Assembly: GCF_003344865.1 (NCBI RefSeq)
Contig: NZ_CP031165.1
Coordinates: forward strand, 4,035,910-4,099,909
Length of the DNA: 64,000 nt
Source of the DNA: Euzebya pacifica
Lineage (GTDB): Bacteria > Actinomycetota > Nitriliruptoria > Euzebyales > Euzebyaceae
Direction: 5' to 3'
In this document: one piece after another, positions 1-64,000 of the stretch
How the letters are laid out: the number at the start of each line of letters is the position of its first letter
How positions within the stretch are numbered: the first letter of the stretch is position 1
Notes under the pieces: generated by a model
Told to the model about the DNA's origin: nothing
The model's database searches: none
What the model saw: only the letters and a program-made list of their open reading frames with translations
Program-made: the position numbers and the translations under genes

Positions 1-468
1 GGTGTTCACCCCCATGGCGCCACCGAGGTACACGAGGATCAGGCCGCTGATGGTGCCGGTGCCGATGGACGGGGCGACGTCGCCGATGCGGATCATCATC
101 AGGTAGATCGCGACGAACGCCAGCAGCTGGGGAAACATCTGCACGAGCACGAGGCTCAGCAGCCCGGCCCGTCGTCCGGTGAACCGCAGGCGGCTGAAGG
201 CGTAGGCGGCAAGGGCGGCCAGCAGCACCGTGCCGAACGCCCCGACTCCGGCGACGACCATGGAGTTGCGGAACCACGTCCAGAAGCCGGTCTCGAACAG
301 CCGCCGGAAGTTGTCCAGCGTCGGGTTGTCGGGGACCAGCTGCTGGCCCGACAGGGTGCTGGTCGGGTTGACGGATGCCGAGACGACCCAGACGACAGGG
401 AAGAGGGCGAAGGCGACGGCGAGCAGGCCCACGAGGTGGCGCCAGCCGAGGTCACGGAACCAGCGCAT
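1..468 (-). CDS. malG: Sugar ABC transporter permease, MalG-like (partial)
   Basis: Inner-membrane permease of a carbohydrate ABC importer, pairing with the MalF-like protein encoded just upstream. The first 156 codons are present and the frame is open at the left edge, so the C-terminal part, including the ATPase-contacting EAA loop, is missing. The N-terminus is one membrane segment (about residues 8-30), followed by a periplasmic stretch with 'NPTLDNF' and then the start of the binding-protein-dependent permease domain ('FWTWFRNSMVVA', 'AAYAFSRLRF'), typical of MalG. The ATG overlaps the malF stop (ATGA), which indicates translational coupling. Confidence 0.9.
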   Translation of the reverse strand, partial: MRWFRDLGWRHLVGLLAVAFALFPVVWVVSASVNPTSTLSGQQLVPDNPTLDNFRRLFETGFWTWFRNSMVVAGVGAFGTVLLAALAAYAFSRLRFTGRRAGLLSLVLVQMFPQLLAFVAIYLMMIRIGDVAPSIGTGTISGLILVYLGGAMGVNT

Positions 469-2039
469 CACGCGATCTCCTCCAGCGAGCGGGTGTAGCG
501 GAAGCTGTAGGCGCTGATCCCGGCGACCATGACGAAGATCAGCACCGCGATCGCGGCGGCGAACCCGTAGTCGGCGCCGCGGCCGGACTCGAAGGCGATC
601 CGGTAGACGTAGCTGACAAGGATGTCGGTGTGGCCGGCGGGCGTCTGTGCACCCTGGATCGGCGGCCCACCGCGGGTCACCAGGTAGACGGTGTTGAAGT
701 TGTTGAAGTTGAACGCGAACGAGGCGATCAGCAGCGGGGCGACGGTGATCATGAGGTTCGGCAGGGTGATGCGGGCGAACTTCTGCCACGCGTTGGCCCC
801 GTCGACCGAGGCGGCCTCGAGCATGTCGGCGGGGATGGCCTGCAGCGCGCCGGTGCACACGAGGAACATGTAGGGGAAGCCCAGCCACAGGTTGACCAGC
901 AGGATCGACACCTTGGCCCAGACGGGGTCGTTGAGCCACGGGATGTTTGCCCCGATCAGCTCGTTGACCGCCCCGAACTCGGTGTTGAGCAGGCCGGCCC
1001 ACACCAGGGCGGTGAGGAACGACGGCAGCGCATAAGGGATGACCAGCAGGCTGCGGTACAGCCGTCGGCTGCGCAGCCGCGGTTCGTTCAGGGCCAGCGC
1101 CAGCCCGAGGCCGAGGGCGAAGGTCAGGAACACCGACCCGATCGCGAACCCGTAGTTCCAGGCGAACACGCGCAGGAACGGTCCCCGGATGAGGGGTGAG
1201 GTGAAGGCGCGGGTGTAGTTGCCGGGTCCCGTGACGGCGACCCAGCCGGGTTGCAGCACGTCACCGTCGTCGCTGACGAAGTTGCCGTCGAGGGGCGTGT
1301 ACTCCACCCCCGTGCCGGTATCGACGAGGACGTCCCGCTCCTCGTCGTAGGTGCGCGTGGTCTCCGCCCGTGCGGCGGTGGTCAGCGACTGCAGCTGGAT
1401 GGCGCCGGCCTCGGCAGGCACGCGCAGCTGGCCGAGCGCGGTCTGCACGGCCTGTGCCTCGACCAGCGACAGCCGTTCGTAGGCGCCGACGGCGACGACC
1501 CGATCGTCCTCCAGCGTGACGTCGGGCAGGTCCTCCAGCGGCACGAGCTCCTCGGCGGTGCCGAAGAACACCTGCTCGTCGGGATCGGTCAGCAGCAAGC
1601 CGATCCCTTCGACGCCGGGGTCCTCACCGGCGTCGGGGTCGGCGAAGACCGCGACGTCGTAGCGGACGGCGTCGGTTGGCACCCGTGTGGCCTGGGCCTG
1701 GAGCTGCTCGATCGCCCCGGCCTTGTCCAGCACGTTGCCGGTGCCGAAGTTCGTCAGGCTGACGTAGCCGGTGTAGAGCACCGGGTAGATCTGGAAGACC
1801 AGCAGGAACAGGGTGCCGGGGACGATGAACTTCAGGGGCGTGTGACCCCGCCGGGTGAACAGCCAGACGAGGGCGACGGTCGCCGCCCACATGGCGGCCA
1901 GCCCCACCCAGGCCTGCTCCCCCACCAGCGTGCCGGTGAACACCACGGCCTGGTAGACCACCAGGCCGAGCACGCTGATGCGGAGCAGGACCCCGAGGGG
2001 GGAGGCGCCGCCGGCCACTCGTTCGACGAACCCCGACAC
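468..2039 (-). CDS. malF: Sugar ABC transporter permease, MalF-like
   Basis: Permease subunit (523 aa) of a maltose/maltodextrin-type importer. Three N-terminal membrane segments are followed by a long extracytoplasmic insert (about residues 100-280), the P2 loop that sets MalF apart from ordinary two-component sugar permeases and contacts the binding protein. The permease domain follows, with an EAA loop around 'EAASVDGANAWQKFARITLP' and the conserved 'FNNFNTVYLVTRGGPP'. It lies between malE and malG in the usual MalE-MalF-MalG order. No ATPase gene is visible; it may lie left of the window or be a shared MsmK-type subunit. Exact sugar specificity cannot be read from sequence. Confidence 0.92.
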   Translation of the reverse strand: MSGFVERVAGGASPLGVLLRISVLGLVVYQAVVFTGTLVGEQAWVGLAAMWAATVALVWLFTRRGHTPLKFIVPGTLFLLVFQIYPVLYTGYVSLTNFGTGNVLDKAGAIEQLQAQATRVPTDAVRYDVAVFADPDAGEDPGVEGIGLLLTDPDEQVFFGTAEELVPLEDLPDVTLEDDRVVAVGAYERLSLVEAQAVQTALGQLRVPAEAGAIQLQSLTTAARAETTRTYDEERDVLVDTGTGVEYTPLDGNFVSDDGDVLQPGWVAVTGPGNYTRAFTSPLIRGPFLRVFAWNYGFAIGSVFLTFALGLGLALALNEPRLRSRRLYRSLLVIPYALPSFLTALVWAGLLNTEFGAVNELIGANIPWLNDPVWAKVSILLVNLWLGFPYMFLVCTGALQAIPADMLEAASVDGANAWQKFARITLPNLMITVAPLLIASFAFNFNNFNTVYLVTRGGPPIQGAQTPAGHTDILVSYVYRIAFESGRGADYGFAAAIAVLIFVMVAGISAYSFRYTRSLEEIA

Positions 2040-2082
2040 GGCGGCGCCTCCCTCTTCTCTTCTCGCTGTCCGGTTGCTGGGC

Positions 2083-3477
2083 CTAGCCCTCGGCGATCAG
2101 GTTGCGGATCTGGTCGGCCGCAGCCTGGAAGTTCTCCGTGGGGGTGCCCTGCTGGTCGTAGATCAGCTCGTAGGCGTCGGTCCAGGCGGTCCACACCGAA
2201 CCCATCTCGGGGATGGCGGGCAGCGGGGCACCGTTCTGGCCGGACTCACCGAAGCCCTGGACGTCGGGGTCGTCGGCGACCTGGTCGAAGGCGGCAAGCA
2301 GCGCTGGCGGACGGCCGCCGGCCTCGAACAGCGCCAGCTGCACCTCCTCGGTGCCGATGAAGTCCTGCACGAACGTCTGGGCCAGCAGGCCCTGCTCGCT
2401 GAAGGAGGAGATCATCAGGCCCTGGACGCCCACGAACGGCTCGGGGGTGCCGCCCTGGATGGAGGGGATGGGGCTGACGGCGTAGTTGACGCCCTGGGCA
2501 CGGAACCCGGGCGGGTCCTCCTGCGAGACGGCCCACGGGCCGGTGATGGCGAACGCGGCGTTGCCGCTGGCGAAGCTGTCGACCATGACGTCGTAGGTGA
2601 TCGACGGGTTGATCAGGCCGGACTCGACCCAGGCGCCGAACTGCTCGGCGGCGGCGAGGCCCTCGGGGGTGTCCAGGCCCAGCTCGTCGGGGTTGTAGGT
2701 GCCGTCGTCGTTGACCGCGAAGACGCTGGCGCCGAAGGCGGTGAACAGGGGGTAGTTGTGGTACGGGTCGGCGGCGTCGGCCTGCAGCGCGAGGCCGATC
2801 TCGACATCACCGGAGGACTGCAGGTCCAGGGCGATCTGCTCGAGCTCCTCGAAGGTGGCGGGGGCGTCGGGGACCAGGTCGGTGTTGCGGACCAGGGCGA
2901 TGTTCTCGATGGCGTAGGGGACGCCGTAGAGCTGGCCGTCGTAGGTCATCGCGTCGATGGCGACCTCGGCGTACTCCCCGGCGTTGGCCAGGTCGATGGG
3001 GGCAACCAGGCCGTTGGTGACCAGCTCGCCGAGCCAGTCGTGGGCGCCGACGATGATGTCGGGACCCTCACCGGCGGGGGCGGCGGTGGAGAACTGGCTG
3101 CGGATCTCGTCGAACTCCAGCTCCTGGAGGGCGACGGTGATGCCGTTGTCGACCCCGAACTGCTCCACGAACGGCTCGAGGGCCTGCACGCGGGTCTCGT
3201 CGGCCCAGATCACCAGATCGGCGTCGGCCCGGGCGACGGGGGCGTCCTCGGTGGGCTCGGCGGCGGCGTCGTCCTCGGTGGCGTCGGTTGCGGCCTCCTC
3301 CTCGGTGGCCTCCTCCTCCGCGGGCTCCTCCTCGGTGGCGACGTCGTCCTCCGGTGCGTCGGTCGTCTCGACCGCGGCCCCTTCGCTGCTGTCGTCGGTC
3401 GTGGCGTCATCGCTGGCGCAGGCGGTGGCGATTACGGCCAGCACCATCATCAGCATGACAAGAACGTGTCGCTTCAC
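2083..3477 (-). CDS. malE: Sugar ABC transporter substrate-binding lipoprotein, MalE-like
   Basis: Extracellular solute-binding protein (464 aa), family 1. I chose the GTG at 3477 because a GAGGAGAG ribosome-binding site precedes it by a few bases and it gives a short signal peptide ('VKRHVLVMLMMVLAVIATAC') ending in a lipobox-like Cys. A 24-residue upstream extension is open but lacks support. After the signal comes a very acidic Asp/Glu/Ala linker (about residues 24-75) that would tether the protein to the membrane, then the binding fold ('LVIWADETRVQALEPFVEQF', 'GVPYAIENIALVRN', 'AFAITGPW') typical of maltose/cyclodextrin-binding proteins. It is the first gene of the malEFG operon and diverges from a LacI-type regulator. 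Confidence 0.9.
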   Translation of the reverse strand: MKRHVLVMLMMVLAVIATACASDDATTDDSSEGAAVETTDAPEDDVATEEEPAEEEATEEEAATDATEDDAAAEPTEDAPVARADADLVIWADETRVQALEPFVEQFGVDNGITVALQELEFDEIRSQFSTAAPAGEGPDIIVGAHDWLGELVTNGLVAPIDLANAGEYAEVAIDAMTYDGQLYGVPYAIENIALVRNTDLVPDAPATFEELEQIALDLQSSGDVEIGLALQADAADPYHNYPLFTAFGASVFAVNDDGTYNPDELGLDTPEGLAAAEQFGAWVESGLINPSITYDVMVDSFASGNAAFAITGPWAVSQEDPPGFRAQGVNYAVSPIPSIQGGTPEPFVGVQGLMISSFSEQGLLAQTFVQDFIGTEEVQLALFEAGGRPPALLAAFDQVADDPDVQGFGESGQNGAPLPAIPEMGSVWTAWTDAYELIYDQQGTPTENFQAAADQIRNLIAEG

Positions 3478-3597
3478 GGCTCTCTCCTCGTGCGTGTTCG
3501 ATCGGCGGGCCCTCCACCCGGTCAGGGGGATGCTACGCAACGCCTGCAAGAACGTAAACCGCTACTGCAAGAAATTTCAGTCGGGTATGGTGCGCGC
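3478..3597. promoter_or_regulatory. Divergent malE / lacI-type control region with two direct 9-bp repeats
   Basis: This 120-bp region separates the divergent binding-protein and LacI-family genes. The 9-mer CTGCAAGAA occurs at 3544-3552 and again at 3565-3573, exactly 21 bp (two helical turns) apart. The second copy sits in the imperfect inverted repeat CTGCAAGAAATTTCAG (3565-3580). TTGCAA-type half-sites are common for LacI-family operators, so these are reasonable candidate operators for the adjacent regulator. The operator assignment is inference; the repeats are seen directly. Confidence 0.5.
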
Positions 3598-4605
3598 ATG
3601 CGGCCAAGGCTGAAGGACGTGGCGTCGCTCGCCGGTGTGAGCACGGCGACGGTGAGCCGGGTGGTCAACGATCGTCCGGGGGTCAGCGACGCCGTGCGCG
3701 ACCGGGTGGTCGACGCGCTGCGCCAGCTGGAGTGGGAGCCCAGCGGCATGCGCGGCAATCCCCGACGGCGGACGGTCGGGCTGCTCGTGCCCGAGCTGAC
3801 CAACCCGATCTTCCCGGCCTTCGCGCAGGGAATCGAGAGCCGGCTGGGCCGGTCGGGGATGACGACGATCCTGTGCACGTCGAGCCCGGACGGGGTGGGC
3901 GAGCGGGTCCACGTCGAGGCGGTGGCCGACATCGGGGTGGCGGCCGCGGTGTTCGTCGCCGGGACCCACGCCGACACCGAGGCCGACCACGGGGTGTACG
4001 ACGACCTGCGGGAGCGAGGGGTCGCGGTCATCGTGGTCAACGGTCGTGCGCCGGGCCTGGAGCACCTGCCGGCGGTGACCACCGACGACGTGGAGGCCGG
4101 GCGGCTGGCGACCGAACACCTGCTGCGGCTGGGGCATCGTCGGATCGGGCTTGCCGCCGGTCAGCTGCGGTACATGGCGGCCTCCCAGCGACGGGAGGGC
4201 TGGGCCGCCGCGATGGCCGCGGCCGGGCTGGATGCCGATCAGGTGGTGGTCGAGGAGGCCTACACGATCTCCGGCGGCCGACGGGCTGGTGACGTCCTGC
4301 TGGATCGTGGGATCACGGGCATCGTCGCGGCGTCCGACGTCATCGCGCTGGGCGTGGTCCAGGCGGTGCGGGCGCGGGGACTTCGGGTGCCAGAGGACGT
4401 GTCGGTGGTCGGCTACGACGACAGCATGCTGATCCCCCACACGGACCCGCCGCTGACGACGGTGCGGCAGCCAGTCGACAAGCTGTGCCGGGCGATCGCC
4501 CGGCTGTGCGTGCAGGCTGCGGAGGGGGCCCAGCTGTCCACCACCGAGCTCGCGTTCCACCCCGAGCTGATCGCCCGGGAATCGACGGGGCCCGCGCCGG
4601 CCTGA
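3598..4605 (+). CDS. LacI-family transcriptional regulator
   Basis: Local repressor (335 aa), probably of the divergent malEFG-like operon. The N-terminal helix-turn-helix reads 'RLKDVASLAGVSTATVSRVV' (about residues 4-23), followed by a periplasmic-binding-protein-like sensor domain ('VGLLVPELTNPIFPAFAQGI', 'VVGYDDSMLIPHTDPPLTTV'). The ATG at 3598 puts the HTH at the extreme N-terminus as usual for LacI proteins; the long open extension upstream is antisense to malE and is an artefact of high GC. Ligand not determined; by context a maltooligosaccharide or related sugar. Confidence 0.93.
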   Translation: MRPRLKDVASLAGVSTATVSRVVNDRPGVSDAVRDRVVDALRQLEWEPSGMRGNPRRRTVGLLVPELTNPIFPAFAQGIESRLGRSGMTTILCTSSPDGVGERVHVEAVADIGVAAAVFVAGTHADTEADHGVYDDLRERGVAVIVVNGRAPGLEHLPAVTTDDVEAGRLATEHLLRLGHRRIGLAAGQLRYMAASQRREGWAAAMAAAGLDADQVVVEEAYTISGGRRAGDVLLDRGITGIVAASDVIALGVVQAVRARGLRVPEDVSVVGYDDSMLIPHTDPPLTTVRQPVDKLCRAIARLCVQAAEGAQLSTTELAFHPELIARESTGPAPA

Positions 4606-4632
4606 CCCGGCGGACCGTCGCCCGGCGGGTCA
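4603..4632. terminator. Convergent terminator-like hairpin
   Basis: An imperfect inverted repeat (outer stem TGACCCG/CGGGTCA) spans exactly from the stop codon of the LacI-family gene to the stop codon of the convergent minus-strand gene. It has no T-tract. It would serve both directions. Confidence 0.45.
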
Positions 4633-5481
4633 GTCGTCGTCGGACTCGTCCCTGTCCGGTTCGTCCCGTTCGGGTTCGTCTCGCTCGGGCTCGTCGTGCT
4701 CGGGGACCTCGACCTCGTGGCGATCCGGCTCGTCGACCTCGTCGGGCTCGTCCCGTTCGGGTACCTCGACCTCGTCCGGCTCGACCTCGTCGGGCTCGTC
4801 GCGTTCGGGCACCTCGACCTCGTCCGGCTCGACCTCGTCGGGCTCGTCGCGTTCGGGCACCTCGACCTCGTCGGGTTCGTCCCGTTCAGGCACCTCGACC
4901 TCGTCCGGCTCGTCCCGTTCGGGCTCGTCCCGTTCGGGCTCGTCGTCCGCTTCCGGGCCGTCGTCGCTCGGCCCCGAGCTGCTCGACCCCTGGGTGCTCG
5001 AGCCCGGCCCCTGGTTGTCCGGCCGCGACGTCGCGGGCTCGTCATCATCGTCGTCGGGTCCGTCCCGGTCCGGGCTGCTGGCGTCGGGCAGGGCAGCCGT
5101 CGCTGGCCCGTCGTCGTCGGGACGGTCCACGCCGGACAGGACACCGTCGTCCGACGGCTCCCTGTCCTCCTCCGTTGGCGTGTCGTTCCCCTCCGACTCC
5201 GTGGCCGTTGGGTGATCCTCGTCGTCCTCGTCCTCGGTGGGCTCGGCGATGGTGGCGGCGACCGCGGGTTCGAGCCACAGCCCCTCCAGCGCCGATCGGG
5301 CCGGGTCGGTCAGGAAGCTGCTGGTCAGCTGCGCGCCGGTCAGCCCGACACCGACCACGAGGACCAGCGCCAGGACCGACGCGCCGGTCAGCCGCAGGGA
5401 CTCCCGAGCGCTCGGCGCCGGGCCGGTCGGTGACCGGTCGGGGTCGTGCAGGACGACGGTCCGGCGCTCGGGGTAGTCCAT
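4630..5481 (-). CDS. Membrane-anchored protein with repetitive acidic ectodomain
   Basis: Protein of 283 aa that I do not recognise as a named family. Residues 1-25 form a basic cytoplasmic head, one membrane segment follows ('LTGASVLALVLVVGVGLTGA', about 29-48), and the rest is an Asp/Glu/Pro/Ser-rich exported tail with no hydrophobic core. The C-terminal third consists of 16-residue repeats built on 'PERDEPDEVE'. They come from a 48-bp tandem repeat (4751-4846 plus a partial copy), so length is probably variable between strains. The tail should be disordered and strongly anionic, and could bind cations or cell-wall polymers (inference). It is followed downstream by a hairpin shared with the LacI-type gene. 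Confidence 0.7.
   Translation of the reverse strand: MDYPERRTVVLHDPDRSPTGPAPSARESLRLTGASVLALVLVVGVGLTGAQLTSSFLTDPARSALEGLWLEPAVAATIAEPTEDEDDEDHPTATESEGNDTPTEEDREPSDDGVLSGVDRPDDDGPATAALPDASSPDRDGPDDDDDEPATSRPDNQGPGSSTQGSSSSGPSDDGPEADDEPERDEPERDEPDEVEVPERDEPDEVEVPERDEPDEVEPDEVEVPERDEPDEVEPDEVEVPERDEPDEVDEPDRHEVEVPEHDEPERDEPERDEPDRDESDDD
4751..4879. repeat. 48-bp tandem repeats coding the acidic tail
   Basis: Two nearly identical 48-bp units (4751-4798, 4799-4846) and a partial third (4847-4879). They differ by a few substitutions and preserve frame (16 codons per unit). There are no spacers, so this is a coding repeat and not a CRISPR array. Confidence 0.85.
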
Positions 5482-5510
5482 CGGGGTCAGTCTCCCATGG
5501 GCGAGTGATG

Positions 5511-5545
5511 AACACCGCCGGGGCGAGCAGGGCCCCGGCGGTGTT
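5511..5545. terminator. Terminator hairpin after the CWB2 protein gene
   Basis: A perfect 14-bp stem (AACACCGCCGGGGC at 5511-5524 with its complement at 5532-5545) and a 7-nt loop lie five bases past the stop of the minus-strand CWB2 gene. There is no strong T-tract, as is usual at this GC content. Confidence 0.75.
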
Positions 5546-5549
5546 GCGG

Positions 5550-6431
5550 TCAGTCCTGACGGGTGCGGACCCGCACGCGGACCTGACCGTCCTCGAGCTC
5601 CGCGCCGAGGTCGACACGGGTGTCGCCGTTGCGGAACCGGACGTGGACCTCGTCGGCCTCGTCGTCCTCGACGGTGACCGTCCAGGTGTCGTCCACGGCG
5701 ACCGCGTCGACCAGCGACACGCCGTCCTCGGTGCGCTCGATGGTCACGGTGCCGACCTCGTCGGCGTCCAGCGTGGCCTGCTCGCCGACGGCCAGGTCGA
5801 GGTAGGTGGTCTCCTCGGTGCGCGGCTCGTCGTCACCGATCTCGTCGTCGTTGTCGTCGTCGGACTCGTCGTCGTCGTGGCCACGACCGGCGCTGGCCGC
5901 GGCGATCGCGGCGTCGAGGATGTCGTCACAGATGGCGTCGGGGCCACCGAGCGCGACAACCTTGCGGGGGTGCAGGCGAGCGATTTCCTCGGCCACGATC
6001 GGGGGCAGGTCACCGCAGCTGGGGACCAGCAGGACGGGACCGTGCTGCAGCGCACCCGCGGCGACGGCGTCGGCGAAGTTGTCGGCGCGGGCCAGGTACA
6101 CCTCGCTGGCACCGCCGCGGAACTCGTACTGGCTGATGGCCACCGCGGTGGAGATGCGGTCGGCACCGAATACCCGCGCGCCGCGGACCGGACGGTCGGA
6201 CTCGCCATCGTCGTCGGAGTCGTCGTCCTCCGATTCCTCCTCCTCGGGCTCGGATCCCTCCTCCTCGGGCTCGGACTCTTCCTCTTCGGGCTCGGACTCG
6301 TCGTCACTGGGGTCCGTGGTGTCCTCGGCTGGGTCGTCGACTGGATCCTGGGCGAGGGCGACGGTCGAGACCCCCAGCACGAGCACCAGGAGCATGGACA
6401 GGAGGGTCTTGATCGCGGTCGGCGTGGTCAC
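5550..6431 (-). CDS. Secreted protein with one cell-wall-binding repeat 2 (CWB2) unit
   Basis: 293 aa with an N-terminal signal peptide ('IKTLLSMLLVLVLGVSTVALA'). A long Glu/Asp linker with 'SEPEEEE' repeats (about residues 33-82) is followed by one CWB2-like unit (about 86-190: 'VFGADRISTAVAISQ', 'VYLARADNFADAVAAGAL', 'VVALGGPDAICDDILD'). After another acidic stretch comes a C-terminal beta-rich domain of about 80 residues that I do not recognise. CWB2 units normally occur in threes and bind anionic wall polymers; a single unit is unusual, so wall binding may need oligomerisation. It is divergent from the sensor-kinase gene and next to another acidic surface protein. Confidence 0.8.
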   Translation of the reverse strand: MTTPTAIKTLLSMLLVLVLGVSTVALAQDPVDDPAEDTTDPSDDESEPEEEESEPEEEGSEPEEEESEDDDSDDDGESDRPVRGARVFGADRISTAVAISQYEFRGGASEVYLARADNFADAVAAGALQHGPVLLVPSCGDLPPIVAEEIARLHPRKVVALGGPDAICDDILDAAIAAASAGRGHDDDESDDDNDDEIGDDEPRTEETTYLDLAVGEQATLDADEVGTVTIERTEDGVSLVDAVAVDDTWTVTVEDDEADEVHVRFRNGDTRVDLGAELEDGQVRVRVRTRQD

Positions 6432-6556
6432 GCTGACGTCCTTTCAGTTCGGCGAGTGCAGCAGGACCACCGTGCAGGAGACCCGGTCGGAGCCCACCAC
6501 TGGACGATGGTCGTAGTACTCCGTGCTGCCTCGGTACGACGTGGTATGCCTCCCCC

Positions 6557-7897
6557 ATGTCGGCAACCCCCGGCGAGACCTCAATGGCCGTTGCGAAACC
6601 CCTCGGCGTGCCCAGCGTCATCGGGCTCGTCTGGCGGTTCGCCGCCGCCGGCCTGATCGCCCTCGGGCTGGTGCTGCTCGCAAGCGTGGCCCTCAGCCAG
6701 TCCGTCGGTCGGGACGTGGCGCTGGACGAGGCACGACGCATCGCCCGCCTGACCGGCGTCGGCATCGTCGAACCCGCGCTCGACGCAGGAATCCTGACGG
6801 GCGACCCTGCGAGCCTGTCCTCGCTCAACCGGACCGTGGTCGACGCGGTGCTCGGTGGGTCGCTGGTCCGGGTCAAGCTGTGGCAACCCGACGGTGACGG
6901 CGGGACGATCCTGTACTCCGACGAGAGCCGGCTGATCGGCGAGCCCCACCCCTGGGACGACGAGAAGCAGGCGGCGATCGTCTCCGGTGACATCGTCGTG
7001 GAGGAGTCCGACCTGTCGTCCCCCGAGAACCGGTTCGAGGTCTCCCAGTCCGAGCTGCTGGAGGTCTACCTGCCCATCGACGGGCCCGACGGCGCTCCCC
7101 TGCTGTACGAGGCGTACTTCGACCTCCGTCGGGTCAACGAGGCCGGACGGCGGGTGTGGACGGCGTTCGCGCCGCTGGTCATCGGCGGGCTGCTGGTGCT
7201 GCAGCTGGTCCAGGTCCCGCTGGCCTGGTCGATGGCCCGCCGCCTTCGTGACGGGGCGGTACACCGCCAGCAGCTGCTGGTGCGCAGCCTGGAGTCCTCG
7301 GCCCTGGAACGCCGGCGGATCGCCGCGGACCTGCACGACGGCGTGGTGCAGGACCTCGCCGGGTTGTCCTTCGAGCTGTCCGCGGTTGCGTCCGCCGAGG
7401 ATCCCGATCGCGTGCGGGAGACCGCCGAGTCGGCGGCCGCCACCCTGCGGGCCAACGTCGGGGCGCTGCGGACCCTGCTGGTCGACATCTACCCGCCGGA
7501 CCTGGACGGACAGGGGCTGGCATCGGCGCTGGAGGACCTGCTGGCCCGGCACCGCGCAGCCGGCCGCGACGTGCAGCTGGACGCAGACGTGCAGGTGCCG
7601 ATCCCCCGGCCGACCGCCGAACTGGTCCACCGCATCGCCCAGGAGGCGCTGCGCAACGTCGACAAGCACGCCGCGGCGGGTCGGGTCGTGGTCACGCTGA
7701 CCGCCGTGGATGACCGGCTGCGGCTGCGGGTCGACGACGACGGCAGCGGTTTCGACCCGACCGGGGACGACGGTGACGCCGAGGGCCACTTCGGCCTGCG
7801 GCTGCTGGCCGACAGCGCTCGCGAGCTCGGTGGACTGCTCACCCTCTCCTCCGGGGTCGGGGCCGGGACCGCGATCGAGCTGGAGGTGCCGCTGTGA
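6557..7897 (+). CDS. NarL-type sensor histidine kinase (HisKA_3)
   Basis: Membrane sensor kinase (446 aa). Two membrane segments (about residues 27-47 and 193-213) enclose an extracytoplasmic sensor domain of about 145 residues. The dimerisation/phosphoacceptor region has 'ERRRIAADLHDGVVQDLAG' with phospho-acceptor His at about residue 260, then an ATPase domain with 'NVDKHAAAGRVVV', 'VDDDGSGFDP' and 'HFGLRLL'. The stop overlaps the response-regulator start by 4 bp (GTGA), so the two form a coupled pair. Signal unknown. The start ATG lacks a clear Shine-Dalgarno; an ATG ten codons further in is an alternative. Confidence 0.92.
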   Translation: MSATPGETSMAVAKPLGVPSVIGLVWRFAAAGLIALGLVLLASVALSQSVGRDVALDEARRIARLTGVGIVEPALDAGILTGDPASLSSLNRTVVDAVLGGSLVRVKLWQPDGDGGTILYSDESRLIGEPHPWDDEKQAAIVSGDIVVEESDLSSPENRFEVSQSELLEVYLPIDGPDGAPLLYEAYFDLRRVNEAGRRVWTAFAPLVIGGLLVLQLVQVPLAWSMARRLRDGAVHRQQLLVRSLESSALERRRIAADLHDGVVQDLAGLSFELSAVASAEDPDRVRETAESAAATLRANVGALRTLLVDIYPPDLDGQGLASALEDLLARHRAAGRDVQLDADVQVPIPRPTAELVHRIAQEALRNVDKHAAAGRVVVTLTAVDDRLRLRVDDDGSGFDPTGDDGDAEGHFGLRLLADSARELGGLLTLSSGVGAGTAIELEVPL

Positions 7898-8514
7898 CCG
7901 TGCTGCGTGTGATGGTGGTGGATGACCACGGCGTGGTCCGCAACGGCCTGCGGATGCTGCTGGAGGCGGCAGGTGGGTTCGACGTCGTGCACCTGGCCGA
8001 GGACGGCAAGCAGGCGGTCGAGCTGGCGGCCGAGGATCCCCCCGACGTGGTGCTGATGGACCTGGCCATGCCGGTCATGGACGGGGTGGAGGCCACCCGG
8101 GTGCTGAAGGCCGCACATCCGGACGTCCGGGTGGTCGTCCTGACGTCGCTGGGCGAGCCCGAGCGCATCGTGGCCGCCATCGACGCCGGCGCCGACGGCT
8201 ACCTGTTCAAGCACGCCGAACCGGCCGAGATCGCCGAGGCCGTCCGGACGGCCCACGCGGGCGGCGCGGTGCTGGACCCCAAGGCGGCGCGGGCGATGCT
8301 GGACGCGCGGAGCGCCCCCGCCGGCCCGACGCTGACCGAGCGTGAGCAGCAGGTCCTCGACCTGGTGGCGCAGGGGCTGGCCAACAAGCAGATCGGCCGC
8401 CGGCTCGGCATCACGGAGCGAACGGTGAAGGCACACCTGACCCGGATCTACCAGGCGATCGGTGTGCAGGACCGCACGCAGGCGGCCCTGTGGGTGCAAC
8501 GCCGAGGAATGTGA
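7894..8514 (+). CDS. LuxR/NarL-type response regulator
   Basis: Cytoplasmic transcription factor (206 aa), partner of the preceding kinase. The receiver domain has the acidic pair in 'VVDDHGVVRNG' (about residues 9-11), phospho-acceptor Asp at about residue 56 in 'VVLMDLAMPVMDG' and Lys in 'YLFKHA'. The C-terminal LuxR helix-turn-helix is 'LTEREQQVLDLVAQGLANKQ' to 'RTVKAHLTRIYQAIGV' (about 145-195). It starts with GTG inside the kinase stop region. Targets are unknown; the acidic surface proteins upstream or the M28 peptidase downstream are obvious candidates by position only. Confidence 0.93.
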   Translation: MTVLRVMVVDDHGVVRNGLRMLLEAAGGFDVVHLAEDGKQAVELAAEDPPDVVLMDLAMPVMDGVEATRVLKAAHPDVRVVVLTSLGEPERIVAAIDAGADGYLFKHAEPAEIAEAVRTAHAGGAVLDPKAARAMLDARSAPAGPTLTEREQQVLDLVAQGLANKQIGRRLGITERTVKAHLTRIYQAIGVQDRTQAALWVQRRGM

Positions 8515-8524
8515 ACGGTTCGTA

Positions 8525-8537
8525 GTGACGACGTCAC
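8525..8537. promoter_or_regulatory. Perfect 6-1-6 palindrome GTGACGACGTCAC
   Basis: A perfect inverted repeat (GTGACG-A-CGTCAC) lies 10 bp after the response-regulator stop and about 115 bp upstream of the secreted peptidase gene. Position suggests a transcription-factor site, possibly for the adjacent regulator, but nothing in the sequence proves it. Confidence 0.3.
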
Positions 8538-8607
8538 CGGCCGTCGATACTTCGTGAACCCCCCTATCCCATTCCCTCCGTTGTGACTAGTCTGCGCCGG
8601 GTCGAGG

Positions 8608-8631
8608 GGCCGCCGCAGTCCGCTGGCGGCC
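8608..8631 (+). other. Leader hairpin upstream of the M28 peptidase gene
   Basis: A perfect 7-bp stem (GGCCGCC/GGCGGCC) with a 10-nt loop lies in the presumed 5' leader, just before the GAGGGAGAG ribosome-binding site. It could affect mRNA stability or translation; no riboswitch class is recognisable. Confidence 0.3.
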
Positions 8632-8653
8632 AGAACGAGGGAGAGCACTTGCC

Positions 8654-10189
8654 ATGCGCAGACACATGATCCTGCTCGTCATCGCGCTCGCCGCGGTGGC
8701 GCTGCCCGCCGGAGGCGCGACCGCCGGTGGTTGCGAGAACCGGACCAACAACACCTACAAGAAGCTGATGGAGTGCGTGACGCTCGATGGGGCACGCGAA
8801 CACCAGGCTGCCCTGCAGGCGATCGCCGACGAGCACAACGGCATCCGGACCTCGGGAACCCCGGGCTACGACGCGTCGGCGGCCTACGCCGCCGGGGTGT
8901 TCGAGGACGCCGGGTACGACGTGACGATCCAGGAGTTTCAGTTCCAGACCTTCATCACCCTGTCCCAGACGGTCCTCGAGCAGGTGTCCCCTGCGCCGGG
9001 CGGTCCCGTGGCCAACAACGTCATGTCCTACTCCGGCAGCGGTGACGTGACCGCCGCCGTCACCGCCCTCCCGGCGGCCGACCCCACCCCCGGCTGTGAG
9101 GCCGCGGACTTCGCCGGCTTCCCAGTGGGCAACATCGCCCTGATCAGCCGAGGCGCCTGCGCCTTTTCGCTGAAGGCCACCAACGCCGCCAGCGCCGGGG
9201 CAACCGGCGTGATCATCTACAACAACGTCCCCGGCACCCTCAACGGCACGCTGGGCAACGGCTTCACCCTCGACATCCCGGTGACGTCGGTCACCCAGGC
9301 CATCGGCCAGCAGCTGGCGAGCACCGCCGGGTTGGTCATGCGCCTGAAGGCCGACACCTTCCGGGGAACCGCCACGACCTCCAACGTCCTGGCCGAGACC
9401 CCCGGCGGCGACCCGGGGAACGTGGTCATGGTCGGGGCACACCTCGACAGCGTGAACGCCGGCCCCGGCATCAATGACAACGGTTCCGGTACCGCGGCCA
9501 TCCTCGAGACCGCCGAGGCGCTGCAGAAGCTCAACCCCCGCAACAAGGTCCGGTTCGCGCTGTGGGGCGCGGAGGAGTCCGGTCTGGTCGGCGCGACCCA
9601 CTACGTGAACACGCGCACGGCCGAGCAGCTCGACGACATCGCGCTGTACCTGAACTTCGACATGATCGGGTCGCCCAACCACGTCTTCTTCGTCTACGAC
9701 GGTGACGACTCCGACGGTGTCGGGGCCGGCCCCGGGCCAGCGGGATCGGCCGAGATCGAGTCCCTCTTCGAGGACTTCTACGCCCAGGTCGGTGAGTCGT
9801 GGAAGGGCACGGACTTCTCCGGCCGGTCCGACTACGGTCCCTTCATCGCTGTGGGCGTCCCCTCCGGTGGCCTGTTCACCGGGGCGGAGGGCATCAAGAC
9901 GGTGGAGGAGGCCGGGATCTGGGGCGGCACGGCCGGCGACCAGTACGACCCCTGCTACCACCTCGCGTGTGACACCTACGACAACGTCAACCTCCACGCG
10001 TTGGACGTCAACATCGACGCCGTGGCCTACGCGGTCCTGACCTACGCCTACTCCACCGAGACCGTCAACGGGGTGCCGGGCAAGTCGGTCCCGGGGTCGG
10101 CGTCGGTGGGGTCGGGCAGCTCATCGGCGTCCGGCTACCCGGGCGGCAGCTCCTCCGGCCTGCACGACGACGAGCACGTGACCAGCTGA
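8654..10189 (+). CDS. Secreted M28-family zinc metallopeptidase with PA domain
   Basis: Exported aminopeptidase-type enzyme (511 aa). A Sec signal ('MILLVIALAAVALPAGGATA') is followed by a propeptide-like region, a protease-associated insert (about residues 150-220, 'NIALISRGACAFSLKATNA', 'GVIIYNN') and the M28 catalytic domain. The expected co-catalytic zinc ligands are visible: His and Asp in 'VGAHLDSVN' and 'INDNGSGTAA', the Glu pair in 'WGAEESGLVGA', Asp in 'NFDMIGSPN' and a late His in 'CYHLACD'. The C-terminus is a Ser/Gly-rich tail without a membrane anchor. This is the organisation of Streptomyces/Vibrio-type leucine aminopeptidases. A GAGGGAGAG ribosome-binding site supports the start. 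Confidence 0.93.
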   Translation: MRRHMILLVIALAAVALPAGGATAGGCENRTNNTYKKLMECVTLDGAREHQAALQAIADEHNGIRTSGTPGYDASAAYAAGVFEDAGYDVTIQEFQFQTFITLSQTVLEQVSPAPGGPVANNVMSYSGSGDVTAAVTALPAADPTPGCEAADFAGFPVGNIALISRGACAFSLKATNAASAGATGVIIYNNVPGTLNGTLGNGFTLDIPVTSVTQAIGQQLASTAGLVMRLKADTFRGTATTSNVLAETPGGDPGNVVMVGAHLDSVNAGPGINDNGSGTAAILETAEALQKLNPRNKVRFALWGAEESGLVGATHYVNTRTAEQLDDIALYLNFDMIGSPNHVFFVYDGDDSDGVGAGPGPAGSAEIESLFEDFYAQVGESWKGTDFSGRSDYGPFIAVGVPSGGLFTGAEGIKTVEEAGIWGGTAGDQYDPCYHLACDTYDNVNLHALDVNIDAVAYAVLTYAYSTETVNGVPGKSVPGSASVGSGSSSASGYPGGSSSGLHDDEHVTS

Positions 10190-10201
10190 TCCTGCTCGGG
10201 C

Positions 10202-10233
10202 AGAGGGGCAGTCGGTTCGCCGGCTGCCCCTCT
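10202..10233 (+). terminator. Terminator after the M28 peptidase gene
   Basis: A stem AGAGGGGCAG/CTGCCCCTCT (10202-10211 with 10224-10233), extended inward by further pairs, lies 13 bp after the peptidase stop and ends in a short T/C-rich run. Confidence 0.75.
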
Positions 10234-10339
10234 TCCGTGTCCGCTCCCCTACCCGGGCAGAACCTCGCGCGTGTCGTTCGCAATGGGGGCCACGTCATGC
10301 GTGCGGGGTCCGAGCGGTTGCTCGGACCCCTCACGAAGG

Positions 10340-11449
10340 TCAGAGTGCGTGGTGACTCGTCAGCTCGTGATGTCGACCGTCCTCGTCGATTGGATCGACG
10401 TGGACCATCGCTCGATCGAGGTTCGGGAGCGAATGGTGCAACGCGTGCCGCACGCGCTGTGCAACGTCGTGGCCATCGACGACCGTAAGGTCCGGATGGA
10501 CGCTGACCGTGAGCGCGGCGTCCAGGCGATGACCGGTCCAGCGAATGCGGATGTCGCTGACATCGACGACGCCGTCGACCTCGCTCGCACTGGCCTCCGC
10601 AGTGGTGACCAGGCTCGGTTCGACGCCATCCATGAGTCGCTGGAACACCGACTTCCCTGCGCCGAACAGCACCACGAGGATGGCAGCGGTGATGATCAAT
10701 CCGACGATGGGGTCAGCACGCTCGAATCCCATGGCGGCGCCGATGCCGCTGGCAACGACGCCCAGTGAGGTGAACCCATCCGTCCGGGCGTGGTAGCCAT
10801 CGGCGACCAACGCGGAGGAACCGATGCGTCGTCCGACGGTGATGCGGTACACCGCGACGATCTCGTTGCCGATGAACCCGATGACGCCAGCGGCAATCAC
10901 CCACGGGATGTGGTCCAGCGATTCTGGGTTCAGCAGACGACGGATGGACTCCCACCCGGCGACGATCGCGGACAGGGCGATCATCGCCACAACGAAGAGT
11001 CCGGCGAGGTCCTCTGCTCGTCGGTAGCCGTAGGTGTAGCGGCTGGTGGCCGCACGACGGACGAACAGGAAGGCGATCCACAGGGGGATCGAGGTCAGGG
11101 CATCGGAGAAGTTGTGGATGGTGTCGGCGAGCAGCGCCACTGACCCACTGAGCACCACGATAAAGACCTGCAGCACGGCGGTGATCATGAGCCCCACCAA
11201 GGAGATCTTGACCGCCCTGATGCCTTGGTCGGTGGACTCCATCACCGAGTCGATCGAGTCGATGTGGTCGTGGGAATGCGGAACGAAGATCGACTTCAGC
11301 CGCGAGAGGAAGCCGCCGCCATGGTGGTCGTGGCCATGGTCGTCGTGGGCGTGGCCACCGTGGTCGTGATCTCCGTGGTCGTGACCCCCGTGTCCGTTGT
11401 GGCCGTGGGACGCGATGTGGCTGTCGGTGGTGTCGTGATGGGATTGCAT
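10340..11449 (-). CDS. His-rich CDF-family metal cation exporter
   Basis: Proton-coupled efflux transporter for divalent metals (369 aa), most likely Zn, Co or Ni. The N-terminus is a His/Asp/Gly cytoplasmic tail with many HDH/HGH motifs (about residues 10-45). Six membrane segments follow, carrying the metal-site pairs HxxxD in TM2 ('ADTIHNFSDAL') and HxxxD in TM5 ('ADGYHARTDGFTSL'). A C-terminal cytoplasmic dimerisation domain ends the protein. The ATG at 11449 is chosen for a GAGGAG site upstream; a longer frame lacks support. It is the last gene of the cassette headed by the ArsR-type sensor at 20142-20498, which fits a metal overflow valve (inference). Confidence 0.9.
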   Translation of the reverse strand: MQSHHDTTDSHIASHGHNGHGGHDHGDHDHGGHAHDDHGHDHHGGGFLSRLKSIFVPHSHDHIDSIDSVMESTDQGIRAVKISLVGLMITAVLQVFIVVLSGSVALLADTIHNFSDALTSIPLWIAFLFVRRAATSRYTYGYRRAEDLAGLFVVAMIALSAIVAGWESIRRLLNPESLDHIPWVIAAGVIGFIGNEIVAVYRITVGRRIGSSALVADGYHARTDGFTSLGVVASGIGAAMGFERADPIVGLIITAAILVVLFGAGKSVFQRLMDGVEPSLVTTAEASASEVDGVVDVSDIRIRWTGHRLDAALTVSVHPDLTVVDGHDVAQRVRHALHHSLPNLDRAMVHVDPIDEDGRHHELTSHHAL

Positions 11450-11501
11450 CTCGGGTCTCCTCGGTGGGCCGTGCCGCCAGGGCGGCACGGCCCGGGCGGG
11501 G

Positions 11502-11843
11502 TCAGCGGCGGATCGCCACGTACCAGGTCAACATTTCTTCGTCCGTGCTGGACCAGATGCTGTGTTCCATGCCGGGCGGGTTGACGAAGGTGTCGCCGGC
11601 CTGGACCTCGACCTCGCCCTCCGGAGTTGCCACGACGCCCTTGCCACGAATGATGTAGTACAGCTCTGGGTTCTTGTGGGCGTTGCCGAGCGGAAGGGGC
11701 GTGTCGCTCGGCTTGTACGAGGCGACTCCGCCGACGGCTCCGTACTCGGCACCGCCAAGGGTCTCGGGGTACAGCAGCCGCCAGATGCGGCGTTCGTCGT
11801 TCTCGTCGAGCTCGACGTCGTTGATGTTTCGGACTTCGATCAT
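11502..11843 (-). CDS. Small cupin-domain protein
   Basis: Single-domain cupin (113 aa) with motif 1 around 'HKNPELYYIIRGKGVV' and motif 2 around 'AGDTFVNPPGMEHSIW', including the His/Glu positions that usually hold a metal. Substrate unknown; such proteins act as isomerases, dioxygenases or small-molecule sensors. It sits between the PLP enzyme and the CDF exporter on the same strand with about 50-bp gaps, so it is probably co-transcribed and may process the compound handled by the importer. Confidence 0.8.
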   Translation of the reverse strand: MIEVRNINDVELDENDERRIWRLLYPETLGGAEYGAVGGVASYKPSDTPLPLGNAHKNPELYYIIRGKGVVATPEGEVEVQAGDTFVNPPGMEHSIWSSTDEEMLTWYVAIRR

Positions 11844-11894
11844 TGGGATGCTCCTTGTCTGGGTTGCGGGCTAGAGCTCTGTGGGCGAATCGCG

Positions 11895-13142
11895 TCAGGC
11901 GGCGATTCCGGAGGACTTCAGCGTCCGGCGGACGGCGGGCCAGGACGCATCGATCTCGTGGCGCGTTCCGTTGACCGGAAGGGTCTTGTCCTTGAAGCCG
12001 CTGGAGGTGCAGATGCACACCACTGGCCCGTCCGGGCGGTGACCGCGGTCGGCGGTAACGGTCAGGCCTGCGAGGGCGGAGGCACCCGACAGCTCCTGCC
12101 ACAGGCCGAGCCCGGCCAGGCGGGCCTGCGCTGCGTACATCTGCTCGTCGTCGACCAGCACGACCTCGCCGCCGCTCTCGGTGACGGCCAGGACGCCGCG
12201 ATATCCGCTGGTCGTGGTGGCCATGGAGTAGGCGTCGGTCGGACGACCCTCGACGGTCGTTGCGGGCAACCCCTCGCGGATGGACCTGGCCAGCGGTCCG
12301 CGTACGGCGACCTCGCAAGCCATCATCCGCGGTGTCGTGTCGGTCACGCCGACGGCCTCGAGTTCCTTGAAGCCCTTCCAGACGCCGTACAACAGCTCGG
12401 CGTAGCCGGTCGGGACGTACACCTCGGCGGGGACTCGGCCACCGAGCTGCTCGACAACCTCGAACGCGATGGTCTTGTACCCCTCCGGCCCGAAGGGGTG
12501 CCCCGTGTGGGTCGGGGTCATGTTGCTGACAGGGTGGAATCCAAGCCGGTCGACGAGGTCGTTGAGCAGCTGCCAACGGGCGTCGCGGTGAACGCACAGG
12601 GTCGTGGCCCCGTAGGCCTCGACGAAGGCCGCCACCGCGGGCGGGCTGCCGGAGGACATCACCACCACACACGGCAAGCCGAGCCGCGCCGCCATGGCGG
12701 CCGCCGAGGCGCCGTGGTTGCCCGACGACGCGACCACGATCCCGGGTGCGTCGACGAGGGAGCCGGCGCTCACGGTGCAGACGTTCAGCCGGTCCTTGTG
12801 GCTCCACGTCGGATTGCGGCTTTCGTCCTTGAGCCACACCTCGATGGTGGCGTCCAGCGCCTGGCCGCCGTCGATCAGGGGCGTCCCACCGACATCGGCG
12901 GCCAACGCCTCGGCCACGGGCGGCAGGAGGTCGGTCCATGCCGTCATCGGTGCATGCCCACCCTCTCCGGTTGGAAAGCGACCCCGGACCGAGGACAGGT
13001 CGTAGGTGACCTCGAGGGGGTAGCTCACCGTCGCGGTGCTGGTGGTGGGGCACCCCTTGGTCAGGGGCGGCAGCAGCGGGAACTGCAGCTCCGGGGACTT
13101 CAGGGATCGTTGTCCCGTGGCGTGGGACTTGGTCATTGGCAT
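11895..13142 (-). CDS. Threonine-synthase-like PLP-dependent (fold type II) enzyme
   Basis: Cytoplasmic PLP enzyme (about 415 aa) of the threonine synthase/cysteine synthase superfamily. It has 'VGGTPLIDG', the PLP-lysine motif 'NPTWSHKDR', the phosphate-contacting 'ASSGNHGASAAA' and 'PTGYAELLYGVWKGFKEL' in place of the usual glycine-rich loop. Starts: ATG at 13142 or 13136, preceded by CAGGAGA. It overlaps the ATPase gene by 10 bp, so it belongs to the ABC-transporter operon and not to a threonine pathway operon. The SHKDR motif and location argue for a beta-elimination/replacement reaction on an imported or metal-binding amino acid (inference); housekeeping threonine synthase cannot be excluded. 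Confidence 0.75.
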   Translation of the reverse strand: MPMTKSHATGQRSLKSPELQFPLLPPLTKGCPTTSTATVSYPLEVTYDLSSVRGRFPTGEGGHAPMTAWTDLLPPVAEALAADVGGTPLIDGGQALDATIEVWLKDESRNPTWSHKDRLNVCTVSAGSLVDAPGIVVASSGNHGASAAAMAARLGLPCVVVMSSGSPPAVAAFVEAYGATTLCVHRDARWQLLNDLVDRLGFHPVSNMTPTHTGHPFGPEGYKTIAFEVVEQLGGRVPAEVYVPTGYAELLYGVWKGFKELEAVGVTDTTPRMMACEVAVRGPLARSIREGLPATTVEGRPTDAYSMATTTSGYRGVLAVTESGGEVVLVDDEQMYAAQARLAGLGLWQELSGASALAGLTVTADRGHRPDGPVVCICTSSGFKDKTLPVNGTRHEIDASWPAVRRTLKSSGIAA

Positions 13143-14968
13143 CGCGGGTGTCTCCTGTGTGTATCGACGGGAAGGAGGTTGGCGCCCGGAAGTACGGGCT
13201 CGTGCAGCGGGTGGAGGCACGCGTGCCGGTGGCTGTCGCCCTCCAGCGACGGGTCGAGGTGCGAGCAGTCGGTCTGCGCGACCGGACAGCGCGAATGGAA
13301 TGCACAGCCCGACGGTCGATCGACGTTGCTGGGGAGCTCGCCCGGCAGGGTCACTCGCGTCCGGGTACCGGCCGCCGCGAGCGTGGGAGCCGCCGACACG
13401 AGCGCGCGGGTGTAGGGGTGGCGTGGACGAACTGGAACCTCGGCGGTCGAGCCGACCTCGACGAGTCGTCCCAGGTACATCACCGCGATGCGATCGGCGA
13501 CCTGACCGAGCAGGGACATGTCGTGGGAGATCAGCAGGACCCCGAGGCCTTCGTCCTGGGTCAGCCGTCGAAGCAGACCGGCGACTTGGTCAGCAGTCTG
13601 GCGGTCCAGCATCGACACCGGCTCGTCGGCAACGACGACATCAGGGTGGAGGACCAGCGCCCGTGCGATGGCCACGCGTTGGCGTTCGCCGCCGCTGAGG
13701 CTGTGTGGCCGCCGGTCGATGTAGCGAGCGGACGGACGCAGTTCGACGGACTCGAGCGCCGCGTGGATCTCCGAGTCGACATCGCCGCGGACGCCCTGGC
13801 TGCGCAGCACGTCGGTGAGGGTCCGACGGACGGTGAAGCGTGGGTTCAGGGATTCGTAGGGATCCTGGAAGACCATCTGCACGCGACGACGTGCCTCGCG
13901 CCATTCCTTCCTCTTCGCCCCATGCGTCAGGAGCTTGGGGCCGACGCGGACCTCCCCTCGTGAGAGTGGGGCCAGGCCCATGATCGCGCTGGCGAGGCTG
14001 GACTTTCCGCACCCGCTCTCCCCGGCCAGCCCGAGGATCTCGCCGCGATGGACGGTCAGCGACACGTCCTCCACTGCCGTGACGTCGGGTTCGCGTCGCA
14101 ACGCCGCCAGGCCGCGACCCGAGGAGTAAGCGACTGACACCCCGGTGACCTCCAGCGCCGGTTCGCCGATCGTGGCTGCCCGCGCTGTCGTCCGTCGGCT
14201 CAGCAGCTTCCGGGTGTAGTCGTGCTTCGGGGTGGCAACGACCCGACGGATCGGCCCGGACTCCACGCCCTCCCCGTCCTTCATGACCACCACGTGGTCA
14301 CAGAGCTCCGCAGCCACGGCCAGGTCGTGGGTGACGAGGAGGATCGCCAGTCCGAGCTCGTGTCGGAGGTCCTCCAGCACCGCCATCACGCGGTCCTGGA
14401 CCACGACGTCGAGGCCGGTGGTCGGTTCGTCGGCGATCAACAGCTTCGGCTGGAGGACGGTCGCCATCGCGATCATCGCCCGTTGTCGCATGCCGCCGCT
14501 GAACTGGTGGGGGAACCAGCGGGCTTGGTGCTGGCCAATACCGACACGATCGAGCGCTGCGGTGGCCATGTCGTGGGCGTCACGGGAGGACGCCGTCGAG
14601 TGGCTGCGAACGACGTCGACGATCTGTCCGATGACGGGGCGGACAGGGTCGAGCCCGTTCATCGCCGCTTGCGGGACCAAGGCGATCTGCGCGGCTCGCA
14701 GCGTCCGCAGCTCCGACTCGGTTCGTCCGAGCAGGCTGCGACCGTCGAAGCGGAGGTCTCCGCTGGTGACGGTCGCCGTGTGACCGAGCAGGCCGAGGAT
14801 GGACTTGACGGTGGTGCTCTTGCCCGAGCCGGATTCACCGACCAGCGCGACCGCTCCCCCGGCTGGAACGGTCAGGTCGAGCCCCGACAGGGCGTCGACC
14901 GTTCCCGCCGGCGTGGTGTAGGCAACGGAGAGGTCAGCGACCTCCAGGAGTGCCTCAGCGACCATCAC
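13133..14968 (-). CDS. Fused double ATPase of a dipeptide/nickel-type ABC importer (DppD-DppF fusion)
   Basis: Energy-coupling subunit of 611 aa with two complete ABC domains. Domain 1 (about residues 5-245) has Walker A 'GESGSGKST', signature 'FSGGMRQR' and Walker B 'LLIADEPT'. Domain 2 (about 265-555) has Walker A 'GESGCGKSS', signature 'LSGGERQR' and Walker B 'VVVADEPV'. The C-terminal 'GCAFHSRCPVAQTDC' is the Cys-containing oligopeptide/nickel-transporter extension that closes OppD/OppF-type ATPases. The GTG start overlaps the permease stop (GTGA); an ATG one codon later is equally possible. Fusing the two ATPases ensures equal stoichiometry. Confidence 0.93.
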   Translation of the reverse strand: MMVAEALLEVADLSVAYTTPAGTVDALSGLDLTVPAGGAVALVGESGSGKSTTVKSILGLLGHTATVTSGDLRFDGRSLLGRTESELRTLRAAQIALVPQAAMNGLDPVRPVIGQIVDVVRSHSTASSRDAHDMATAALDRVGIGQHQARWFPHQFSGGMRQRAMIAMATVLQPKLLIADEPTTGLDVVVQDRVMAVLEDLRHELGLAILLVTHDLAVAAELCDHVVVMKDGEGVESGPIRRVVATPKHDYTRKLLSRRTTARAATIGEPALEVTGVSVAYSSGRGLAALRREPDVTAVEDVSLTVHRGEILGLAGESGCGKSSLASAIMGLAPLSRGEVRVGPKLLTHGAKRKEWREARRRVQMVFQDPYESLNPRFTVRRTLTDVLRSQGVRGDVDSEIHAALESVELRPSARYIDRRPHSLSGGERQRVAIARALVLHPDVVVADEPVSMLDRQTADQVAGLLRRLTQDEGLGVLLISHDMSLLGQVADRIAVMYLGRLVEVGSTAEVPVRPRHPYTRALVSAAPTLAAAGTRTRVTLPGELPSNVDRPSGCAFHSRCPVAQTDCSHLDPSLEGDSHRHACLHPLHEPVLPGANLLPVDTHRRHPRCQ

Positions 14969-15852
14969 GCCCCCACCTCACGCAGCTGGCGCGTCTCGAT
15001 GGCTCGTCCGCAGAGACTCACGGCGAAGACGGTGAGCATGATGGCGAGCCCGGGGAAGAAGGTCCACCACCAGCTGGTGTTCAGCCGTCCCGAGGTGAAC
15101 GCGTCGAACATGACGGTTCCCCAAGACAGGCTGTCCGCAGGCGCCAGGCCCAGGAAGCTGAGGGTGGCCTCGGCAACGATGGCCTCCGCCACGAGGAGTA
15201 CCGCGTAGAGCAGCGCCATCGAGACGACGTTGGGCAGCAGGTGCAGGTAGACGATCCGAAGCGGGGCCGCACCGACAGCCCGTGCCGAACGGATGAACGG
15301 CCGCTCCCGCAACGACAGGACCTGAGCCCTGACGATGCGGGCGGTAGTCCGCCAGAAGAGCGTTGCTATTGCCACGACCAGCACCACATCGGAACGGCCG
15401 AAGATGCCGACCAATACGATGGCGAACGGGAGGAAGGGGATGGCGTAGGCGACGTCGGTCAAGCGCATGAGCAGGTTGTCTACGGGCCCACGGAAGTAGC
15501 CTGCGAGCAGCCCCACGTTGATGCCGATGGCGACGGTTGCGAGTGCGGCGCAGACGCCGATGGTCAGGCTGCGGCGCGCGCCCCAGATGACTTGGCTGAA
15601 CACGTCACGACCGAGGTTGGTGGTGCCGAAGGGGTGGTCCCAGCTCGGTGGCGCGAGTCGGTTGAGGGCCCCGGTGGCGTCCGCGGTCCGCTCCAGCGGG
15701 CCGTACGGAGCCAAAATCGGCGCGGCGATCGCGGCCACTACGACGACGCCGAGGATGACGAGGGGCACCGTGACGTCACGACGCCGCCGCCGTGCCGCTT
15801 TCCCCGCAGCACGCGATTCCGTCCGGCCTCCAGGGGTGGTGCATTCGCTCAT
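14965..15852 (-). CDS. ABC permease, DppC/NikC-like
   Basis: Second inner-membrane subunit (295 aa). A basic N-terminus precedes the first membrane segment ('VPLVILGVVVVAAIAAPIL') and the OppC-type motif 'HPFGTTNLGRDVFSQVIWGA'. The EAA loop is 'SARAVGAAPLRIVYLHLLPN', followed by 'EATLSFLGL', typical of DppC/OppC/NikC. The ATG overlaps the DppB-like stop by 4 bp; the longer open frame upstream is antisense-free coding noise from the previous gene. Confidence 0.92.
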   Translation of the reverse strand: MSECTTPGGRTESRAAGKAARRRRRDVTVPLVILGVVVVAAIAAPILAPYGPLERTADATGALNRLAPPSWDHPFGTTNLGRDVFSQVIWGARRSLTIGVCAALATVAIGINVGLLAGYFRGPVDNLLMRLTDVAYAIPFLPFAIVLVGIFGRSDVVLVVAIATLFWRTTARIVRAQVLSLRERPFIRSARAVGAAPLRIVYLHLLPNVVSMALLYAVLLVAEAIVAEATLSFLGLAPADSLSWGTVMFDAFTSGRLNTSWWWTFFPGLAIMLTVFAVSLCGRAIETRQLREVGA

Positions 15853-16913
15853 CGCAGCCCCACCCGCGGGTCGAGATAGGCATAGCCGATGTCGGTCAGG
15901 GCATTGCCGACGACCACGATGACCGCGGTCAGCAGGAAGATGCCCTGCAGCATCGGGTAGTCGAATGCGTAGACGGCGTTCACGACGGCTCGGCCCATAC
16001 CGGGCCACGAGAAGATCGTCTCGATGACCACCGCTCCGCCGACGATGTTGTCCACGGCCGCCGGAGCGAGGGTCACCACGGGCAGCATGGCGTTGCGAAC
16101 CCCCCGACGGAGGCGTAGCCAACGGCGCAGCCCCATGGCCTGGAACACGCCCATGTAGTCCTCGTGGAGGACCCCGATCATCGCACTGCGCATCGTCAGC
16201 ATTGGTTCGACGCTGAAGTGCAGGGTGAGCAACAGCAGGGGCAGGGCGAGGTGGTGCAGGAAGTCGGCGGTCGCGAAGACCGCGAGACCGGTCTGGCCGA
16301 TGTCGGTGCCGGGAGTGCGCATGCCGACGGTCGGCACCCACCCGAGCTGGTAGCCGAGCAACGCCACCGCGAGGCTGCCGATCCAGAACGCCGGGGCCGA
16401 CTTGATGCCGAAGGCCACGTTGCGGACCACCCCGTCGAGGCGGTACCGGTGCCGCAACCCGGCAAGCGCCCCGACGGCCACACCCAGCAGGCCGGCCAGG
16501 AGGATCGCCGGCCCCACCAGGATCAGGGTGTTGGTGAGCCGTTCGGCGAGGACTTCCTCCACCGGCTGCTTGTACTGGAAGGACACCCCGAGGTTCCCGC
16601 GCAGCAGCTGTCCGACGTAGCTGGTCAGCTGGGTCCAGACCGACTCGTCCAGGCCATACCGATCGCGCAGCACCGCTGCGACCGAGGGGTCGATGTCCGG
16701 ACCGATGACCGCGCTGGCAGCATCACCCGGAACCGCCCTGAACAGCAGGAAGGTCAGCGGAACGATGACCATGATGGTCACGGCCATGCGCCCGAGTCGA
16801 CCGACCACGAACCGAGTGATCTCACGGCCGTGGTTGTCGGGGCCGTGCGCCTCCGCGGCCGTCGGCGGTGGGTCCTCGAGGAGCTCAGCCGTCGTTGTGG
16901 AGGACACGCCCAT
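15849..16913 (-). CDS. ABC permease, DppB/NikB-like
   Basis: First inner-membrane subunit (354 aa). Features are the N-terminal membrane helix, 'FRAVPGDAASAVIGPDIDPS' (the DppB/OppB N-terminal motif), 'LRGNLGVSFQYKQPVEEVL', an EAA-type loop 'AMGLRRWLRLRRGVRNAMLP' and 'VIETIFSWPGMGRAVVNAV'. The GGAGGGGGTGG site just before the ATG lies inside the 3' end of the binding-protein gene, with which it overlaps by 29 bp. This shows that the binding protein's unusual C-terminus is its natural end. Confidence 0.93.
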   Translation of the reverse strand: MGVSSTTTAELLEDPPPTAAEAHGPDNHGREITRFVVGRLGRMAVTIMVIVPLTFLLFRAVPGDAASAVIGPDIDPSVAAVLRDRYGLDESVWTQLTSYVGQLLRGNLGVSFQYKQPVEEVLAERLTNTLILVGPAILLAGLLGVAVGALAGLRHRYRLDGVVRNVAFGIKSAPAFWIGSLAVALLGYQLGWVPTVGMRTPGTDIGQTGLAVFATADFLHHLALPLLLLTLHFSVEPMLTMRSAMIGVLHEDYMGVFQAMGLRRWLRLRRGVRNAMLPVVTLAPAAVDNIVGGAVVIETIFSWPGMGRAVVNAVYAFDYPMLQGIFLLTAVIVVVGNALTDIGYAYLDPRVGLR

Positions 16914-18201
16914 CCACCCCCTCCGGCGGGTAGTAGAGGGTGCCGTCCTCGTCTCGCACGTAGCCCGCCGCGTCGAGTTCGGCCATCGCAGCCGCCGGAT
17001 CGGTTTCGTAGGCGTCCAACGCCTCGTTGTGCCACTGACTCAGCACGGGCGGGATGAAGGATCCAGCGGGTGCGCCGTACCCGGCAACGATGACGTCGAT
17101 GATGTCCTGGGTAGGAACCAGCAACGACAGGGCCGTGCGGAAGTGCAGGTCGTCGAAGGGGGCGTGACGCATGTTGAAGTGCAGTCCGCGCCACCCGTGG
17201 CTCTCGGTCTGGACGACCTCGACGCCTTCCTGGTCCAGCAGCGTCTCGAAGTTCACGGCGTTCTGGACATCGTCCAGCAGGTCGATCTCGCCCGTGCCGA
17301 GTGCGCCGATGCCGGCGTCGAAGCTGCCGAGGACGACCAGCTGCAAGGCGCTCACCACGGGCGAGCTGAAGTGGTCGGTGTTGGCCGAGAAAGTGACGGA
17401 GGACCCGATGGATCGGGCGTCGAGACTGAAGGGCCCGGAGCCCACCGCCGCCTCGTTGACGAAGTCCGTCGGGTTGTCGATGGACGACCAGATGTGTTCG
17501 GGCAGGACCGGCACGGTGGCCAGTGCCACGGCCGGGAATGCCGCGGACGGTTCGTGGAGGACGATCTCGACCGTGTGTTCGTCCAGTGCCGTGGCCGACT
17601 CCATGGCGGTCAACCGCGAGCTGTAGGCGGGTGACTGGGTGTCCACCACGTACTGCAGCGAGAAGGCCACGTCATCGGCGGTGACGGGTTCGCCGTCGTG
17701 GAAGGTCATTCCCTCGCGGATCCGGACCGTCAGGACCCTTCCGTCAGTCGTGACCTCTTCTGCAGCCCAGGGCATCAGCTCGCCGTCACGTCCGATTCGC
17801 ATCAGCGGGTCGTAGATGAGGGAGAGGGGCAGCTGTGCCTCGAGGGTGTCCAGCAGCGTGGGGTTGAGCGTTGGCGGCTCGAAGGTCGTGCCGACGATGA
17901 GGGTGTCGCGGTCGGTCAGCGGCTCGGCCTCAACGGCGTTCCACACGTTGAACAGGGGGTTGCCGACGGCGGGTTCGATGCCGCTCCAGGAGTCGGACCG
18001 GTACGCGGCGCCGACCACGGGATAGAAGATCGGTCTGATCGGTACCTGTTCGTAGACCAGCGCCTGGGCGGCCTGCACTGCCTCCCGGCGGGCCGCGGTG
18101 TCGTCGGTCGCTGCCTGCGCTTCGTAGAGGAGGTCGTATTCGTCGTTTCGGAAGCCCGAGACGTTGGCCCCGTCGTCACCAGCAGCCGAAGAGACCAGCC
18201 G

Positions 18202-18209
18202 GGCCATCA
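18202..18209. repeat. 8-bp target-site duplication, left copy
   Basis: GGCCATCA, identical to 19609-19616 and directly abutting the left end of the insertion element. IS256-family elements generate 8-9 bp duplications. Confidence 0.85.
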
Positions 18210-19608
18210 GGCTGAGTCCCGTGGGGTGGTGGAAGTAGAAGGTCACCGTTCGTGAAGTTGTTGGCAGGCTATGCCGCGGTGGTGGTGGCTGTCACCTCGA
18301 TGGTGGTGTCGGCGGCGATGGTCTTCATGGATTCCTCGGAGAAGTAGCTGCGTTCGGCGACTTGCCATTCGTCGTGCTGCTCGAGCAGGACGGCGCCGAT
18401 GAGGCGGATGATGGAGTTGTCGTCGGGGAAGATGCCCACCACGTTGGACCGGCGCTTGATCTCTTTGTTGACCCGTTCCAGCGGGTTGGTTGACCACACC
18501 CTGCGCCAGTGGGTCCTGGGGAACGCCGCGAACGCGGTGAGATCGGGTTCGGCGTCAAGCAGCATCTGGGCCGCGGCGGGGAACCGGTCGGTGAGCATGT
18601 CGGCGACGGCGCGGAGCTGGGCGGTGACGGCGGCCTGGTCGGGCTGGGCGTAGATGGTGCGGATCATGGCGGTGACCATCTCGCCGTGGGCCTTGCCGAC
18701 CCGGGCCAGGACGTTGCGGTTGAAGTGGACCCGACAACGCTGCCACGCCGCGCCCTGCAGGTGTCGGCGGATGGCGGCCTTCAACCCTTCGTGGGCGTCG
18801 GAGATGACCAGCTGCACACCACCGAGTCCGCGGGTCTTCAAGCTCTTGAGGAAGGCGCCCCAGAACGCTTCGTCCTCGCTGTCGCCCACGTCCAGCCCGA
18901 GGACTTCGCGGGTGCCGTCAGCGGCGACGCCGAACGCCACGACGATGGCGCGCGACACCACGTGGCGGCCGACGCGGCCCTTGACGTAGGTGGCGTCGCA
19001 GAACACGTAGGGGAAGTCGGTGTGGGCCAGGGTGCGGGCTCGGAACGCCTCGACGTGCCCGTCGATCTCCTTGCAGATCCGCGACACCGTCGATTTCGAC
19101 ACGCCCGAGTCCACGCCGAGTGCCTTGACGAGGTCGTCGACCTTGCGGGTGGAGGTGCCCTTGACGTAGGCGGTCATGATCACCGCCCACAGGGCCTGAT
19201 CGACCCGGCGGCGCGGCTCCAGCAGCGACGGGTAGAAGTTGCCGGCCCGAACCTTGGGGATCGCAAGCTCCACATCACCAGCCGGTGTCGACAGGGTCCG
19301 GGGTGGCCGGTGGCCGTTGCGCTGCCCCGTCCGGTCATCGGTGCGCTCGTGCAACGCCGCCCCGATTGAGGCGGTCAGCTCTTCCTCGATCAGTGTCTGC
19401 AACGCGTTCTGGAGCAGATCGCGAAACAGGCTGCGGTGCTCCTCGGTCAGCAGGTTCGTCGCAGCGTCGGTCAGCAGGTCATTATCAATGTCGGCCATCG
19501 TGTGGCCCCTTTCGAGAGATCCGTGGAAAGACCTCACGAACAGTCACACGGTGGCCAACACCGTCTGGGGAACCAACTCCGACTTACACCTGTTGCCGGG
19601 ACTCAAAC
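18210..19608 (-). mobile_element. IS256-family insertion sequence (1,399 bp)
   Basis: The element is bounded by imperfect terminal inverted repeats: over 32 aligned bases about 21 match, including a shared TGAGTCCCG and AAGT with a G-rich middle. It is flanked by the 8-bp duplication GGCCATCA. It carries one transposase gene on the minus strand. A second, internal 17-bp inverted repeat (18242-18258 and 19531-19547, 14 of 17 matching, around GTTCGTGA) may be a subterminal transposase site. It disrupts the binding-protein gene. Near-perfect ends and an intact transposase suggest a fairly recent insertion. Confidence 0.88.
18269..19498 (-). CDS. IS256-family transposase
   Basis: DDE transposase (409 aa). 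The catalytic triad is visible: Asp in 'FPYVFCDATYVKGRVG', Asp in 'VQLVISDAHEGLKAAI' and Glu in 'NPLERVNKEIKRRSNVVGIF', with the family's 'WQRCRVHFNRNVL' C/H region between them. Length matches intact family members (about 400 aa). ATG at 19498 follows AAAGGGG. The coding frame is uninterrupted, so the enzyme is probably active. Confidence 0.95.
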   Translation of the reverse strand: MADIDNDLLTDAATNLLTEEHRSLFRDLLQNALQTLIEEELTASIGAALHERTDDRTGQRNGHRPPRTLSTPAGDVELAIPKVRAGNFYPSLLEPRRRVDQALWAVIMTAYVKGTSTRKVDDLVKALGVDSGVSKSTVSRICKEIDGHVEAFRARTLAHTDFPYVFCDATYVKGRVGRHVVSRAIVVAFGVAADGTREVLGLDVGDSEDEAFWGAFLKSLKTRGLGGVQLVISDAHEGLKAAIRRHLQGAAWQRCRVHFNRNVLARVGKAHGEMVTAMIRTIYAQPDQAAVTAQLRAVADMLTDRFPAAAQMLLDAEPDLTAFAAFPRTHWRRVWSTNPLERVNKEIKRRSNVVGIFPDDNSIIRLIGAVLLEQHDEWQVAERSYFSEESMKTIAADTTIEVTATTTAA

Positions 19609-19616
19609 GGCCATCA
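19609..19616. repeat. 8-bp target-site duplication, right copy
   Basis: GGCCATCA, abutting the right terminal repeat of the insertion element and identical to 18202-18209. Reading the host gene across one copy restores the frame. Confidence 0.85.
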
Positions 19617-20141
19617 TGTTTTCGGGGTCCAGGCGGTCGGTCGTCGGGCCGTAGGAGACGAAGTAGACGTCGTAGTCCTTGCCGGTGAAGGTTCGCTCGG
19701 CAAGCACCGCGGCGTCGACCGGCAACAACTCGGCCTCGATGCCTGCGGTGTTCCACGCCTCCACGATGAGGCGTGAGGACTCGAAGCGGTCGGGGTCGTC
19801 CGCGGCGGTTTTGGTGATCAGCACGACCGGTGGGACCGGGACGAGCCCGTCGGTGTCGTCGACGGTCGCTGGTCCGTCCGTCGCGAGCGAAGCGGCAGAT
19901 CCGTCGCCGTCGCCCGACTGTGAGCTGGAGCATGCCGCAAGAAGGCTCAGCACGACCACCAGGACCAGCAGGTGCGGCATGGCCTTGGGCATTCGAGCAC
20001 GGTGCGGGCGTGCACGGGAGGGTGCAGGGCGCGGTTGGTTCGTCATCGTTCGTCCTCCTCGAGGTGCGAAAATGGGACAGGTCGGCTCTGCCACTCCGAC
20101 GGAGTGGTGTATTCGGGCCCTCGGCAGGGCTGCGCGGACAG

Positions 20142-20498
20142 TCAGTCGGGAGCGGTTGGCGACCCGATGTGGCCGGTGTGGAAGACCGCTTCCTTGACCA
20201 ACGAACCGAGGTGGCCGTCGGCAAGGGAGTAGAAGACCGACGTGCCTTCACGCCGATGTGTGACGAGTTGCCCCAGCCTGAGCTTGCTGAGGTGACGCGA
20301 CACCGTGGACGGCGGTGACTGCACCGTCTCGGCAAGGTCGCTCACCGAGCGCTCGCCCTCCAGGAGCGCCCACAGGATGCGGAAGCGGACACCGTCCGCC
20401 ACCAGCTTCAACGTCTCGACCGCTTGGTCGATTCGTCGTGCCTCAGGGAGGACGTTCGTCGGGGTCACCGACGCCTGCGATTCTTTCCGTGTCTTCAC
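20142..20498 (-). CDS. ArsR/SmtB-family metal-sensing repressor (CzrA/NmtR-like)
   Basis: Winged-helix repressor (118 aa). The recognition helix region is 'SVSDLAETVQSPPSTVSRHL', followed by the wing 'RREGTSVFYSLAD'. The last helix has 'DGHLGSLVKEAVFHTGH', giving D-x-H-x10-H-x2-H with exactly the spacing of the alpha-5 zinc/cobalt site of CzrA/SmtB. No alpha-3 Cys pair is present, so arsenite or cadmium sensing is unlikely. It lies upstream of, and co-directional with, the binding-protein operon that ends in a CDF exporter, and is probably its regulator. Metal identity (Zn, Co or Ni) cannot be settled from sequence. Confidence 0.88.
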   Translation of the reverse strand: MKTRKESQASVTPTNVLPEARRIDQAVETLKLVADGVRFRILWALLEGERSVSDLAETVQSPPSTVSRHLSKLRLGQLVTHRREGTSVFYSLADGHLGSLVKEAVFHTGHIGSPTAPD

Positions 20499-20555
20499 AT
20501 AAGCGAAGATACAGAGGTATGGGGGGGAGTCAAGACCCTTTTCGTGACGGTCTCG

Positions 20556-21002
20556 TTACGCCTTGCTCGGCAGCTCGCCGGTCAGGACCTCGCGCATGTC
20601 GTCGGGGATGGGTGCGGCCCGGCGGTCGTCGCCCAGGTGGACCATGACGTTGATGGCCGTGGTCTTGCACGCGCCCTCGTGGAACACGCCGGTGGCGATG
20701 CGGAACGACGACGTGCCGACGCCGACGATGCGGGCCCCGATGTCGACGTGGCTGGGCCAGTAGAGGTCCTCGCGGAAGTCGACCTCCAGGCGGACGAACA
20801 TGATGCGGCCGAACGGCACCTCCACCCGACCCGACAGCTCCATGGCGTAGGCGATCCGGCCGGTCTCGATCAGGGCCGTGTGACCGACGTTGTTGACGTG
20901 GCCCACCATGTCGGTGTCGGAGAAGCGGACCCGTTCGGTGGTGAACCAGTCGTAGAAGGCCGGGTCGGTCAGGTCGTGGTCGGTCGCGTCGTTCGCAGGC
21001 AT
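20556..21002 (-). CDS. Hotdog-fold acyl-CoA thioesterase (4HBT family)
   Basis: Small cytoplasmic thioesterase (148 aa). 'VRFSDTDMVGHVNNVGH' holds the family's catalytic Asp and DxxGHVNN signature near the N-terminus; 'RLEVDFREDLYWPSHVDIGA' is the central helix/strand region. The ATG at 21002 has GAGG five bases upstream; the ATG at 21011 sits directly on that site and is less likely. It is not linked functionally to its neighbours. Substrate unknown. Confidence 0.88.
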   Translation of the reverse strand: MPANDATDHDLTDPAFYDWFTTERVRFSDTDMVGHVNNVGHTALIETGRIAYAMELSGRVEVPFGRIMFVRLEVDFREDLYWPSHVDIGARIVGVGTSSFRIATGVFHEGACKTTAINVMVHLGDDRRAAPIPDDMREVLTGELPSKA

Positions 21003-21093
21003 GGCAGGCATCCTCGCTGATCGTCTGCGTTGACGACGAGTCGTGTGCGCAACGTCCCACACTTGGCCGTTTCGTGGTCGTAGCGTTTCGTTC

Positions 21094-22215
21094 GTGCATC
21101 GAGACTTCCCCCTCGTCGGTGCCGTTGTTCTGCTGATCGTCCTGCCGCTCGTTCTGCTGAACGTGTCGCATGCGTCAGCTGCACCGGACCGCAATGCTGT
21201 CCTGGATCTGGCGTTTCCTGTCGCCGGGTCATCCACCTACGACGACACCTACACCGCCAATCGTGACGGCGGTGATCGGCGTCATCAGGCAACCGACATC
21301 TTCGGCGTGAAGGGCCAAGCGGTCCACGCCGTGGTGTCGGGCGAGATCTGCTTCGCGCCGGGTATCGACGAACCCATGCCCGGCTACGGCTACATGCTGC
21401 GGATCTGCCGAGATGGGGTCACGTACTCCTACATCCATCTCAACAACGACACGCCCGGGACCGACGACGGCCAGGGCGGCCACGAACGGGCGTATGCCCC
21501 GGGGATCCGGGTCGGCGTCCAGGTGACCCGCGGTCAGCTGATCGGCTGGCTGGGTGACTCGGGCAACGCCGAGGACACGCCGCCGCACCTGCACTTCTCC
21601 ATCTTCGACACCGCGTTCGAGGATCCCGAGCTGGAGCGGGCGCCGTGGCGTCAGCACTACCGCAACCCCTATCCGAGCCTCGTGGCTGCAGAAGCGCGCG
21701 GTGAGGTCCCGGGGGCCACGTCAGGGGCGATCCGCCTGGGCCATCGTGGTGAGGCGGTCCAGGCGTGGCAGGAGGCGCTTAACCGTGCGCTCGATGCAGG
21801 CCTCGGGACCGACGGGGTCTTTGGCCCGGCCACCGATGCGGCCACCCGGGCGTTCCAGGAGGCACGAGGGTTGGAGGTCGACGGCATCGTCGGCCCGGCG
21901 ACGCTGGCGGCCATCGAGACCGTGACGGGCACGCCGGTGGCGGCGGCTGGTGATGATCCGCAGCAGGTGTCGGACGGGACGTTCCCCGGCCGGTTGTTGC
22001 GCCTGACCGACCCGATGCTCCGCGGCGAGGACGTCCGCGAGTGGCAGGCCCGCATGCGCGAGCGTGGCTGGCGCGGTGCGGACGGCGCACCGCTGGAGGT
22101 CGACGGCTGGTTCGGGCCCGACTCCGATCGTGCCGCCCGGCTGTTCCAGGAGGAGAAGGGCCTGACCGTCGACGGCGTTATCGGCCCGTCCACCTGGGCT
22201 GCGACGTTCGACTGA
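21094..22215 (+). CDS. Secreted M23 (LytM) peptidase with two peptidoglycan-binding repeats
   Basis: Exported protein (about 373 aa from GTG 21094, chosen because it places the signal sequence 'LVGAVVLLIVLPLVLLNVSHASA' at the start; a GTG at 21043 is possible). The M23 domain has the zinc motif HxxxD in 'RRHQATDIFGVKG' and HxH in 'PHLHFSIFD', so it keeps the metal ligands of an active endopeptidase. Two C-terminal PG_binding_1 units follow ('IRLGHRGEAVQAWQEALNRA' and 'RGEDVREWQARMRERG', each ending 'TVDGVIGPSTW' or similar). It would cleave peptidoglycan cross-bridges outside the cell. Confidence 0.9.
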   Translation: MHRDFPLVGAVVLLIVLPLVLLNVSHASAAPDRNAVLDLAFPVAGSSTYDDTYTANRDGGDRRHQATDIFGVKGQAVHAVVSGEICFAPGIDEPMPGYGYMLRICRDGVTYSYIHLNNDTPGTDDGQGGHERAYAPGIRVGVQVTRGQLIGWLGDSGNAEDTPPHLHFSIFDTAFEDPELERAPWRQHYRNPYPSLVAAEARGEVPGATSGAIRLGHRGEAVQAWQEALNRALDAGLGTDGVFGPATDAATRAFQEARGLEVDGIVGPATLAAIETVTGTPVAAAGDDPQQVSDGTFPGRLLRLTDPMLRGEDVREWQARMRERGWRGADGAPLEVDGWFGPDSDRAARLFQEEKGLTVDGVIGPSTWAATFD

Positions 22216-22221
22216 ACTCGC

Positions 22222-22254
22222 GTTGCCGCCCGTCCATCCGAAGCGGGCGGCAAC
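22222..22254. terminator. Bidirectional terminator between convergent genes
   Basis: A perfect 11-bp stem (GTTGCCGCCCG at 22222-22232 and its complement at 22244-22254) with an 11-nt loop fills the gap between the convergent M23 peptidase and dehydratase genes. Confidence 0.8.
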
Positions 22255-22257
22255 CGG

Positions 22258-24171
22258 TCAGGCGGTGACGTCGACCGTCTCGCTGATGTCGGACAGGACC
22301 AGGTCCGGTCGCCCCTCCGTTGGGGTCTCGAACTCGGGCACCAGCCGGCGCAGATAGCGCAGCACCAGCGCTTGGTCGAAGGGGACGCCCTCGAGCTGGG
22401 CCGCGAGGTCGGCAGCCGGGATCTCCCCGGCGGTCTGCCACCGGTAGATCTTGGGGTGCTCAGTCGACAGCGCCCGTTCGGAGGACAGCCCGAGCTCCTC
22501 GTAGAGCTTCTCCCCCGGACGCAGCCCGACGTACTCGATGTCGATGTCCTGCCCCAGTCGGAGGCCCGACAACCGGATCAGGTCCTCGGCGAGCTGGGTG
22601 ATCTTGATCTGCTCACCCATGTCGAGGACGAAGATGTCCCCGCTGGTGCCCATGACCGCCGTCTGCAGCACGAGCTGGACGGCCTCGGGGATGGTCATGA
22701 AGTAGCGACGGACCTCGGGGTGGGTCACCGTGATCGGGCCGCCCATGTCGATCTGGCGCCGGAACAGCGGCACGACGCTGCCGGAGGACCCGAGCACGTT
22801 GCCGAACCGCACGGCGGAGTAGGGACGGCCGATCTCGGCGGCCTTTGCCACCACGTAGCGTTCGGCGGCCCGCTTGGTGGCGCCCATGACCGAGGTCGGG
22901 TTGACCGCCTTGTCGGTGGAGATCAGGACGAAGCGGTCCACGCCACCGTCGGCGCACGCGTCGACGAGCGTCCGGGTCCCGACGACGTTGTTCTTGAACG
23001 CCTCGACCGGGTTGGCCTCCATCATCGGGACGTGCTTGTGGGCGGCCGCGTGCACCACGAGGTCCGGCCGGTGGGTGGTGATGACTTCCCGGATTCGCTG
23101 CCGGTCGACGACATCGGCGATGGCGCAGACCAGCTCCGTCGTCCCCGCCTCGGGCACCAGCTCCATCTCGATCTGGTACAGCGCGTTCTCGGCCTGCTCG
23201 ACCATGACCAGCGTCGAGGGCCGACGGGCGAGGAGCTGTCGGCAGAGCTCCGAGCCGATGCTGCCGCCCGCACCGGTGACCATGACCACCCGACCGGCCA
23301 CGAGCCGGTCGAGGCCTGCGAGGTCGGTCGCGACGGGGTCGCGGTGCAGCAGGTCCTCGAGCTCGATGGCGCGTGGACGCAGCTCCATGCTGCCGGCCAC
23401 GACCTGGGCGAGACCGGCGACCTTCCTGACCTCGATGCCGGCGGTTGCGGCCATCTCACCCAGCTGCCTCACGAGGTCGGCCGGTGGGGTCTGGATGCAG
23501 ATCAGCAGCTGCTCGGGTTCGTGGGTGGCGATGAGCTCGGGCAGGTCGTCGACGCCTCCGAGCACGTCGAGGTTGTGGATCCGCTGCCCCTGCTTGTTTG
23601 GGTCGTCGTCGACGAACCCGACGGGGTCCAGGCCCAGGTCGGGCCGAAGGCGCAGCTGTCGCGCAACAGCCACACCGGCTTCACCGGCGCCGACGAGGAT
23701 CGTCCGGGTGGCCGGCTCGCCGGTGGCCTTGCGGATCTCTGCGGACTCCGACAGTGACCTCCGGACGGCACGGGCCCCGCCGACGGCCACGAGGGACGTG
23801 AAGAAGTTGATCGCGGTGACGCCCAAGGGGATGGACGTCAGCTGACCGAGGATGCCTGGCAGGTCGAGCGAGGGACCCAGGAGCCGCAGGACCGCCAGGG
23901 TGGCCGACCCGATGTAGAGGGCCCGTACGAGCAATCCGAGGTCGTTGATGGTGACGTACCGCCAGCTGCCCTCGACGACGCGCAGGCGGACCATGAGCAG
24001 GTACTCGAGTCCGACGACGAACACCAGGACCTGCGCGAGCTGGGTGAAGGAGCGGTCGGGGATGTCCCAGTCGAACCTGATCCAGTACGCCACGACCAGC
24101 GCGGCCGCCAGCAGACCCAAGTCCACCGCTCGCCGTACCGCCCGCCGTGCCACCGTTGCTGTTGAGTTCAT
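22258..24171 (-). CDS. Membrane-bound nucleotide-sugar 4,6-dehydratase, FlaA1/CapD/PglF-like
   Basis: Polysaccharide-biosynthesis enzyme (about 637 aa). Four N-terminal membrane helices (about residues 10-120) precede a CoA-binding-like Rossmann domain ('TILVGAGEAGVAVARQL') and the extended SDR domain with NAD motif 'MVTGAGGSIGSELCRQLL', 'ISTDKAVNPTSVMGATKRAA' and 'YSAVRFGNVLGSSGSVVPLF'. This full-length form (WbpM/PglF type) makes UDP-4-keto-6-deoxy-GlcNAc. It could supply the DegT aminotransferase at 40517-41656. It is the last gene of the glycan locus. ATG 24171 is one of three close in-frame starts (24183, 24177, 24171). Confidence 0.92.
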   Translation of the reverse strand: MNSTATVARRAVRRAVDLGLLAAALVVAYWIRFDWDIPDRSFTQLAQVLVFVVGLEYLLMVRLRVVEGSWRYVTINDLGLLVRALYIGSATLAVLRLLGPSLDLPGILGQLTSIPLGVTAINFFTSLVAVGGARAVRRSLSESAEIRKATGEPATRTILVGAGEAGVAVARQLRLRPDLGLDPVGFVDDDPNKQGQRIHNLDVLGGVDDLPELIATHEPEQLLICIQTPPADLVRQLGEMAATAGIEVRKVAGLAQVVAGSMELRPRAIELEDLLHRDPVATDLAGLDRLVAGRVVMVTGAGGSIGSELCRQLLARRPSTLVMVEQAENALYQIEMELVPEAGTTELVCAIADVVDRQRIREVITTHRPDLVVHAAAHKHVPMMEANPVEAFKNNVVGTRTLVDACADGGVDRFVLISTDKAVNPTSVMGATKRAAERYVVAKAAEIGRPYSAVRFGNVLGSSGSVVPLFRRQIDMGGPITVTHPEVRRYFMTIPEAVQLVLQTAVMGTSGDIFVLDMGEQIKITQLAEDLIRLSGLRLGQDIDIEYVGLRPGEKLYEELGLSSERALSTEHPKIYRWQTAGEIPAADLAAQLEGVPFDQALVLRYLRRLVPEFETPTEGRPDLVLSDISETVDVTA

Positions 24172-24236
24172 CGTCACGCCCACCCCTCCGATTCCTGTCC
24201 TGCTGCATCCCGCCGTCCGACTTCCCCCGTCGGACG

Positions 24237-24276
24237 CAACGAGCGCGGTGCGGCTGCTGCCACACCGCGCTCGTTG
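24237..24276. terminator. Strong hairpin between the CWB2 gene and the dehydratase gene
   Basis: A perfect 14-bp stem (CAACGAGCGCGGTG at 24237-24250, complement at 24263-24276) and a 12-nt loop follow the stop of the CWB2 protein gene. It implies that the dehydratase gene has its own promoter or depends on read-through. Confidence 0.8.
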
Positions 24277-24308
24277 GAGTTTCTGTCCTTGCTGTGCTGG
24301 CCCGACTC

Positions 24309-25892
24309 CTAGATGGAGTCGGCGACCTCGGCTTCGACGTCCTCGCTGACCGCCGCGACGCCACCGAAGATCACGGCAGAGTCGATGGTGTCGGCGTTGG
24401 CGTCGATGTAGTCGTTGACCTCAGCCGCAAGGGTGTCGGTCGGGGTCAGCAGGAGCGGGCCGTAGCCGCGGTCCGGGTTGCCCACCAGGGCACCACCGGT
24501 CAGGCCGTCCGCGAAGACGTCGTCACGGCTGATACCGACGGAGGTCGGCGACGGGAAGTACGCCTCTGCGACCAGGGCACTGGTCGCCGCAGCGGAGTCG
24601 CCGGCGATGGAAGGTGCGTCCGGCGCAGCGCCGGAAGCGGCAGTGCCGATCGCGGTGACGTCGTCACCGGTGATGGTGTCGAGGTACGCCTGCGTCTCGG
24701 TGGGGATCGTGTCCCCGTCGGTCAGCAGGAGGGCCGCGGGGTCGCCGCCGTCGCTGGTACCGGCAGCAGTACCGCCGACCAGTGCATCCTGGAAGTCGCC
24801 ACCGTCGGCTAGGAGGACCTCGTCGGGGGTGGTCAGACCGTCGGTGGCGATGCTGACCGCGGTTGCGAAGCGGTTCGGACCGCCGTAGCGGACGGTGTCG
24901 TAGCCGAGGGCGGCGACGGCCAGGTCCACATCAGCGGACAGGGCCTCCTCACCACCGAGCAGCACGACGGTGCCACCGTCGCCGAGCACACGCTGGATCT
25001 CGGCACTGGTCAGCTCCGACAGGGCGTCGGTCTCGGTCAGCAGGATCGGGGCGTCCAGCGAGATCGCCAGCGGGGTGCCGGCGAGGGCGTCCGGGAACAG
25101 GTCGGCCCGGGCAAGGACCACGGTCTCGGTCGAGTCGTCGTCCCAGCCCTGCTGGGAGATCGCGATGGCCGTGGCGATGCGCTCGCCACCGGCCAAGCGG
25201 GTCACGCCGTCGGGCAGGGCACCCGCGCCGACCGGGTCGGACATCTCGGTGTCACCCTCGAAGACGGTGTCGAACGCGGCGACGCCGTCGGCGTCGGTGA
25301 CGCGCTGGTCGTAGATGACACCCGGGTTGACTGCGATGGAGTCGGGGCTGTCCACACAGGCGGCCGGGAACGTGAGCGTGGTGGTGCCGTCGTTGTAAGT
25401 CCAGCTGGCGTCACAGGCCTCGGAGGCCGGGGTGGTGCTGCGGTCCTCGACGGACGCGGTCAGGGCGCCACCCGCCGAGTCAGCGGAAAGCTGGGCGAAG
25501 AACTCACCAGCGCCGTCCTCGTCGGTGTCGACGAAGATGCCCAGCAGGCTATTCTGCCAGTTGGGGTCCGTGGCCGGGTCGGTGGCCTCGTCCACAGTGA
25601 CGCTCATCGTCACGGTGGTCGCGCCGTAGTTGACGCAGTAGTTCGTGATGTCGGCGCGACCTTCGTCGATGGCGGTCGCGTTGTTGTCGAGGTCGACCAC
25701 GTCACCGGTGCCGTCGACGCCACACGCCTGTGCAGCGAAGGACGACTGGGTGGCAGCAGGACCGAATCCCACGCCGGCGCCGGCGGCAAGCAACCGGTCA
25801 GCAGCGGAGGTCGATGCCCCGGCGACCGCTGCCGGCAGCAAGGCCGTCAGCAGGGCACCGAGGACGATGAGTGCAGAAGTGCGCGTCTTCAT
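24309..25892 (-). CDS. Secreted protein with cell-wall-binding repeat 2 (CWB2) domains
   Basis: 527 aa with a Sec signal ('SALIVLGALLTALLPAAVAGA'). Residues about 30-210 form an N-terminal domain, acidic and Cys-containing, that I do not recognise ('NYCVNYGATTVTMSVTVDEA'). About 220-527 holds three CWB2 units ('RLAGGERIATAIAISQ', 'RYGGPNRFATAVSIAT', then a more divergent 'DDVFADGLTGGALVG'). Three units are the normal wall-anchoring set. An ATG with GGGAG upstream sets the start. It sits beside an anchored secreted protein and within the glycan locus, so its ligand may be the locus's own polymer (inference). Confidence 0.88.
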   Translation of the reverse strand: MKTRTSALIVLGALLTALLPAAVAGASTSAADRLLAAGAGVGFGPAATQSSFAAQACGVDGTGDVVDLDNNATAIDEGRADITNYCVNYGATTVTMSVTVDEATDPATDPNWQNSLLGIFVDTDEDGAGEFFAQLSADSAGGALTASVEDRSTTPASEACDASWTYNDGTTTLTFPAACVDSPDSIAVNPGVIYDQRVTDADGVAAFDTVFEGDTEMSDPVGAGALPDGVTRLAGGERIATAIAISQQGWDDDSTETVVLARADLFPDALAGTPLAISLDAPILLTETDALSELTSAEIQRVLGDGGTVVLLGGEEALSADVDLAVAALGYDTVRYGGPNRFATAVSIATDGLTTPDEVLLADGGDFQDALVGGTAAGTSDGGDPAALLLTDGDTIPTETQAYLDTITGDDVTAIGTAASGAAPDAPSIAGDSAAATSALVAEAYFPSPTSVGISRDDVFADGLTGGALVGNPDRGYGPLLLTPTDTLAAEVNDYIDANADTIDSAVIFGGVAAVSEDVEAEVADSI

Positions 25893-25927
25893 GGTGTTGG
25901 TCTCCCGTTGCTCGTTGCGACCGCGGG

Positions 25928-26548
25928 TCACCGGCGGATCCGCCGGATGAGGGGCTGCCAGTTGAGCCCGACCAGCAGGATGGACGCGATCAGCAGCGCC
26001 GCGATTGCGTATGCGGTGTTGCTGGACGTCGCGCTGTCCGCCGTGTTGGGAGTGAAGGCCGCCGTGGGCGTCACGTTGTAGGTGTAGGTCTGGTTCTTGG
26101 CCTGGCCGGTCAGGTCCTGACCGGACACGGTGACCTCGTAGGTGTCGGTGTCGACGTTGGCCGGGACCTGCAGCGCGACGCTGAAGGTGCCGTCCTCGGC
26201 GACGTCGGCCACGATGGTGGACTCTCTCGACGCCGCGAAGGCATTGCCGCCGCCGTTCACGGGGTCCTGCTCGATGACGTCGTCCGCGCCGGGCTCGCCG
26301 GGGCAGTCGTCGTCGTCGAACTCGCGGTCGATCGTGACCGTCGAGCTTCCCCAGTTGTCGCCGGTGACGATGATCGTCCCGCATGGCGTGGTCTGGCGGA
26401 TCTGCCCCTCAGTGGGTTCCGGAGTTCCCTGCGGTGGCGGGCACGAGACATATCGGCCCGGCACGCACGGCGCCTGCGCCGACGCGGGTGCCAACACGCC
26501 GAAGGACGCCAGCATCAGCGCCATGACGAGTAGGACTCTGTACAGCAT
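25928..26548 (-). CDS. Secreted protein with C-terminal membrane anchor
   Basis: 206 aa, not a family I can name. Signal peptide ('VLLVMALMLASFGVLAPASA', residues about 5-24), a beta-sandwich-like extracellular domain with 'CGTIIVTGDNWGSSTVTID' and 'GTFSVALQVPANVDTDTYEV' that resembles Ig-like surface modules, then a linker and a C-terminal hydrophobic segment followed by 'RRIRR'. That arrangement resembles a sorting signal, but no LPxTG is present, so a simple type-I membrane anchor is more likely. GGGGAG precedes the ATG. It is immediately upstream of the CWB2 gene, so the two are probably co-transcribed. Confidence 0.75.
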   Translation of the reverse strand: MLYRVLLVMALMLASFGVLAPASAQAPCVPGRYVSCPPPQGTPEPTEGQIRQTTPCGTIIVTGDNWGSSTVTIDREFDDDDCPGEPGADDVIEQDPVNGGGNAFAASRESTIVADVAEDGTFSVALQVPANVDTDTYEVTVSGQDLTGQAKNQTYTYNVTPTAAFTPNTADSATSSNTAYAIAALLIASILLVGLNWQPLIRRIRR

Positions 26549-26729
26549 GTTCTCCCCTAGCCTCTTGGGATTTTGCGAAAGCACAACGAGGCGAACCCGA
26601 TTTCCCAAGCCCACCCGTGAGCGAACCGGAGCATAGCGAACCCCTCGGGGGCAAGTACACAGCAAATTCGATCCGTTAGCGAATCTGCTGGTGCAATTTT
26701 GGGACTTGACTTCCATGATTCACGGAAGG
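26549..26729. other. Intergenic region, lower GC
   Basis: The 180 bp between the DUF4012 gene and the anchored-protein gene are clearly AT-richer than the neighbouring genes (for example around 26640-26720) and probably contain the promoter for the downstream pair. No recognisable RNA or repeat. Confidence 0.4.
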
Positions 26730-28646
26730 TCAGCCGTTGCGCACCAAACGTAGGTCGAAGGGCGTCGTCCGGGTCAGCACACCGTCGATGGTCGTTGACC
26801 CCGTGTGCGCTCCATCCTCGTTGACCAGTTCCCATCCGAGGGGAGCGTGCACGGTCAGCCGGTACTCGGTGGGGTTGATGGTCGGCTGGTACCAGAGCGT
26901 CGGAGACACGCTGCCGGTTTCGCCGCTGGCGTCCCACATGTCGAACAACTCGAAATCGTGGACCACGGTGACCTGATCCCCAGCCGGGGCGCGCTCGACC
27001 GTGTTGGCAATCCGGTGCCCGAGTTCGTTGTCGTACCAGCGACCGAGCTCGAGCGCGTCGGGGGACCTGACCCCGGTGAAGTTGCAGGGACCGCAGTACA
27101 GGGAAATCAACGAGACCGCGTCGCCGGTCCGGAATCGGTTGTCCCCGGACACGTTCGGCCCGATGAAGTACGACGGAACTCCGCTGGTCGGGGCATCGTT
27201 GACGATCGTGACCGCCATCGTCCCGGTACCGGACCCGTCGGGGTTGAGGAACAGTTCCAGATCCAACTCCTGGTGCGTGAAGTAGTCGACATGCGACTGG
27301 GAGGTGTTGAACGCGATGGCGGCGAAGTTGCCGGGCTCCGCTGGAAGCAGTTCACCCGTCACACCGAGCCGGCTGAGGGATTCCTGCACGTCGGGGTTGG
27401 TGTGATGGACCACCAGGTGCCCATCCCCTACTACCTCCGCAAGCGCACCGAACCGGGTGCGGGGGTCGGCGTCGCTGGTAAGAAACGCTTCGAGAACGGT
27501 CTCCGCTGCGATGCCGATCGCCGCCTTGCGGTCGCCCTGGCTGTCGAACTGCTCGGGAGCGTTTCGAATAACCTGGTCGATGACGGTGTCGGCCCGGAGG
27601 GTGCCGAGCTCGGTGTCAACGGGCCCGGTGACTCGCAAGAACGTTTGGATCGCGAATGGGTCGAGAACGATCACACCGTCGATGTCCTGCCCGATGGCCT
27701 CAGGGGCGAAGGACTCGATGACCGTGGCGACCGAAGGGAAGTCCGGGGAGCTGTTGACGTTGGACCAGCTACCGCGTCCGAGATAGGCCGTGCCGTAGCG
27801 GTCGAGGAACTCCTCGGATGGGGCCGTGTCCCCATCCAGCAAATCCCCAGGCAAGGTGCTCACGCTGATGAACTGCGAGAGGCTGGCGCGTCCATTGATC
27901 GCAGTCAGGAAACCGTATGCACCCATGATTCCGCCGAGCGGTCGCTGCTCAGCGGGGTTCTGGGCACCAACGAAGTACCTCTGGGTCCCGTCTTCTCCGA
28001 ACAGCACGGGCAGGACTCCGGCCAAGTCAGCCCCGGTTTCGAGCAGGTCGATGATCTGGTCGAGCTCGTCGAGCAGCTGCTCCCCCGCGGCATCGATTCG
28101 GTCGATCATGGTGTGCTCGGGCACCTGGACGAAGCTGACGCGGATCTCACGCAACTCGGTCAACGCGTCCCCGAGGGGGCGTTGGACCTCGGTCAGCTGG
28201 TCCAGCCACACCGGTGACTCGAGGTCCAAGGAGAGCGCCGCCAGGTCCGATCCGCTGTCGTTGACCGCCACCAGCAGCTGCTCCCCCGCCCGAGCGCTGC
28301 GTGCGGCCGTGTCGGCCACGGCCACCGCCTTCCGCGCGGTGGCCCCAACGAAGGGCATGGCCTGCACGGCGCTGAGCGGCTGTCGGGTGAGGGATTCGCG
28401 CGCGACCTCGGCTTCCTCAGCGCCGCTCTGCAGCTGGGAGACAGCCCCCTCGATATCACCGGCGCGGGCCGCTTGGCTGGCCTGCTGGATGTGACCCCGT
28501 GAGCGGGTGAGTGCCGCTTCGGCGGCACGACCGTCGCGGAAAGCGACGAGACCGACAAACACGAGGCCTGCGACGACGACGCTGACTGCAGCGACCGCCC
28601 CGAGCCAACGCCGTCGACGACGGGGAGTTCTGGACATGGCCGCCAT
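26730..28646 (-). CDS. DUF4012 membrane-anchored extracellular protein
   Basis: 638 aa: basic N-terminus, one membrane segment ('AVAAVSVVVAGLVFVGLVAF', about residues 15-35), a helical region, and then the DUF4012 domain ('FGEDGTQRYFVGAQNPAEQ', 'GGIMGAYGFLTAINGRASL', 'DGVIVLDPFAIQTFLRVTGP'). DUF4012 proteins are common in actinobacterial exopolysaccharide loci and their biochemical role is unknown. It also shows the LytR-CpsA-Psr-like topology (short cytoplasmic tail, large outside domain). ATG 28646 has GAGG upstream. It lies between the surface-protein pair and the Wzz/BY-kinase gene. Confidence 0.85.
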   Translation of the reverse strand: MAAMSRTPRRRRRWLGAVAAVSVVVAGLVFVGLVAFRDGRAAEAALTRSRGHIQQASQAARAGDIEGAVSQLQSGAEEAEVARESLTRQPLSAVQAMPFVGATARKAVAVADTAARSARAGEQLLVAVNDSGSDLAALSLDLESPVWLDQLTEVQRPLGDALTELREIRVSFVQVPEHTMIDRIDAAGEQLLDELDQIIDLLETGADLAGVLPVLFGEDGTQRYFVGAQNPAEQRPLGGIMGAYGFLTAINGRASLSQFISVSTLPGDLLDGDTAPSEEFLDRYGTAYLGRGSWSNVNSSPDFPSVATVIESFAPEAIGQDIDGVIVLDPFAIQTFLRVTGPVDTELGTLRADTVIDQVIRNAPEQFDSQGDRKAAIGIAAETVLEAFLTSDADPRTRFGALAEVVGDGHLVVHHTNPDVQESLSRLGVTGELLPAEPGNFAAIAFNTSQSHVDYFTHQELDLELFLNPDGSGTGTMAVTIVNDAPTSGVPSYFIGPNVSGDNRFRTGDAVSLISLYCGPCNFTGVRSPDALELGRWYDNELGHRIANTVERAPAGDQVTVVHDFELFDMWDASGETGSVSPTLWYQPTINPTEYRLTVHAPLGWELVNEDGAHTGSTTIDGVLTRTTPFDLRLVRNG

Positions 28647-28736
28647 GGTGCCATCCTCTGCGTTGCTAGAGTCAGCACCGGGTCGAGGACGTCGGTGCAA
28701 GACCTTGCCCAATCCGTTCGGACGAGGAGCGTTTGC

Positions 28737-29033
28737 GTGATCAAGGTTGTGTGCGATGTCTGCGGGGCCGAGGAGGCGACCGGTGCATTGTCGGCCGACT
28801 GGCGGACGGTGTCCTCAACCGTCGAGGCTTGGGCCGAGGCACCCGTCGACCGTCACGACCCAGCCCACCTGTGCTCTGCAACCTGTATTGCACGGTGGGC
28901 CGAGAACCATGGGGCTAACCCACGCGCGAGCGAGAAGACCAAGCCAGAACGCGGCATGGCCGACCAGATGAAGCGGGCGATGAAGCGGCAGGTCGATCTT
29001 CGGACGCTCGAGGAGTCCGACCCCGCAGGCTGA
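28737..29033 (+). CDS. Small Cys-rich putative zinc-binding protein
   Basis: 98 aa, starting at GTG 28737 with GAGGAG seven bases upstream. It has CxxC near the N-terminus ('VVCDVCGAEEATGAL') and a second 'HLCSATCIARWAENHG', giving four Cys plus His that could hold one zinc, then a basic C-terminal helix ('ADQMKRAMKRQVDLRTL'). I do not recognise a named family. It is the only plus-strand gene inside a 20-kb minus-strand glycan locus and may be an independent regulator or an unrelated insertion. Confidence 0.65.
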   Translation: MIKVVCDVCGAEEATGALSADWRTVSSTVEAWAEAPVDRHDPAHLCSATCIARWAENHGANPRASEKTKPERGMADQMKRAMKRQVDLRTLEESDPAG

Positions 29034-29045
29034 CGTGTATGGCGA

Positions 29046-30713
29046 CTACTTCGTCGTCGCCTTCTCCCGGTGTCGTCCGCCGGGCCGTCTGCGGGGCTTG
29101 ACTTCCTTCTGCGGCCGTCGGTCGTCAGGGGTCTCTCCATAACCGTACGCGTAGCTGTACCCGTAGCGGTAGGCGTAGTCGCCGTAGCCGGCCCCGTCCA
29201 GCTTGGCCTTCGTGTAGATGTATCCAAGCACAGGCGTACCGATCCGGTCGAGCCGCTCGCGCATCTCCTCGAGCAGCTTCATGCTGGTACCACGGGAGAC
29301 GACCACGACGATTCCGTCGACATTGGTCGCGATCGCGGAGGCATCGGACGCAAGCAGCAGGGGCGGCGAGTCCACGATGATCAGGTCAGCTACCTCTCTG
29401 AGTCGCGTGATGGCCTGACGAAACCCGGGGGTTCTGAAGAACGCCGCAGTATCATCGCCAAGCGACTTAGCCGGGATAAACGGCACGTACTGTCCCTCGT
29501 CAGCGGTCAGCGGCACTATTATCTCCGACAAGTTGTTCCGAGGGTCGGCCAAGGCCGGGAGACCACCGGTGTCCTTGGCTCCCAGGCGTCGGGTCAGACC
29601 ACGAACACGAGTGTCGGCGTCTACCAGAACGACATCCCTTCCGTCTTGTGCAGACGCCACTGCGAGGTTAAGACAGGTTACAGTCTTGCCATCTACCGGT
29701 GAGGCAGACGTGAGCACAACGGACTGCCCCCCGGTCTCGGCGAGTGCGAACGCCAGGGCGCCAACGAGAAACTGATAGGCTTCGCCGGCTGGGGACTTGG
29801 GGGCCTCCACGGTGGGCACAGAACCAGTGAGGCCGATCTCCTCGAAGCTTGGGACAGTTCCAAGAAGCGGCGCCTTGAGCATCCGCGAGGGATCGTTTCG
29901 GCCGTCTGCGGTGGCCGTCTCGTCCGCACGCCACCAAGCGAGCGCAGCAGCAGCCAACGCCCCGAGGAAGCACGCCAAAACGGCGTTCCTGACCGGGGTC
30001 GGCGCAGAGGGGCTTTCGGGAACGTCGGCACGCTCGAAGAGCTCGACACCAGAGCCGAACAGTGTGGAGTCCACAGCAATCTGGTCCGCTCGACTATCGA
30101 TCATGATCAGTTGGCTGACGGCTGCGTCGCGTTCCGCCCGAGCGCTGGCATCAGTCGGGGAAGCAGCGAGCCTCGCTTCCGCAGCCGCGATGGCGTCTTC
30201 AAGTGCCGCCCGCTGAGTCTGGAGCTCACTCAGCGATGCCTGAGTCGACCGTTCCGCCTCCTCGCGAACCACCGCCTGATACGCCTCCCCGATGGCGTTA
30301 GCAATCTGCGCGGCTCCCGACGCCGTCCCGTCGGTAGCGCTGATGCTTAGTTGATCGAGGTCTGACGCAGGCCGAATCCGCGACTGCTCTCGAACCTGAT
30401 CCGAGTCCAATCGACCGCCAAGCAGCACACTCGCGCGCTCGGCCACGGCGTTCGATTGGGCGAACTCGGCTTGATTCCGGACATACCGAGAGGGGTCCAA
30501 AAAGTTTACCCCAGTCTCGCCGAACAACCCGGTGTTCCGAGGGTCCGCGAGAAGCAGGTCGGCTTCAGCCGTGTACCGCAAGGATTGCAGAGCCGACAAC
30601 CCGAAGCCGAGCAAGCCTGCTGCGACTCCGACAAGCAGTATCCGTCCGATACTTGACCTCAGCACCCCGACAAGGGCTTCTACACTTGTGGCCGGAGCCT
30701 GCAACGAGTCCAT
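29046..30713 (-). CDS. Polysaccharide co-polymerase / bacterial tyrosine kinase (Wzz-BY-kinase)
   Basis: Single-chain chain-length regulator (555 aa). The Wzz domain is bracketed by two membrane segments (about residues 20-40 and 270-290), with a coiled-coil periplasmic part. The cytoplasmic kinase domain has Walker A' 'TSASPVDGKTVTCLNLA', Walker A'-B 'VVLVDADTRVRG' and 'LIIVDSPPLLLASDAS'. The C-terminus carries a dense Tyr cluster ('GYGDYAYRYGYSYAYGYGE'), the usual autophosphorylation tail. It controls polymer length together with the Wzx/Wzy genes upstream. ATG 30713 overlaps the flippase 3' end. Confidence 0.93.
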   Translation of the reverse strand: MDSLQAPATSVEALVGVLRSSIGRILLVGVAAGLLGFGLSALQSLRYTAEADLLLADPRNTGLFGETGVNFLDPSRYVRNQAEFAQSNAVAERASVLLGGRLDSDQVREQSRIRPASDLDQLSISATDGTASGAAQIANAIGEAYQAVVREEAERSTQASLSELQTQRAALEDAIAAAEARLAASPTDASARAERDAAVSQLIMIDSRADQIAVDSTLFGSGVELFERADVPESPSAPTPVRNAVLACFLGALAAAALAWWRADETATADGRNDPSRMLKAPLLGTVPSFEEIGLTGSVPTVEAPKSPAGEAYQFLVGALAFALAETGGQSVVLTSASPVDGKTVTCLNLAVASAQDGRDVVLVDADTRVRGLTRRLGAKDTGGLPALADPRNNLSEIIVPLTADEGQYVPFIPAKSLGDDTAAFFRTPGFRQAITRLREVADLIIVDSPPLLLASDASAIATNVDGIVVVVSRGTSMKLLEEMRERLDRIGTPVLGYIYTKAKLDGAGYGDYAYRYGYSYAYGYGETPDDRRPQKEVKPRRRPGGRHREKATTK

Positions 30714-30723
30714 GGGATTCAGC

Positions 30724-32007
30724 CTACCGGACCGGTGCGCCTCGAGTAGATGCACCCCGCCCCTCACCTCGGCGGACACTCTTACGACTCGCAAAGAAGA
30801 ACCACACGCCTTTCGCCGCTGACCCCACGAAGAACCCCCACGCCACCGCGACGTCCGTTCCAACTGCGACCCCTGCCATAGTTGCCAGCAGAACAAGCAA
30901 ACCGCCTCCACAGGCCGCCGCCAGCAATAGGGAGTGCTCGGATGTGGCCCGAAGGTACGTGCCAAAAACGACGTAACTAGCCCCCGATCCGACCGCCAGG
31001 GCCATCGGAATTAAGGAATCAGCCACTTGAAGATGCTGCACCACACCAATGGCGGTCTCAGATATAGAACGTAGCGGCCCGTGTAGGAGGTAGGCATAGG
31101 CAGCCATCCCAGCCACGACAAAGGTCATGATCCACACCACTGGGCCACGCAAGGCCGACCGATCCTTACCCATACGTACCAACTGCGGCAGGAGTGAGAG
31201 GCGAACACCCTGGAGCACGATCCTGCCTGGAGCGAGCAGGGCTTGCGCGGCAGTGAACGTTCCGAGCAAAGCCGAACCTCCCAAGGTGCCTACTACCACA
31301 ATGACACCTTGATTCGTAGCAGCAACCACAACTGACTCAAGACTTAACATCCGCCCAGTGGCCCAAGTCGATTTCAGCCAACTTGAAGAGGACCTCGGAC
31401 CGCCCACCGGACGACCCACCACCAACACCCCCACAAGAATGGACGCAACTGCCCCGGACGCCCAACACACCACGACGGTTGGACCCGACAAGGACGACCT
31501 GCCCAAACCTGCTACCACACCAACGGACCACACCAACCACACTGCGTCAAGGAGAACTGCGATTCCCGGTCTATTAATGACGAATGTGTACGCTCTGATG
31601 GTGTCCTGAAGTAGAACGAAGGGAACGAGAACTGCAATAAGAAGACCGACCACGCTTCCGGCCCCACCGTCAAGCACGATCAGTGCTGCACTGATCGACC
31701 CAACTATGATACCTATCGTCAATGAAATTCCCCCGGCATCCCGGAGGGTCGCCACGTCCGTATGATGGTCATACAGAGAACCGCGGCCCATATGGATCGC
31801 CATTGGCTCAGCTACCAGCCCGCGGTTCAGAAGTAGACCGGAAAGCGCGACGGAGACCGCCAGGGAGATGTCCCCTAAGGCGACAAGGCCATACCAATTG
31901 GCGACGACCAAGCTTAAGAGAGTGTTACTGGCGCTGTATAGGAGCTGATCGGTCGCACCCAGCAGCAGCGGCCCAACTCTACCACTCCTCAACGGAACAA
32001 GCTTCAA
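30724..32007 (-). CDS. Polysaccharide flippase-like membrane protein (Wzx-like)
   Basis: Polytopic membrane protein (427 aa) with about 12 hydrophobic segments and few charged loops, consistent with the MOP-superfamily lipid-linked oligosaccharide flippases. Recognisable features are 'YSASNTLLSLVVANWYG' in TM1-2 and paired helices ending 'FFVGSAAKGVWFFFASRK'. The start is TTG at 32007, overlapping the Wzy stop (TTGA). Assignment rests on topology and location between Wzy and Wzz. Its GC content is lower than in the flanks. Confidence 0.75.
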   Translation of the reverse strand: MKLVPLRSGRVGPLLLGATDQLLYSASNTLLSLVVANWYGLVALGDISLAVSVALSGLLLNRGLVAEPMAIHMGRGSLYDHHTDVATLRDAGGISLTIGIIVGSISAALIVLDGGAGSVVGLLIAVLVPFVLLQDTIRAYTFVINRPGIAVLLDAVWLVWSVGVVAGLGRSSLSGPTVVVCWASGAVASILVGVLVVGRPVGGPRSSSSWLKSTWATGRMLSLESVVVAATNQGVIVVVGTLGGSALLGTFTAAQALLAPGRIVLQGVRLSLLPQLVRMGKDRSALRGPVVWIMTFVVAGMAAYAYLLHGPLRSISETAIGVVQHLQVADSLIPMALAVGSGASYVVFGTYLRATSEHSLLLAAACGGGLLVLLATMAGVAVGTDVAVAWGFFVGSAAKGVWFFFASRKSVRRGEGRGASTRGAPVR

Positions 32008-33221
32008 GACCCATCACACAGCTCACTCAGAGCTGGGGTGGCCCCTGATCTGTCCCATGTCCTCATCGGCACGCCCGCAAGAGAAACCCCGATGAGAGGG
32101 AGAGCCCTAGAGTCATACAAATCCCCACTAAACTGCGCGGCGACTAGGAACAGCGAAAATAGCGCCAAGGCTGTGGGATCGACTGCCCTCCCTCGCCATA
32201 AGACTACTAGGGTGACAAGAACCGAACCCAAGAGCAGAAAAGCGACCACAGGCCCTGCCTCACAACCAACTTCTAGGAACACATTGTGTGGATACGTACC
32301 GTGCTGATACTGGAAGCCGGCCAATCCCGTACCGCTCGGCCACGATCCCCGAAGACACTCCAAACCTTCAGCGTACAGTGTTCCACGCCCGGCCAAATGC
32401 ACCTGATCGCCGAGGGTCAACTGAAGGAACCGCACGTTAAAGGTGTACGAGAGACGCTCTGCCACTCCATCCGCTTGCCAAGCCGAGAACGAAACTAAGA
32501 GTGCACTCACGGCAAGACCGGCACCAAGGCGAAGCCTACCGAACCTTCGAGCCATCAATGAAGTCGCTTCTTTGCCGGCCAAGAGCAACCCCACCACCAC
32601 AGAAATGATCCCTCCCCGGGAACCGGTCCCCAACGCTAGAAGGAGGCCGAGTAGACAGATCCAAAGGTACGGAAGGCGTCCCGATTGAGCGTACTTGCCC
32701 AGGGAAACAACTGAAAGTACACCCATTAGTCTCACGAATACGTTCGGCCCGCCTCCCAAAGGCACCGCTCCGCCCCCAACTATCGAAAGCCCCGCTAAGC
32801 CCAATGTCAGATAGAAAAGAGACGTATACAGGCCGATAGCGAACAGTTCTCTATTGTGTGTGTCGGCGGTGAGGCGCAACAACGCTAAGCCGACCGCAGT
32901 CAGTAGCGCCACGTCCGCCATCTTCTCTTCCCACACGGGCCCAGAAGCACCCGACTCGATGCCCGTGACTAATATCGCGAACAGCACTCCGAGCCACAGA
33001 ACTCCGGGGAACTTCGAACGGATATATGGACTCCTCCAACTCGCACTCCCCGCAAGCACACAAACGATGCTCACCAGAGCGCCTCTAATCGTCCAGGACG
33101 GAAGGAATGCACTCCCGAGTCGGTCTGGCGACCAACGCCCGAGGAGCAGCAGGAGTGCTGTAAGTAGGGACGCGATGCCTACCACAGAACTCCAGGGGGA
33201 AGCCGCCTCCCTATCGTTCAC
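32004..33221 (-). CDS. O-antigen polymerase/ligase-like membrane protein (Wzy-like)
   Basis: 405 aa with about 10-12 membrane segments and the characteristic large extracytoplasmic loop of the Wzy_C/O-antigen ligase family (about residues 280-340: 'RGTLYAEGLECLRGSWPSGT', 'YPHNVFLEVGCEAGP'). The 'HNVFLE' loop motif is typical. It would polymerise repeat units in the periplasm-equivalent space. GTG start inside the GT4 gene end. Confidence 0.85.
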   Translation of the reverse strand: MNDREAASPWSSVVGIASLLTALLLLLGRWSPDRLGSAFLPSWTIRGALVSIVCVLAGSASWRSPYIRSKFPGVLWLGVLFAILVTGIESGASGPVWEEKMADVALLTAVGLALLRLTADTHNRELFAIGLYTSLFYLTLGLAGLSIVGGGAVPLGGGPNVFVRLMGVLSVVSLGKYAQSGRLPYLWICLLGLLLALGTGSRGGIISVVVGLLLAGKEATSLMARRFGRLRLGAGLAVSALLVSFSAWQADGVAERLSYTFNVRFLQLTLGDQVHLAGRGTLYAEGLECLRGSWPSGTGLAGFQYQHGTYPHNVFLEVGCEAGPVVAFLLLGSVLVTLVVLWRGRAVDPTALALFSLFLVAAQFSGDLYDSRALPLIGVSLAGVPMRTWDRSGATPALSELCDGS

Positions 33222-34452
33222 GCACAGCCCACGTGCTGATGACGACTTGACTGAGGAGTACCTCTAAGGCATCGACCACCCGACCAACCTCGAAGTTGAG
33301 ATACGCATAATCTATCATAGGCAGCGACCGACCATCGCCCAAGCTTCGGGACCGCGCGATAAGACGGGCTAAAGCTTCGGCGACCTGTGAACTGTCGTAA
33401 CTTCGGCACACAAGGACGTCAGGTACCTGATCAATAGGCGTCTCGGACGAGGATACCACTAACGTGGGCCTTCCAGACGCAACATAGTCGAACAACTTGT
33501 TCATGCTCATGCCATAGCGATACAGGTGTGGCTGATCTGCCACGACCATGACGAGGGCGCCAGTGGAACAAAGAACCTCTGGTACCTGTGCCTTGGGAAC
33601 GGCACCCATAAACACGACCTGGTCAGTCAACTCGAAAGCGGATACTAGGCGTTCAAGCGCCGGGCGCTCAGGTCCATCGCCGTAAACCTCAAATCGCGAC
33701 TCGATACCCTGATCCCGCAACGAGGAGAAAGCGTGAATCAGGACGTCCAACCTATTGGCGCGACCCAAGGCTCCCACATACCGAACTAAATCAGGGGAGT
33801 TCACATCCCGCGTGAGCGCAGTCTCGACCAGACTGCTGTCAAACCCATTCGGCGCATGAAGAAGTCTCACACGCGCAGTCGGATATGTCGAACGAATGTA
33901 CTCTCCCACGCGGTTCGGCAGAAACGTCACCGCCGCCGCAGAACGAACCAGATATCCCTCGAACAGTGATAGGAAGGCGGTGAGCCACTTGGGCAGTCGT
34001 GAATGGGCTGCAAGGCTCGCGGGCCACAGGTCTCGCACCTCTAGGACGAGGGGCCGGCCCCATCTGCGGGAAAGTACGGCGGTGGCCACGGCCCCAACTG
34101 GATGCGGAGTCGACGCTATCACCACGTCGGGATCGAACTTTCGGCCCTTTCCCAACACGCCTAGGACCAAGAGTATGGAGACTGCAAAGCAGGCCATGGA
34201 CGTGGCCCGTTTGAGGATTGAACGTCGGTACGTCAGACCCCGCAACCATAGAAACGGCACTCCGTCTTCAGTCCCGTACCAGAACAGACCATGAGGGGCG
34301 CGCTTGTGGGTCCCGGTGTTATGATTGGCGGAACTCGCAACGATTAGAACGTCATGACCACGATCGATAAGCCGTCTCGCTTGGGAGTAGTGCCTGGTCC
34401 CACCCGGAACATCAGGTGGTTTGGCATAGTCGTTGACAAGAAGAATACGCAT
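33211..34452 (-). CDS. Glycosyltransferase family 4
   Basis: GT-B retaining glycosyltransferase (413 aa) with N-terminal 'GGTRHYSQARRLIDRGHDVL' and the donor-binding C-domain ('FEVYGDGPERPALERLVSAF', 'VFMGAVPKAQVPEVLCSTG'). The last part has the conserved E/D-rich donor region 'MNKLFDYVASGRPTLVV'. It adds a sugar to the lipid-linked precursor; donor unknown. ATG 34452 lies just downstream of the FemAB-like gene stop. Confidence 0.9.
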   Translation of the reverse strand: MRILLVNDYAKPPDVPGGTRHYSQARRLIDRGHDVLIVASSANHNTGTHKRAPHGLFWYGTEDGVPFLWLRGLTYRRSILKRATSMACFAVSILLVLGVLGKGRKFDPDVVIASTPHPVGAVATAVLSRRWGRPLVLEVRDLWPASLAAHSRLPKWLTAFLSLFEGYLVRSAAAVTFLPNRVGEYIRSTYPTARVRLLHAPNGFDSSLVETALTRDVNSPDLVRYVGALGRANRLDVLIHAFSSLRDQGIESRFEVYGDGPERPALERLVSAFELTDQVVFMGAVPKAQVPEVLCSTGALVMVVADQPHLYRYGMSMNKLFDYVASGRPTLVVSSSETPIDQVPDVLVCRSYDSSQVAEALARLIARSRSLGDGRSLPMIDYAYLNFEVGRVVDALEVLLSQVVISTWAVRER

Positions 34453-34454
34453 GC

Positions 34455-35486
34455 CTAAGGGACTTCCGGATTGGCATATGGCGGAAAGAACGAATAGTCG
34501 ACAGTTCCCGACATACTTGCAATTTTTTGTCGGAACAGTTCGTCGTTGAGTACAAGTCTGGCCGTGCAGAAGGGCTGGACAACGTCGGCAATCGAGTGCT
34601 TAAACTTCGCCAAGGAATCGCCCGGCCGGACACCTCCGCCTAGTTCGAACCATTCAAATCCTTCATCGATGGCCCATCTAACTACTCCATCTATGAGCAA
34701 GTTATTGACGCCAAGGCGCGCACCCTCTTTGAGAGATCCTGCCAGGAAGTAATGAACATATCGACCCGCCGTCAAAAACAGAGCCGCCGCAACAGCATCC
34801 TTATTCGAATTGGCCGTCGCTAATACTAGGTGTCCACCTTGTCCCAATCTCTCTAACGAACGGTAGTAGTCGGCCTCGTACCTGTAGCTTGACGACGCCG
34901 CCACTCGATCCATCGTCGCATTGTAAAGGCGCACGAAGTCGGACCCTGCAGACAGACTCGTAGACCCTGCTATCTTAATGTCTATCTCAAGCCCTGACGA
35001 ACGCGCCTTTCTTACAGCGGTCCGATGTCGCCCCTTGGCGGCATCCCAGTATGAGTCAGCACCCTTCCTGAGGTCCACCCAGAATGTCCGAGACACGGTG
35101 TCTATGGATGATCGCAACACATGCAGAGACTCCACTCCCTTATCCAGGAAGGGGTGTATTCGGTCAAATATCGTGACGCACCCGGAGGTGCGGAGGTGTT
35201 CAACCGCACGCGCTACGAATGCTGCCATCATACGGGGGTCCTGCCGGTCTCCACCCCTCAAGTGAACTGGTCCACCGTAGCCTGCAGGTCCACTGAGATC
35301 GAAATTCTTTGATTCCGGCGCCGTTTGCCGTCGGAAGAGTGGCCAAATAATTTCCGATTCTGTATCGATCAAGATATAGGGGTCCCAACCCGTGCGGACG
35401 ACTTCGGCCTCTAGATAGTTGTGCATATAGAAGATATCGGGCGCGGGCAAGCCACTCAGTGACTCTAGACTCCTAAGCACTCTCAT
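34455..35486 (-). CDS. FemAB-like (GNAT-fold) transferase in glycan locus
   Basis: 343 aa with two GNAT-like halves as in FemX/FemA peptidoglycan aminoacyltransferases. 'FDLSGPAGYGGPVHLRG' and 'FWVDLRKGADSYWDAAKGRH' belong to the first half; 'FVRLYNATMDRVAASSSYRY' and 'YFLAGSLKEGARLGVNNLL' with 'FELGGGV' to the second. The latter motif marks the FemAB family in exopolysaccharide operons. The long coiled insert of true FemA enzymes is absent. A role in acylating an amino sugar with an acyl or aminoacyl group is inference. ATG 35486 is preceded by GAAGGG inside the sulfotransferase gene; the TTG at 35504 is the alternative. Confidence 0.75.
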   Translation of the reverse strand: MRVLRSLESLSGLPAPDIFYMHNYLEAEVVRTGWDPYILIDTESEIIWPLFRRQTAPESKNFDLSGPAGYGGPVHLRGGDRQDPRMMAAFVARAVEHLRTSGCVTIFDRIHPFLDKGVESLHVLRSSIDTVSRTFWVDLRKGADSYWDAAKGRHRTAVRKARSSGLEIDIKIAGSTSLSAGSDFVRLYNATMDRVAASSSYRYEADYYRSLERLGQGGHLVLATANSNKDAVAAALFLTAGRYVHYFLAGSLKEGARLGVNNLLIDGVVRWAIDEGFEWFELGGGVRPGDSLAKFKHSIADVVQPFCTARLVLNDELFRQKIASMSGTVDYSFFPPYANPEVP

Positions 35487-36294
35487 GGTCGATGGACCCT
35501 TCAATAGTCGCTTTAGCTACCGCTTCCCGAACGTCGTTCACAAGACGGGCGTCCCTGTTTTCTGCATCGGCAAGGAGGTCGAAATGGACTACGAGCGCCA
35601 AGTGTTCCAGTGCATCCAAAGCAGATTCAATATGAGCCACCTGAATCGACGCTTCTTCGCGTACATCACCAGAGAGGTTGGCCTGCATGGTGGGCATCCA
35701 CGGACCCAACCATTTCGCGTACCTTGGATCGCGTTCACGGATACGAACGATAGACTCTACTATGTCATTCGTCGCTCGCCTGGTTCGCACGAATACTGTT
35801 GGTGGTCCTTCACGAAGCCACTGCTCCAAGAAGGGGAGAACATGAAACCCCTTCATCAGAACGGGCCCGGCTACGTACTGCGAGATCATGCCAAATTGCT
35901 GTCGGCACGCATCCCAGTCGGGTGAGTGTTGATAGTTTCCGTCGATACCGTATGGGAACCCCAGTGCCTCCGTCCAGAATCGTCCGAATTCGTGAGGCTC
36001 ATGTGGCCACTTGGTTTGGCCGATGGTGCTGCGATGTGCACCTGTGCTTTGGTAGTGGCCGCCGGTCAACGCATCATGCAGTGCGAATCCGTATATTGGC
36101 ATCGCCCAGAAGCGGGCAACAATGTTGGAGGGGTATGCGTATTCTCCGCTGGATGCAAGGATTTGCATTGCCACCGTGGTGCCTGATCTCGGTGCGCCCA
36201 CGACTAGGACAATTGGAGCTTGCGACGCCGCCTGATCAAACGGAAGGTTTGCCAAGTGAACGTTGAGGCGCTTGATAACCTCGTCTGTTTTCAC
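35473..36294 (-). CDS. Sulfotransferase family protein
   Basis: PAPS-dependent sulfotransferase-type enzyme (273 aa). The 5'-phosphosulfate loop is 'VVGAPRSGTTVAMQILASSG' (about residues 31-50) and the 3'-phosphate motif is 'VRTRRATNDIVESI'. It starts at GTG 36294, overlapping the sugar-transferase stop by 4 bp (GTGA). It would decorate the exported polymer or its lipid-linked precursor with sulfate; anionic sulfated polymers are frequent in marine bacteria. It could also act on another hydroxyl or amine acceptor. Lower GC than the flanks. Confidence 0.8.
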   Translation of the reverse strand: MKTDEVIKRLNVHLANLPFDQAASQAPIVLVVGAPRSGTTVAMQILASSGEYAYPSNIVARFWAMPIYGFALHDALTGGHYQSTGAHRSTIGQTKWPHEPHEFGRFWTEALGFPYGIDGNYQHSPDWDACRQQFGMISQYVAGPVLMKGFHVLPFLEQWLREGPPTVFVRTRRATNDIVESIVRIRERDPRYAKWLGPWMPTMQANLSGDVREEASIQVAHIESALDALEHLALVVHFDLLADAENRDARLVNDVREAVAKATIEGSIDHESA

Positions 36295-36911
36295 GGTGTA
36301 TCAATCCGTTTAGCGTGTCTAGCTGGATCTTGGTCCGCTTCGAATCCTCCAAAAGCCAACGACAACGGAGTGCGGAGGATAATTTTCATGTCATCTAGCA
36401 GATTCCGATTGGAGACATAGTCAGCATCCCACTGCAGCCTTTCGCGCCATCCGATGGAATTTCGCCCGTGCACTTGGGCCAAACCTGTCAGGCCCGGTCT
36501 TACGGTGAACCGGGGGTGCCTCACCGATAGGGACAGTCTTCGCCGTTGCTCCTCGGTGATTGGTCGTGGGCCAACAATGGCCATCTGTCCCCTAAGAACG
36601 GAGATCAATTGGGGCAGTTCATCCAATCCCGTGCGGCGTAGGATACTACCAGATCGGGTCAAACGAGACGCTGTAGGTACTCCGTCGGGACCCAAGAGGG
36701 AATCTGCGTTGTTCACCATGGTGCGAAATTTGAGTACCGTTATTTTGGTGCAGTTTAGTCCGAGCCGTTGCTGCTTAAATATGACGGGTCGGCCGTCTAG
36801 CACCCTGATGAGTAGCGCAACTACGGCCATGACGGGCAAGGCTAGGGGCGCCGCCAAGATGACGAAGGCCAAGTCAAGGAGTCGCGAAGCGTCGGATGTG
36901 CGTCTGAACAT
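36291..36911 (-). CDS. Small monotopic phosphoglycosyltransferase (PglC/WcaJ-C type)
   Basis: First committed transferase of lipid-linked glycan synthesis (206 aa): transfers a sugar-1-phosphate from a UDP-sugar to undecaprenyl phosphate. One membrane-embedded helix ('DLAFVILAAPLALPVMAVVA') then the catalytic domain with 'KQQRLGLNCTKITVLKFRTM' and 'RRTGLDELPQLISVLRGQMA' followed by 'IVGPRP'. There are none of the extra N-terminal helices of the long WbaP/WcaJ form, so it belongs to the compact PglC class, which usually takes a diacetamido-type donor. That fits with the dehydratase and DegT enzymes here. Confidence 0.88.
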   Translation of the reverse strand: MFRRTSDASRLLDLAFVILAAPLALPVMAVVALLIRVLDGRPVIFKQQRLGLNCTKITVLKFRTMVNNADSLLGPDGVPTASRLTRSGSILRRTGLDELPQLISVLRGQMAIVGPRPITEEQRRRLSLSVRHPRFTVRPGLTGLAQVHGRNSIGWRERLQWDADYVSNRNLLDDMKIILRTPLSLAFGGFEADQDPARHAKRIDTP

Positions 36912-36923
36912 GGCAGTCTTTCC

Positions 36924-38225
36924 TTAGCGCTGGACGCGTCCGCCGCCGACGACGACGCGGGCGACGCCCCTCCAGCGGGTGGGGTCGGTGATGTTGCGGC
37001 CGTCGGCGAGGGCCTTGATGCCGGGGATGTCGGTGGGGGTCAGGTCGCGGTACTCGGGGTGGTCTGCTTGCAGCAGCGCGCCGTCGGCGGGTTCGCCCAG
37101 GTGGTAGGCGTCGAAGCCCATCGCGGCGAGCTCGTCGTCGGTGTACAGCGGGTCGTGCACGACGGGGACGGCACCGCGGTTGCGGAGCTCCTCCACGACG
37201 GGGAAGACACCGGAGAAGGCGATCTCCTTCACCCCGCCACGGAAGGCGGCGCCGAGCACGACGATGCGGCGGCCGAGCAGGTCCCCGAGGGCTTCCTTGA
37301 GCAGCCCGACGGTGTGGGCGGGCATGGCCTCGTTGGCGGTCCGTGCGGTGGTGACGAGGTCGGCGTCGCGGTGGCCGGCCAGGTACAGGCGTGGGTAGAC
37401 GGGGATGCAGTGGCCGCCGACGGCCACACCGGGGGTGTGGATGTGGCTGTAGGGCTGGCTGTTGGCGGCGGCGATGACCTTGTGGACGTCCACGCCCATC
37501 CGGTCGGCCTGGATCGCGAAGGTGTTGGCCAGGGCGATGTTGACATCGCGGTAGGTGGTCTCGGCGAGCTTGGCCATCTCCGCGGCCTCGGCCGAGCCGA
37601 GGTCCCACACCCCGTTGGGCTGGGGCAGCTCGGGCCGCTCGTCGAAGTCCAGGATCGATTCGTAGAACGCCACCGCCCGTTGGGTGGAGGCCTCGTCGAT
37701 GCCGCCGACCAGCTTGGGGTAGCGGGCCAGGTCGGCGAAGATCCGGCCCGAGTAGACCCGCTCGGGGCTGTGGCAGACGAACAGGTCCTCTCCCGGGGTG
37801 AGGCCGCTGCCCGACGCCAGCGCGGGGACCAGCCGCTGGCGGGTGGTGTGCAGCGGGATGGTCGTCTCGTAGCACACCAGCGTGCCCGGCTGCAGCCCGG
37901 CGGCGACCGCGGCGGTGGCAGCGTCCATGGCGGCGAAGTCGGGAACCATGTCGGCATCGACCACCAGCGGCACCACCACGATCACCGCCTCGCTGCGCGA
38001 CACGCAGTCGATGGTGTCGGTGGACGCGGTCAGTGATCCGTCGGCCACGACCTGCTTGAGCCGCACGTCCAGGTCGGTCTCGCCCGGGAACGGCTCGCGG
38101 CCGGCGTTGACCAGGTCCACCACCGCCTGGCTGATGTCGGCCCCGTGCACACGATGGCCCTTGCCGGCGATCTGCACGGCCAGCGGAAGGCCGATCTTTC
38201 CCAGCCCGACTACGGTGACGTCCAC
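36924..38225 (-). CDS. UDP-sugar 6-dehydrogenase (WbpA/WecC-type)
   Basis: NAD-dependent nucleotide-sugar dehydrogenase (433 aa) with Rossmann start 'VTVVGLGKIGLPLAVQIAGK', 'VGGHCIPVYPRLY' carrying the catalytic-type Cys, and a C-terminal UDP-binding domain ('VVLGAAFRGGVKEIAFSGVF'). The GTG at 38225 follows AGGTAG and begins right at the Rossmann fold. Sequence type is closer to UDP-HexNAc dehydrogenases, giving a uronic acid. It forms a tight set with the Gfo/Idh and DegT genes, as in the WbpA-WbpB-WbpE route to 2,3-diaminouronic acids. Confidence 0.88.
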   Translation of the reverse strand: MDVTVVGLGKIGLPLAVQIAGKGHRVHGADISQAVVDLVNAGREPFPGETDLDVRLKQVVADGSLTASTDTIDCVSRSEAVIVVVPLVVDADMVPDFAAMDAATAAVAAGLQPGTLVCYETTIPLHTTRQRLVPALASGSGLTPGEDLFVCHSPERVYSGRIFADLARYPKLVGGIDEASTQRAVAFYESILDFDERPELPQPNGVWDLGSAEAAEMAKLAETTYRDVNIALANTFAIQADRMGVDVHKVIAAANSQPYSHIHTPGVAVGGHCIPVYPRLYLAGHRDADLVTTARTANEAMPAHTVGLLKEALGDLLGRRIVVLGAAFRGGVKEIAFSGVFPVVEELRNRGAVPVVHDPLYTDDELAAMGFDAYHLGEPADGALLQADHPEYRDLTPTDIPGIKALADGRNITDPTRWRGVARVVVGGGRVQR

Positions 38226-38232
38226 GACTTCG

Positions 38233-39228
38233 CTACCTCTCGATGGTGATGGTCTGCTTGCTGGCAGCCGCCGCCAGGACGGCCTCGGCAACCCGGACAG
38301 CCTCCAGGCCCTCCCCCATGGTCACCACCCCCGACGCCTCGCCGAGGACGGCGTCACGGAAGGCTTCCAGCTCGGTCCGCAACGGCTCGGGCTTGGCGAT
38401 GGCGTAGCGGGTCACGTCACCCTCCACCACACCACGGAACGCCCCGATGGCGTCCCACTGGGTGGCCTGGGTGCCGTTGGCATGAAACGTCAGGTCCGCG
38501 GTCAGGGTGTCGGCCACGAAGGCGCCCTTCTCCCCCAGCACCACCGTTCGCCGTTCCTTGTACGGCGACAACCAGTTGACCATGTGGTTGGTCACCGTGC
38601 CGTCCACGAGCATGCCCGTCGCCGCCACCAGGTCCTCGTGCGGCCGACCCGTCTTGTGGGCGGTCCTGGCCGAGATCGACTCAAACGGCGACCCGCCCAC
38701 GAACGCCGTCAGGTCCACATCGTGGGTGGCGAGGTCCTTGACCACCCCGACGTCCTTGATCCGCGCCGGGAACGGGCCCTGCCGCGACGTGGCGATCTGG
38801 AACACCTCACCCAACTCGCCGGCCTCCAACCGCTCACGCAACGCCCGCAACGCCGGGTTGAACCGCTCGATGTGACCGACCGCCCCCACCAGCCCGGCCC
38901 CCTCGAACGCCTCCGCGACCCGTTCGGCCGCCTCCAGGGTGTGGGCCAGTGGCTTCTCCACCAGCACGTGCACCCCCGCATCGGCCAACAGCAACGCCAC
39001 CCGCTCGTGATCCTCCGTCGGCACCGCCACCACACACAGGTCCACCCCCGCCTCAACCAGCGCCTCCGGTGAACTGTGGACCCTCGCCCGGCCGGCCGTG
39101 CCGAACCGGTCGCCCTGCGGATCAGCGATCCCGACCAGCTCCACCCCATCCAGCCCCGACAGCACCCGCACGTGGTTGCGGCCCATCATCCCCATGCCGA
39201 TCACACCGGCACGCAACACCTCAGCCAT
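38233..39228 (-). CDS. Gfo/Idh/MocA-family NAD(P) oxidoreductase (WbpB/WlbA-like)
   Basis: 331 aa: N-terminal NAD-binding 'RAGVIGMGMMGRNHVRVLSG' and a substrate-binding C-domain with 'VEKPLAHTLEAAERV' (the family's EKP motif) and 'VGHIERFNPALRAL'. In WbpB/WlbA this enzyme oxidises C3 of a UDP-GlcNAcA-type sugar, making the ketone that a DegT enzyme aminates. The start codon overlaps the DegT stop by 8 bp, and the order with the dehydrogenase supports the same pathway. Confidence 0.87.
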   Translation of the reverse strand: MAEVLRAGVIGMGMMGRNHVRVLSGLDGVELVGIADPQGDRFGTAGRARVHSSPEALVEAGVDLCVVAVPTEDHERVALLLADAGVHVLVEKPLAHTLEAAERVAEAFEGAGLVGAVGHIERFNPALRALRERLEAGELGEVFQIATSRQGPFPARIKDVGVVKDLATHDVDLTAFVGGSPFESISARTAHKTGRPHEDLVAATGMLVDGTVTNHMVNWLSPYKERRTVVLGEKGAFVADTLTADLTFHANGTQATQWDAIGAFRGVVEGDVTRYAIAKPEPLRTELEAFRDAVLGEASGVVTMGEGLEAVRVAEAVLAAAASKQTITIER

Positions 39229-40279
39229 GGCTGTTCACCGCCGTGACGATCGTCTCGAGCTCCTCATCGGTGAGGTCCGGCCGCACCGGCAACGACAACA
39301 CCTCGCGGGCCGCCCGCTCGGTCTCCGGCAGGTCCAGTGACAACCCGAAGGACGGCAACCGGTGCACCGGTGTGGGGTAGTACACCCCCGCACCGATCCC
39401 CGCCCCGCGCAGGTGTTCAAGCAGCCCGTCACGATCAGCCGACCGCACCGTGTACTGGTGGTAGACATGCGACGCCCCCTCCGCCACCGGCGGCGTCACC
39501 ACACCCGCCAGCCTGGAGTCAAGCGTCTTGGCGTTCGCCTTCCGGGTCGCCGTCCACCCCTCCACCTTGCGCAGCTGCGCCCGACCGATCGCCCCACCCA
39601 GATCCGTCAGACGGGCGTTGAACCCCACGACCTCGTTGGCATACCGCGCCTCCATCCCCTGGTTGCGCAACAACCGCAACCGGCGAGCCACCGCCTCGTC
39701 CCTGACCACGACCATCCCACCCTCGCCCGTGGTCATGTTCTTGGTCGGATAGAAGCTGAACATCGCCACGTCACCCAACGCCCCCACCGGCATGCCCTGC
39801 CACGACGCCAGATGCGCCTGCGCCGCATCCTCCACCACCAACAACCCATGACGAGCCGCCAACGCGCCGATCGCGGTCATGTCCGCCGGATGCCCGTACA
39901 GATGCACCGGCACAACCGCAACCGTCCGCGGCGTGATCGCCGCCGCCACCGCCGCCGGATCGATGTTGAAATGGTCCCGCTCGATGTCGACGAACACCGG
40001 TTCCGCACCACACAACCGCACCGCGTTCGCGGTCGCCGCGAACGTGAACGACGGCACGATCACCTCATCCCCCGGCCCGATCCCCAACGCCAACATCCCC
40101 AGGTGCAGACCCGTCGTGCCAGCGCTGACCGCCACACAGATCCGGCCATCGACATGAGCGGAGAACTCCTCCTCGAACGCCGCCACCTCCGGACCCTGAG
40201 CCAACATCCCCGAAGCCATGACACGCAAGACGGCATCACGCTCCTCAGGACCGATGATGGGACTGGAAAGATGAATCAT
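39221..40279 (-). CDS. DegT/DnrJ/EryC1 sugar aminotransferase (WbpE-like)
   Basis: PLP sugar aminotransferase (352 aa). 'SFYPTKNMTTGEGGMVV' contains the internal-aldimine Lys; 'AVSAGTTGLHLGMLALGIGP' is the cofactor-phosphate region. It overlaps the Gfo/Idh gene and is co-directional with the dehydrogenase. The expected reaction is amination of a C3-ketone (WbpE), completing three of the four steps to a 2,3-diacetamido uronic acid; no acetyltransferase (WbpD) is next to it. Sequence is unusually C-rich at wobble positions. Confidence 0.9.
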   Translation of the reverse strand: MIHLSSPIIGPEERDAVLRVMASGMLAQGPEVAAFEEEFSAHVDGRICVAVSAGTTGLHLGMLALGIGPGDEVIVPSFTFAATANAVRLCGAEPVFVDIERDHFNIDPAAVAAAITPRTVAVVPVHLYGHPADMTAIGALAARHGLLVVEDAAQAHLASWQGMPVGALGDVAMFSFYPTKNMTTGEGGMVVVRDEAVARRLRLLRNQGMEARYANEVVGFNARLTDLGGAIGRAQLRKVEGWTATRKANAKTLDSRLAGVVTPPVAEGASHVYHQYTVRSADRDGLLEHLRGAGIGAGVYYPTPVHRLPSFGLSLDLPETERAAREVLSLPVRPDLTDEELETIVTAVNSHG

Positions 40280-40516
40280 GGAACCTTCAATCAGGCATTC
40301 GTCTAGGATCTACGGGCGCTCAGGCAGGCCGTTGCCCAACCCTTGGCAGCATGGCCAATACTCCGTCTGGCTTGCCGGCCGAACTGCGACGTCAGATGGG
40401 CGTCAACGGCACACCTTCGCGTCCTGGCATGCGCGAGCCCTCCCACCCCTGTGTCGATGTCACGCTGGAGCATGTGACGGATCGAATCCTAACCTGTTCC
40501 GCGAATCGACGAAGAA
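40280..40516. other. Intergenic region between two aminotransferase genes
   Basis: About 240 bp with no supported gene. Composition is mixed. It probably carries the promoter for the WbpE-WbpB-WbpA-like operon, but I see no clear -35/-10 pair or RNA motif. Confidence 0.4.
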
Positions 40517-41656
40517 TCACAAGAGGACTGATCTCAGACCTTGTATGACTCGGTCCAAGTTCGACTCGGTCAGGCTCGATCCCGACGGGAGACAAAGACC
40601 GCGGGAGAACAGCCGATCTGCGGTTGCTGCCTCCGGGGCCAGGGAATGAAGGTGACAAGCCTCGAAAACAGGTTGGCGGTGCATGGGCTTCCACAGAGGC
40701 CGAGCCTCGATTTCCGACTCGGCCAGACGATCGCAGAGATCGTGGGGCGAGACGTCCGCGGGGGGGTCGAGCAGGATGCAGGTGAGCCAGTGGTTGGGAG
40801 CTCCGTAGTCGACAATGGGCATGAAGGACACGCCGGCGACATCACAGAGGGCTTCTTCATAGGCGGCGCGGATCTGCTTTCGTCGTTCGATCAACTCCGG
40901 CACCCGTGCCAACTGGGCGCGCCCGACAGCAGCCAAGAGGTTCGACAACCTGTAGTTGAAGCCAACCTCTTGGTGCTCGTAGTGCAGGACGGGTTCCCGT
41001 GCCTGCGTGGCCAAGTATCGAGCCTTCGACACGACATCCACGTCCTGTGACAGCAGCATTCCGCCGCCGCCAGAGGTGATCAGCTTGTTCCCGTTGAAGC
41101 TCAACGCGGCGGACCGGCCGAATGTCCCAGCAGCCTTGCCGCGGTAGGTCGTTCCCAAAGCCTCGGCCGCGTCCTCCACTACTGGGATGTCGTAGGCATC
41201 GCATGCAGCCAGGATCCGGTCGTAGTCACACGCTTGCCCGTACAGATCGACAGGGACGACCGCAGCGGGGAGCCGGTCATCCTCGGCCGCGGATGCGAGC
41301 GCTTTCTCGAGGACCGACGGATCCATCTGCCACGTGGCCGGGTCTGCGTCGATGAAGACGGGCGTTGCCCCCTCGTACACAATCGCGTTTGCGGTGGCGG
41401 CAAAGGTCAGCGTTGACGTCCACACTTCGTCGCCCGGGCCCACGCCCAGCATGCGAAGGCTGAGATGCAGCGCAGCGGTGCCGCTGGACAGAGCCACCGC
41501 CCCGCCCTCCGGGAGACCGAGGAACTCGGCCATCTCGGCTTCGAACGCGGCCAGGTCGGGGCCCACCGGAGCCACCCAGCCGGAGTCGAAGGCGGCCATC
41601 AGCGCCTCGCGCTCGGCCGGCCCCATGTCCGGCGGCGAGAGGTAGATACGTTCCAT
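40517..41656 (-). CDS. DegT/DnrJ/EryC1 sugar aminotransferase (PglE-like candidate)
   Basis: PLP aminotransferase (379 aa) with 'LSFNGNKLITSGGGGMLLS' (internal aldimine Lys) and 'ALSSGTAALHLSLRMLGVGP'. 'VEDAAEALGTTYRGKAAGTF' matches C4 aminotransferases of 4-amino-4,6-dideoxy sugars (PglE type). It could work on the 4-keto sugar from the PglF-like dehydratase at 22258-24171. It is separate from the other DegT gene by about 240 bp and may be the first gene of the locus. Confidence 0.87.
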   Translation of the reverse strand: MERIYLSPPDMGPAEREALMAAFDSGWVAPVGPDLAAFEAEMAEFLGLPEGGAVALSSGTAALHLSLRMLGVGPGDEVWTSTLTFAATANAIVYEGATPVFIDADPATWQMDPSVLEKALASAAEDDRLPAAVVPVDLYGQACDYDRILAACDAYDIPVVEDAAEALGTTYRGKAAGTFGRSAALSFNGNKLITSGGGGMLLSQDVDVVSKARYLATQAREPVLHYEHQEVGFNYRLSNLLAAVGRAQLARVPELIERRKQIRAAYEEALCDVAGVSFMPIVDYGAPNHWLTCILLDPPADVSPHDLCDRLAESEIEARPLWKPMHRQPVFEACHLHSLAPEAATADRLFSRGLCLPSGSSLTESNLDRVIQGLRSVLL

Positions 41657-41660
41657 CCCG

Positions 41661-43025
41661 CTAACCGTCGATCACCGGAACGCGGCTCATCGCGTCGGCG
41701 ATCTTGGCCTCGGGGTAGTCGTAGTCGTGGAGCTCGCTGGAGAAGTAGGCGTCGTAGGCGGCCATGTCGAAGTGGCCGTGGCCGCAGAGGGCGGTCAGGA
41801 TGACGCGCTCCTCCCCATCCTCCTTGGCCTTCAGGGCCTCGCGGATGGTGCCGGCGAGGGCGTGTGAGGGCTCGGGTGCGGGGACGATGCCCTCGGTGCG
41901 GGCGAACTGCACGGCCGCCTCGAAGCACTCGACCTGGCCGATCGCCTCGGCCTCGAACAGGTCCTCCTCGTACATGTGGCTGATCAGCGGCGACATGCCG
42001 TGGTACCGAAGCCCGCCGGCGTGGATGGGGTCGGGCACGAAGTCGTGGCCCAGGGTGTGCATCTTCACCAGCGGCGTCATCCCGGCGGTGTCGCCGAAGT
42101 CGTAGCGGTACTCACCCTTTGTAAGCGACGGGCAGGCGGCCGGCTCGACGGCGATCACCCGGGGGTTGATCGACCCGCCCAGCTTCTCGCGCAGGAACGG
42201 AAAGGTCAGCCCGGCGAAGTTCGACCCGCCGCCGGTGCAGCCGACGATCACGTCCGGCGTGTCACCGACCTTGGCGAACTGCTTCAGCGCCTCCTCACCG
42301 ATGACCGTCTGGTGCAGCAGCACGTGGTTCAGCACGCTGCCCAGCGCGTACTTGGTGTCCTCGTCCTTGACCGCCATCTCCACGGCCTCGCTGATGGCGA
42401 TGCCCAGGCTGCCGGGCGAGTCCGGGTAGGACGCGAGGATCGCCCGCCCGGCCTCCGTCAGGTCCGACGGGCTGGAGTGGATCGTCGCGCCCCACGTGCG
42501 GATCATCGACCCGCGATACGGCTTCTGGGTGAAGCTGGCTGCCACCTGCCACACCTCGAGCTCCAGCCCGAACTGCGCACACGCAAACGACATGGCCGAG
42601 CCCCACTGCCCCGCACCCGTCTCGGTGGTGATCCGCTTCACGCCCGCTTGGGCGTTGTAGTACGCCTGCGGCACCGCGGTGTTGGGCTTGTGGCTGCCCG
42701 CCGGGCTGACCCCCTCGTACTTGTAGTAGATCCTCGCCGGAGTGCCCAGCGCCTTCTCCAGCCGACGCGCCCGATACAGCGGGCTCGGACGCCACAGCTT
42801 GTAGACCTCGCGGACCTCCTCGGGGATGTCGATGTACCGCTCGGCCGACACCTCCTGCTCGATCAGCGCCATGGGGAACAGCGGCGCCAGGTCGTCGGGA
42901 CCGATCGGCTGGTGCGTGCCCGGGTGCAGCGGCGGCGGAGGCGGCGTCGGCAGGTCCGGCACGATGTTGTACCAGGCGGTCGGCAGCTCGGACTCGTCGA
43001 GGAGGATCTTGGTGAGGTCGCTCAT
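41661..43025 (-). CDS. trpB2: TrpB2-type tryptophan synthase beta-like protein
   Basis: PLP enzyme (454 aa) of the stand-alone TrpB2 class. It has '[20 protein letters not shown]' (PLP Lys), '[20 protein letters not shown]' and '[16 protein letters not shown]'; the long N-terminal extension and '[20 protein letters not shown]' are typical of TrpB2 and differ from TrpB1. No trpA gene is nearby, as is usual for this class. It condenses indole or a related nucleophile with serine/threonine-derived aminoacrylate. ATG 43025 gives the normal start '[11 protein letters not shown]'. Confidence 0.9.
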
Positions 43026-43080
43026 GTTGATGTCGATGTATAGAGGTACTGACGGTTCGAGCGCCACCCCGTTCTACGCT

Positions 43081-43674
43081 TCATGACGCACCGTCCACCG
43101 ACGGGCACGACCCGTCGAGCAGCAGGGCGAGCAGCCCGCCGGTCTCGTGGATAACCCATCCTGCGTCCAGCAACGGCGTCTTCAGGTAGGGCGCGTGCAC
43201 GACGGACAGCTCGGCGTCGGTGCAGGCCTGCAGCGTCGCCTCGGCCCGGCGGGCGTGGAACCCGGCGGTGACCAGGATCACGTCGTCCCACCCCTCCTCC
43301 TCCGCGAGCTCGGCGAAGGCCGCGGCCTCTCCCCTCGTGGTGTCGGGGTCGGGGTCCATGCACCGCACACCTCGAGGAGGCGAGGCGCAGATGTCCGCGG
43401 CGGTGGCCTGCTTGGGGTCCTCGGCGTCGCGGGCGACGAAGGAGATGACCAGCTCGGGGGCAGCGCCCTCGTCGAGCAGCTCCATGCCGGTGACCGCGCG
43501 GTGGTCGTTGCCGGCCAGGGCAAGGATGACGTCGGCGTCCTCGGGCAGCGGGTCCGGTTCGGCGCCGAAGACCCACACGGCCCCGGCGGCATAGGCCAAC
43601 ACGGCAAGCGCCACGACGGCGACCAGCGTCCGTCGCGTCCCCACTCCTCCCCCATCGTGTCGCTCGTCCTGCAC
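43081..43674 (-). CDS. DUF218 (YdcF/SanA-type) membrane protein
   Basis: About 197 aa: one N-terminal membrane segment ('LVAVVALAVLAYAAGAVWVF'), then a DUF218 domain with 'DADVILALAGNDHRAVTGM' and 'VILVTAGFHARRAEATLQAC'. These domains act on envelope precursors or their export, role poorly defined. The start is uncertain: GTG 43674 has GGGAGG about 14 bases upstream, while GTG 43644 abuts GGGGGAGGA. Its neighbour on the plus strand is divergent. Confidence 0.75.
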   Translation of the reverse strand: MQDERHDGGGVGTRRTLVAVVALAVLAYAAGAVWVFGAEPDPLPEDADVILALAGNDHRAVTGMELLDEGAAPELVISFVARDAEDPKQATAADICASPPRGVRCMDPDPDTTRGEAAAFAELAEEEGWDDVILVTAGFHARRAEATLQACTDAELSVVHAPYLKTPLLDAGWVIHETGGLLALLLDGSCPSVDGAS

Positions 43675-43750
43675 GGGCGGGAACGGTACCTCCCGACGAT
43701 TGTGGACAGGTCGTGCAGGAGTTCGGCCCGTCCGTGGCGTAGTAGCGGCC

Positions 43751-46096
43751 ATGACCTTGTCGCGCGTCACTCCGCCGGTTGCCCTCCTCGTCTCCCTCCT
43801 CCTCGCCATCGGGTTGGTCCTGGCGACCCTGCCGAGCACGACGGCAGCGCCGTTCGACCCGAGGACGGCGATCGGCCCCCTCGCCGAGCCGGCCGACTGG
43901 ATGAACTCCGCGCGAGGCCTGCCGGACGGGCGTGCCTACGCCGCGGCGCTGGATGCTGCCGGAGAGGTCGAGGCGCTGACCGCCGACCTCGACCCGGCGC
44001 TGGCCGCTGCCGAGTGGACGCTGATGGGGCCGACCAACATCGGTGGCCGCGTGACCGACCTGGCCGTCGACCCGACCCGGCCGGACACGGTGTGGGTGGC
44101 AGCGGCCTCCGGTGGCGTGTGGCGCTCCGACGACGCCGGCGCGACCGTGCAGCCGGCCTGGCCCGACGACCTGACCCCGGCGATCGGCGCGCTGGCCGTG
44201 ACCATCGACGGCGTGTTGTTCGCGGGGACCGGCGAGGCCAACCCCGGCGGTGGCTCGTTCACCTTCGGCGGGACCGGCATGTACCGCTCGACCGACGCCG
44301 GTGCGACGTGGGAGCACGTCGGGCTGGACGACACCGCCGCGTTCGGCCGGATCCTCGTCCACCCCACCGACCCCGACGTGATCTGGGCGGCGGCGGCCGG
44401 TCACCTCTACCTCCCCGGCGGGCAGCGTGGGCTGTACCGCTCCACCGATGGTGGCGACAGCTGGGAGCTGGTGCTGGAGGGGCTCAACGACACGACCGGC
44501 GCGGTGGACCTGGCGATGGACCCCACCGACCCCGACCGGGTGTACGTGGCGATGTGGGACCACCTGCGCGAGCCCGAGATCCGTACCTACGGCGGCGTGG
44601 GCTCGGGGCTGTGGGAGACGCTCGATGGTGGCGAGACATGGTCAGTGGTCAACGCTGGCGACTTCGGGCCGGGCAACGCCGACATCGGCCGGATCGGTGT
44701 CGCGGTGGCCCCCTCCTCCCCCGATGTGATCTACGTCTCGGTCATCGACACGTTCGGTCGGTCCTCGGGCAACGGGCTGTTCCGCTCCGTCAACGGCGGG
44801 TCGACGTGGGAGCGGATGGGGTCGGTGCCCTCGCAGTCCTCGTTCGGCTGGTGGTTCGGGCGGATCTTCGTCGACCCCGCCGACGCCGACCGCGTGTGGA
44901 TCCCGGGTGTGTCGCTGAGCGTGTCGAGCAACGGCGGGGCGTCGTTTTCGTCCTCCGGTGGGGTGCACGCCGACCAGCACGCGATGGTGTGGGACCCGGC
45001 GGTGGAGGGGCGGGTGTACCTGGGCAACGACGGCGGGCTGTACCGCTCCGACGTCAACGGGGGGTCGTGGCAGAAGGCCACCGGTGAGGCGTGGACGCAG
45101 CTGTACACCCTCGACGTCTCGGACACGGACCCCTCCAAGCTGCTGGCCGGGCTGCAGGACAACGGGTGCGTGCGGAACCACTCATTGGGGTCGGCGCCGG
45201 CGATCGACGGGTGGGACAGCTTCGGGTGTGGTGACGGGTTGGAGGTGCAGTTCAACCCGACGGTGGACTCCACGATCTACGGGTGCTCGCAGTACGGGGC
45301 GTGCAGCCGGTACGCGCTGGGCGGTGAGCTGGTGGGGACGCCGTTCGTGGGCACGTCGGTGGCGCGGATCAACTGGATGGCGCCGGTGGAGTACCACGGT
45401 GGGTCGTCGACGACGATGTACTACGGGTCCGAGCGGGTGAACGTCTCGCACGACACCGGGTTGACGTGGCAGGCGATCTCGCCTGACCTGACGGGGGGTG
45501 GCGAGCTGGAGATCGACCCGGCGGGGTATCCGTACCAGACCCTGACCACGATCGCGGGTGCGGCGAGTGATCCCTCGGTTGTGTGGGCGGGGTCGGATGA
45601 CGGGTTGGTGCACCGGACGGTTGATGGCGGTGAGACCTGGGAGCGTGTGGGTGAGGGTGTGCTGCCCGGCGACTGGGTGACGCGGATCACGATCGACCCG
45701 GCGGATGCGGACGTGGTGTACGTGACGTTCTCGGGGTTCCGGACCGGGGACGATGCGGCGCGGGTTTTCCTTACTCGCGACGGAGGGGAGACGTGGGCGG
45801 ACGTGTCGGGCAACCTGCCCGCGGCGCCGGTGAACGACCTCGTGCTGGTTGGGGACGGGCGAGTCGTCGTGGCGACGGATGTGGGGGTGTTCGTGACCTC
45901 TGGTGTTGCTGGTGACCCCGTGTGGTTGGCGGTCGGTGGGAACCTGCCGAAGGCCCCGGCGATGGACCTGGACGTGCAACCCGGCGGGCTGCTGACCGTG
46001 GCGACGTTCGGGCGGAGCGCGTGGCGGGTGCAGCTTCCTTCTGCTCCTGCGGGTTCTTCGGCGCTGTCTTCGGTACTGGCTGTGGACAACGGGTGA
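43751..46096 (+). CDS. Large secreted Asp-box (BNR) repeat protein
   Basis: 781 aa with a Sec signal ('ALLVSLLLAIGLVLATLPSTTAA'). About ten repeats with the Asp-box pattern S/T-x-D-x-G-x-T-W occur through the protein ('RSTDAGATWEHVG', 'RSTDGGDSWELVL', 'RTVDGGETWERVG', 'LTRDGGETWADVS'). This gives one or two beta-propellers like those of sialidase-like, sortilin/VPS10-type or exo-glucanase proteins. No catalytic residues can be assigned with confidence. It could be a secreted glycosidase or a sugar-binding propeller. ATG 43751 begins the signal peptide. Confidence 0.85.
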   Translation: MTLSRVTPPVALLVSLLLAIGLVLATLPSTTAAPFDPRTAIGPLAEPADWMNSARGLPDGRAYAAALDAAGEVEALTADLDPALAAAEWTLMGPTNIGGRVTDLAVDPTRPDTVWVAAASGGVWRSDDAGATVQPAWPDDLTPAIGALAVTIDGVLFAGTGEANPGGGSFTFGGTGMYRSTDAGATWEHVGLDDTAAFGRILVHPTDPDVIWAAAAGHLYLPGGQRGLYRSTDGGDSWELVLEGLNDTTGAVDLAMDPTDPDRVYVAMWDHLREPEIRTYGGVGSGLWETLDGGETWSVVNAGDFGPGNADIGRIGVAVAPSSPDVIYVSVIDTFGRSSGNGLFRSVNGGSTWERMGSVPSQSSFGWWFGRIFVDPADADRVWIPGVSLSVSSNGGASFSSSGGVHADQHAMVWDPAVEGRVYLGNDGGLYRSDVNGGSWQKATGEAWTQLYTLDVSDTDPSKLLAGLQDNGCVRNHSLGSAPAIDGWDSFGCGDGLEVQFNPTVDSTIYGCSQYGACSRYALGGELVGTPFVGTSVARINWMAPVEYHGGSSTTMYYGSERVNVSHDTGLTWQAISPDLTGGGELEIDPAGYPYQTLTTIAGAASDPSVVWAGSDDGLVHRTVDGGETWERVGEGVLPGDWVTRITIDPADADVVYVTFSGFRTGDDAARVFLTRDGGETWADVSGNLPAAPVNDLVLVGDGRVVVATDVGVFVTSGVAGDPVWLAVGGNLPKAPAMDLDVQPGGLLTVATFGRSAWRVQLPSAPAGSSALSSVLAVDNG

Positions 46097-46201
46097 GGAG
46101 TGGGCGGGCTTCGTCGTAGCCTTCCGATGAGCCGGCGGTCGCCGGTGCGGTGATCCGGGGAGGTCAGGGGTGCAGTCGGTCAGGTGGAAACGAGGGGGCG
46201 C

Positions 46202-46990
46202 GTGAGCGAGCGCACGCAGCAGACCGCGGTCGTCGTCGCGCTGGTCGCCGTCGTTGGGGCGGTGGGGGCCGTGTCGTGGCTCGGTGGTCGGATGGCCGAG
46301 CCGGCGGGTCCTCCAGTGGCTTCCGTGGAGGAGGTTGTGGAGCCGTCCGTCGAGCCGACGGTGAGCCCGTCATCGTCGGTGTCTGCGTCTGCGTCAGAGG
46401 CCGAGCCGAGCGAGTCACCGAGTGCGTCCGAGTCGGAGTCCGAAGCGGCGGTGGAGGCAGTGGAGGCGGTGCCGGAGGGGCAGACGGTGCTGTTTCGTGG
46501 CGGCCCGGCGGACGGTCCCTGGCGGACGATCGGATCCGTGGCCGAGATCACCCATCCGGATGCGGCCCCGGGGTCGACGTACCCCTACGTCAACTTCTGG
46601 AGCGATCCGGAGGAGGAGAACCAGCCCGACTGGCTCTGGGACCAGATCACAGCCGAGGTCGCCGAGCAGGCCGTGACGTTGGGGGAACCCGTTGACCGTC
46701 CTACCTTCGGCGGCGCGGAGTTGTCAGAGGGCTTCAACGCCTTCGGAGGCATCGAGGACATCTACTTCGACGACGAGGTCTTCACTGCGATCTGGAAGGC
46801 GATCTACGAGGATGTCGACGGGGTGGCTGCTGCTCACTGGGTCTACGTCATCGACTTCGAGGCCAAGATTCTTCACAGGCGAGGCCCCATGATCATCCGA
46901 GAGGACGAAGTCGCCGACTTCAACGAACGTTCCCAACGTGCCGTCGCTTGGGCCCGCGAGGTTGCTTCTGAACTCGGGTACAACCTATGA
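46202..46990 (+). CDS. Membrane-anchored hypothetical protein with Ser/Glu linker
   Basis: 262 aa from GTG 46202 (GAGGGGG just upstream). One membrane segment ('AVVVALVAVVGAVGAVSWLG', about residues 8-27), a Ser/Glu/Val low-complexity linker (about 40-95), then a compact extracellular domain of about 165 residues ('FRGGPADGPWRTIGSVAEIT', 'YPYVNFWSDPEEENQPDW') that I do not recognise. The stop overlaps the next gene by 4 bp (ATGA), so they are co-translated. Function unknown. Confidence 0.75.
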   Translation: MSERTQQTAVVVALVAVVGAVGAVSWLGGRMAEPAGPPVASVEEVVEPSVEPTVSPSSSVSASASEAEPSESPSASESESEAAVEAVEAVPEGQTVLFRGGPADGPWRTIGSVAEITHPDAAPGSTYPYVNFWSDPEEENQPDWLWDQITAEVAEQAVTLGEPVDRPTFGGAELSEGFNAFGGIEDIYFDDEVFTAIWKAIYEDVDGVAAAHWVYVIDFEAKILHRRGPMIIREDEVADFNERSQRAVAWAREVASELGYNL

Positions 46991-47751
46991 GTCCCCCGCC
47001 GACAGCTTTGCCATGGCCTTGGCGACGCCATGTCACGCTTTCTGCATTGATCGTCATGATCTTTTCGGCAGCGCCAGCTTGGGGCCAGCCAAGTGCCGGC
47101 GGAGGGGGTCAAGGGACTGGCGACGGGGCCTGCAACGGCACGCCTCTGGAGTGCTACGGCGTTCTCGCCGCCCTCCCTGGCTCCAGCACACTCGGCGTGG
47201 TCGGCAACGCCGAGGGCTGTGAGGGAGGACGGATCGTGGATGCCGGAGCAGAGCAGTCCGACGCCATTCCCTACTGCCCCGACGTCGACGGTGACGGGAT
47301 CGCCGATCCGCCGCCGACGCATGGCCAGATCGTCGCTGCCTTGTGCCCCACGGCTCCCGCGCCGATCCTGGCCACCAGCCCACCGGACGAGGGCTACACC
47401 GGTTTGGAGACCTGGTTCTGGTCCACCGGGACTCACCAGGTGACCGAGACCGGCACGGTTGGCGGGTATGCCGTGTCGTGCCAGCTGGAGGCGGTGGAGT
47501 TCGCCGTGGACACCGGCGACGTCCATGCCGATGAGTTCGGCCACCCGCGCCACTACACCTCGACGTCGCCCGGCCACGACGGCGCCGACACCGACATCAC
47601 CCACCTCTACGAACGCGTCGACACCTACACCCAGTCGCTCACCATCACTTGGTCACGCAGAACCCAGATGGGCGCCGACCGGACCACCAGCAGCACGACC
47701 CGCGACTACCCGGTCCTGGAGATCCGTGCCGTAGCCACGACCGGTCCGTAG
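46987..47751 (+). CDS. Secreted hypothetical protein
   Basis: 254 aa with a signal peptide ('TLSALIVMIFSAAPAWGQ') and a mature region with paired Cys ('DGACNGTPLECYGVL') and Gly/Asp-rich loops ('CPDVDGDGIADPPPTHGQIV'). That segment resembles a short calcium-type Asp loop (D-x-D-x-D-G). No family recognised. It overlaps the preceding gene by 4 bp and ends just before a hairpin. Confidence 0.7.
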   Translation: MSPPPTALPWPWRRHVTLSALIVMIFSAAPAWGQPSAGGGGQGTGDGACNGTPLECYGVLAALPGSSTLGVVGNAEGCEGGRIVDAGAEQSDAIPYCPDVDGDGIADPPPTHGQIVAALCPTAPAPILATSPPDEGYTGLETWFWSTGTHQVTETGTVGGYAVSCQLEAVEFAVDTGDVHADEFGHPRHYTSTSPGHDGADTDITHLYERVDTYTQSLTITWSRRTQMGADRTTSSTTRDYPVLEIRAVATTGP

Positions 47752-47757
47752 GACACG

Positions 47758-47785
47758 GAGGGTCGACTAGTCATGAACGACCCTC
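47758..47785 (+). terminator. Terminator-like hairpin after the secreted protein pair
   Basis: A perfect 8-bp stem (GAGGGTCG at 47758-47765, complement at 47778-47785) with a 12-nt loop lies 6 bp after the stop. There is no T-tract. Confidence 0.55.
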
Positions 47786-47793
47786 AACAACCC

Positions 47794-47823
47794 TTGCTTG
47801 ACGTAGTCATTCCTGCCTAGGTT
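47794..47823 (+). promoter_or_regulatory. Candidate promoter upstream of the CKxGGW secreted protein
   Basis: TTGCTT (47794-47799) and TAGGTT (47818-47823) are separated by 18 bp, directly after the hairpin and about 85 bp before the next gene. Spacing and -10 shape (TANNNT) fit a housekeeping promoter; the -35 match is moderate. Confidence 0.4.
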
Positions 47824-47910
47824 GACCAACGCGCCGGGTGGGCCGGCGCATGGAACCAGGGGACGCCGGGGGACTCGAGTTCGCCGATGACTCAGAGGGA
47901 GAAGACTGAC

Positions 47911-48735
47911 ATGCGCAGGATCATTGGAGCGCTCGGAGCGCTGACGCTGGCCGTCGTGATGGCCCTTCCGGCCGGGGCTGCCACGACCACGGTCGTGGTG
48001 GGCGGGGACACCGCGTCGGCGGAGAACGAGCCAGGCTGGCTGTTCAACCGCGATGTGGACACTGCGACGCCATACGCGTTCACCAACGACCAGGCCAGCA
48101 TCGGGGCCGGCAGCGTCTACATCGAGCCCATCGGCGGCGCGAACCGATTCGACAAGTTCATCGCCGAGCTGTTCGTCCTGACCCCGATCGCCGACGTTGA
48201 GTCGCTGTCTTACGACTTCCTGATCGGCAACGGCGGAACCGCGGCTGACGAGAATGAGTTCTACCTGAACGTCTACGCCAACTTCGGGGATTCGAGCCCG
48301 ACCAAGTTCTTCGACTGTGTGTACAACGTCGTCCCAAGGATGGGATCAACACTGTCCTGGACCACCGTCACCTTCGATCCCTCGCAGCCGTACCCGTTCA
48401 GGCAGTCCGGCAGCGCGCCCCACGACTGCCCCGACTCACCAGCTGACATGGAAACGATTTCTGAGGGCTCCGTGGTCCGTGCCTTCGCCCTGAACGTCGG
48501 CGACACCTCCACAAATGACGTCGGGCTCGACGGGCACTACGACAACGTGGTGTTGACCGCCGACGGCGACACGACGATCTACGACTTCGAGGTCGACGAG
48601 GATGGCAACGGCGTGGCCGACACCGCGCCGCCCACGGACAAGGACGACTGCAAGAAGGGCGGCTGGGCCACCTTCGACAACCCCTCGTTCCCCAACCAGG
48701 GACAGTGCATCAAGTACGTCAACACGGGCAAGTAG
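47911..48735 (+). CDS. Secreted protein with C-terminal Cys/Gly/Trp motif (CKKGGW)
   Basis: 274 aa; GGGAGAAG precedes the ATG, and a signal peptide ends at 'ALPAGAA'. The mature part has beta-rich sequence with 'FLIGNGGTAADENEFYLNVY' and 'DGDTTIYDFEVDEDGNGVAD'. It closes with 'DDCKKGGWATFDNPSFPNQG' then 'QCIKYVNTGK'. That Cys-x2-GGW...NQG-x-C pattern recurs at the ends of secreted actinobacterial proteins and may be a small disulfide-closed module; its role is unknown. The 24-nt upstream extension would place the ribosome-binding site inside the gene, so ATG 47911 is preferred. Confidence 0.75.
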   Translation: MRRIIGALGALTLAVVMALPAGAATTTVVVGGDTASAENEPGWLFNRDVDTATPYAFTNDQASIGAGSVYIEPIGGANRFDKFIAELFVLTPIADVESLSYDFLIGNGGTAADENEFYLNVYANFGDSSPTKFFDCVYNVVPRMGSTLSWTTVTFDPSQPYPFRQSGSAPHDCPDSPADMETISEGSVVRAFALNVGDTSTNDVGLDGHYDNVVLTADGDTTIYDFEVDEDGNGVADTAPPTDKDDCKKGGWATFDNPSFPNQGQCIKYVNTGK

Positions 48736-48748
48736 ACGTGCTTCCGGC

Positions 48749-48773
48749 GGCCGGACCGTGCATCGGTCCGGCC
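48749..48773. terminator. Terminator hairpin between convergent genes
   Basis: A perfect 10-bp stem (GGCCGGACCG at 48749-48758, complement at 48764-48773) with a 5-nt loop lies 14 bp after the CKxGGW gene and also downstream of the convergent DUF1330 gene. Confidence 0.75.
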
Positions 48774-48816
48774 GTTGCCGTGTTCGGAGATGGTGTCGGG
48801 GCGGGCCGCTCCCCGG

Positions 48817-49248
48817 TCAGCTGCGGGGGACGAGCGGGATCAGCCGGGAGTCAGCTAGGGCCGCGGCACGGTGGCCGTAGCCGGCGAGGTACTCCGGGGA
48901 CGACGTCATGTCGCGGAACGCCTGCGCCGACGGATAGCGAACAAGCAGCGCGGTGTCCCAGTGCTCGTCGGCAGGGCCGATAAGGCTGACGGCCGCCTCG
49001 GCGAGCAGCTCCACAGCGGCACCGGCGGCCTCGAGCAGCGGGATCGTCCACTCGCTGTACACACCGTAGGCCTTGCGACCGCTGATCGGCTCGGCCGGGG
49101 CAAGCTCCGGGTGGCCGGTGTAGTCGGCGACCTCGTTGAAGCGCAGCAGGTTCAGCATCACCACGGGGCCGGTCGGCGGGTTGCCGAAGAAGGCGTGGGC
49201 GGCGTCACGGTCGAGCTCGGTGTGTCCCATGGCCGGGGAGTGTGGCAT
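48817..49248 (-). CDS. DUF1330 protein (dimeric ferredoxin-like fold)
   Basis: 143 aa. 'VVMLNLLRFNEVADYTGHPE' and 'GRKAYGVYSEWTIPLLEAAG' followed by 'ALLVRYPSAQAFRDMTSSPE' match the alpha/beta-barrel DUF1330 proteins, which are small cytoplasmic proteins of unknown reaction. GGGGGAG four bases upstream supports ATG 49248. No functional link to neighbours is apparent. Confidence 0.85.
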   Translation of the reverse strand: MPHSPAMGHTELDRDAAHAFFGNPPTGPVVMLNLLRFNEVADYTGHPELAPAEPISGRKAYGVYSEWTIPLLEAAGAAVELLAEAAVSLIGPADEHWDTALLVRYPSAQAFRDMTSSPEYLAGYGHRAAALADSRLIPLVPRS

Positions 49249-49557
49249 GCCGCTCCCCCGACCACGCAACGAGCCGTCGGCGACCCATTCAAGGGTGGAT
49301 CCACACCCGGCTCGGGCCGTCGGAGACCGATGTCACACCCCCCGCGTACCTTGATCGGTACATCGAGAACTGGATTCCGGGAGGAGGTGAACGCGACGAT
49401 GAGTGCGGTGGTGGACCGGCGAGTGGTCGGTGGAGGTCGCGTGTCGGCGATGGGGCTGGGTCCCGCGGGTGCCGGGCCCCACGGGCGATGTCACACCCCA
49501 GGTCTAGGTTGATGAGTAGGTGAAGGATTGGGTCCTCGGGAGGAGGTGAGTGCGAGG
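49249..49557. repeat. Tandemly duplicated leader of the DUF222/HNH gene
   Basis: The 309-bp gap holds two diverged copies of the same leader, about 158 bp apart: 49329 to about 49439, and 49487 running into the real gene to about 49600. Each has GATGTCACACCCC, then a TAnnTTGAT box, then a GGGAGGAGGTGA ribosome-binding site and an ATG with near-identical next codons ('VVDRR'). The first copy codes only a short open stretch (from ATG 49399) and stops, so it looks like a remnant start. Nothing else recognisable in this stretch. Confidence 0.75.
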
Positions 49558-51930
49558 ATGACGGCGGTGGTGGACCGGCGAATGGTCGGTGAAGACCTTG
49601 GGGAGGGACTTGCCAGCGAGGCGGTTCCGGACAGCTGGGGTCGCCGGTTGGCGGAGGTGTGGTTGTCGGAGGAGGACGTCGCCGTCTACCTCGCCGATCC
49701 TCGGGCTGACTCGTCGCGCGACGTGCCGCCGCCGGGGTCCACGGACGAAGGCGGGTCCGCGGGATCGAGGGGCAGCGGTGCGGCTGGGGACGGGCCGGGC
49801 GAGCCGTCGGGGGTCACCTCGTGGGGTGGTCGCATCGGGGAGGTGTGGTTGTCGGAGGAGGACGTTGCCGCGTACCTCGCCGAGCCACCGTCGGAGGATG
49901 ATGGCGCATCGGCTGGTGGTGGGTCGGCAGCTGGCGGTGGGTCGACGGCTGAGGGTGGCGGCCCGGTATTGGAGTCCGCATTCGGTGAGGCGGCTGCCGA
50001 TGGTGGCGGCCCGGAGTCCGCAGTCGGTGAGGCGGCCGGCGATGGTGCCGGCAAGGCGTCAGGGTCCACGTCCGGAATGGCGGCTGTCGATGGTTCCGGC
50101 CCAGCGTCGGAGTGCACATCCTGTGGGGCGGGTGCCGTATCGGCTGATGGGTCGGCGGTGGGTCCGGCGGTTGCTGGTGATCCGGCGGTGTCGGTGGGTG
50201 AGGTTCTCGGGGGTCTGGGGCGGCTGAACGGCTGGTTGGCCTGGGCGTCTGCGGGCGATGTCGGGGAAGGGCATGGGACTGCTGGCGGGCCGGTCGATGC
50301 GGAGTCGGTGCGGCTGGTGGTGGACGGGCTGGCGGGGATCGATGCGGCGTTGACTGCGGCCAGGTTGCGGGCGGTCGTGACCGCGGATCAGACGGGGCTG
50401 CCGGCTGTGGACGGGGCGGCGTCGCTGTCGGCGTGGATCGCGGATCGGTGGGGCCTGACCGGCAGCACAGCGGCGCGGGAGGTGCGGTTGGCGATCGGGC
50501 TGGTCGACGAGGACGAGGTGCTCGACCAGCTGCAGGCCGGGGTGATCTCACGAGATCATGCCGCCGGTCTGGTGGCGGCAGCGGAGAAGCAGGCGGCCGA
50601 TCAGGACGCCGCCGCCCGGGCCCGGGCTGCTGCGGAGGACCGTGCCCGCGAGGAACGCCGCCGGGCCGACGAACAGGCCCAGGCAGAGGCCGCGTCGATG
50701 GCGGAGCGGATGCGGCTGGCCCGTGAGGCCGCCGCCCGGGAGGAACAGCTCGCCCGGGAGCGGGCCGAACGGGCCGCCCAGCAGGCCGCAGCCAACGACG
50801 CAGCCCGCAAGGCCCGACAGGACGCCCTGCTCCAATCCGCGGTACAGGGGGCGTCGCCTGATCAGGTCCGAACCGACGCCAACCGGATGCGCGCTGCCGA
50901 TGCGGCGGCGCTGGAGCGGGCGGTGGCGGCGCAGCGGGCCCGCCGATCCGTCACCTTCCGACCCGATGGGATCACCGGGCAGCGGGTGATGCGGGTGGTG
51001 CTGACCGATGCCGACTACGAGCTGGTCCAGTCCGGTATCGAGGCCGCCCACACCTTCGACCCACCAGGCACCCCCGAGGACGAACGACGGACACCTGCGC
51101 AGCGGCGCTACGACGCCTTCCTCGACCTCGTGACCGCCGGCGTGCAGGCGGGGCAGCTGCCCACCTCGCGTGGCACCAAGCCCCACGTCACCGTCACCAT
51201 CCCGCTCGCCACGTTGACGGGTGAGGCGGAGGTCGCCGGTATCGGCGGGTTCGGGACGGTGATCTCGCCGGAGACGGTTCGGCGGTTGGCGTGTGATGCC
51301 CGGTTGACCCGGGCGATCGTTGATGCGACGGGGATGCCGTTGGACATCGGTCGGACCAGCAGGGCGTGGACGGTCGCGCAGCACACCGCGGCGGAGCAGC
51401 TGTTCGGTGGGTGTGCGTTTCCCATCGCGGATCGGACGCCGTGTGGCCGGCCGATCGGCTGGACGGATCTGCATCACGTCATCTGGTGGCGTCACGACGG
51501 CCCCACCGACCAGGACAACGGCGTGTCGCTGTGCAGGCATCACCACAACGCCGTGCACCACGACGGCTGGCAGCTGTCCTTCGACCTGCCCACCGGCACC
51601 GTCACGGTGCAACGGACCGCAGACGGCCGCACGGTCACACGCACAACCCGGTTCCCCCACGACAACCCCAGACGCAGCCTGGAACAGGACACTCCCGACA
51701 GACCCGGTCCCGACGGGCTTGGTCCCAACCGGGCTGGCCTCGGCCGCCCTGGTCTCGACCGCCCTGGTCTCGACCGGGCTGATGCCGACGGGTCTGGTCC
51801 TGGCCGGACTGATCCAGACCGGGCTGATCCAGACCGGGCTGATCCAGACCGGGCTGATCCAGACCGGGCTGACCCCAACCGGAGCGACCATGACCAGGAC
51901 GATCCCGGTGATGGGCAATTGCCGATCTGA
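49558..51930 (+). CDS. DUF222 / HNH endonuclease-domain protein (13E12 family)
   Basis: 790 aa from ATG 49558 with a strong GGGAGGAGGTGA site. The N-terminal 220 residues are a low-complexity Gly/Ser/Asp region with two internal copies of 'EVWLSEEDVA-YLA'. DUF222 follows (about 225-500, 'LSAWIADRWGLTGSTAAREV', then an Ala/Arg/Glu coiled-coil stretch). The HNH domain (about 620-690) has 'GCAFPIADRTPCGRPIGWTD', 'LHHVIWWRHDGPTDQDN' and 'LCRHHHNAVHHDGW', with the HNH His residues and the two Cys of a zinc-type knuckle. The C-terminus is a repetitive 'RADPD' tail. These genes are multicopy in actinobacteria and behave like selfish repeats; nuclease activity is inferred. Confidence 0.9.
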   Translation: MTAVVDRRMVGEDLGEGLASEAVPDSWGRRLAEVWLSEEDVAVYLADPRADSSRDVPPPGSTDEGGSAGSRGSGAAGDGPGEPSGVTSWGGRIGEVWLSEEDVAAYLAEPPSEDDGASAGGGSAAGGGSTAEGGGPVLESAFGEAAADGGGPESAVGEAAGDGAGKASGSTSGMAAVDGSGPASECTSCGAGAVSADGSAVGPAVAGDPAVSVGEVLGGLGRLNGWLAWASAGDVGEGHGTAGGPVDAESVRLVVDGLAGIDAALTAARLRAVVTADQTGLPAVDGAASLSAWIADRWGLTGSTAAREVRLAIGLVDEDEVLDQLQAGVISRDHAAGLVAAAEKQAADQDAAARARAAAEDRAREERRRADEQAQAEAASMAERMRLAREAAAREEQLARERAERAAQQAAANDAARKARQDALLQSAVQGASPDQVRTDANRMRAADAAALERAVAAQRARRSVTFRPDGITGQRVMRVVLTDADYELVQSGIEAAHTFDPPGTPEDERRTPAQRRYDAFLDLVTAGVQAGQLPTSRGTKPHVTVTIPLATLTGEAEVAGIGGFGTVISPETVRRLACDARLTRAIVDATGMPLDIGRTSRAWTVAQHTAAEQLFGGCAFPIADRTPCGRPIGWTDLHHVIWWRHDGPTDQDNGVSLCRHHHNAVHHDGWQLSFDLPTGTVTVQRTADGRTVTRTTRFPHDNPRRSLEQDTPDRPGPDGLGPNRAGLGRPGLDRPGLDRADADGSGPGRTDPDRADPDRADPDRADPDRADPNRSDHDQDDPGDGQLPI
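51811..51870 (+). repeat. 15-bp tandem repeats in the C-terminal tail
   Basis: Four exact copies of a 15-bp unit (GATCCAGACCGGGCT) lie in a longer run of degenerate units from about 51720 to 51890. Each unit codes five residues (DPDRA), so copy-number change preserves frame. Confidence 0.85.
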
Positions 51931-52427
51931 CCCGCACCCCGCCGCCGGCGGGGCTGTCGGGCTGTCTTCAGTCACACCTCGAGCCGTACAAGCCCCACTG
52001 TGGCCAGCCCAGTTCGGTCGAGCGGGCGACCGGCTCCCCACCGATGGGTTGTGACAGCCCAATCGCATGCGCGGCCTGGGCTCGGCGACCAGCACAACCG
52101 TCGGGCTGTCTCCAGTCCACCCACCCAGCCCTACCGAACCCACCGGCGGCCAGCCCCGCCCCGACCCGGTCGAACGGCACGACCAGCTGCCATCGCTGGG
52201 CACGCGGACGCGGTCGGCAAGATCCCTCGCGCGAGCGACTCGGTACCGCTCGCAGCCCGACCGCACACGCGGCCGCGGCTCGGACGATCAGGAGAACGTC
52301 GCCACGGTGGCCAGCGAAACGTTTGGTCACCGCCCTCCCCCGAGAGGTTGTAGGGGCAGCCCGGCCCGGCGAGCGTTCGCTCCCTCGATGCCCGGCCCCC
52401 ACGAACCCCGCAGACGGAGGACAGGCG
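51931..52427. repeat. Noncoding stretch with degenerate repeats after the HNH gene
   Basis: Just past the stop is a hairpin with a 7-bp stem (51937-51953). Then two related segments begin with GTCGGGCTGTCTnCAGTC (51956-51973 and 52100-52117) and continue with similar ccagcc/gaccggtcga-type sequence, consistent with a decayed duplication. I see no gene, RNA family or phage-like site here. A GGAGG site near 52416 belongs to the next gene. Confidence 0.55.
51937..51953 (+). terminator. Terminator-like hairpin after the HNH gene
   Basis: Perfect stem CCCCGCC/GGCGGGG with a 3-nt loop, 6 bp after the stop codon. Confidence 0.5.
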
Positions 52428-52649
52428 ATGGCGAAGTACCAAGTCGGACAGGACGTGGAGTGGGACTGGGGCAACGGCACGGGCACCGGCACCGGCACCG
52501 TCAAGCAGATCTACACCGAGCGGGTGGAGAAGACGATCGCCGGCACCGAGATCGTCCGGGACGCCGACGAGGACAACCCCGCCTACCTCGTCGAGCAGGA
52601 CGACGGCGACCGTGTGCTGAAGTCGGAGTCCGAGCTTCGGAAGGCCTGA
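52428..52649 (+). CDS. DUF2945 (TUDOR-like) small protein
   Basis: 73 aa: 'YQVGQDVEWDWGNGTGTGTG', 'YTERVEKTIAGTEIVRDADE' and 'YLVEQDDGDRVLKSESEL' match the small hypervirulence-associated/DUF2945 proteins in length and pattern. GGAGG lies 7 bp before the ATG. Function unknown; members are widespread cytoplasmic proteins. Short, but the pattern is distinctive. Confidence 0.85.
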   Translation: MAKYQVGQDVEWDWGNGTGTGTGTVKQIYTERVEKTIAGTEIVRDADEDNPAYLVEQDDGDRVLKSESELRKA

Positions 52650-52758
52650 CGCCTGCCGGTCACCCTCTCAGGACCACCCGTCACATCACCCCCGGTCAGC
52701 CTTACGGAAGCCTGACGACACCCGGCCGCCTCGCTCCGACCTCCATACGGTCGAGCGC

Positions 52759-53526
52759 ATGACGCGCCTGCTTGCCGTTGCCGCGCTCCTCCTCGTGATC
52801 GGGCTGGTGGTCGTGGCGGTGCGGGCTCAGCGGACGGGTGAGGACGCCGTGGCCCTGGCGGCTCCCACCACGCCGACGCCGGTGCCGAGCCCGGCCGCCG
52901 GACAGACGGCCGCCTCCCCCACCCCGGCAACGCCCACGCAGGCCGGAGCAACAGGCACCGACGCCGGCGCTCCCACCACCCCGGAAGCCGCCGAGAGCGA
53001 ACCGCCCGATCATCCCGCGCCCACCCCGACGGAACCGCCGATCGCCAGCCCGATCACCAACCCGATCGCCAACGAGGGCCCGCATCCCGAACTGCGGGAC
53101 ATCGACGGGTGGCTGCAGAGCGAGGTCTCGTCCCTGGAGGAGCTTCGGGGGAAGGTCGTGGTCGTCGAGTTCTGGACCTTCGGCTGCATCAACTGCCAGC
53201 GCACCCTCCCCAACCTGATCGAGCTGTACGGCGCCCACTCCCGCGACGACCTCGAGTTCGTCGGCATCCACTCCCCCGAGTTCGCCCACGAAGCCGACGT
53301 CGACAACATCGTCGCGGCAGCCGCCGACCTCGGCGTCACCTGGCCGATCGCGCTGGACACCAACAAGCGGACCTTCCACCACTGGCAGGAGGGCACGACG
53401 GCCTACTGGCCTCGCACCTACGTCCTCGACCGCGACGGCAACATCCGCTTCGACCACATCGGCGAGGGGCGGTACGACGAGCTCAACGAGACGGTGGCCC
53501 GGCTGATCGCCGACCCGGCGCTGTAG
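52759..53526 (+). CDS. TlpA/ResA-like thioredoxin, membrane-anchored
   Basis: 255 aa. An N-terminal membrane anchor ('LLAVAALLLVIGLVVVAVRA') leads into a Pro/Thr/Ala-rich spacer of about 75 residues and a thioredoxin-fold domain with the redox motif CxxC in 'EFWTFGCINCQRTLPNL'. 'YWPRTYVLDRDGNIRFDHIG' carries the expected cis-Pro region. It would reduce or oxidise extracytoplasmic thiols, for example in cytochrome c assembly. The DsbD/CcdA-like partner starts 10 bp downstream. Confidence 0.92.
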   Translation: MTRLLAVAALLLVIGLVVVAVRAQRTGEDAVALAAPTTPTPVPSPAAGQTAASPTPATPTQAGATGTDAGAPTTPEAAESEPPDHPAPTPTEPPIASPITNPIANEGPHPELRDIDGWLQSEVSSLEELRGKVVVVEFWTFGCINCQRTLPNLIELYGAHSRDDLEFVGIHSPEFAHEADVDNIVAAAADLGVTWPIALDTNKRTFHHWQEGTTAYWPRTYVLDRDGNIRFDHIGEGRYDELNETVARLIADPAL

Positions 53527-53535
53527 CCGACGCCG

Positions 53536-54192
53536 GTGGACCCGCTGCTGGAGGGGGTGGTCGCCGCCGCGCAGCCCTGCTCCCTCGCCCTGCTGCTGCC
53601 CGCCGCAGGAGCCACGGTCCTGGCAGGACGTCGGGGCTGGCTGGTTGCGACCGCGTGCATCACCGGCGCGATCCTCGCCACCTGGGGGCGTGCGTCTGGT
53701 CTGCTGCCGTGGCTCGACCCGTCCTCCGCCGGCGTGATCGGTCCCGCGCTGGCCGTCGTCGCCGTGGTCGGCACCGTCCTGCTCTGGCAGGCCAGCCGCA
53801 AGGCTCTCGACCCCAACACCAACGACTCGTCCCAGACGCACGCAGCAGGGGCAGACGCGTTCCGGGCTGGCGCTGGCGGCGCTGCGGTCGGCGTCGCTGC
53901 CGGCCTGATCTGGCAGCCATGCGTCGGGCCGGCCCTGGGCAACGTCCTCAGCCGGCTTCCGGATGACCCCATCGGGCTGTTCCTGCCCTTCGCCGGCTAC
54001 ATCGTCGGCCTGCTGCTCGCCGTTGTCGCCCTCGCGGCGCTCCCGCACCTGCATCCGACGGTCACCCGACGGCTGGGGGCCGTCCCCGTTCGGGTGGCCG
54101 CCGCCCTCCCCCTCGTCGCACTCGCCGCCGTCCTCGTGACCGGCTCGCACGCACAGGTCATCGGTGCGCTGGTGCGGATCTCGTCGCCGTGA
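53536..54192 (+). CDS. CcdA/DsbD-like transmembrane thiol electron carrier
   Basis: 218 aa with about six membrane segments, starting with GTG 53536. Cys residues lie in two equivalent positions ('AAAQPCSLALLLP' near residue 14 and 'IWQPCVGPALG' near 123), the pair that shuttles electrons across the membrane in CcdA. It overlaps functionally with the preceding TlpA protein and forms a two-gene redox operon. The protein is slightly shorter than typical CcdA. Confidence 0.85.
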   Translation: MDPLLEGVVAAAQPCSLALLLPAAGATVLAGRRGWLVATACITGAILATWGRASGLLPWLDPSSAGVIGPALAVVAVVGTVLLWQASRKALDPNTNDSSQTHAAGADAFRAGAGGAAVGVAAGLIWQPCVGPALGNVLSRLPDDPIGLFLPFAGYIVGLLLAVVALAALPHLHPTVTRRLGAVPVRVAAALPLVALAAVLVTGSHAQVIGALVRISSP

Positions 54193-54264
54193 GGTCCGGG
54201 ACGGGCCCGGTCGAGCAGTCTCCGCCCCCGACCACCCGGCGGGCGCGCCCGACCCGGCGCCGGG

Positions 54265-57200
54265 CTACTGGTCCACGATCCGGGTGTGGATGCTCCGGGT
54301 GTTGCCGTCCTTGGGCCGCTGCCCCTTGAGGGTCCGGACATCCTCCATGCCGGTGTAGTTCACGACGACCTCGATGCCGGAGAACCGACGCCAGTCGGTG
54401 ACGACGGTGCCCGAGCTGTTCGGGTTGCCATGGGTGACGTTCATGTTGGCCCCGCCGGAGAGGTCCCGGACGGTCATCTCGTCGGACTTCCGGGTGTCCG
54501 GTGCCTCGCCGTGGACGGTGATCACCGGGGCCAGCGCCTCGTACAGGCGCACGTCGACCTGGTCCACGCCGTTGTCGGTGGCCACGATCACGTTCTCCGT
54601 CGTGGGCGTGACGATGTGCACCGGCAGTCTGACCGACGCCGTGTCGGCCGGGTTGGGGTTGACCACGACCTCCACCTCCGGCCCGGTGGACTCGATGACC
54701 ACAGCGTCGTCGTTGACGGTCCCGCTGATGAGCACCTGGTCGGCGCCGTCGCCGGGGTCCACGTCCAGGCGCCCCACGTCGACGAAGCCGTGCAGGACAT
54801 CGAGGCTGCCGGGGCTCGGCTGGCACGAGTCGGTCAGCAGGCCTCCACCGGGCTGGGCGATCAGGTGCACCCTGCCGCTGCGGGGGGTCATCGGGTCGTA
54901 GCAGATGGCGTCGTCGCCTCCGGTCCCGAGGACGGTCAACCCGAGGTCGGCGTGGCTGGTGTCGACCGTGGAGACCTCGGGGAACCGCACGGTCCCGCCG
55001 TAGCCGGTCACCGACACGTTGCCGATGTCGACGACGGCGTCGCCGGTCGGTCCGTCCAGCGACAGGTGGTCGCCGTCGTCGGGCCCGCCGCCCTCGAAGG
55101 TGGTGGTCACCCACGGCAGCGGGCCGGTGCCGATGACCTCGTCGCTGCCGTCGAAGCCGCGCAGGGTCAGGCCGACGGCGCCGTTGGCGGTGAGCGGCAC
55201 GAAGCCGTCCAACCGCACCTGGGTCGCCGGGCCGTCGACGCGGAACCGGTCGGCCGCGGGTGATCCGTCGAGCAGGACGTGGTCCTCCGCGACCGCACCC
55301 GGATCGTTGACGACCAGCGCGCCATCGGCGGTCAGGTTGGTGACGGTGAACGGCAGCAGCGATCCGACGCGAACACGGGCGGCGTCGGCCGCAGTGGGGG
55401 TGACCACGACGTCCTGGGCACCGTCGGGGGTGAGGATGCGCGCGGTGTCGGCGCCGTCGCGACCGTTGACGGCCACCATCGAGGTGCCTGTGGTGGTGAG
55501 GACCGGCACGTCGGGACCGCCGTCGACGGTGGCGTGGTCGGCATCGAGGGGGGAGAGGTCGAACACGCGCGTCGCGCCCAGGCGGTCGGTGACCTGCACC
55601 CGGTCGTCTGCCGAGGATCCGCCGGCCGCATGGATGCTGTCGAGGTCGCCGAGGTTGTCGTAGGCGATGTCGATGACGTCGGCGCCGCCACGTCCATCGA
55701 CGACAAGGGCGGGATAGCCGACGTGGGTGACGGCGGCGCCGGTGTTGACCCGCACCGCAGGGGTGCCCGGGTCGCCGAGGGTGATGGTGTCGGGGGCGTC
55801 GGTGCCTCGGACCGTCAGCGTGCCCGTGCCGTCGCCGACCACGTCCACGCCGTCCATGCCCTCGAACGCGACAGCGCCACCGGGAGACGCGATGGCCCCG
55901 GCGGTGGCGGGGACGGCGAAGTCCACGCCGATGTCGCTGCCGACGACCCGTACCAGGTCCCCGTCGGCAGCAGGACTGCCGCCGTCCAGGACCAGCGCTG
56001 ACGGTCCGCCGGAACCGTCGACGACCATCGAGTCGCCGCCCTCCCGTCCCTCCACTCGGAGGGCGTCGGTCGTGGCGTCGACCCGTACCCCGAGCAGGCT
56101 GCCGACGGTGACGGTGCTGACCGATCCGCGCTGGACCGTGATCGCGTCGGCGACCGTCCGGCCCTCGACGACGACCAGGTCGGCGCCATCCCCCGGGGAC
56201 ACGAGGAGGTTGCTGGTGCGGGAGAGGGCGAGGAGGGTCGTGTCCAGGTCGCTCGTGACCTGCGCGGCCGCGCTGCCCGTGGGGCGCACGGTGACCCGGT
56301 CGGGGCCGCCTCCGCCGACGACGGTGACCGGACGGTCCACGGCGTCGACGTCGACGCGGTCCAGCCCGGCGACCGCGATCGCCCGGTCCCCCGTGTGGGT
56401 GATGGTGCTGGCCGCCAGGTCCAGGCCGATGCTGCTGTCCCGGCCGGTCACGACCGCCACGTCACCGCCCGACGGCGGTCCGCCGTCGACCAGGACCGCG
56501 GGACCGGTCGCCCCGACGATGTCGTGGGCGGCGGGCAGGTGGAAGGTGTCCTGTCCGTCGAGTCCCTCCAGCAGCAGCGTGTGGACGCCGGTGGTGGTGA
56601 CGGGGATGCGTGTGTCGACGGTGGTGCTGGTCTCACCGCTGCCGCCGGTCAGGACGAACACGTCGGTGTCGACCTCACCGCGCACGGCCACGCGGTCGCT
56701 GGGGACTCCGGCCGCGTCGGCGCCGTCGATGACGACCCCCCCCCGCCCGAGGGCGCCGTAGTGCAGCGGCGGGAAGCTCGTGACCCCGCCGGTGGCGTCG
56801 CGCAGTGAGACCGTCCCTGCGTCCACCGCTGCGCCGGGGACGGCGAGGATGGTGCCGGGGATCCCCGGAGAGCGGACCAGGAGGGTGTCGCCGGACGGCG
56901 GCGCGGTCCGGCCGTCCACCAGCACCGACTCCAGGCCGGTGACGGTGATGTCGGGTGCCAGCGACATCTGGACGACGCCGCCGTCGGCGGTTCGTGGCTC
57001 GTAGACGATCGTCTCGCGCAGCGCCGTGCCGCGCACGAGCACGCTGTCGGTGCCGGCGTCCCCGCCGGCAACCTGCACCGCCGTGACACCGCCGGGAAGG
57101 GTGCGGGGTTCCACGACCACGTCGTCGTTGCCGGCCAGCCCGGCCAGGACGAGGGTCGGGTAGCGGCTGAACGCCACCGTCGTGCCCCTGCCGACGGTCA

Positions 57201-59385
57201 CGGTGCCGCCCGACTGCACGATCGTGTCGTGGGTGTCGGAGCCCGACACGGTGAAGGACCCGGCGTCGTCGCCCTCGGCATCGATGTGCTCGAGGTCGCG
57301 GAAGGCGATGGCGGGGCCACCGGCGGCAAGCGTGCCGGATGCGGGTGCCGCGTCGAGGGTGACGGCCGCCGAGGACTGGGCTGCCGCGAAGCTGATGCGA
57401 TCCCCTGCGGTGTGGACGCCGCCGTCGACGGTGATGGTGGCGGTCCCACCCTCACCGTTGACCACGAACCGGTCGTCGCCGGAGCGGCCGTTGACGACCA
57501 GCGACTCGGTCCCGGCCACGGCCCGTACGGGGAGCGTCTCGCCGACCTGGGTGACGACCGCGGCACCGCGGAAGATCGCGATGTGGTCACCGCCGGTGGT
57601 GGCGTCCACGGCGACGGTGTCGTCGCCGCCGACCGGATCCAGCTCGAGGGTCCCCCCGGACACGCCCTGCACACCACCGACCCGGCTGACCGCCAGGTTC
57701 CGTCCGTCGCCGTCCATGGTGATCGTCCCGGCGTACGCTCCCGAGGGGGCGTAACGCATGGTGTCCGCTGCGTCTGTCCCGCGGACCGTCACCCGGCTTC
57801 CGGCCACGTCGACGTCCTGCGACTCGACCTCGGTGGCGGTGTGGGTGGCATGTCCGTCCTGCGCGAGCGTGCTGATGCCCTGGTCGACCACGATCGGCGC
57901 GCCCGTCCCCGTGAACGCGAGGCGGTCCGGACCCGGCCCTCCTCGCCACACGACCGGGGGCACGACGTCGGCCGTCAGCGCCACGGTGTCGCTGCCGTCG
58001 GCGGTGGTGATGTCGACGGTCGCGACCGCCAGCGCGGTCAGCCGGAGCGCCTCCAGGCCGTCGCGGTGGTGGACCACGCACGTCCCTGCCGTGGCCGCAC
58101 ACTCGGTGCGGTCCAGCGAGCGCGCGACCGTGACGAGGTCCTCGGCCTGGCCGGTGGCGATCTCCAGCCGGTCGCCGCCGCCCAGGCCGTCGACGGTCAC
58201 GGCGATCGGCCCGCTGCCGTCTGCGCTGAGCGTCACCTGCGGCAGCGGGGCGGGCACGCCGGTGTTGGTGGCGTAGTGACCGGTGAGGGTGACCACGTCG
58301 GGCGTCGTCGAGCCGATCCGCACGACCTCCTGGACCGGGGTGCCGGTGACCAGCAGGGCGTCCCCTTCGTCGGGCTGGACGCCGAGCTCGATCTCGTCGA
58401 TGCCGGTGGCGTCGATGGTCGGGGCGGCGCTGGTCCCGCTGAGGCGGGTGATGCCGGGGAACCGGGTCGCCATGGTCATGGGCTCGGTCACGCCGTCGCC
58501 GTCGGCGACCTGCAGCCGGTCCCCGGCCTCCTCCCCGCCCGTCACGCAGATGCCGGCCACGCCGGCGGCTCCGTCGCGGGCGCAGGTGGTCGGCTGGCTG
58601 ACGAGCCCGGCGCGGGTGGCGATCCGCACGACGTCGGCACCGGCGAGTCCGTCGATGACCAGGTGGTCCTTGTTGAGCACCCGCAGGGCAGCCATCTGGC
58701 CCACGCGGATCTCACCCGACGTCGCCGGGCCGCTCGGGGCGGTGTTGGTCAGGGTCGGGCCGGCCGCGGTGGTGATGGTGTCGGCGTCGGGTGTCCCGGC
58801 GACGTGCAGGGGTCCCGGTGACATGTCGGTGATGACGTTGGTGCCGCGGGCGTTGATCTTCAGGGTCGGCACGGGGGCCTGGAAGGGCTGGTCGAGGCAG
58901 CGCCCGCCCGGCTGGTTCTGGGTGCGGCCGAGGCACTGGACGATGCGGACCTCGTCGGTCTCGGGCAGCGGGGTGACGGTGGTGGTCAGGCCCTGGCTGC
59001 AGGCGTTGATGGTGCACACCCGCAGCTCGTCGTTGCCGGCGCCGCCGACGAACACGAGCGACAGCGGCCGCCCGCTGGTGTTGGTGACCATGTTGGCGCG
59101 GTGGGAGACGAACACGCCGTCGTCGCCGTCCAGCCCGTCGATGACGATCCGCTCGATGTCGGCGCTGGGCCGCTCGAAGCAGCCGAGCAGGTCGGTGCAG
59201 AACTCCAGGGTCGCCGCGTCCTTGGCGGTCACCACGAAGAAGTTGTTGGCGTTGTCCCCGGTCAGGTGGACCTCCACCGCCGTCTGGGCGTCGGCGCTCC
59301 GCAGGCCGCCGACCAGCACCACTGCCGTCGCGAGTGCGACGGCCGCCAGGAGACGGGCAAGGGATGTGATCGTCGTGCTGGTCAT
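54265..59385 (-). CDS. Giant secreted beta-rich repeat protein (adhesin-like)
   Basis: 1,706 aa with signal peptide ('RLLAAVALATAVVLVGGLRS'). The mature chain is a long run of irregular repeats rich in Gly, Asp, Val and Thr with the recurring pattern 'VDG-x-GG-D' or 'V-GRDG-DT' ('IVIDGLDGDDGVFVSHR', 'VDGLGGGDRLEIATG', 'VVVEGRTVADAITV', 'VNGRDGADTARILTPDG'). This looks like calcium-binding beta-roll or beta-helix structure, though the strict RTX nonapeptide GGxGxDxUx is not conserved. There is no C-terminal anchor, LPxTG or CWB2 unit. It is followed downstream by the convergent CcdA gene and preceded by the DUF3558-like gene in the same direction. Function unknown; adhesin or S-layer-like role is inference. 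Confidence 0.85.
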   Translation of the reverse strand: MTSTTITSLARLLAAVALATAVVLVGGLRSADAQTAVEVHLTGDNANNFFVVTAKDAATLEFCTDLLGCFERPSADIERIVIDGLDGDDGVFVSHRANMVTNTSGRPLSLVFVGGAGNDELRVCTINACSQGLTTTVTPLPETDEVRIVQCLGRTQNQPGGRCLDQPFQAPVPTLKINARGTNVITDMSPGPLHVAGTPDADTITTAAGPTLTNTAPSGPATSGEIRVGQMAALRVLNKDHLVIDGLAGADVVRIATRAGLVSQPTTCARDGAAGVAGICVTGGEEAGDRLQVADGDGVTEPMTMATRFPGITRLSGTSAAPTIDATGIDEIELGVQPDEGDALLVTGTPVQEVVRIGSTTPDVVTLTGHYATNTGVPAPLPQVTLSADGSGPIAVTVDGLGGGDRLEIATGQAEDLVTVARSLDRTECAATAGTCVVHHRDGLEALRLTALAVATVDITTADGSDTVALTADVVPPVVWRGGPGPDRLAFTGTGAPIVVDQGISTLAQDGHATHTATEVESQDVDVAGSRVTVRGTDAADTMRYAPSGAYAGTITMDGDGRNLAVSRVGGVQGVSGGTLELDPVGGDDTVAVDATTGGDHIAIFRGAAVVTQVGETLPVRAVAGTESLVVNGRSGDDRFVVNGEGGTATITVDGGVHTAGDRISFAAAQSSAAVTLDAAPASGTLAAGGPAIAFRDLEHIDAEGDDAGSFTVSGSDTHDTIVQSGGTVTVGRGTTVAFSRYPTLVLAGLAGNDDVVVEPRTLPGGVTAVQVAGGDAGTDSVLVRGTALRETIVYEPRTADGGVVQMSLAPDITVTGLESVLVDGRTAPPSGDTLLVRSPGIPGTILAVPGAAVDAGTVSLRDATGGVTSFPPLHYGALGRGGVVIDGADAAGVPSDRVAVRGEVDTDVFVLTGGSGETSTTVDTRIPVTTTGVHTLLLEGLDGQDTFHLPAAHDIVGATGPAVLVDGGPPSGGDVAVVTGRDSSIGLDLAASTITHTGDRAIAVAGLDRVDVDAVDRPVTVVGGGGPDRVTVRPTGSAAAQVTSDLDTTLLALSRTSNLLVSPGDGADLVVVEGRTVADAITVQRGSVSTVTVGSLLGVRVDATTDALRVEGREGGDSMVVDGSGGPSALVLDGGSPAADGDLVRVVGSDIGVDFAVPATAGAIASPGGAVAFEGMDGVDVVGDGTGTLTVRGTDAPDTITLGDPGTPAVRVNTGAAVTHVGYPALVVDGRGGADVIDIAYDNLGDLDSIHAAGGSSADDRVQVTDRLGATRVFDLSPLDADHATVDGGPDVPVLTTTGTSMVAVNGRDGADTARILTPDGAQDVVVTPTAADAARVRVGSLLPFTVTNLTADGALVVNDPGAVAEDHVLLDGSPAADRFRVDGPATQVRLDGFVPLTANGAVGLTLRGFDGSDEVIGTGPLPWVTTTFEGGGPDDGDHLSLDGPTGDAVVDIGNVSVTGYGGTVRFPEVSTVDTSHADLGLTVLGTGGDDAICYDPMTPRSGRVHLIAQPGGGLLTDSCQPSPGSLDVLHGFVDVGRLDVDPGDGADQVLISGTVNDDAVVIESTGPEVEVVVNPNPADTASVRLPVHIVTPTTENVIVATDNGVDQVDVRLYEALAPVITVHGEAPDTRKSDEMTVRDLSGGANMNVTHGNPNSSGTVVTDWRRFSGIEVVVNYTGMEDVRTLKGQRPKDGNTRSIHTRIVDQ

Positions 59386-59452
59386 GGTGTCGGGTCTTCC
59401 TGTGGTGGTGTCGGCGGTCCGCAGCCGCCGGATGATGGGCCGGTCGAGCGGG

Positions 59453-60016
59453 TCAGAGCCGCTGGAGGGCGGTGCTGGCCATGCCGACGAGCGCGTCGGT
59501 CAGCGCCGACTCGGTCCCCGCCGGTGCCGTCATGACGATGACGACGGTCTCGTTGTCGCTGGTCAGCGCACTGATCTGGGCGATGAGCTCGGAGGTGACG
59601 ACCCACGCCTCGACGTCGGCCCCGAGGTCGACCTGCCGCGGCACGGCGCCGAGGACGTCACCGAGCTGGCGCATGCCGGACTCGAACGCCCCGTCCTCGG
59701 CGGGCAGGGCAGGCGTGGACGCCACCGACACGGCACGACCGGTCATGTCGTCGGCGACGTAGGTGCACTGGGTCGGATCGGCGATCTCCGTCGTCGTGGC
59801 GCCGAGCGCAGCCTCGGCCTCGGCCTCGGTCACGAGCTGACACGGGTGGGTTCCGGTCGTGGCGGCCTCCGGGGTCGCCTCCTGCGTGGCGGTTGGTTCG
59901 GGCGCCGGCTCGCCCCACTGGGCCCTGACGGGCAGGCCGTTGAAGGCGGCAAGGACGGCGGCGGCGACGAGGCCGGCGACGATGGACTGGACGAGCATGC
60001 GGGTTGGTGCTGACAC
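59453..60016 (-). CDS. DUF3558-like secreted protein
   Basis: 187 aa; signal-anchor sequence 'MLVQSIVAGLVAAAVLAAFN', a Thr/Pro/Glu spacer, then 'HPCQLVTEAEAEAALGATTT' and 'DPTQCTYVADDM' with the Cys pair seen in DUF3558-type proteins. A long tail with 'TVVIVMTAPAGTESALTDAL' ends it. These proteins are exported in actinobacteria and their role is unknown. It sits between the giant repeat protein and the paralogous pair. Confidence 0.7.
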   Translation of the reverse strand: MSAPTRMLVQSIVAGLVAAAVLAAFNGLPVRAQWGEPAPEPTATQEATPEAATTGTHPCQLVTEAEAEAALGATTTEIADPTQCTYVADDMTGRAVSVASTPALPAEDGAFESGMRQLGDVLGAVPRQVDLGADVEAWVVTSELIAQISALTSDNETVVIVMTAPAGTESALTDALVGMASTALQRL

Positions 60017-60058
60017 GGTGGTCCTCCTGCGGGAGCTGCTGGTCGGGTGGTCGGGACG

Positions 60059-61147
60059 TCAGCCCCAGGGGTTGCCGCTCGGGGTCGGGGTGGGGGTGGG
60101 CGAGGGGCTGGGGGCCGGAGTGGCCGAGGGCCACGGGCTCGGCGGCGGGGTGGTCGGTTCGGGCGTGGGATCCCCCGGCGGTGGTGTGGCTGCCGTCGGG
60201 TAGGTGCCGCCCGGGGGTGGCAGCTGCGACACCGCTGTCCGGTAGGCCTGGGCGAAGCGGGTGTGGGCCAGGCGTGCGTCACCCTCGGCCATCGCGGTCA
60301 TGCCCTGCTTCCACAGGTCCCCTGCGCCGTACACGGTGATGTCGGACCCCCCGTTGGGGTCTGGATGCGTCGTGGTCGTGCCGGTGTCGACACCGACGGC
60401 CTCGAGGTGGGCGATCTGGTTGCGGACGATGGTGGCCACGCCGACGTACTGGGCGTTCTGGAAGCCGTCGACGTAGGGGATCGCGAGGTCGCTGTGGCCG
60501 GGGAGACCGGTGTACAGCGACGCATCCCGCTGCCAGGCCGGGTGTCCGTCCTGGGGCAGCATCAGGATGGCGCTCGGCACGAGCTGCACGCCGGCCTCCT
60601 GGTCGGTCGCGCCCGGATCGGCGTTGCCGTCGAGGTCGAGGTAGGCCAGCTCCTCCTCCACCATGGCGGTGAACAGCACGTCCACGAAGTCGCCGCCGAG
60701 GGTGTCGCCGCAGGCGTCGACGCGGGCGTTCTGGTGCTCCAGCTCCATGATGGCGACGTCCAGGGCCCGGATGATGATGTTCATCACCGTGAGCGTGATG
60801 CCCACGCCGACCTTGATGCCCTTCTGCACGACACCGTCGATCTCGAAGGGTGCGGCGTCGAGGATCGCGTAGCCGGCCTCGATGCCGCCCACGACGCGGC
60901 CGAGCACGAAGTGGTCCTGGGTGAGCTGGCTCAGCGCCGGCCGGCCGTTCCAGCCGTCCAGTGCGTGGTCGTCGGGGTGGCCGTTGTCCAGGCCCGCCGC
61001 GTAGTCCACGCCGACACCGACCAGGGCCTTGCCGCATGCGACGCTGAGGGCGTCCGCCGGCGACGGGGCCAGGAGCAGCACCGCGAGGAGGGCCATGACG
61101 ACCAGGGCGGTGCCGACCACGCTCGGACGTGCGGGGAGGATGGTCAT
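60059..61147 (-). CDS. Secreted protein, paralog A of an unrecognised family
   Basis: 362 aa with signal peptide ('VVGTALVVMALLAVLLLAPS'). The N-terminal motif 'CGKALVGVG-DNGHPD' is followed by a mostly helical middle, 'DACGDTLGGDFVDVLFTAMV', 'NQIAHLEAVGVDTG' and a C-terminal 'LWKQGMTAMAEGDARLAHTR' repeat-like segment. A Pro/Thr/Ser-rich tail of about 60 residues ends the protein. It aligns over its length with the product of 61144-62172. No family recognised. Confidence 0.75.
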   Translation of the reverse strand: MTILPARPSVVGTALVVMALLAVLLLAPSPADALSVACGKALVGVGVDYAAGLDNGHPDDHALDGWNGRPALSQLTQDHFVLGRVVGGIEAGYAILDAAPFEIDGVVQKGIKVGVGITLTVMNIIIRALDVAIMELEHQNARVDACGDTLGGDFVDVLFTAMVEEELAYLDLDGNADPGATDQEAGVQLVPSAILMLPQDGHPAWQRDASLYTGLPGHSDLAIPYVDGFQNAQYVGVATIVRNQIAHLEAVGVDTGTTTTHPDPNGGSDITVYGAGDLWKQGMTAMAEGDARLAHTRFAQAYRTAVSQLPPPGGTYPTAATPPPGDPTPEPTTPPPSPWPSATPAPSPSPTPTPTPSGNPWG

Positions 61148-62172
61148 GACGTCGTCAGCCCCATGGCGTTCTGGTACGCCGCTCGGTACAGGTGGAAGGC
61201 GTCGGTCCAGCGCTCGGCGGCCAGCGCGGCATCGGCCTGTGCCAGCAGGTCGGGGGCGTTGCGGATGTCCACGCCGTGGCTCTGCAGGTGGGCGATGGTC
61301 GTCGTCACGATGTCCTGCACCCCCAGGTCGGGGGCATCGAGGAAGCCGAGCTGCACCGTGGAGGTGCAGTCACCGCCGGTGTCCGCGAGCTGCTGCGGTG
61401 CGGTGGGCAGCTCCCCGGTGGCGAGGGCGTCGGGGATCGGGGGACACCAGCCGTCGTCGGCGACGACGTCCCGGGGCAGGACCGGCCACGGTGGGCTGCT
61501 GCTGCCGGGGGTCGGATCGTAGGGCGCGACGAGCATCGCCAGGGGTGGTCCGGTCCGGGCCAGGTTCCGCTGGACCAGCGCGACCCAGGCCGAGTGGGCC
61601 ATGTCCCCCGACAGGGTGCCGCCGCAGGCGTCCTCGTCGGCGACCCGTCGGCTGTAGTCGAACAGCTGGGCGGCGATGACGGACTCGGCGATGTAGATGA
61701 TGCCGGCGGCGATCAGGAGCACGAAGCTGGAGATCCGCAGCGCCTTCTCCGCCGTCGACACGGGGATCTTGACGGCGGTGTAGTACAGCTGGCTGGCGGG
61801 GGTGCCGACCTGGAGGGCCACGTCGACGCCGCTGGCGGCGATGGCGTGCAGCAGGTCGGCGACGTCGACGAGGTTGCCAGCGACATCGGCGATCGTTTCC
61901 CGGGCGAAGACGAGGGCCTGCTCGGTGCGCTCCAGCTCCTGGAGGATGCCGATCCCGCCCCAGGCCCGGTTGCCGGCGTCGAGGTCGGGGTGGCCGTTGG
62001 TCTCCGACCCGGTGCCCACGAGGTCGTCGCCGCAGTACTGGTGCAGCGCCCGGGCGGGGGCGCCGAGCAGCCCGAGGGCGATGACGAGGGTGACGATGAC
62101 GCCGGTGCGACCGATCGTGCGCCGGCGCCCGCGGACGAACCTGTCAGCAGGGGTGGACACTGGAGCTCCCAT
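61144..62172 (-). CDS. Secreted protein, paralog B of an unrecognised family
   Basis: 342 aa with signal peptide ('VTLVIALGLLGAPARA'). It shares the order of motifs with its neighbour: 'YCGDDLVGTGSETNGHPD', 'DACGGTLSGDMAHSAWVALV', 'TTTIAHLQSHGVDIRNA' and 'ALAAERWTDAFHLYRAAYQN'. One extra membrane-like segment ('ISSFVLLIAAGIIYIAESVI') is present in the middle. The last helix-rich part is compatible with a TPR-like fold. It overlaps paralog A by 4 bp and the beta-helix gene by about 29 bp; the three form an operon. Confidence 0.75.
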   Translation of the reverse strand: MGAPVSTPADRFVRGRRRTIGRTGVIVTLVIALGLLGAPARALHQYCGDDLVGTGSETNGHPDLDAGNRAWGGIGILQELERTEQALVFARETIADVAGNLVDVADLLHAIAASGVDVALQVGTPASQLYYTAVKIPVSTAEKALRISSFVLLIAAGIIYIAESVIAAQLFDYSRRVADEDACGGTLSGDMAHSAWVALVQRNLARTGPPLAMLVAPYDPTPGSSSPPWPVLPRDVVADDGWCPPIPDALATGELPTAPQQLADTGGDCTSTVQLGFLDAPDLGVQDIVTTTIAHLQSHGVDIRNAPDLLAQADAALAAERWTDAFHLYRAAYQNAMGLTTS

Positions 62173-64000
62173 CGACGGTGGCGAACTGGTTGTTCCGGCG
62201 GGTCAGGTGGTCCTGGACGGTCTCGAACGGCCGGAGGTCGTCCAGGCCGGTGTGCAGGACGAAGCTGAGGGGGTAGCCGCTGGCGTCGTTCTCGGCGATG
62301 ACGGCGCAGCCCCCGGTGCCGTCGTCGTCCACGACGATGCCGGGCGGGGTGGTCGGGTCGGCCGCGGCGATGTCCACGATGTTGCGGAGCAGGCTGACGT
62401 CGTCGGCCCGCAGCAGCTGCAGGGGGATGCCCATCGCGTCCAGCACCACGGTGTCCTCGACGGCCGCGAAGTCGACGTTGTCGATCCACACGCCTGCGCC
62501 GACACGGGTCATGGTGGCGTCCCGGACGGCGATGCCAAGGGTGTCGGCCACGTGCACGCCTGTGCCGACGACGTCGGTCGCCGTCAGGCTGGTCAGGTCG
62601 ACCTGGCGGCCGTCCACCACCGAGACCCCGTCGCCGCCCACGTCGTCCAGGGCGAGGCCGATCAGGGATCCGCCGCTCTCGCGCAGCACGACCGCCGTCC
62701 CGGTCGTCCCGGCGACGTTGCCACCCTGGAGGTCGACGGCGGTGCCGAACAGGTCGATCCCCGTCTCGCCGCCCGACACGCCAAGGGCCTGGAGCTGGAC
62801 CGGCCACGGGCCGGTGCCGTCCACGACAAGCCCCCGGCCGCTGGCCCCCGTCATGGCGATCTCGAGCTGGGACAGGAACGTCTGGACCTCGCCGGCTGAC
62901 GTCGCATGGCCGATGACCAGGCCGTCCCCGTTGCCGGTGAACCGCAGCGCGGCTGGCACGATGTCGTCCATCAGGAACGTGCTGGTGTCGGCGGCGGTGA
63001 CCGCCAGGGGCCCGTCCAGGACCGACGCTCCACCGAGGCGCACGGTGGCGAGGACTGCCTGTCCGTTGCGGACGTCGACGGCCGGTCCGCCGGCAGGGGT
63101 GTCGCTGATGTCGAGCGCCGACAGCTGGATGGTGCCCGAGCACGTGGCGGTGTCGCAGGGAAGGTCGGGCATCGGGCCCGCACCGGGATAGCTGGTCCCG
63201 TTGAGGAGGTCGACGGGGGTGGATTCGAAGCCGGTCACGGTGACGTCGTCCGCGGTGAGGGGCACCACGTTGCGGGCGTGGATCCCCGAGGCCGTCGCGT
63301 CCGTGGCGCTGCTGCCGTAGAGGTCGGCCCCTCGCAGCACGAGGCCGCTGACCGTCTCGGCCTGCACGGCGTGGGTCTGCGGACCGGTGATGGTCGCGTC
63401 GGTCAGGTTGACGGTCGTGGAGTTCTGGACGATCGCGCCTGCGCCGCCGGGGTCGGTGATGGTGACTCCGGCGAGGCGGATCTGGTCGGCGTCGACGATG
63501 CGCACGCCGTCCCCGGCCGGGTCGGTGACCTGCAGCTGGTTGACCTCGACGTTGGTGAGGCCGTCGATGGTCAGGCCGGTCCCGGCCGCGTCCACGATCG
63601 ACAGTCCGTTGATGACGGTGTCATCGGCCAGCCGGACGGCGTCACCGGGAGCGTTGATGACGGTGGCGTTGCTGATGCTCCCCTGGATGCGACCGCCGCT
63701 CTCGGAGATGATCCACAGGGCGGAGAAGAAGGGCCGCAGGAACTCGGGGAGGTCTTCCACCTCGGGGCTGTACTCGATGGTGATGCCGTTGAGGTCGAAG
63801 TCCAGCCGGGACGTGCTGCCCGCGGACTTCAGCACGAGGCCGGGCTGGGCGAGGGTGACCAGCAGGTGTGGGGAGCCGTCCACGTTGACCCGGCCGCCGT
63901 CGGTGGCGCAGAACAGCTGGGCGACGACGGAGTCGGTGGGCTGCGGGCCGAGCTCGATCGACAGGTCGCCGTTGGCCCCGGCGCCGGCGAACAGGCCGGT
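62144..64000 (-). CDS. Parallel beta-helix secreted protein (partial, N-terminus off the right edge)
   Basis: At least 618 residues; the frame stays open to the window edge, so the signal peptide and start lie beyond it. The sequence consists of short beta-helix rungs ('VINGLSIVDAAGTGLTIDGL', 'VRIVDADQIRLAGVTITDPG', 'TDATITGPQTHAVQAETVSG') of the right-handed pectate-lyase/NosD type, which act in polysaccharide cleavage, binding or adhesion. No catalytic residues can be assigned. It ends 29 bp inside the paralog-B start. Confidence 0.85.
   Translation of the reverse strand, partial: TGLFAGAGANGDLSIELGPQPTDSVVAQLFCATDGGRVNVDGSPHLLVTLAQPGLVLKSAGSTSRLDFDLNGITIEYSPEVEDLPEFLRPFFSALWIISESGGRIQGSISNATVINAPGDAVRLADDTVINGLSIVDAAGTGLTIDGLTNVEVNQLQVTDPAGDGVRIVDADQIRLAGVTITDPGGAGAIVQNSTTVNLTDATITGPQTHAVQAETVSGLVLRGADLYGSSATDATASGIHARNVVPLTADDVTVTGFESTPVDLLNGTSYPGAGPMPDLPCDTATCSGTIQLSALDISDTPAGGPAVDVRNGQAVLATVRLGGASVLDGPLAVTAADTSTFLMDDIVPAALRFTGNGDGLVIGHATSAGEVQTFLSQLEIAMTGASGRGLVVDGTGPWPVQLQALGVSGGETGIDLFGTAVDLQGGNVAGTTGTAVVLRESGGSLIGLALDDVGGDGVSVVDGRQVDLTSLTATDVVGTGVHVADTLGIAVRDATMTRVGAGVWIDNVDFAAVEDTVVLDAMGIPLQLLRADDVSLLRNIVDIAAADPTTPPGIVVDDDGTGGCAVIAENDASGYPLSFVLHTGLDDLRPFETVQDHLTRRNNQFATVDGSSSVHPC

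Follow-up and report, generated by a model that had tools for sequence, protein, structure and literature searches.

The polysaccharide locus and its low-GC cassette

In the window of Euzebya pacifica DNA that we analysed (64,000 nucleotides), a gene for a PAPS-type sulfotransferase (ST; 35473-36294, 273 aa, GTG start), a divergent member of PF13469, and a gene for a FemAB-like acyl/aminoacyl-transferase (PF13480; 34455-35486, 343 aa from ATG 35486) lie side by side on the minus strand. In the sequence, the 3' end of the ST gene overlaps the 5' end of the FemAB-like gene by 14 nt (35473-35486) with the latter start, or by 32 nt with the alternative start TTG 35504 (349 aa, ORF 34455-35504); ATG 35486 is the likelier start, with GAAGGG just upstream in a by-eye reading. 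The ORFs found here bear out the initial annotation, which had described the two genes as overlapping in the interval between a GT4 glycosyltransferase and a phosphoglycosyltransferase gene. The small phosphoglycosyltransferase (PGT; PF02397, 206 aa) gene (36291-36911, minus strand) overlaps the start of the ST gene by 4 nt, and the gap between the end of the FemAB-like gene and the GT4 gene (33211-34452, minus strand, assigned by Pfam) is 2 nt. These are followed on the same strand by genes for a Wzy-like polymerase (32004-33221; 31.0 bits to PF04932 versus a cut-off of 31.7) and a probable Wzx flippase (30724-32007), a hydrophobic protein that had no match in Pfam, is assigned from its position and sequence, and has weak matches in two other loci. 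Because neighbouring genes overlap or, in the case of the FemAB-like and GT4 genes, are 2 nt apart, the head-to-tail run PGT-ST-FemAB-GT4-Wzy-Wzx, which extends from 36911 downwards, almost certainly constitutes one operon.

The minus strand also encodes a Wzz/Wzc-like chain-length protein with a P-loop domain (29046-30965), a PglF/CapD-type UDP-GlcNAc 4,6-dehydratase (PF02719; 22258-24183; 188 bits to the PseB model versus a cut-off of 408), an NDP-sugar 6-dehydrogenase of the UDP-GlcNAc/ManNAc type (36924-38291), a GFO/IDH oxidoreductase resembling the UDP-GlcNAc 3-dehydrogenase WbpB (38233-39228), a DegT aminotransferase that is WbpE-like by context (39221-40279), and a second DegT aminotransferase of the LegC type (40517-41656; 364 bits to TIGR04181 versus a cut-off of 420). 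A TrpB-like PLP enzyme (41661-43067) is encoded immediately upstream of the LegC-type aminotransferase, and a Mutator-family transposase (18269-19537) lies close to the locus. The polymer locus proposed initially is of the Wzx/Wzy type. Since GT4 is the only glycosyltransferase besides the PGT that Pfam detected among 30 window gene calls, which cover part of the window's genes, the repeat unit is likely to be short.

The segment from approximately 31000 to 36923 has a GC content of 0.55-0.57, compared with about 0.69 in its flanks, and its third-position GC is 0.57-0.61, versus 0.77-0.92 in the neighbouring sugar genes. At an E value of 0.001, neither the ST nor the FemAB-like protein had a match in the family's 4 other genomes, 3 of which are those of congeners. 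The start of this cassette coincides with the edge of a three-gene sugar block (36926-40280), a second copy of which, with 96.4% identity, is located at C1:2050354-2053708. The low-GC block of ~6 kb looks like a horizontally acquired segment that was swapped into the Wzx/Wzy locus.

Elsewhere in the genome, CysD and a CysN-CysC fusion for PAPS synthesis are encoded at a distance of 7-12 kb from the window, and another site encodes a second APS kinase; therefore, PAPS can be made. The former genes belong to a cluster (L050:7695-12943, C1 about 4.0237-4.0289 Mb) in which genes for a GGDEF protein and a DUF421 protein accompany those for CysD and the CysN-CysC fusion. No hexapeptide acetyltransferase was found in the window, and the genome's 6 matches are located at 3 other places. 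A NeuD/WbpD-like hexapeptide acetyltransferase encoded at C1:5.324 Mb could act in trans, which rules out the FemAB-like protein as the genome's sole possible sugar N-acetyltransferase.

Conserved residues and predicted folds of the two enzymes

The ST scored 23.1 bits against PF13469, below the gathering cut-off of 27, whereas its relatives clear this cut-off at 36-60 bits; its assignment therefore rests on family conservation and fold. In an alignment of 43 sequences chosen from 93 ST frames, the window ST included, residues R36, G38, Q44, N57, G92, K148, R173, S181 and Q218 are invariant. The sequence GAPRSGTT at residues 33-40, of which T39 is kept in 41 of the 43 sequences, fits GxPRSGTT, which we take to be the 5'-PSB loop of PAPS sulfotransferases, and R173 and S181 presumably represent the 3'-PB signature, an Arg and a Ser 8 apart. 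As judged from sequence, both PAPS-binding signatures are whole. The best solved folds for the AlphaFold2 model (pLDDT 88.8) are those of mycobacterial STF1 (Z 13.7) and STF9 (Z 13.0), with other sulfotransferases and most kinases scoring at a Z of about 10. The predicted fold, the intact signature residues and the PAPS synthesis genes in the genome agree with the initial assignment, and the protein is a putative PAPS-type sulfotransferase.

The window ST is nevertheless divergent. It carries E at position 245, where 39 of the 43 sequences have P, and consists of 273 aa, compared with mostly 305-345 aa, missing ~50 poorly conserved C-terminal residues; the ST of locus L102 (275 aa) is an equally short member of the alignment. 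It also forms the longest branch (3.39) of a tree of 81 rows, with a best identity of 30%; in this tree, L096 (<200 aa) and L032-L035, whose contigs are already represented by four of the best 80 loci described below, were omitted, and L089 was trimmed to its last 330 residues. Because of the long branch, the score below the Pfam cut-off, E245 and the short C-terminus, the window ST could be altered or decaying.

The FemAB-like protein scored 55.9 bits against PF13480 (cut-off 22) and 27.2 bits against the FemAB family PF02388 (cut-off 24). With the equivalog model of the cell-wall enzyme FemX (NF047883), it reached 26.9 bits, far from the cut-off of 500; this score and the location in a polysaccharide operon give no clear assignment to cell-wall bridges. 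Its AlphaFold2 model (pLDDT 92.9) adopts a tandem GNAT fold and matched FemX at a Z of 25.2, with 299-305 residues aligned, followed by FemA (24.4), the peptide synthases Sbb17/Sba18 (23.6-23.8), which depend on aminoacyl-tRNA, and the MprF/A-PGS lipid aminoacyl transferases (18-20), whereas CoA-type tandem GNATs scored 14.5 or less. Two of the three Sbb17/Sba18 PDB entries contain streptothrisamine. The predicted FemAB fold, whose closest solved counterparts use aminoacyl-tRNA, is consistent with the earlier designation as a peptidoglycan-bridge-type transferase. To our knowledge, no acyl-CoA-dependent PF13480 enzyme is among the solved folds matched by the model, and the fold ranking therefore cannot settle the donor.

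For the conserved residues, we aligned 40 FemAB-like sequences chosen from the Actinomycetota loci with a FemAB match and from 52 FemAB frames. The sequence [RQ]xxGx[GA] is the pyrophosphate-loop motif of acyl-CoA GNATs. It occurs in 0 of the 40 sequences over the stretch of the alignment that corresponds to residues 246-272, a weak indication given that this loop can vary. Residue K296, which is kept in 38 of the 40 sequences and absent from two, aligns with Lys305 of FemX, called catalytic in an excerpt of a 2026 review, which also describes the glycylation of streptothrisamine from Gly-tRNA by Orf11 (PMC12945691). From the model and these residues, an aminoacyl-tRNA appears to be a more likely donor than acyl-CoA, the balance being close to even.

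Distribution of the pair and its gene neighbourhoods

The initial annotation had regarded the combination as rare in actinobacteria. This proved correct for that phylum: among 396 Actinomycetota genomes, ST matches are present in 7, FemAB matches in 19 and both in only 3, the two being adjacent in 2 (E. pacifica and G382) and on different contigs in the third (G292). In G382 (locus L031), the FemAB gene lies between two sulfotransferase genes whose best families differ. From the FemAB side, no ST was found within 1.5-kb flanks in the 18 other Actinomycetota loci. Rarity does not extend to bacteria elsewhere, where the pair is widespread, as described below.

A single-sequence query found no ST relatives in genome contigs. 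A scan with an ST-only alignment and profile, using one genome per species, confirmed 101 relatives, and the best 80 of these were analysed further; locus counts represent profile matches on open frames. The selection of these best 80 of 101 loci made no use of FemAB, yet in 37 a FemAB-like frame is at most 400 nt from the ST, with both genes on one strand in 35 cases; 43 have none within this distance and 34 have none at all. The frequency of FemAB frames in this set falls steeply with distance from the ST, from 40, spread over 39 loci, within the first kb (0.272/kb) to 5 at 1-2 kb (0.036/kb), 2 at 2-3 kb (0.016/kb) and, beyond 3 kb, 3 in 713 kb (0.004/kb).

The count of 37 uses stop-to-stop frames. 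With assigned start codons, 36 same-strand pairs were drawn from 82 loci (the best 80 of 101, L031 and the window), omitting L057 and L073, in which the FemAB gene is on the opposite strand, and any gap of at least 400 nt, including that of L066, one of the 37, in which the order is ST-PGT-FemAB. In 29 of these 36 pairs, the genes are at most 30 nt apart, and in 20 they abut or overlap. The ST gene comes first in 21 pairs and the FemAB gene in 15; on the ST tree, adjacency is retained through at least 4 changes of order. Distances between STs and between FemAB-like proteins are correlated (Spearman 0.45; 0 of 2,000 permutations as high), for which joint inheritance alone would also suffice. 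The hosts of the pair belong to at least 11 phyla at NCBI rank (Chloroflexota, Myxococcota, Pseudomonadota, Cyanobacteriota, Planctomycetota, Calditrichota, Deinococcota, Bacteroidota, Actinomycetota, Thermodesulfobacteriota and Bacillota); Bradymonadaceae, Aminicenantes, Dojkabacteria and KSB1 are further hosts, named outside this ranking. Culturable species in which the two genes are adjacent include Janibacter corallicola, Sinomicrobium weinanense and Alteromonas flava. The ST-FemAB pairing is a module conserved across phyla, beyond chance. Two ST-FemAB pairs (1205-3152 and 9929-11751) occur within about 10 kb in the Notoacmeibacter locus L102.

The window order PGT-ST-FemAB on one strand recurs in 6 of the best 80 of 101 loci (L059, L063, L067, L075, L080 and L102), in hosts of the Deinococcota, Chloroflexota (twice), Bacteroidota, Gammaproteobacteria and Alphaproteobacteria, and a DegT gene lies downstream in five of the six. 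L057 and L073 show this arrangement with the FemAB gene on the opposite strand. Within 2 kb of the ST, DegT genes occur at 0.123/kb and PGT genes at 0.046/kb, versus 0.020-0.034/kb at 2-8 kb and 0.005/kb or less farther out, respectively. L063 and L075 encode DegT proteins of the LegC type, as does the window at 40517-41656; for the DegT proteins of L080, L061 and L013, PseC gives the best score. Furthermore, on a planctomycete metagenome contig (L057:132-1814), a PGT (PF02397) and an ST (PF13469) share a single open frame (561 residues) that adjoins a FemAB-like gene; this natural fusion connects the ST with priming. In the 18 FemAB loci that lack an ST within 1.5-kb flanks, a DegT gene is directly beside the FemAB gene in 3, and a PGT gene is present in the flank in 5.

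In two ST clades, a hexapeptide-type acyltransferase is found near the ST instead of a FemAB-like protein. Within 5 kb of the ST, 5 of the best 80 of 101 loci have both, 41 FemAB only, 18 hexapeptide only and 16 neither, some of the last being on short contigs. The Fisher p for this exclusion is 5e-5, uncorrected for kinship and with a hexapeptide profile built from two sequences only; as the 18 hexapeptide-only loci fall into two clades (12 and 6), we count them as two replacement events. In Thermoleophilia (L032:7080-8279 and L033:9951-11066), the ST neighbour is an unusual fusion of a lipoyl/biotinyl-type domain, PglD_N and hexapeptide repeats. Where no FemAB adjoins the ST, the neighbour is in some loci a WbqC-like protein or a methyltransferase. 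The absence of a neighbour family from the VIA-align lists does not exclude its presence. WbqC-like proteins (PF08889) adjoin the ST as a recurrent neighbour in L114, L103 and L108, and L103:8928-9995, considered as a hidden FemAB, was unsupported (hhalign probability 1%).

Proposed function and comparison with known systems

We consider the chance just short of even that the two proteins are a sugar-decorating pair of this Wzx/Wzy surface-polysaccharide locus, carried in the low-GC cassette, in which the FemAB-like enzyme N-acylates an amino sugar and the ST sulfates that sugar, probably the priming one. From the proximity of DegT and PGT genes and the clades with hexapeptide replacement, we infer that the amino sugar N-acylated by FemAB would be one made by DegT. 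A UDP-4-amino (or 3-amino) sugar would be produced by the 4,6-dehydratase together with a DegT aminotransferase, and its amine would be N-acylated, perhaps N-aminoacylated, in the cytoplasm by the FemAB-like enzyme, which would take the place held elsewhere by PglD/WbpD-type hexapeptide acetyltransferases. The PGT would then load the sugar on undecaprenyl phosphate, the ST would add sulfate from PAPS, probably to the priming sugar or else to its neighbour, and the decorated unit would be exported by Wzx and then polymerised by Wzy. The initial interpretation is partly supported by our analysis, and its guess of an aminoacylated (or acylated) and sulfated extracellular polymer is chemically reasonable. 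A wider version, in which the PGT-ST-FemAB-DegT module makes, in many phyla, sulfated surface glycans bearing an amino acid from charged tRNA on an amino sugar, seems to us rather doubtful.

Much depends on the donor. That the FemAB-like protein instead draws on acyl-CoA, as an N- or O-acyltransferase that would acetylate or acylate the polymer in the way proposed for HfsK and add no amino acid, is a serious possibility, if somewhat below an even one. It fits with PF13480 as the best Pfam family, with the hexapeptide-type acyltransferases that replace FemAB near the ST in two clades, and with the placement of HfsK, a FemX-like protein with two GNAT domains, in an N-acetyltransferase family in the relevant passages of PMC5362036; however, these passages do not demonstrate the HfsK donor, the nearest solved folds are tRNA-dependent, and nearly all of the aligned sequences retain the catalytic lysine of FemX but none the CoA loop. 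Doubt about the ST itself leads to another alternative, namely that it is inactive, being fast-evolving and C-terminally short, and that the FemAB modification alone is made. The long branch, the low Pfam score, the short length and E245 would fit, but the nine invariant columns include the window protein, its frame is open and overlaps its neighbours, and the L102 protein is just as short, so that we regard inactivity as unlikely. Still less probable is that the two enzymes act on different molecules, such as a lipid and peptidoglycan, and are neighbours only through residence in a variable surface locus. Both kinds of enzyme have lipid, protein or wall substrates elsewhere, and the low-GC block looks horizontally acquired, with no match in the 3 congeners; against this stand the neighbouring position of the two genes in at least 11 phyla, in either order and for the most part abutting, the PGT-ST fusion of L057, and the low score with the cell-wall FemX model.

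What is new in these results is that the pairing is not a local oddity but a widespread module. We found no description of an ST-FemAB pair in the literature, a result of little weight since only open-licence papers were covered. In passages of two papers, sulfated polysaccharides in bacteria are stated to be exclusive to cyanobacteria (PMC8205485, PMC13390465), and excerpts of two others report sulfated capsule structures from marine Gammaproteobacteria (PMC11641403, PMC11766843). As a marker of candidate producers of sulfated polymers in at least 11 phyla, the pair would allow the true extent of their distribution to be tested with genome sequences. Should aminoacyl-tRNA be the donor for the FemAB partner, precursors of protein synthesis would be tied to exopolysaccharide chemistry, outside peptidoglycan and lipids.

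Among known systems, the FemX/FemA peptidoglycan-bridge transferases provide the best fold match and have a catalytic Lys with an equivalent in the FemAB-like protein, which differs in falling far under the FemX equivalog cut-off and in its polysaccharide locus. Orf11 and Sbb17/Sba18 (streptothricin-type, aminoacyl-tRNA-dependent; PDB 9wqw, 9wqx and 9wqy) have the FemABX double-GNAT fold in common with it, but they belong to an antibiotic pathway, Sbb17/Sba18 show 17-19% identity, and the excerpted account mentions no ST partner. HfsK of the Caulobacter holdfast, for which there is indirect evidence of exopolysaccharide modification, is c-di-GMP-controlled and, unlike the window pair, has no ST mentioned in the passages concerned (PMC5362036). 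The synechan xss locus of Synechocystis is, as here, a polysaccharide locus with an ST function, STs are present in the capsule loci of Vibrio sp. KMM 8419 and Cobetia marina KMM 1449, and Actinoplanes missouriensis has two STs in the polysaccharide locus wps-1; no FemAB partner is described for any of them in the portions of the reports that deal with these loci. According to the same portions, a BioF2-like acetyltransferase and a DegT of A. missouriensis are encoded in wps-3, apart from the wps-1 STs, and export in the compared sulfated-polysaccharide loci is by Wzx/Wzy or ABC systems. Mycobacterial STF1 and STF9, the closest solved ST folds, show 11-15% identity to the window ST. Finally, the 4,6-dehydratase, DegT aminotransferase and small PGT of the PglF-PglE-PglD-PglC pathway are also present in the window, which has a FemAB-like protein in the place of PglD and, in addition, an ST.
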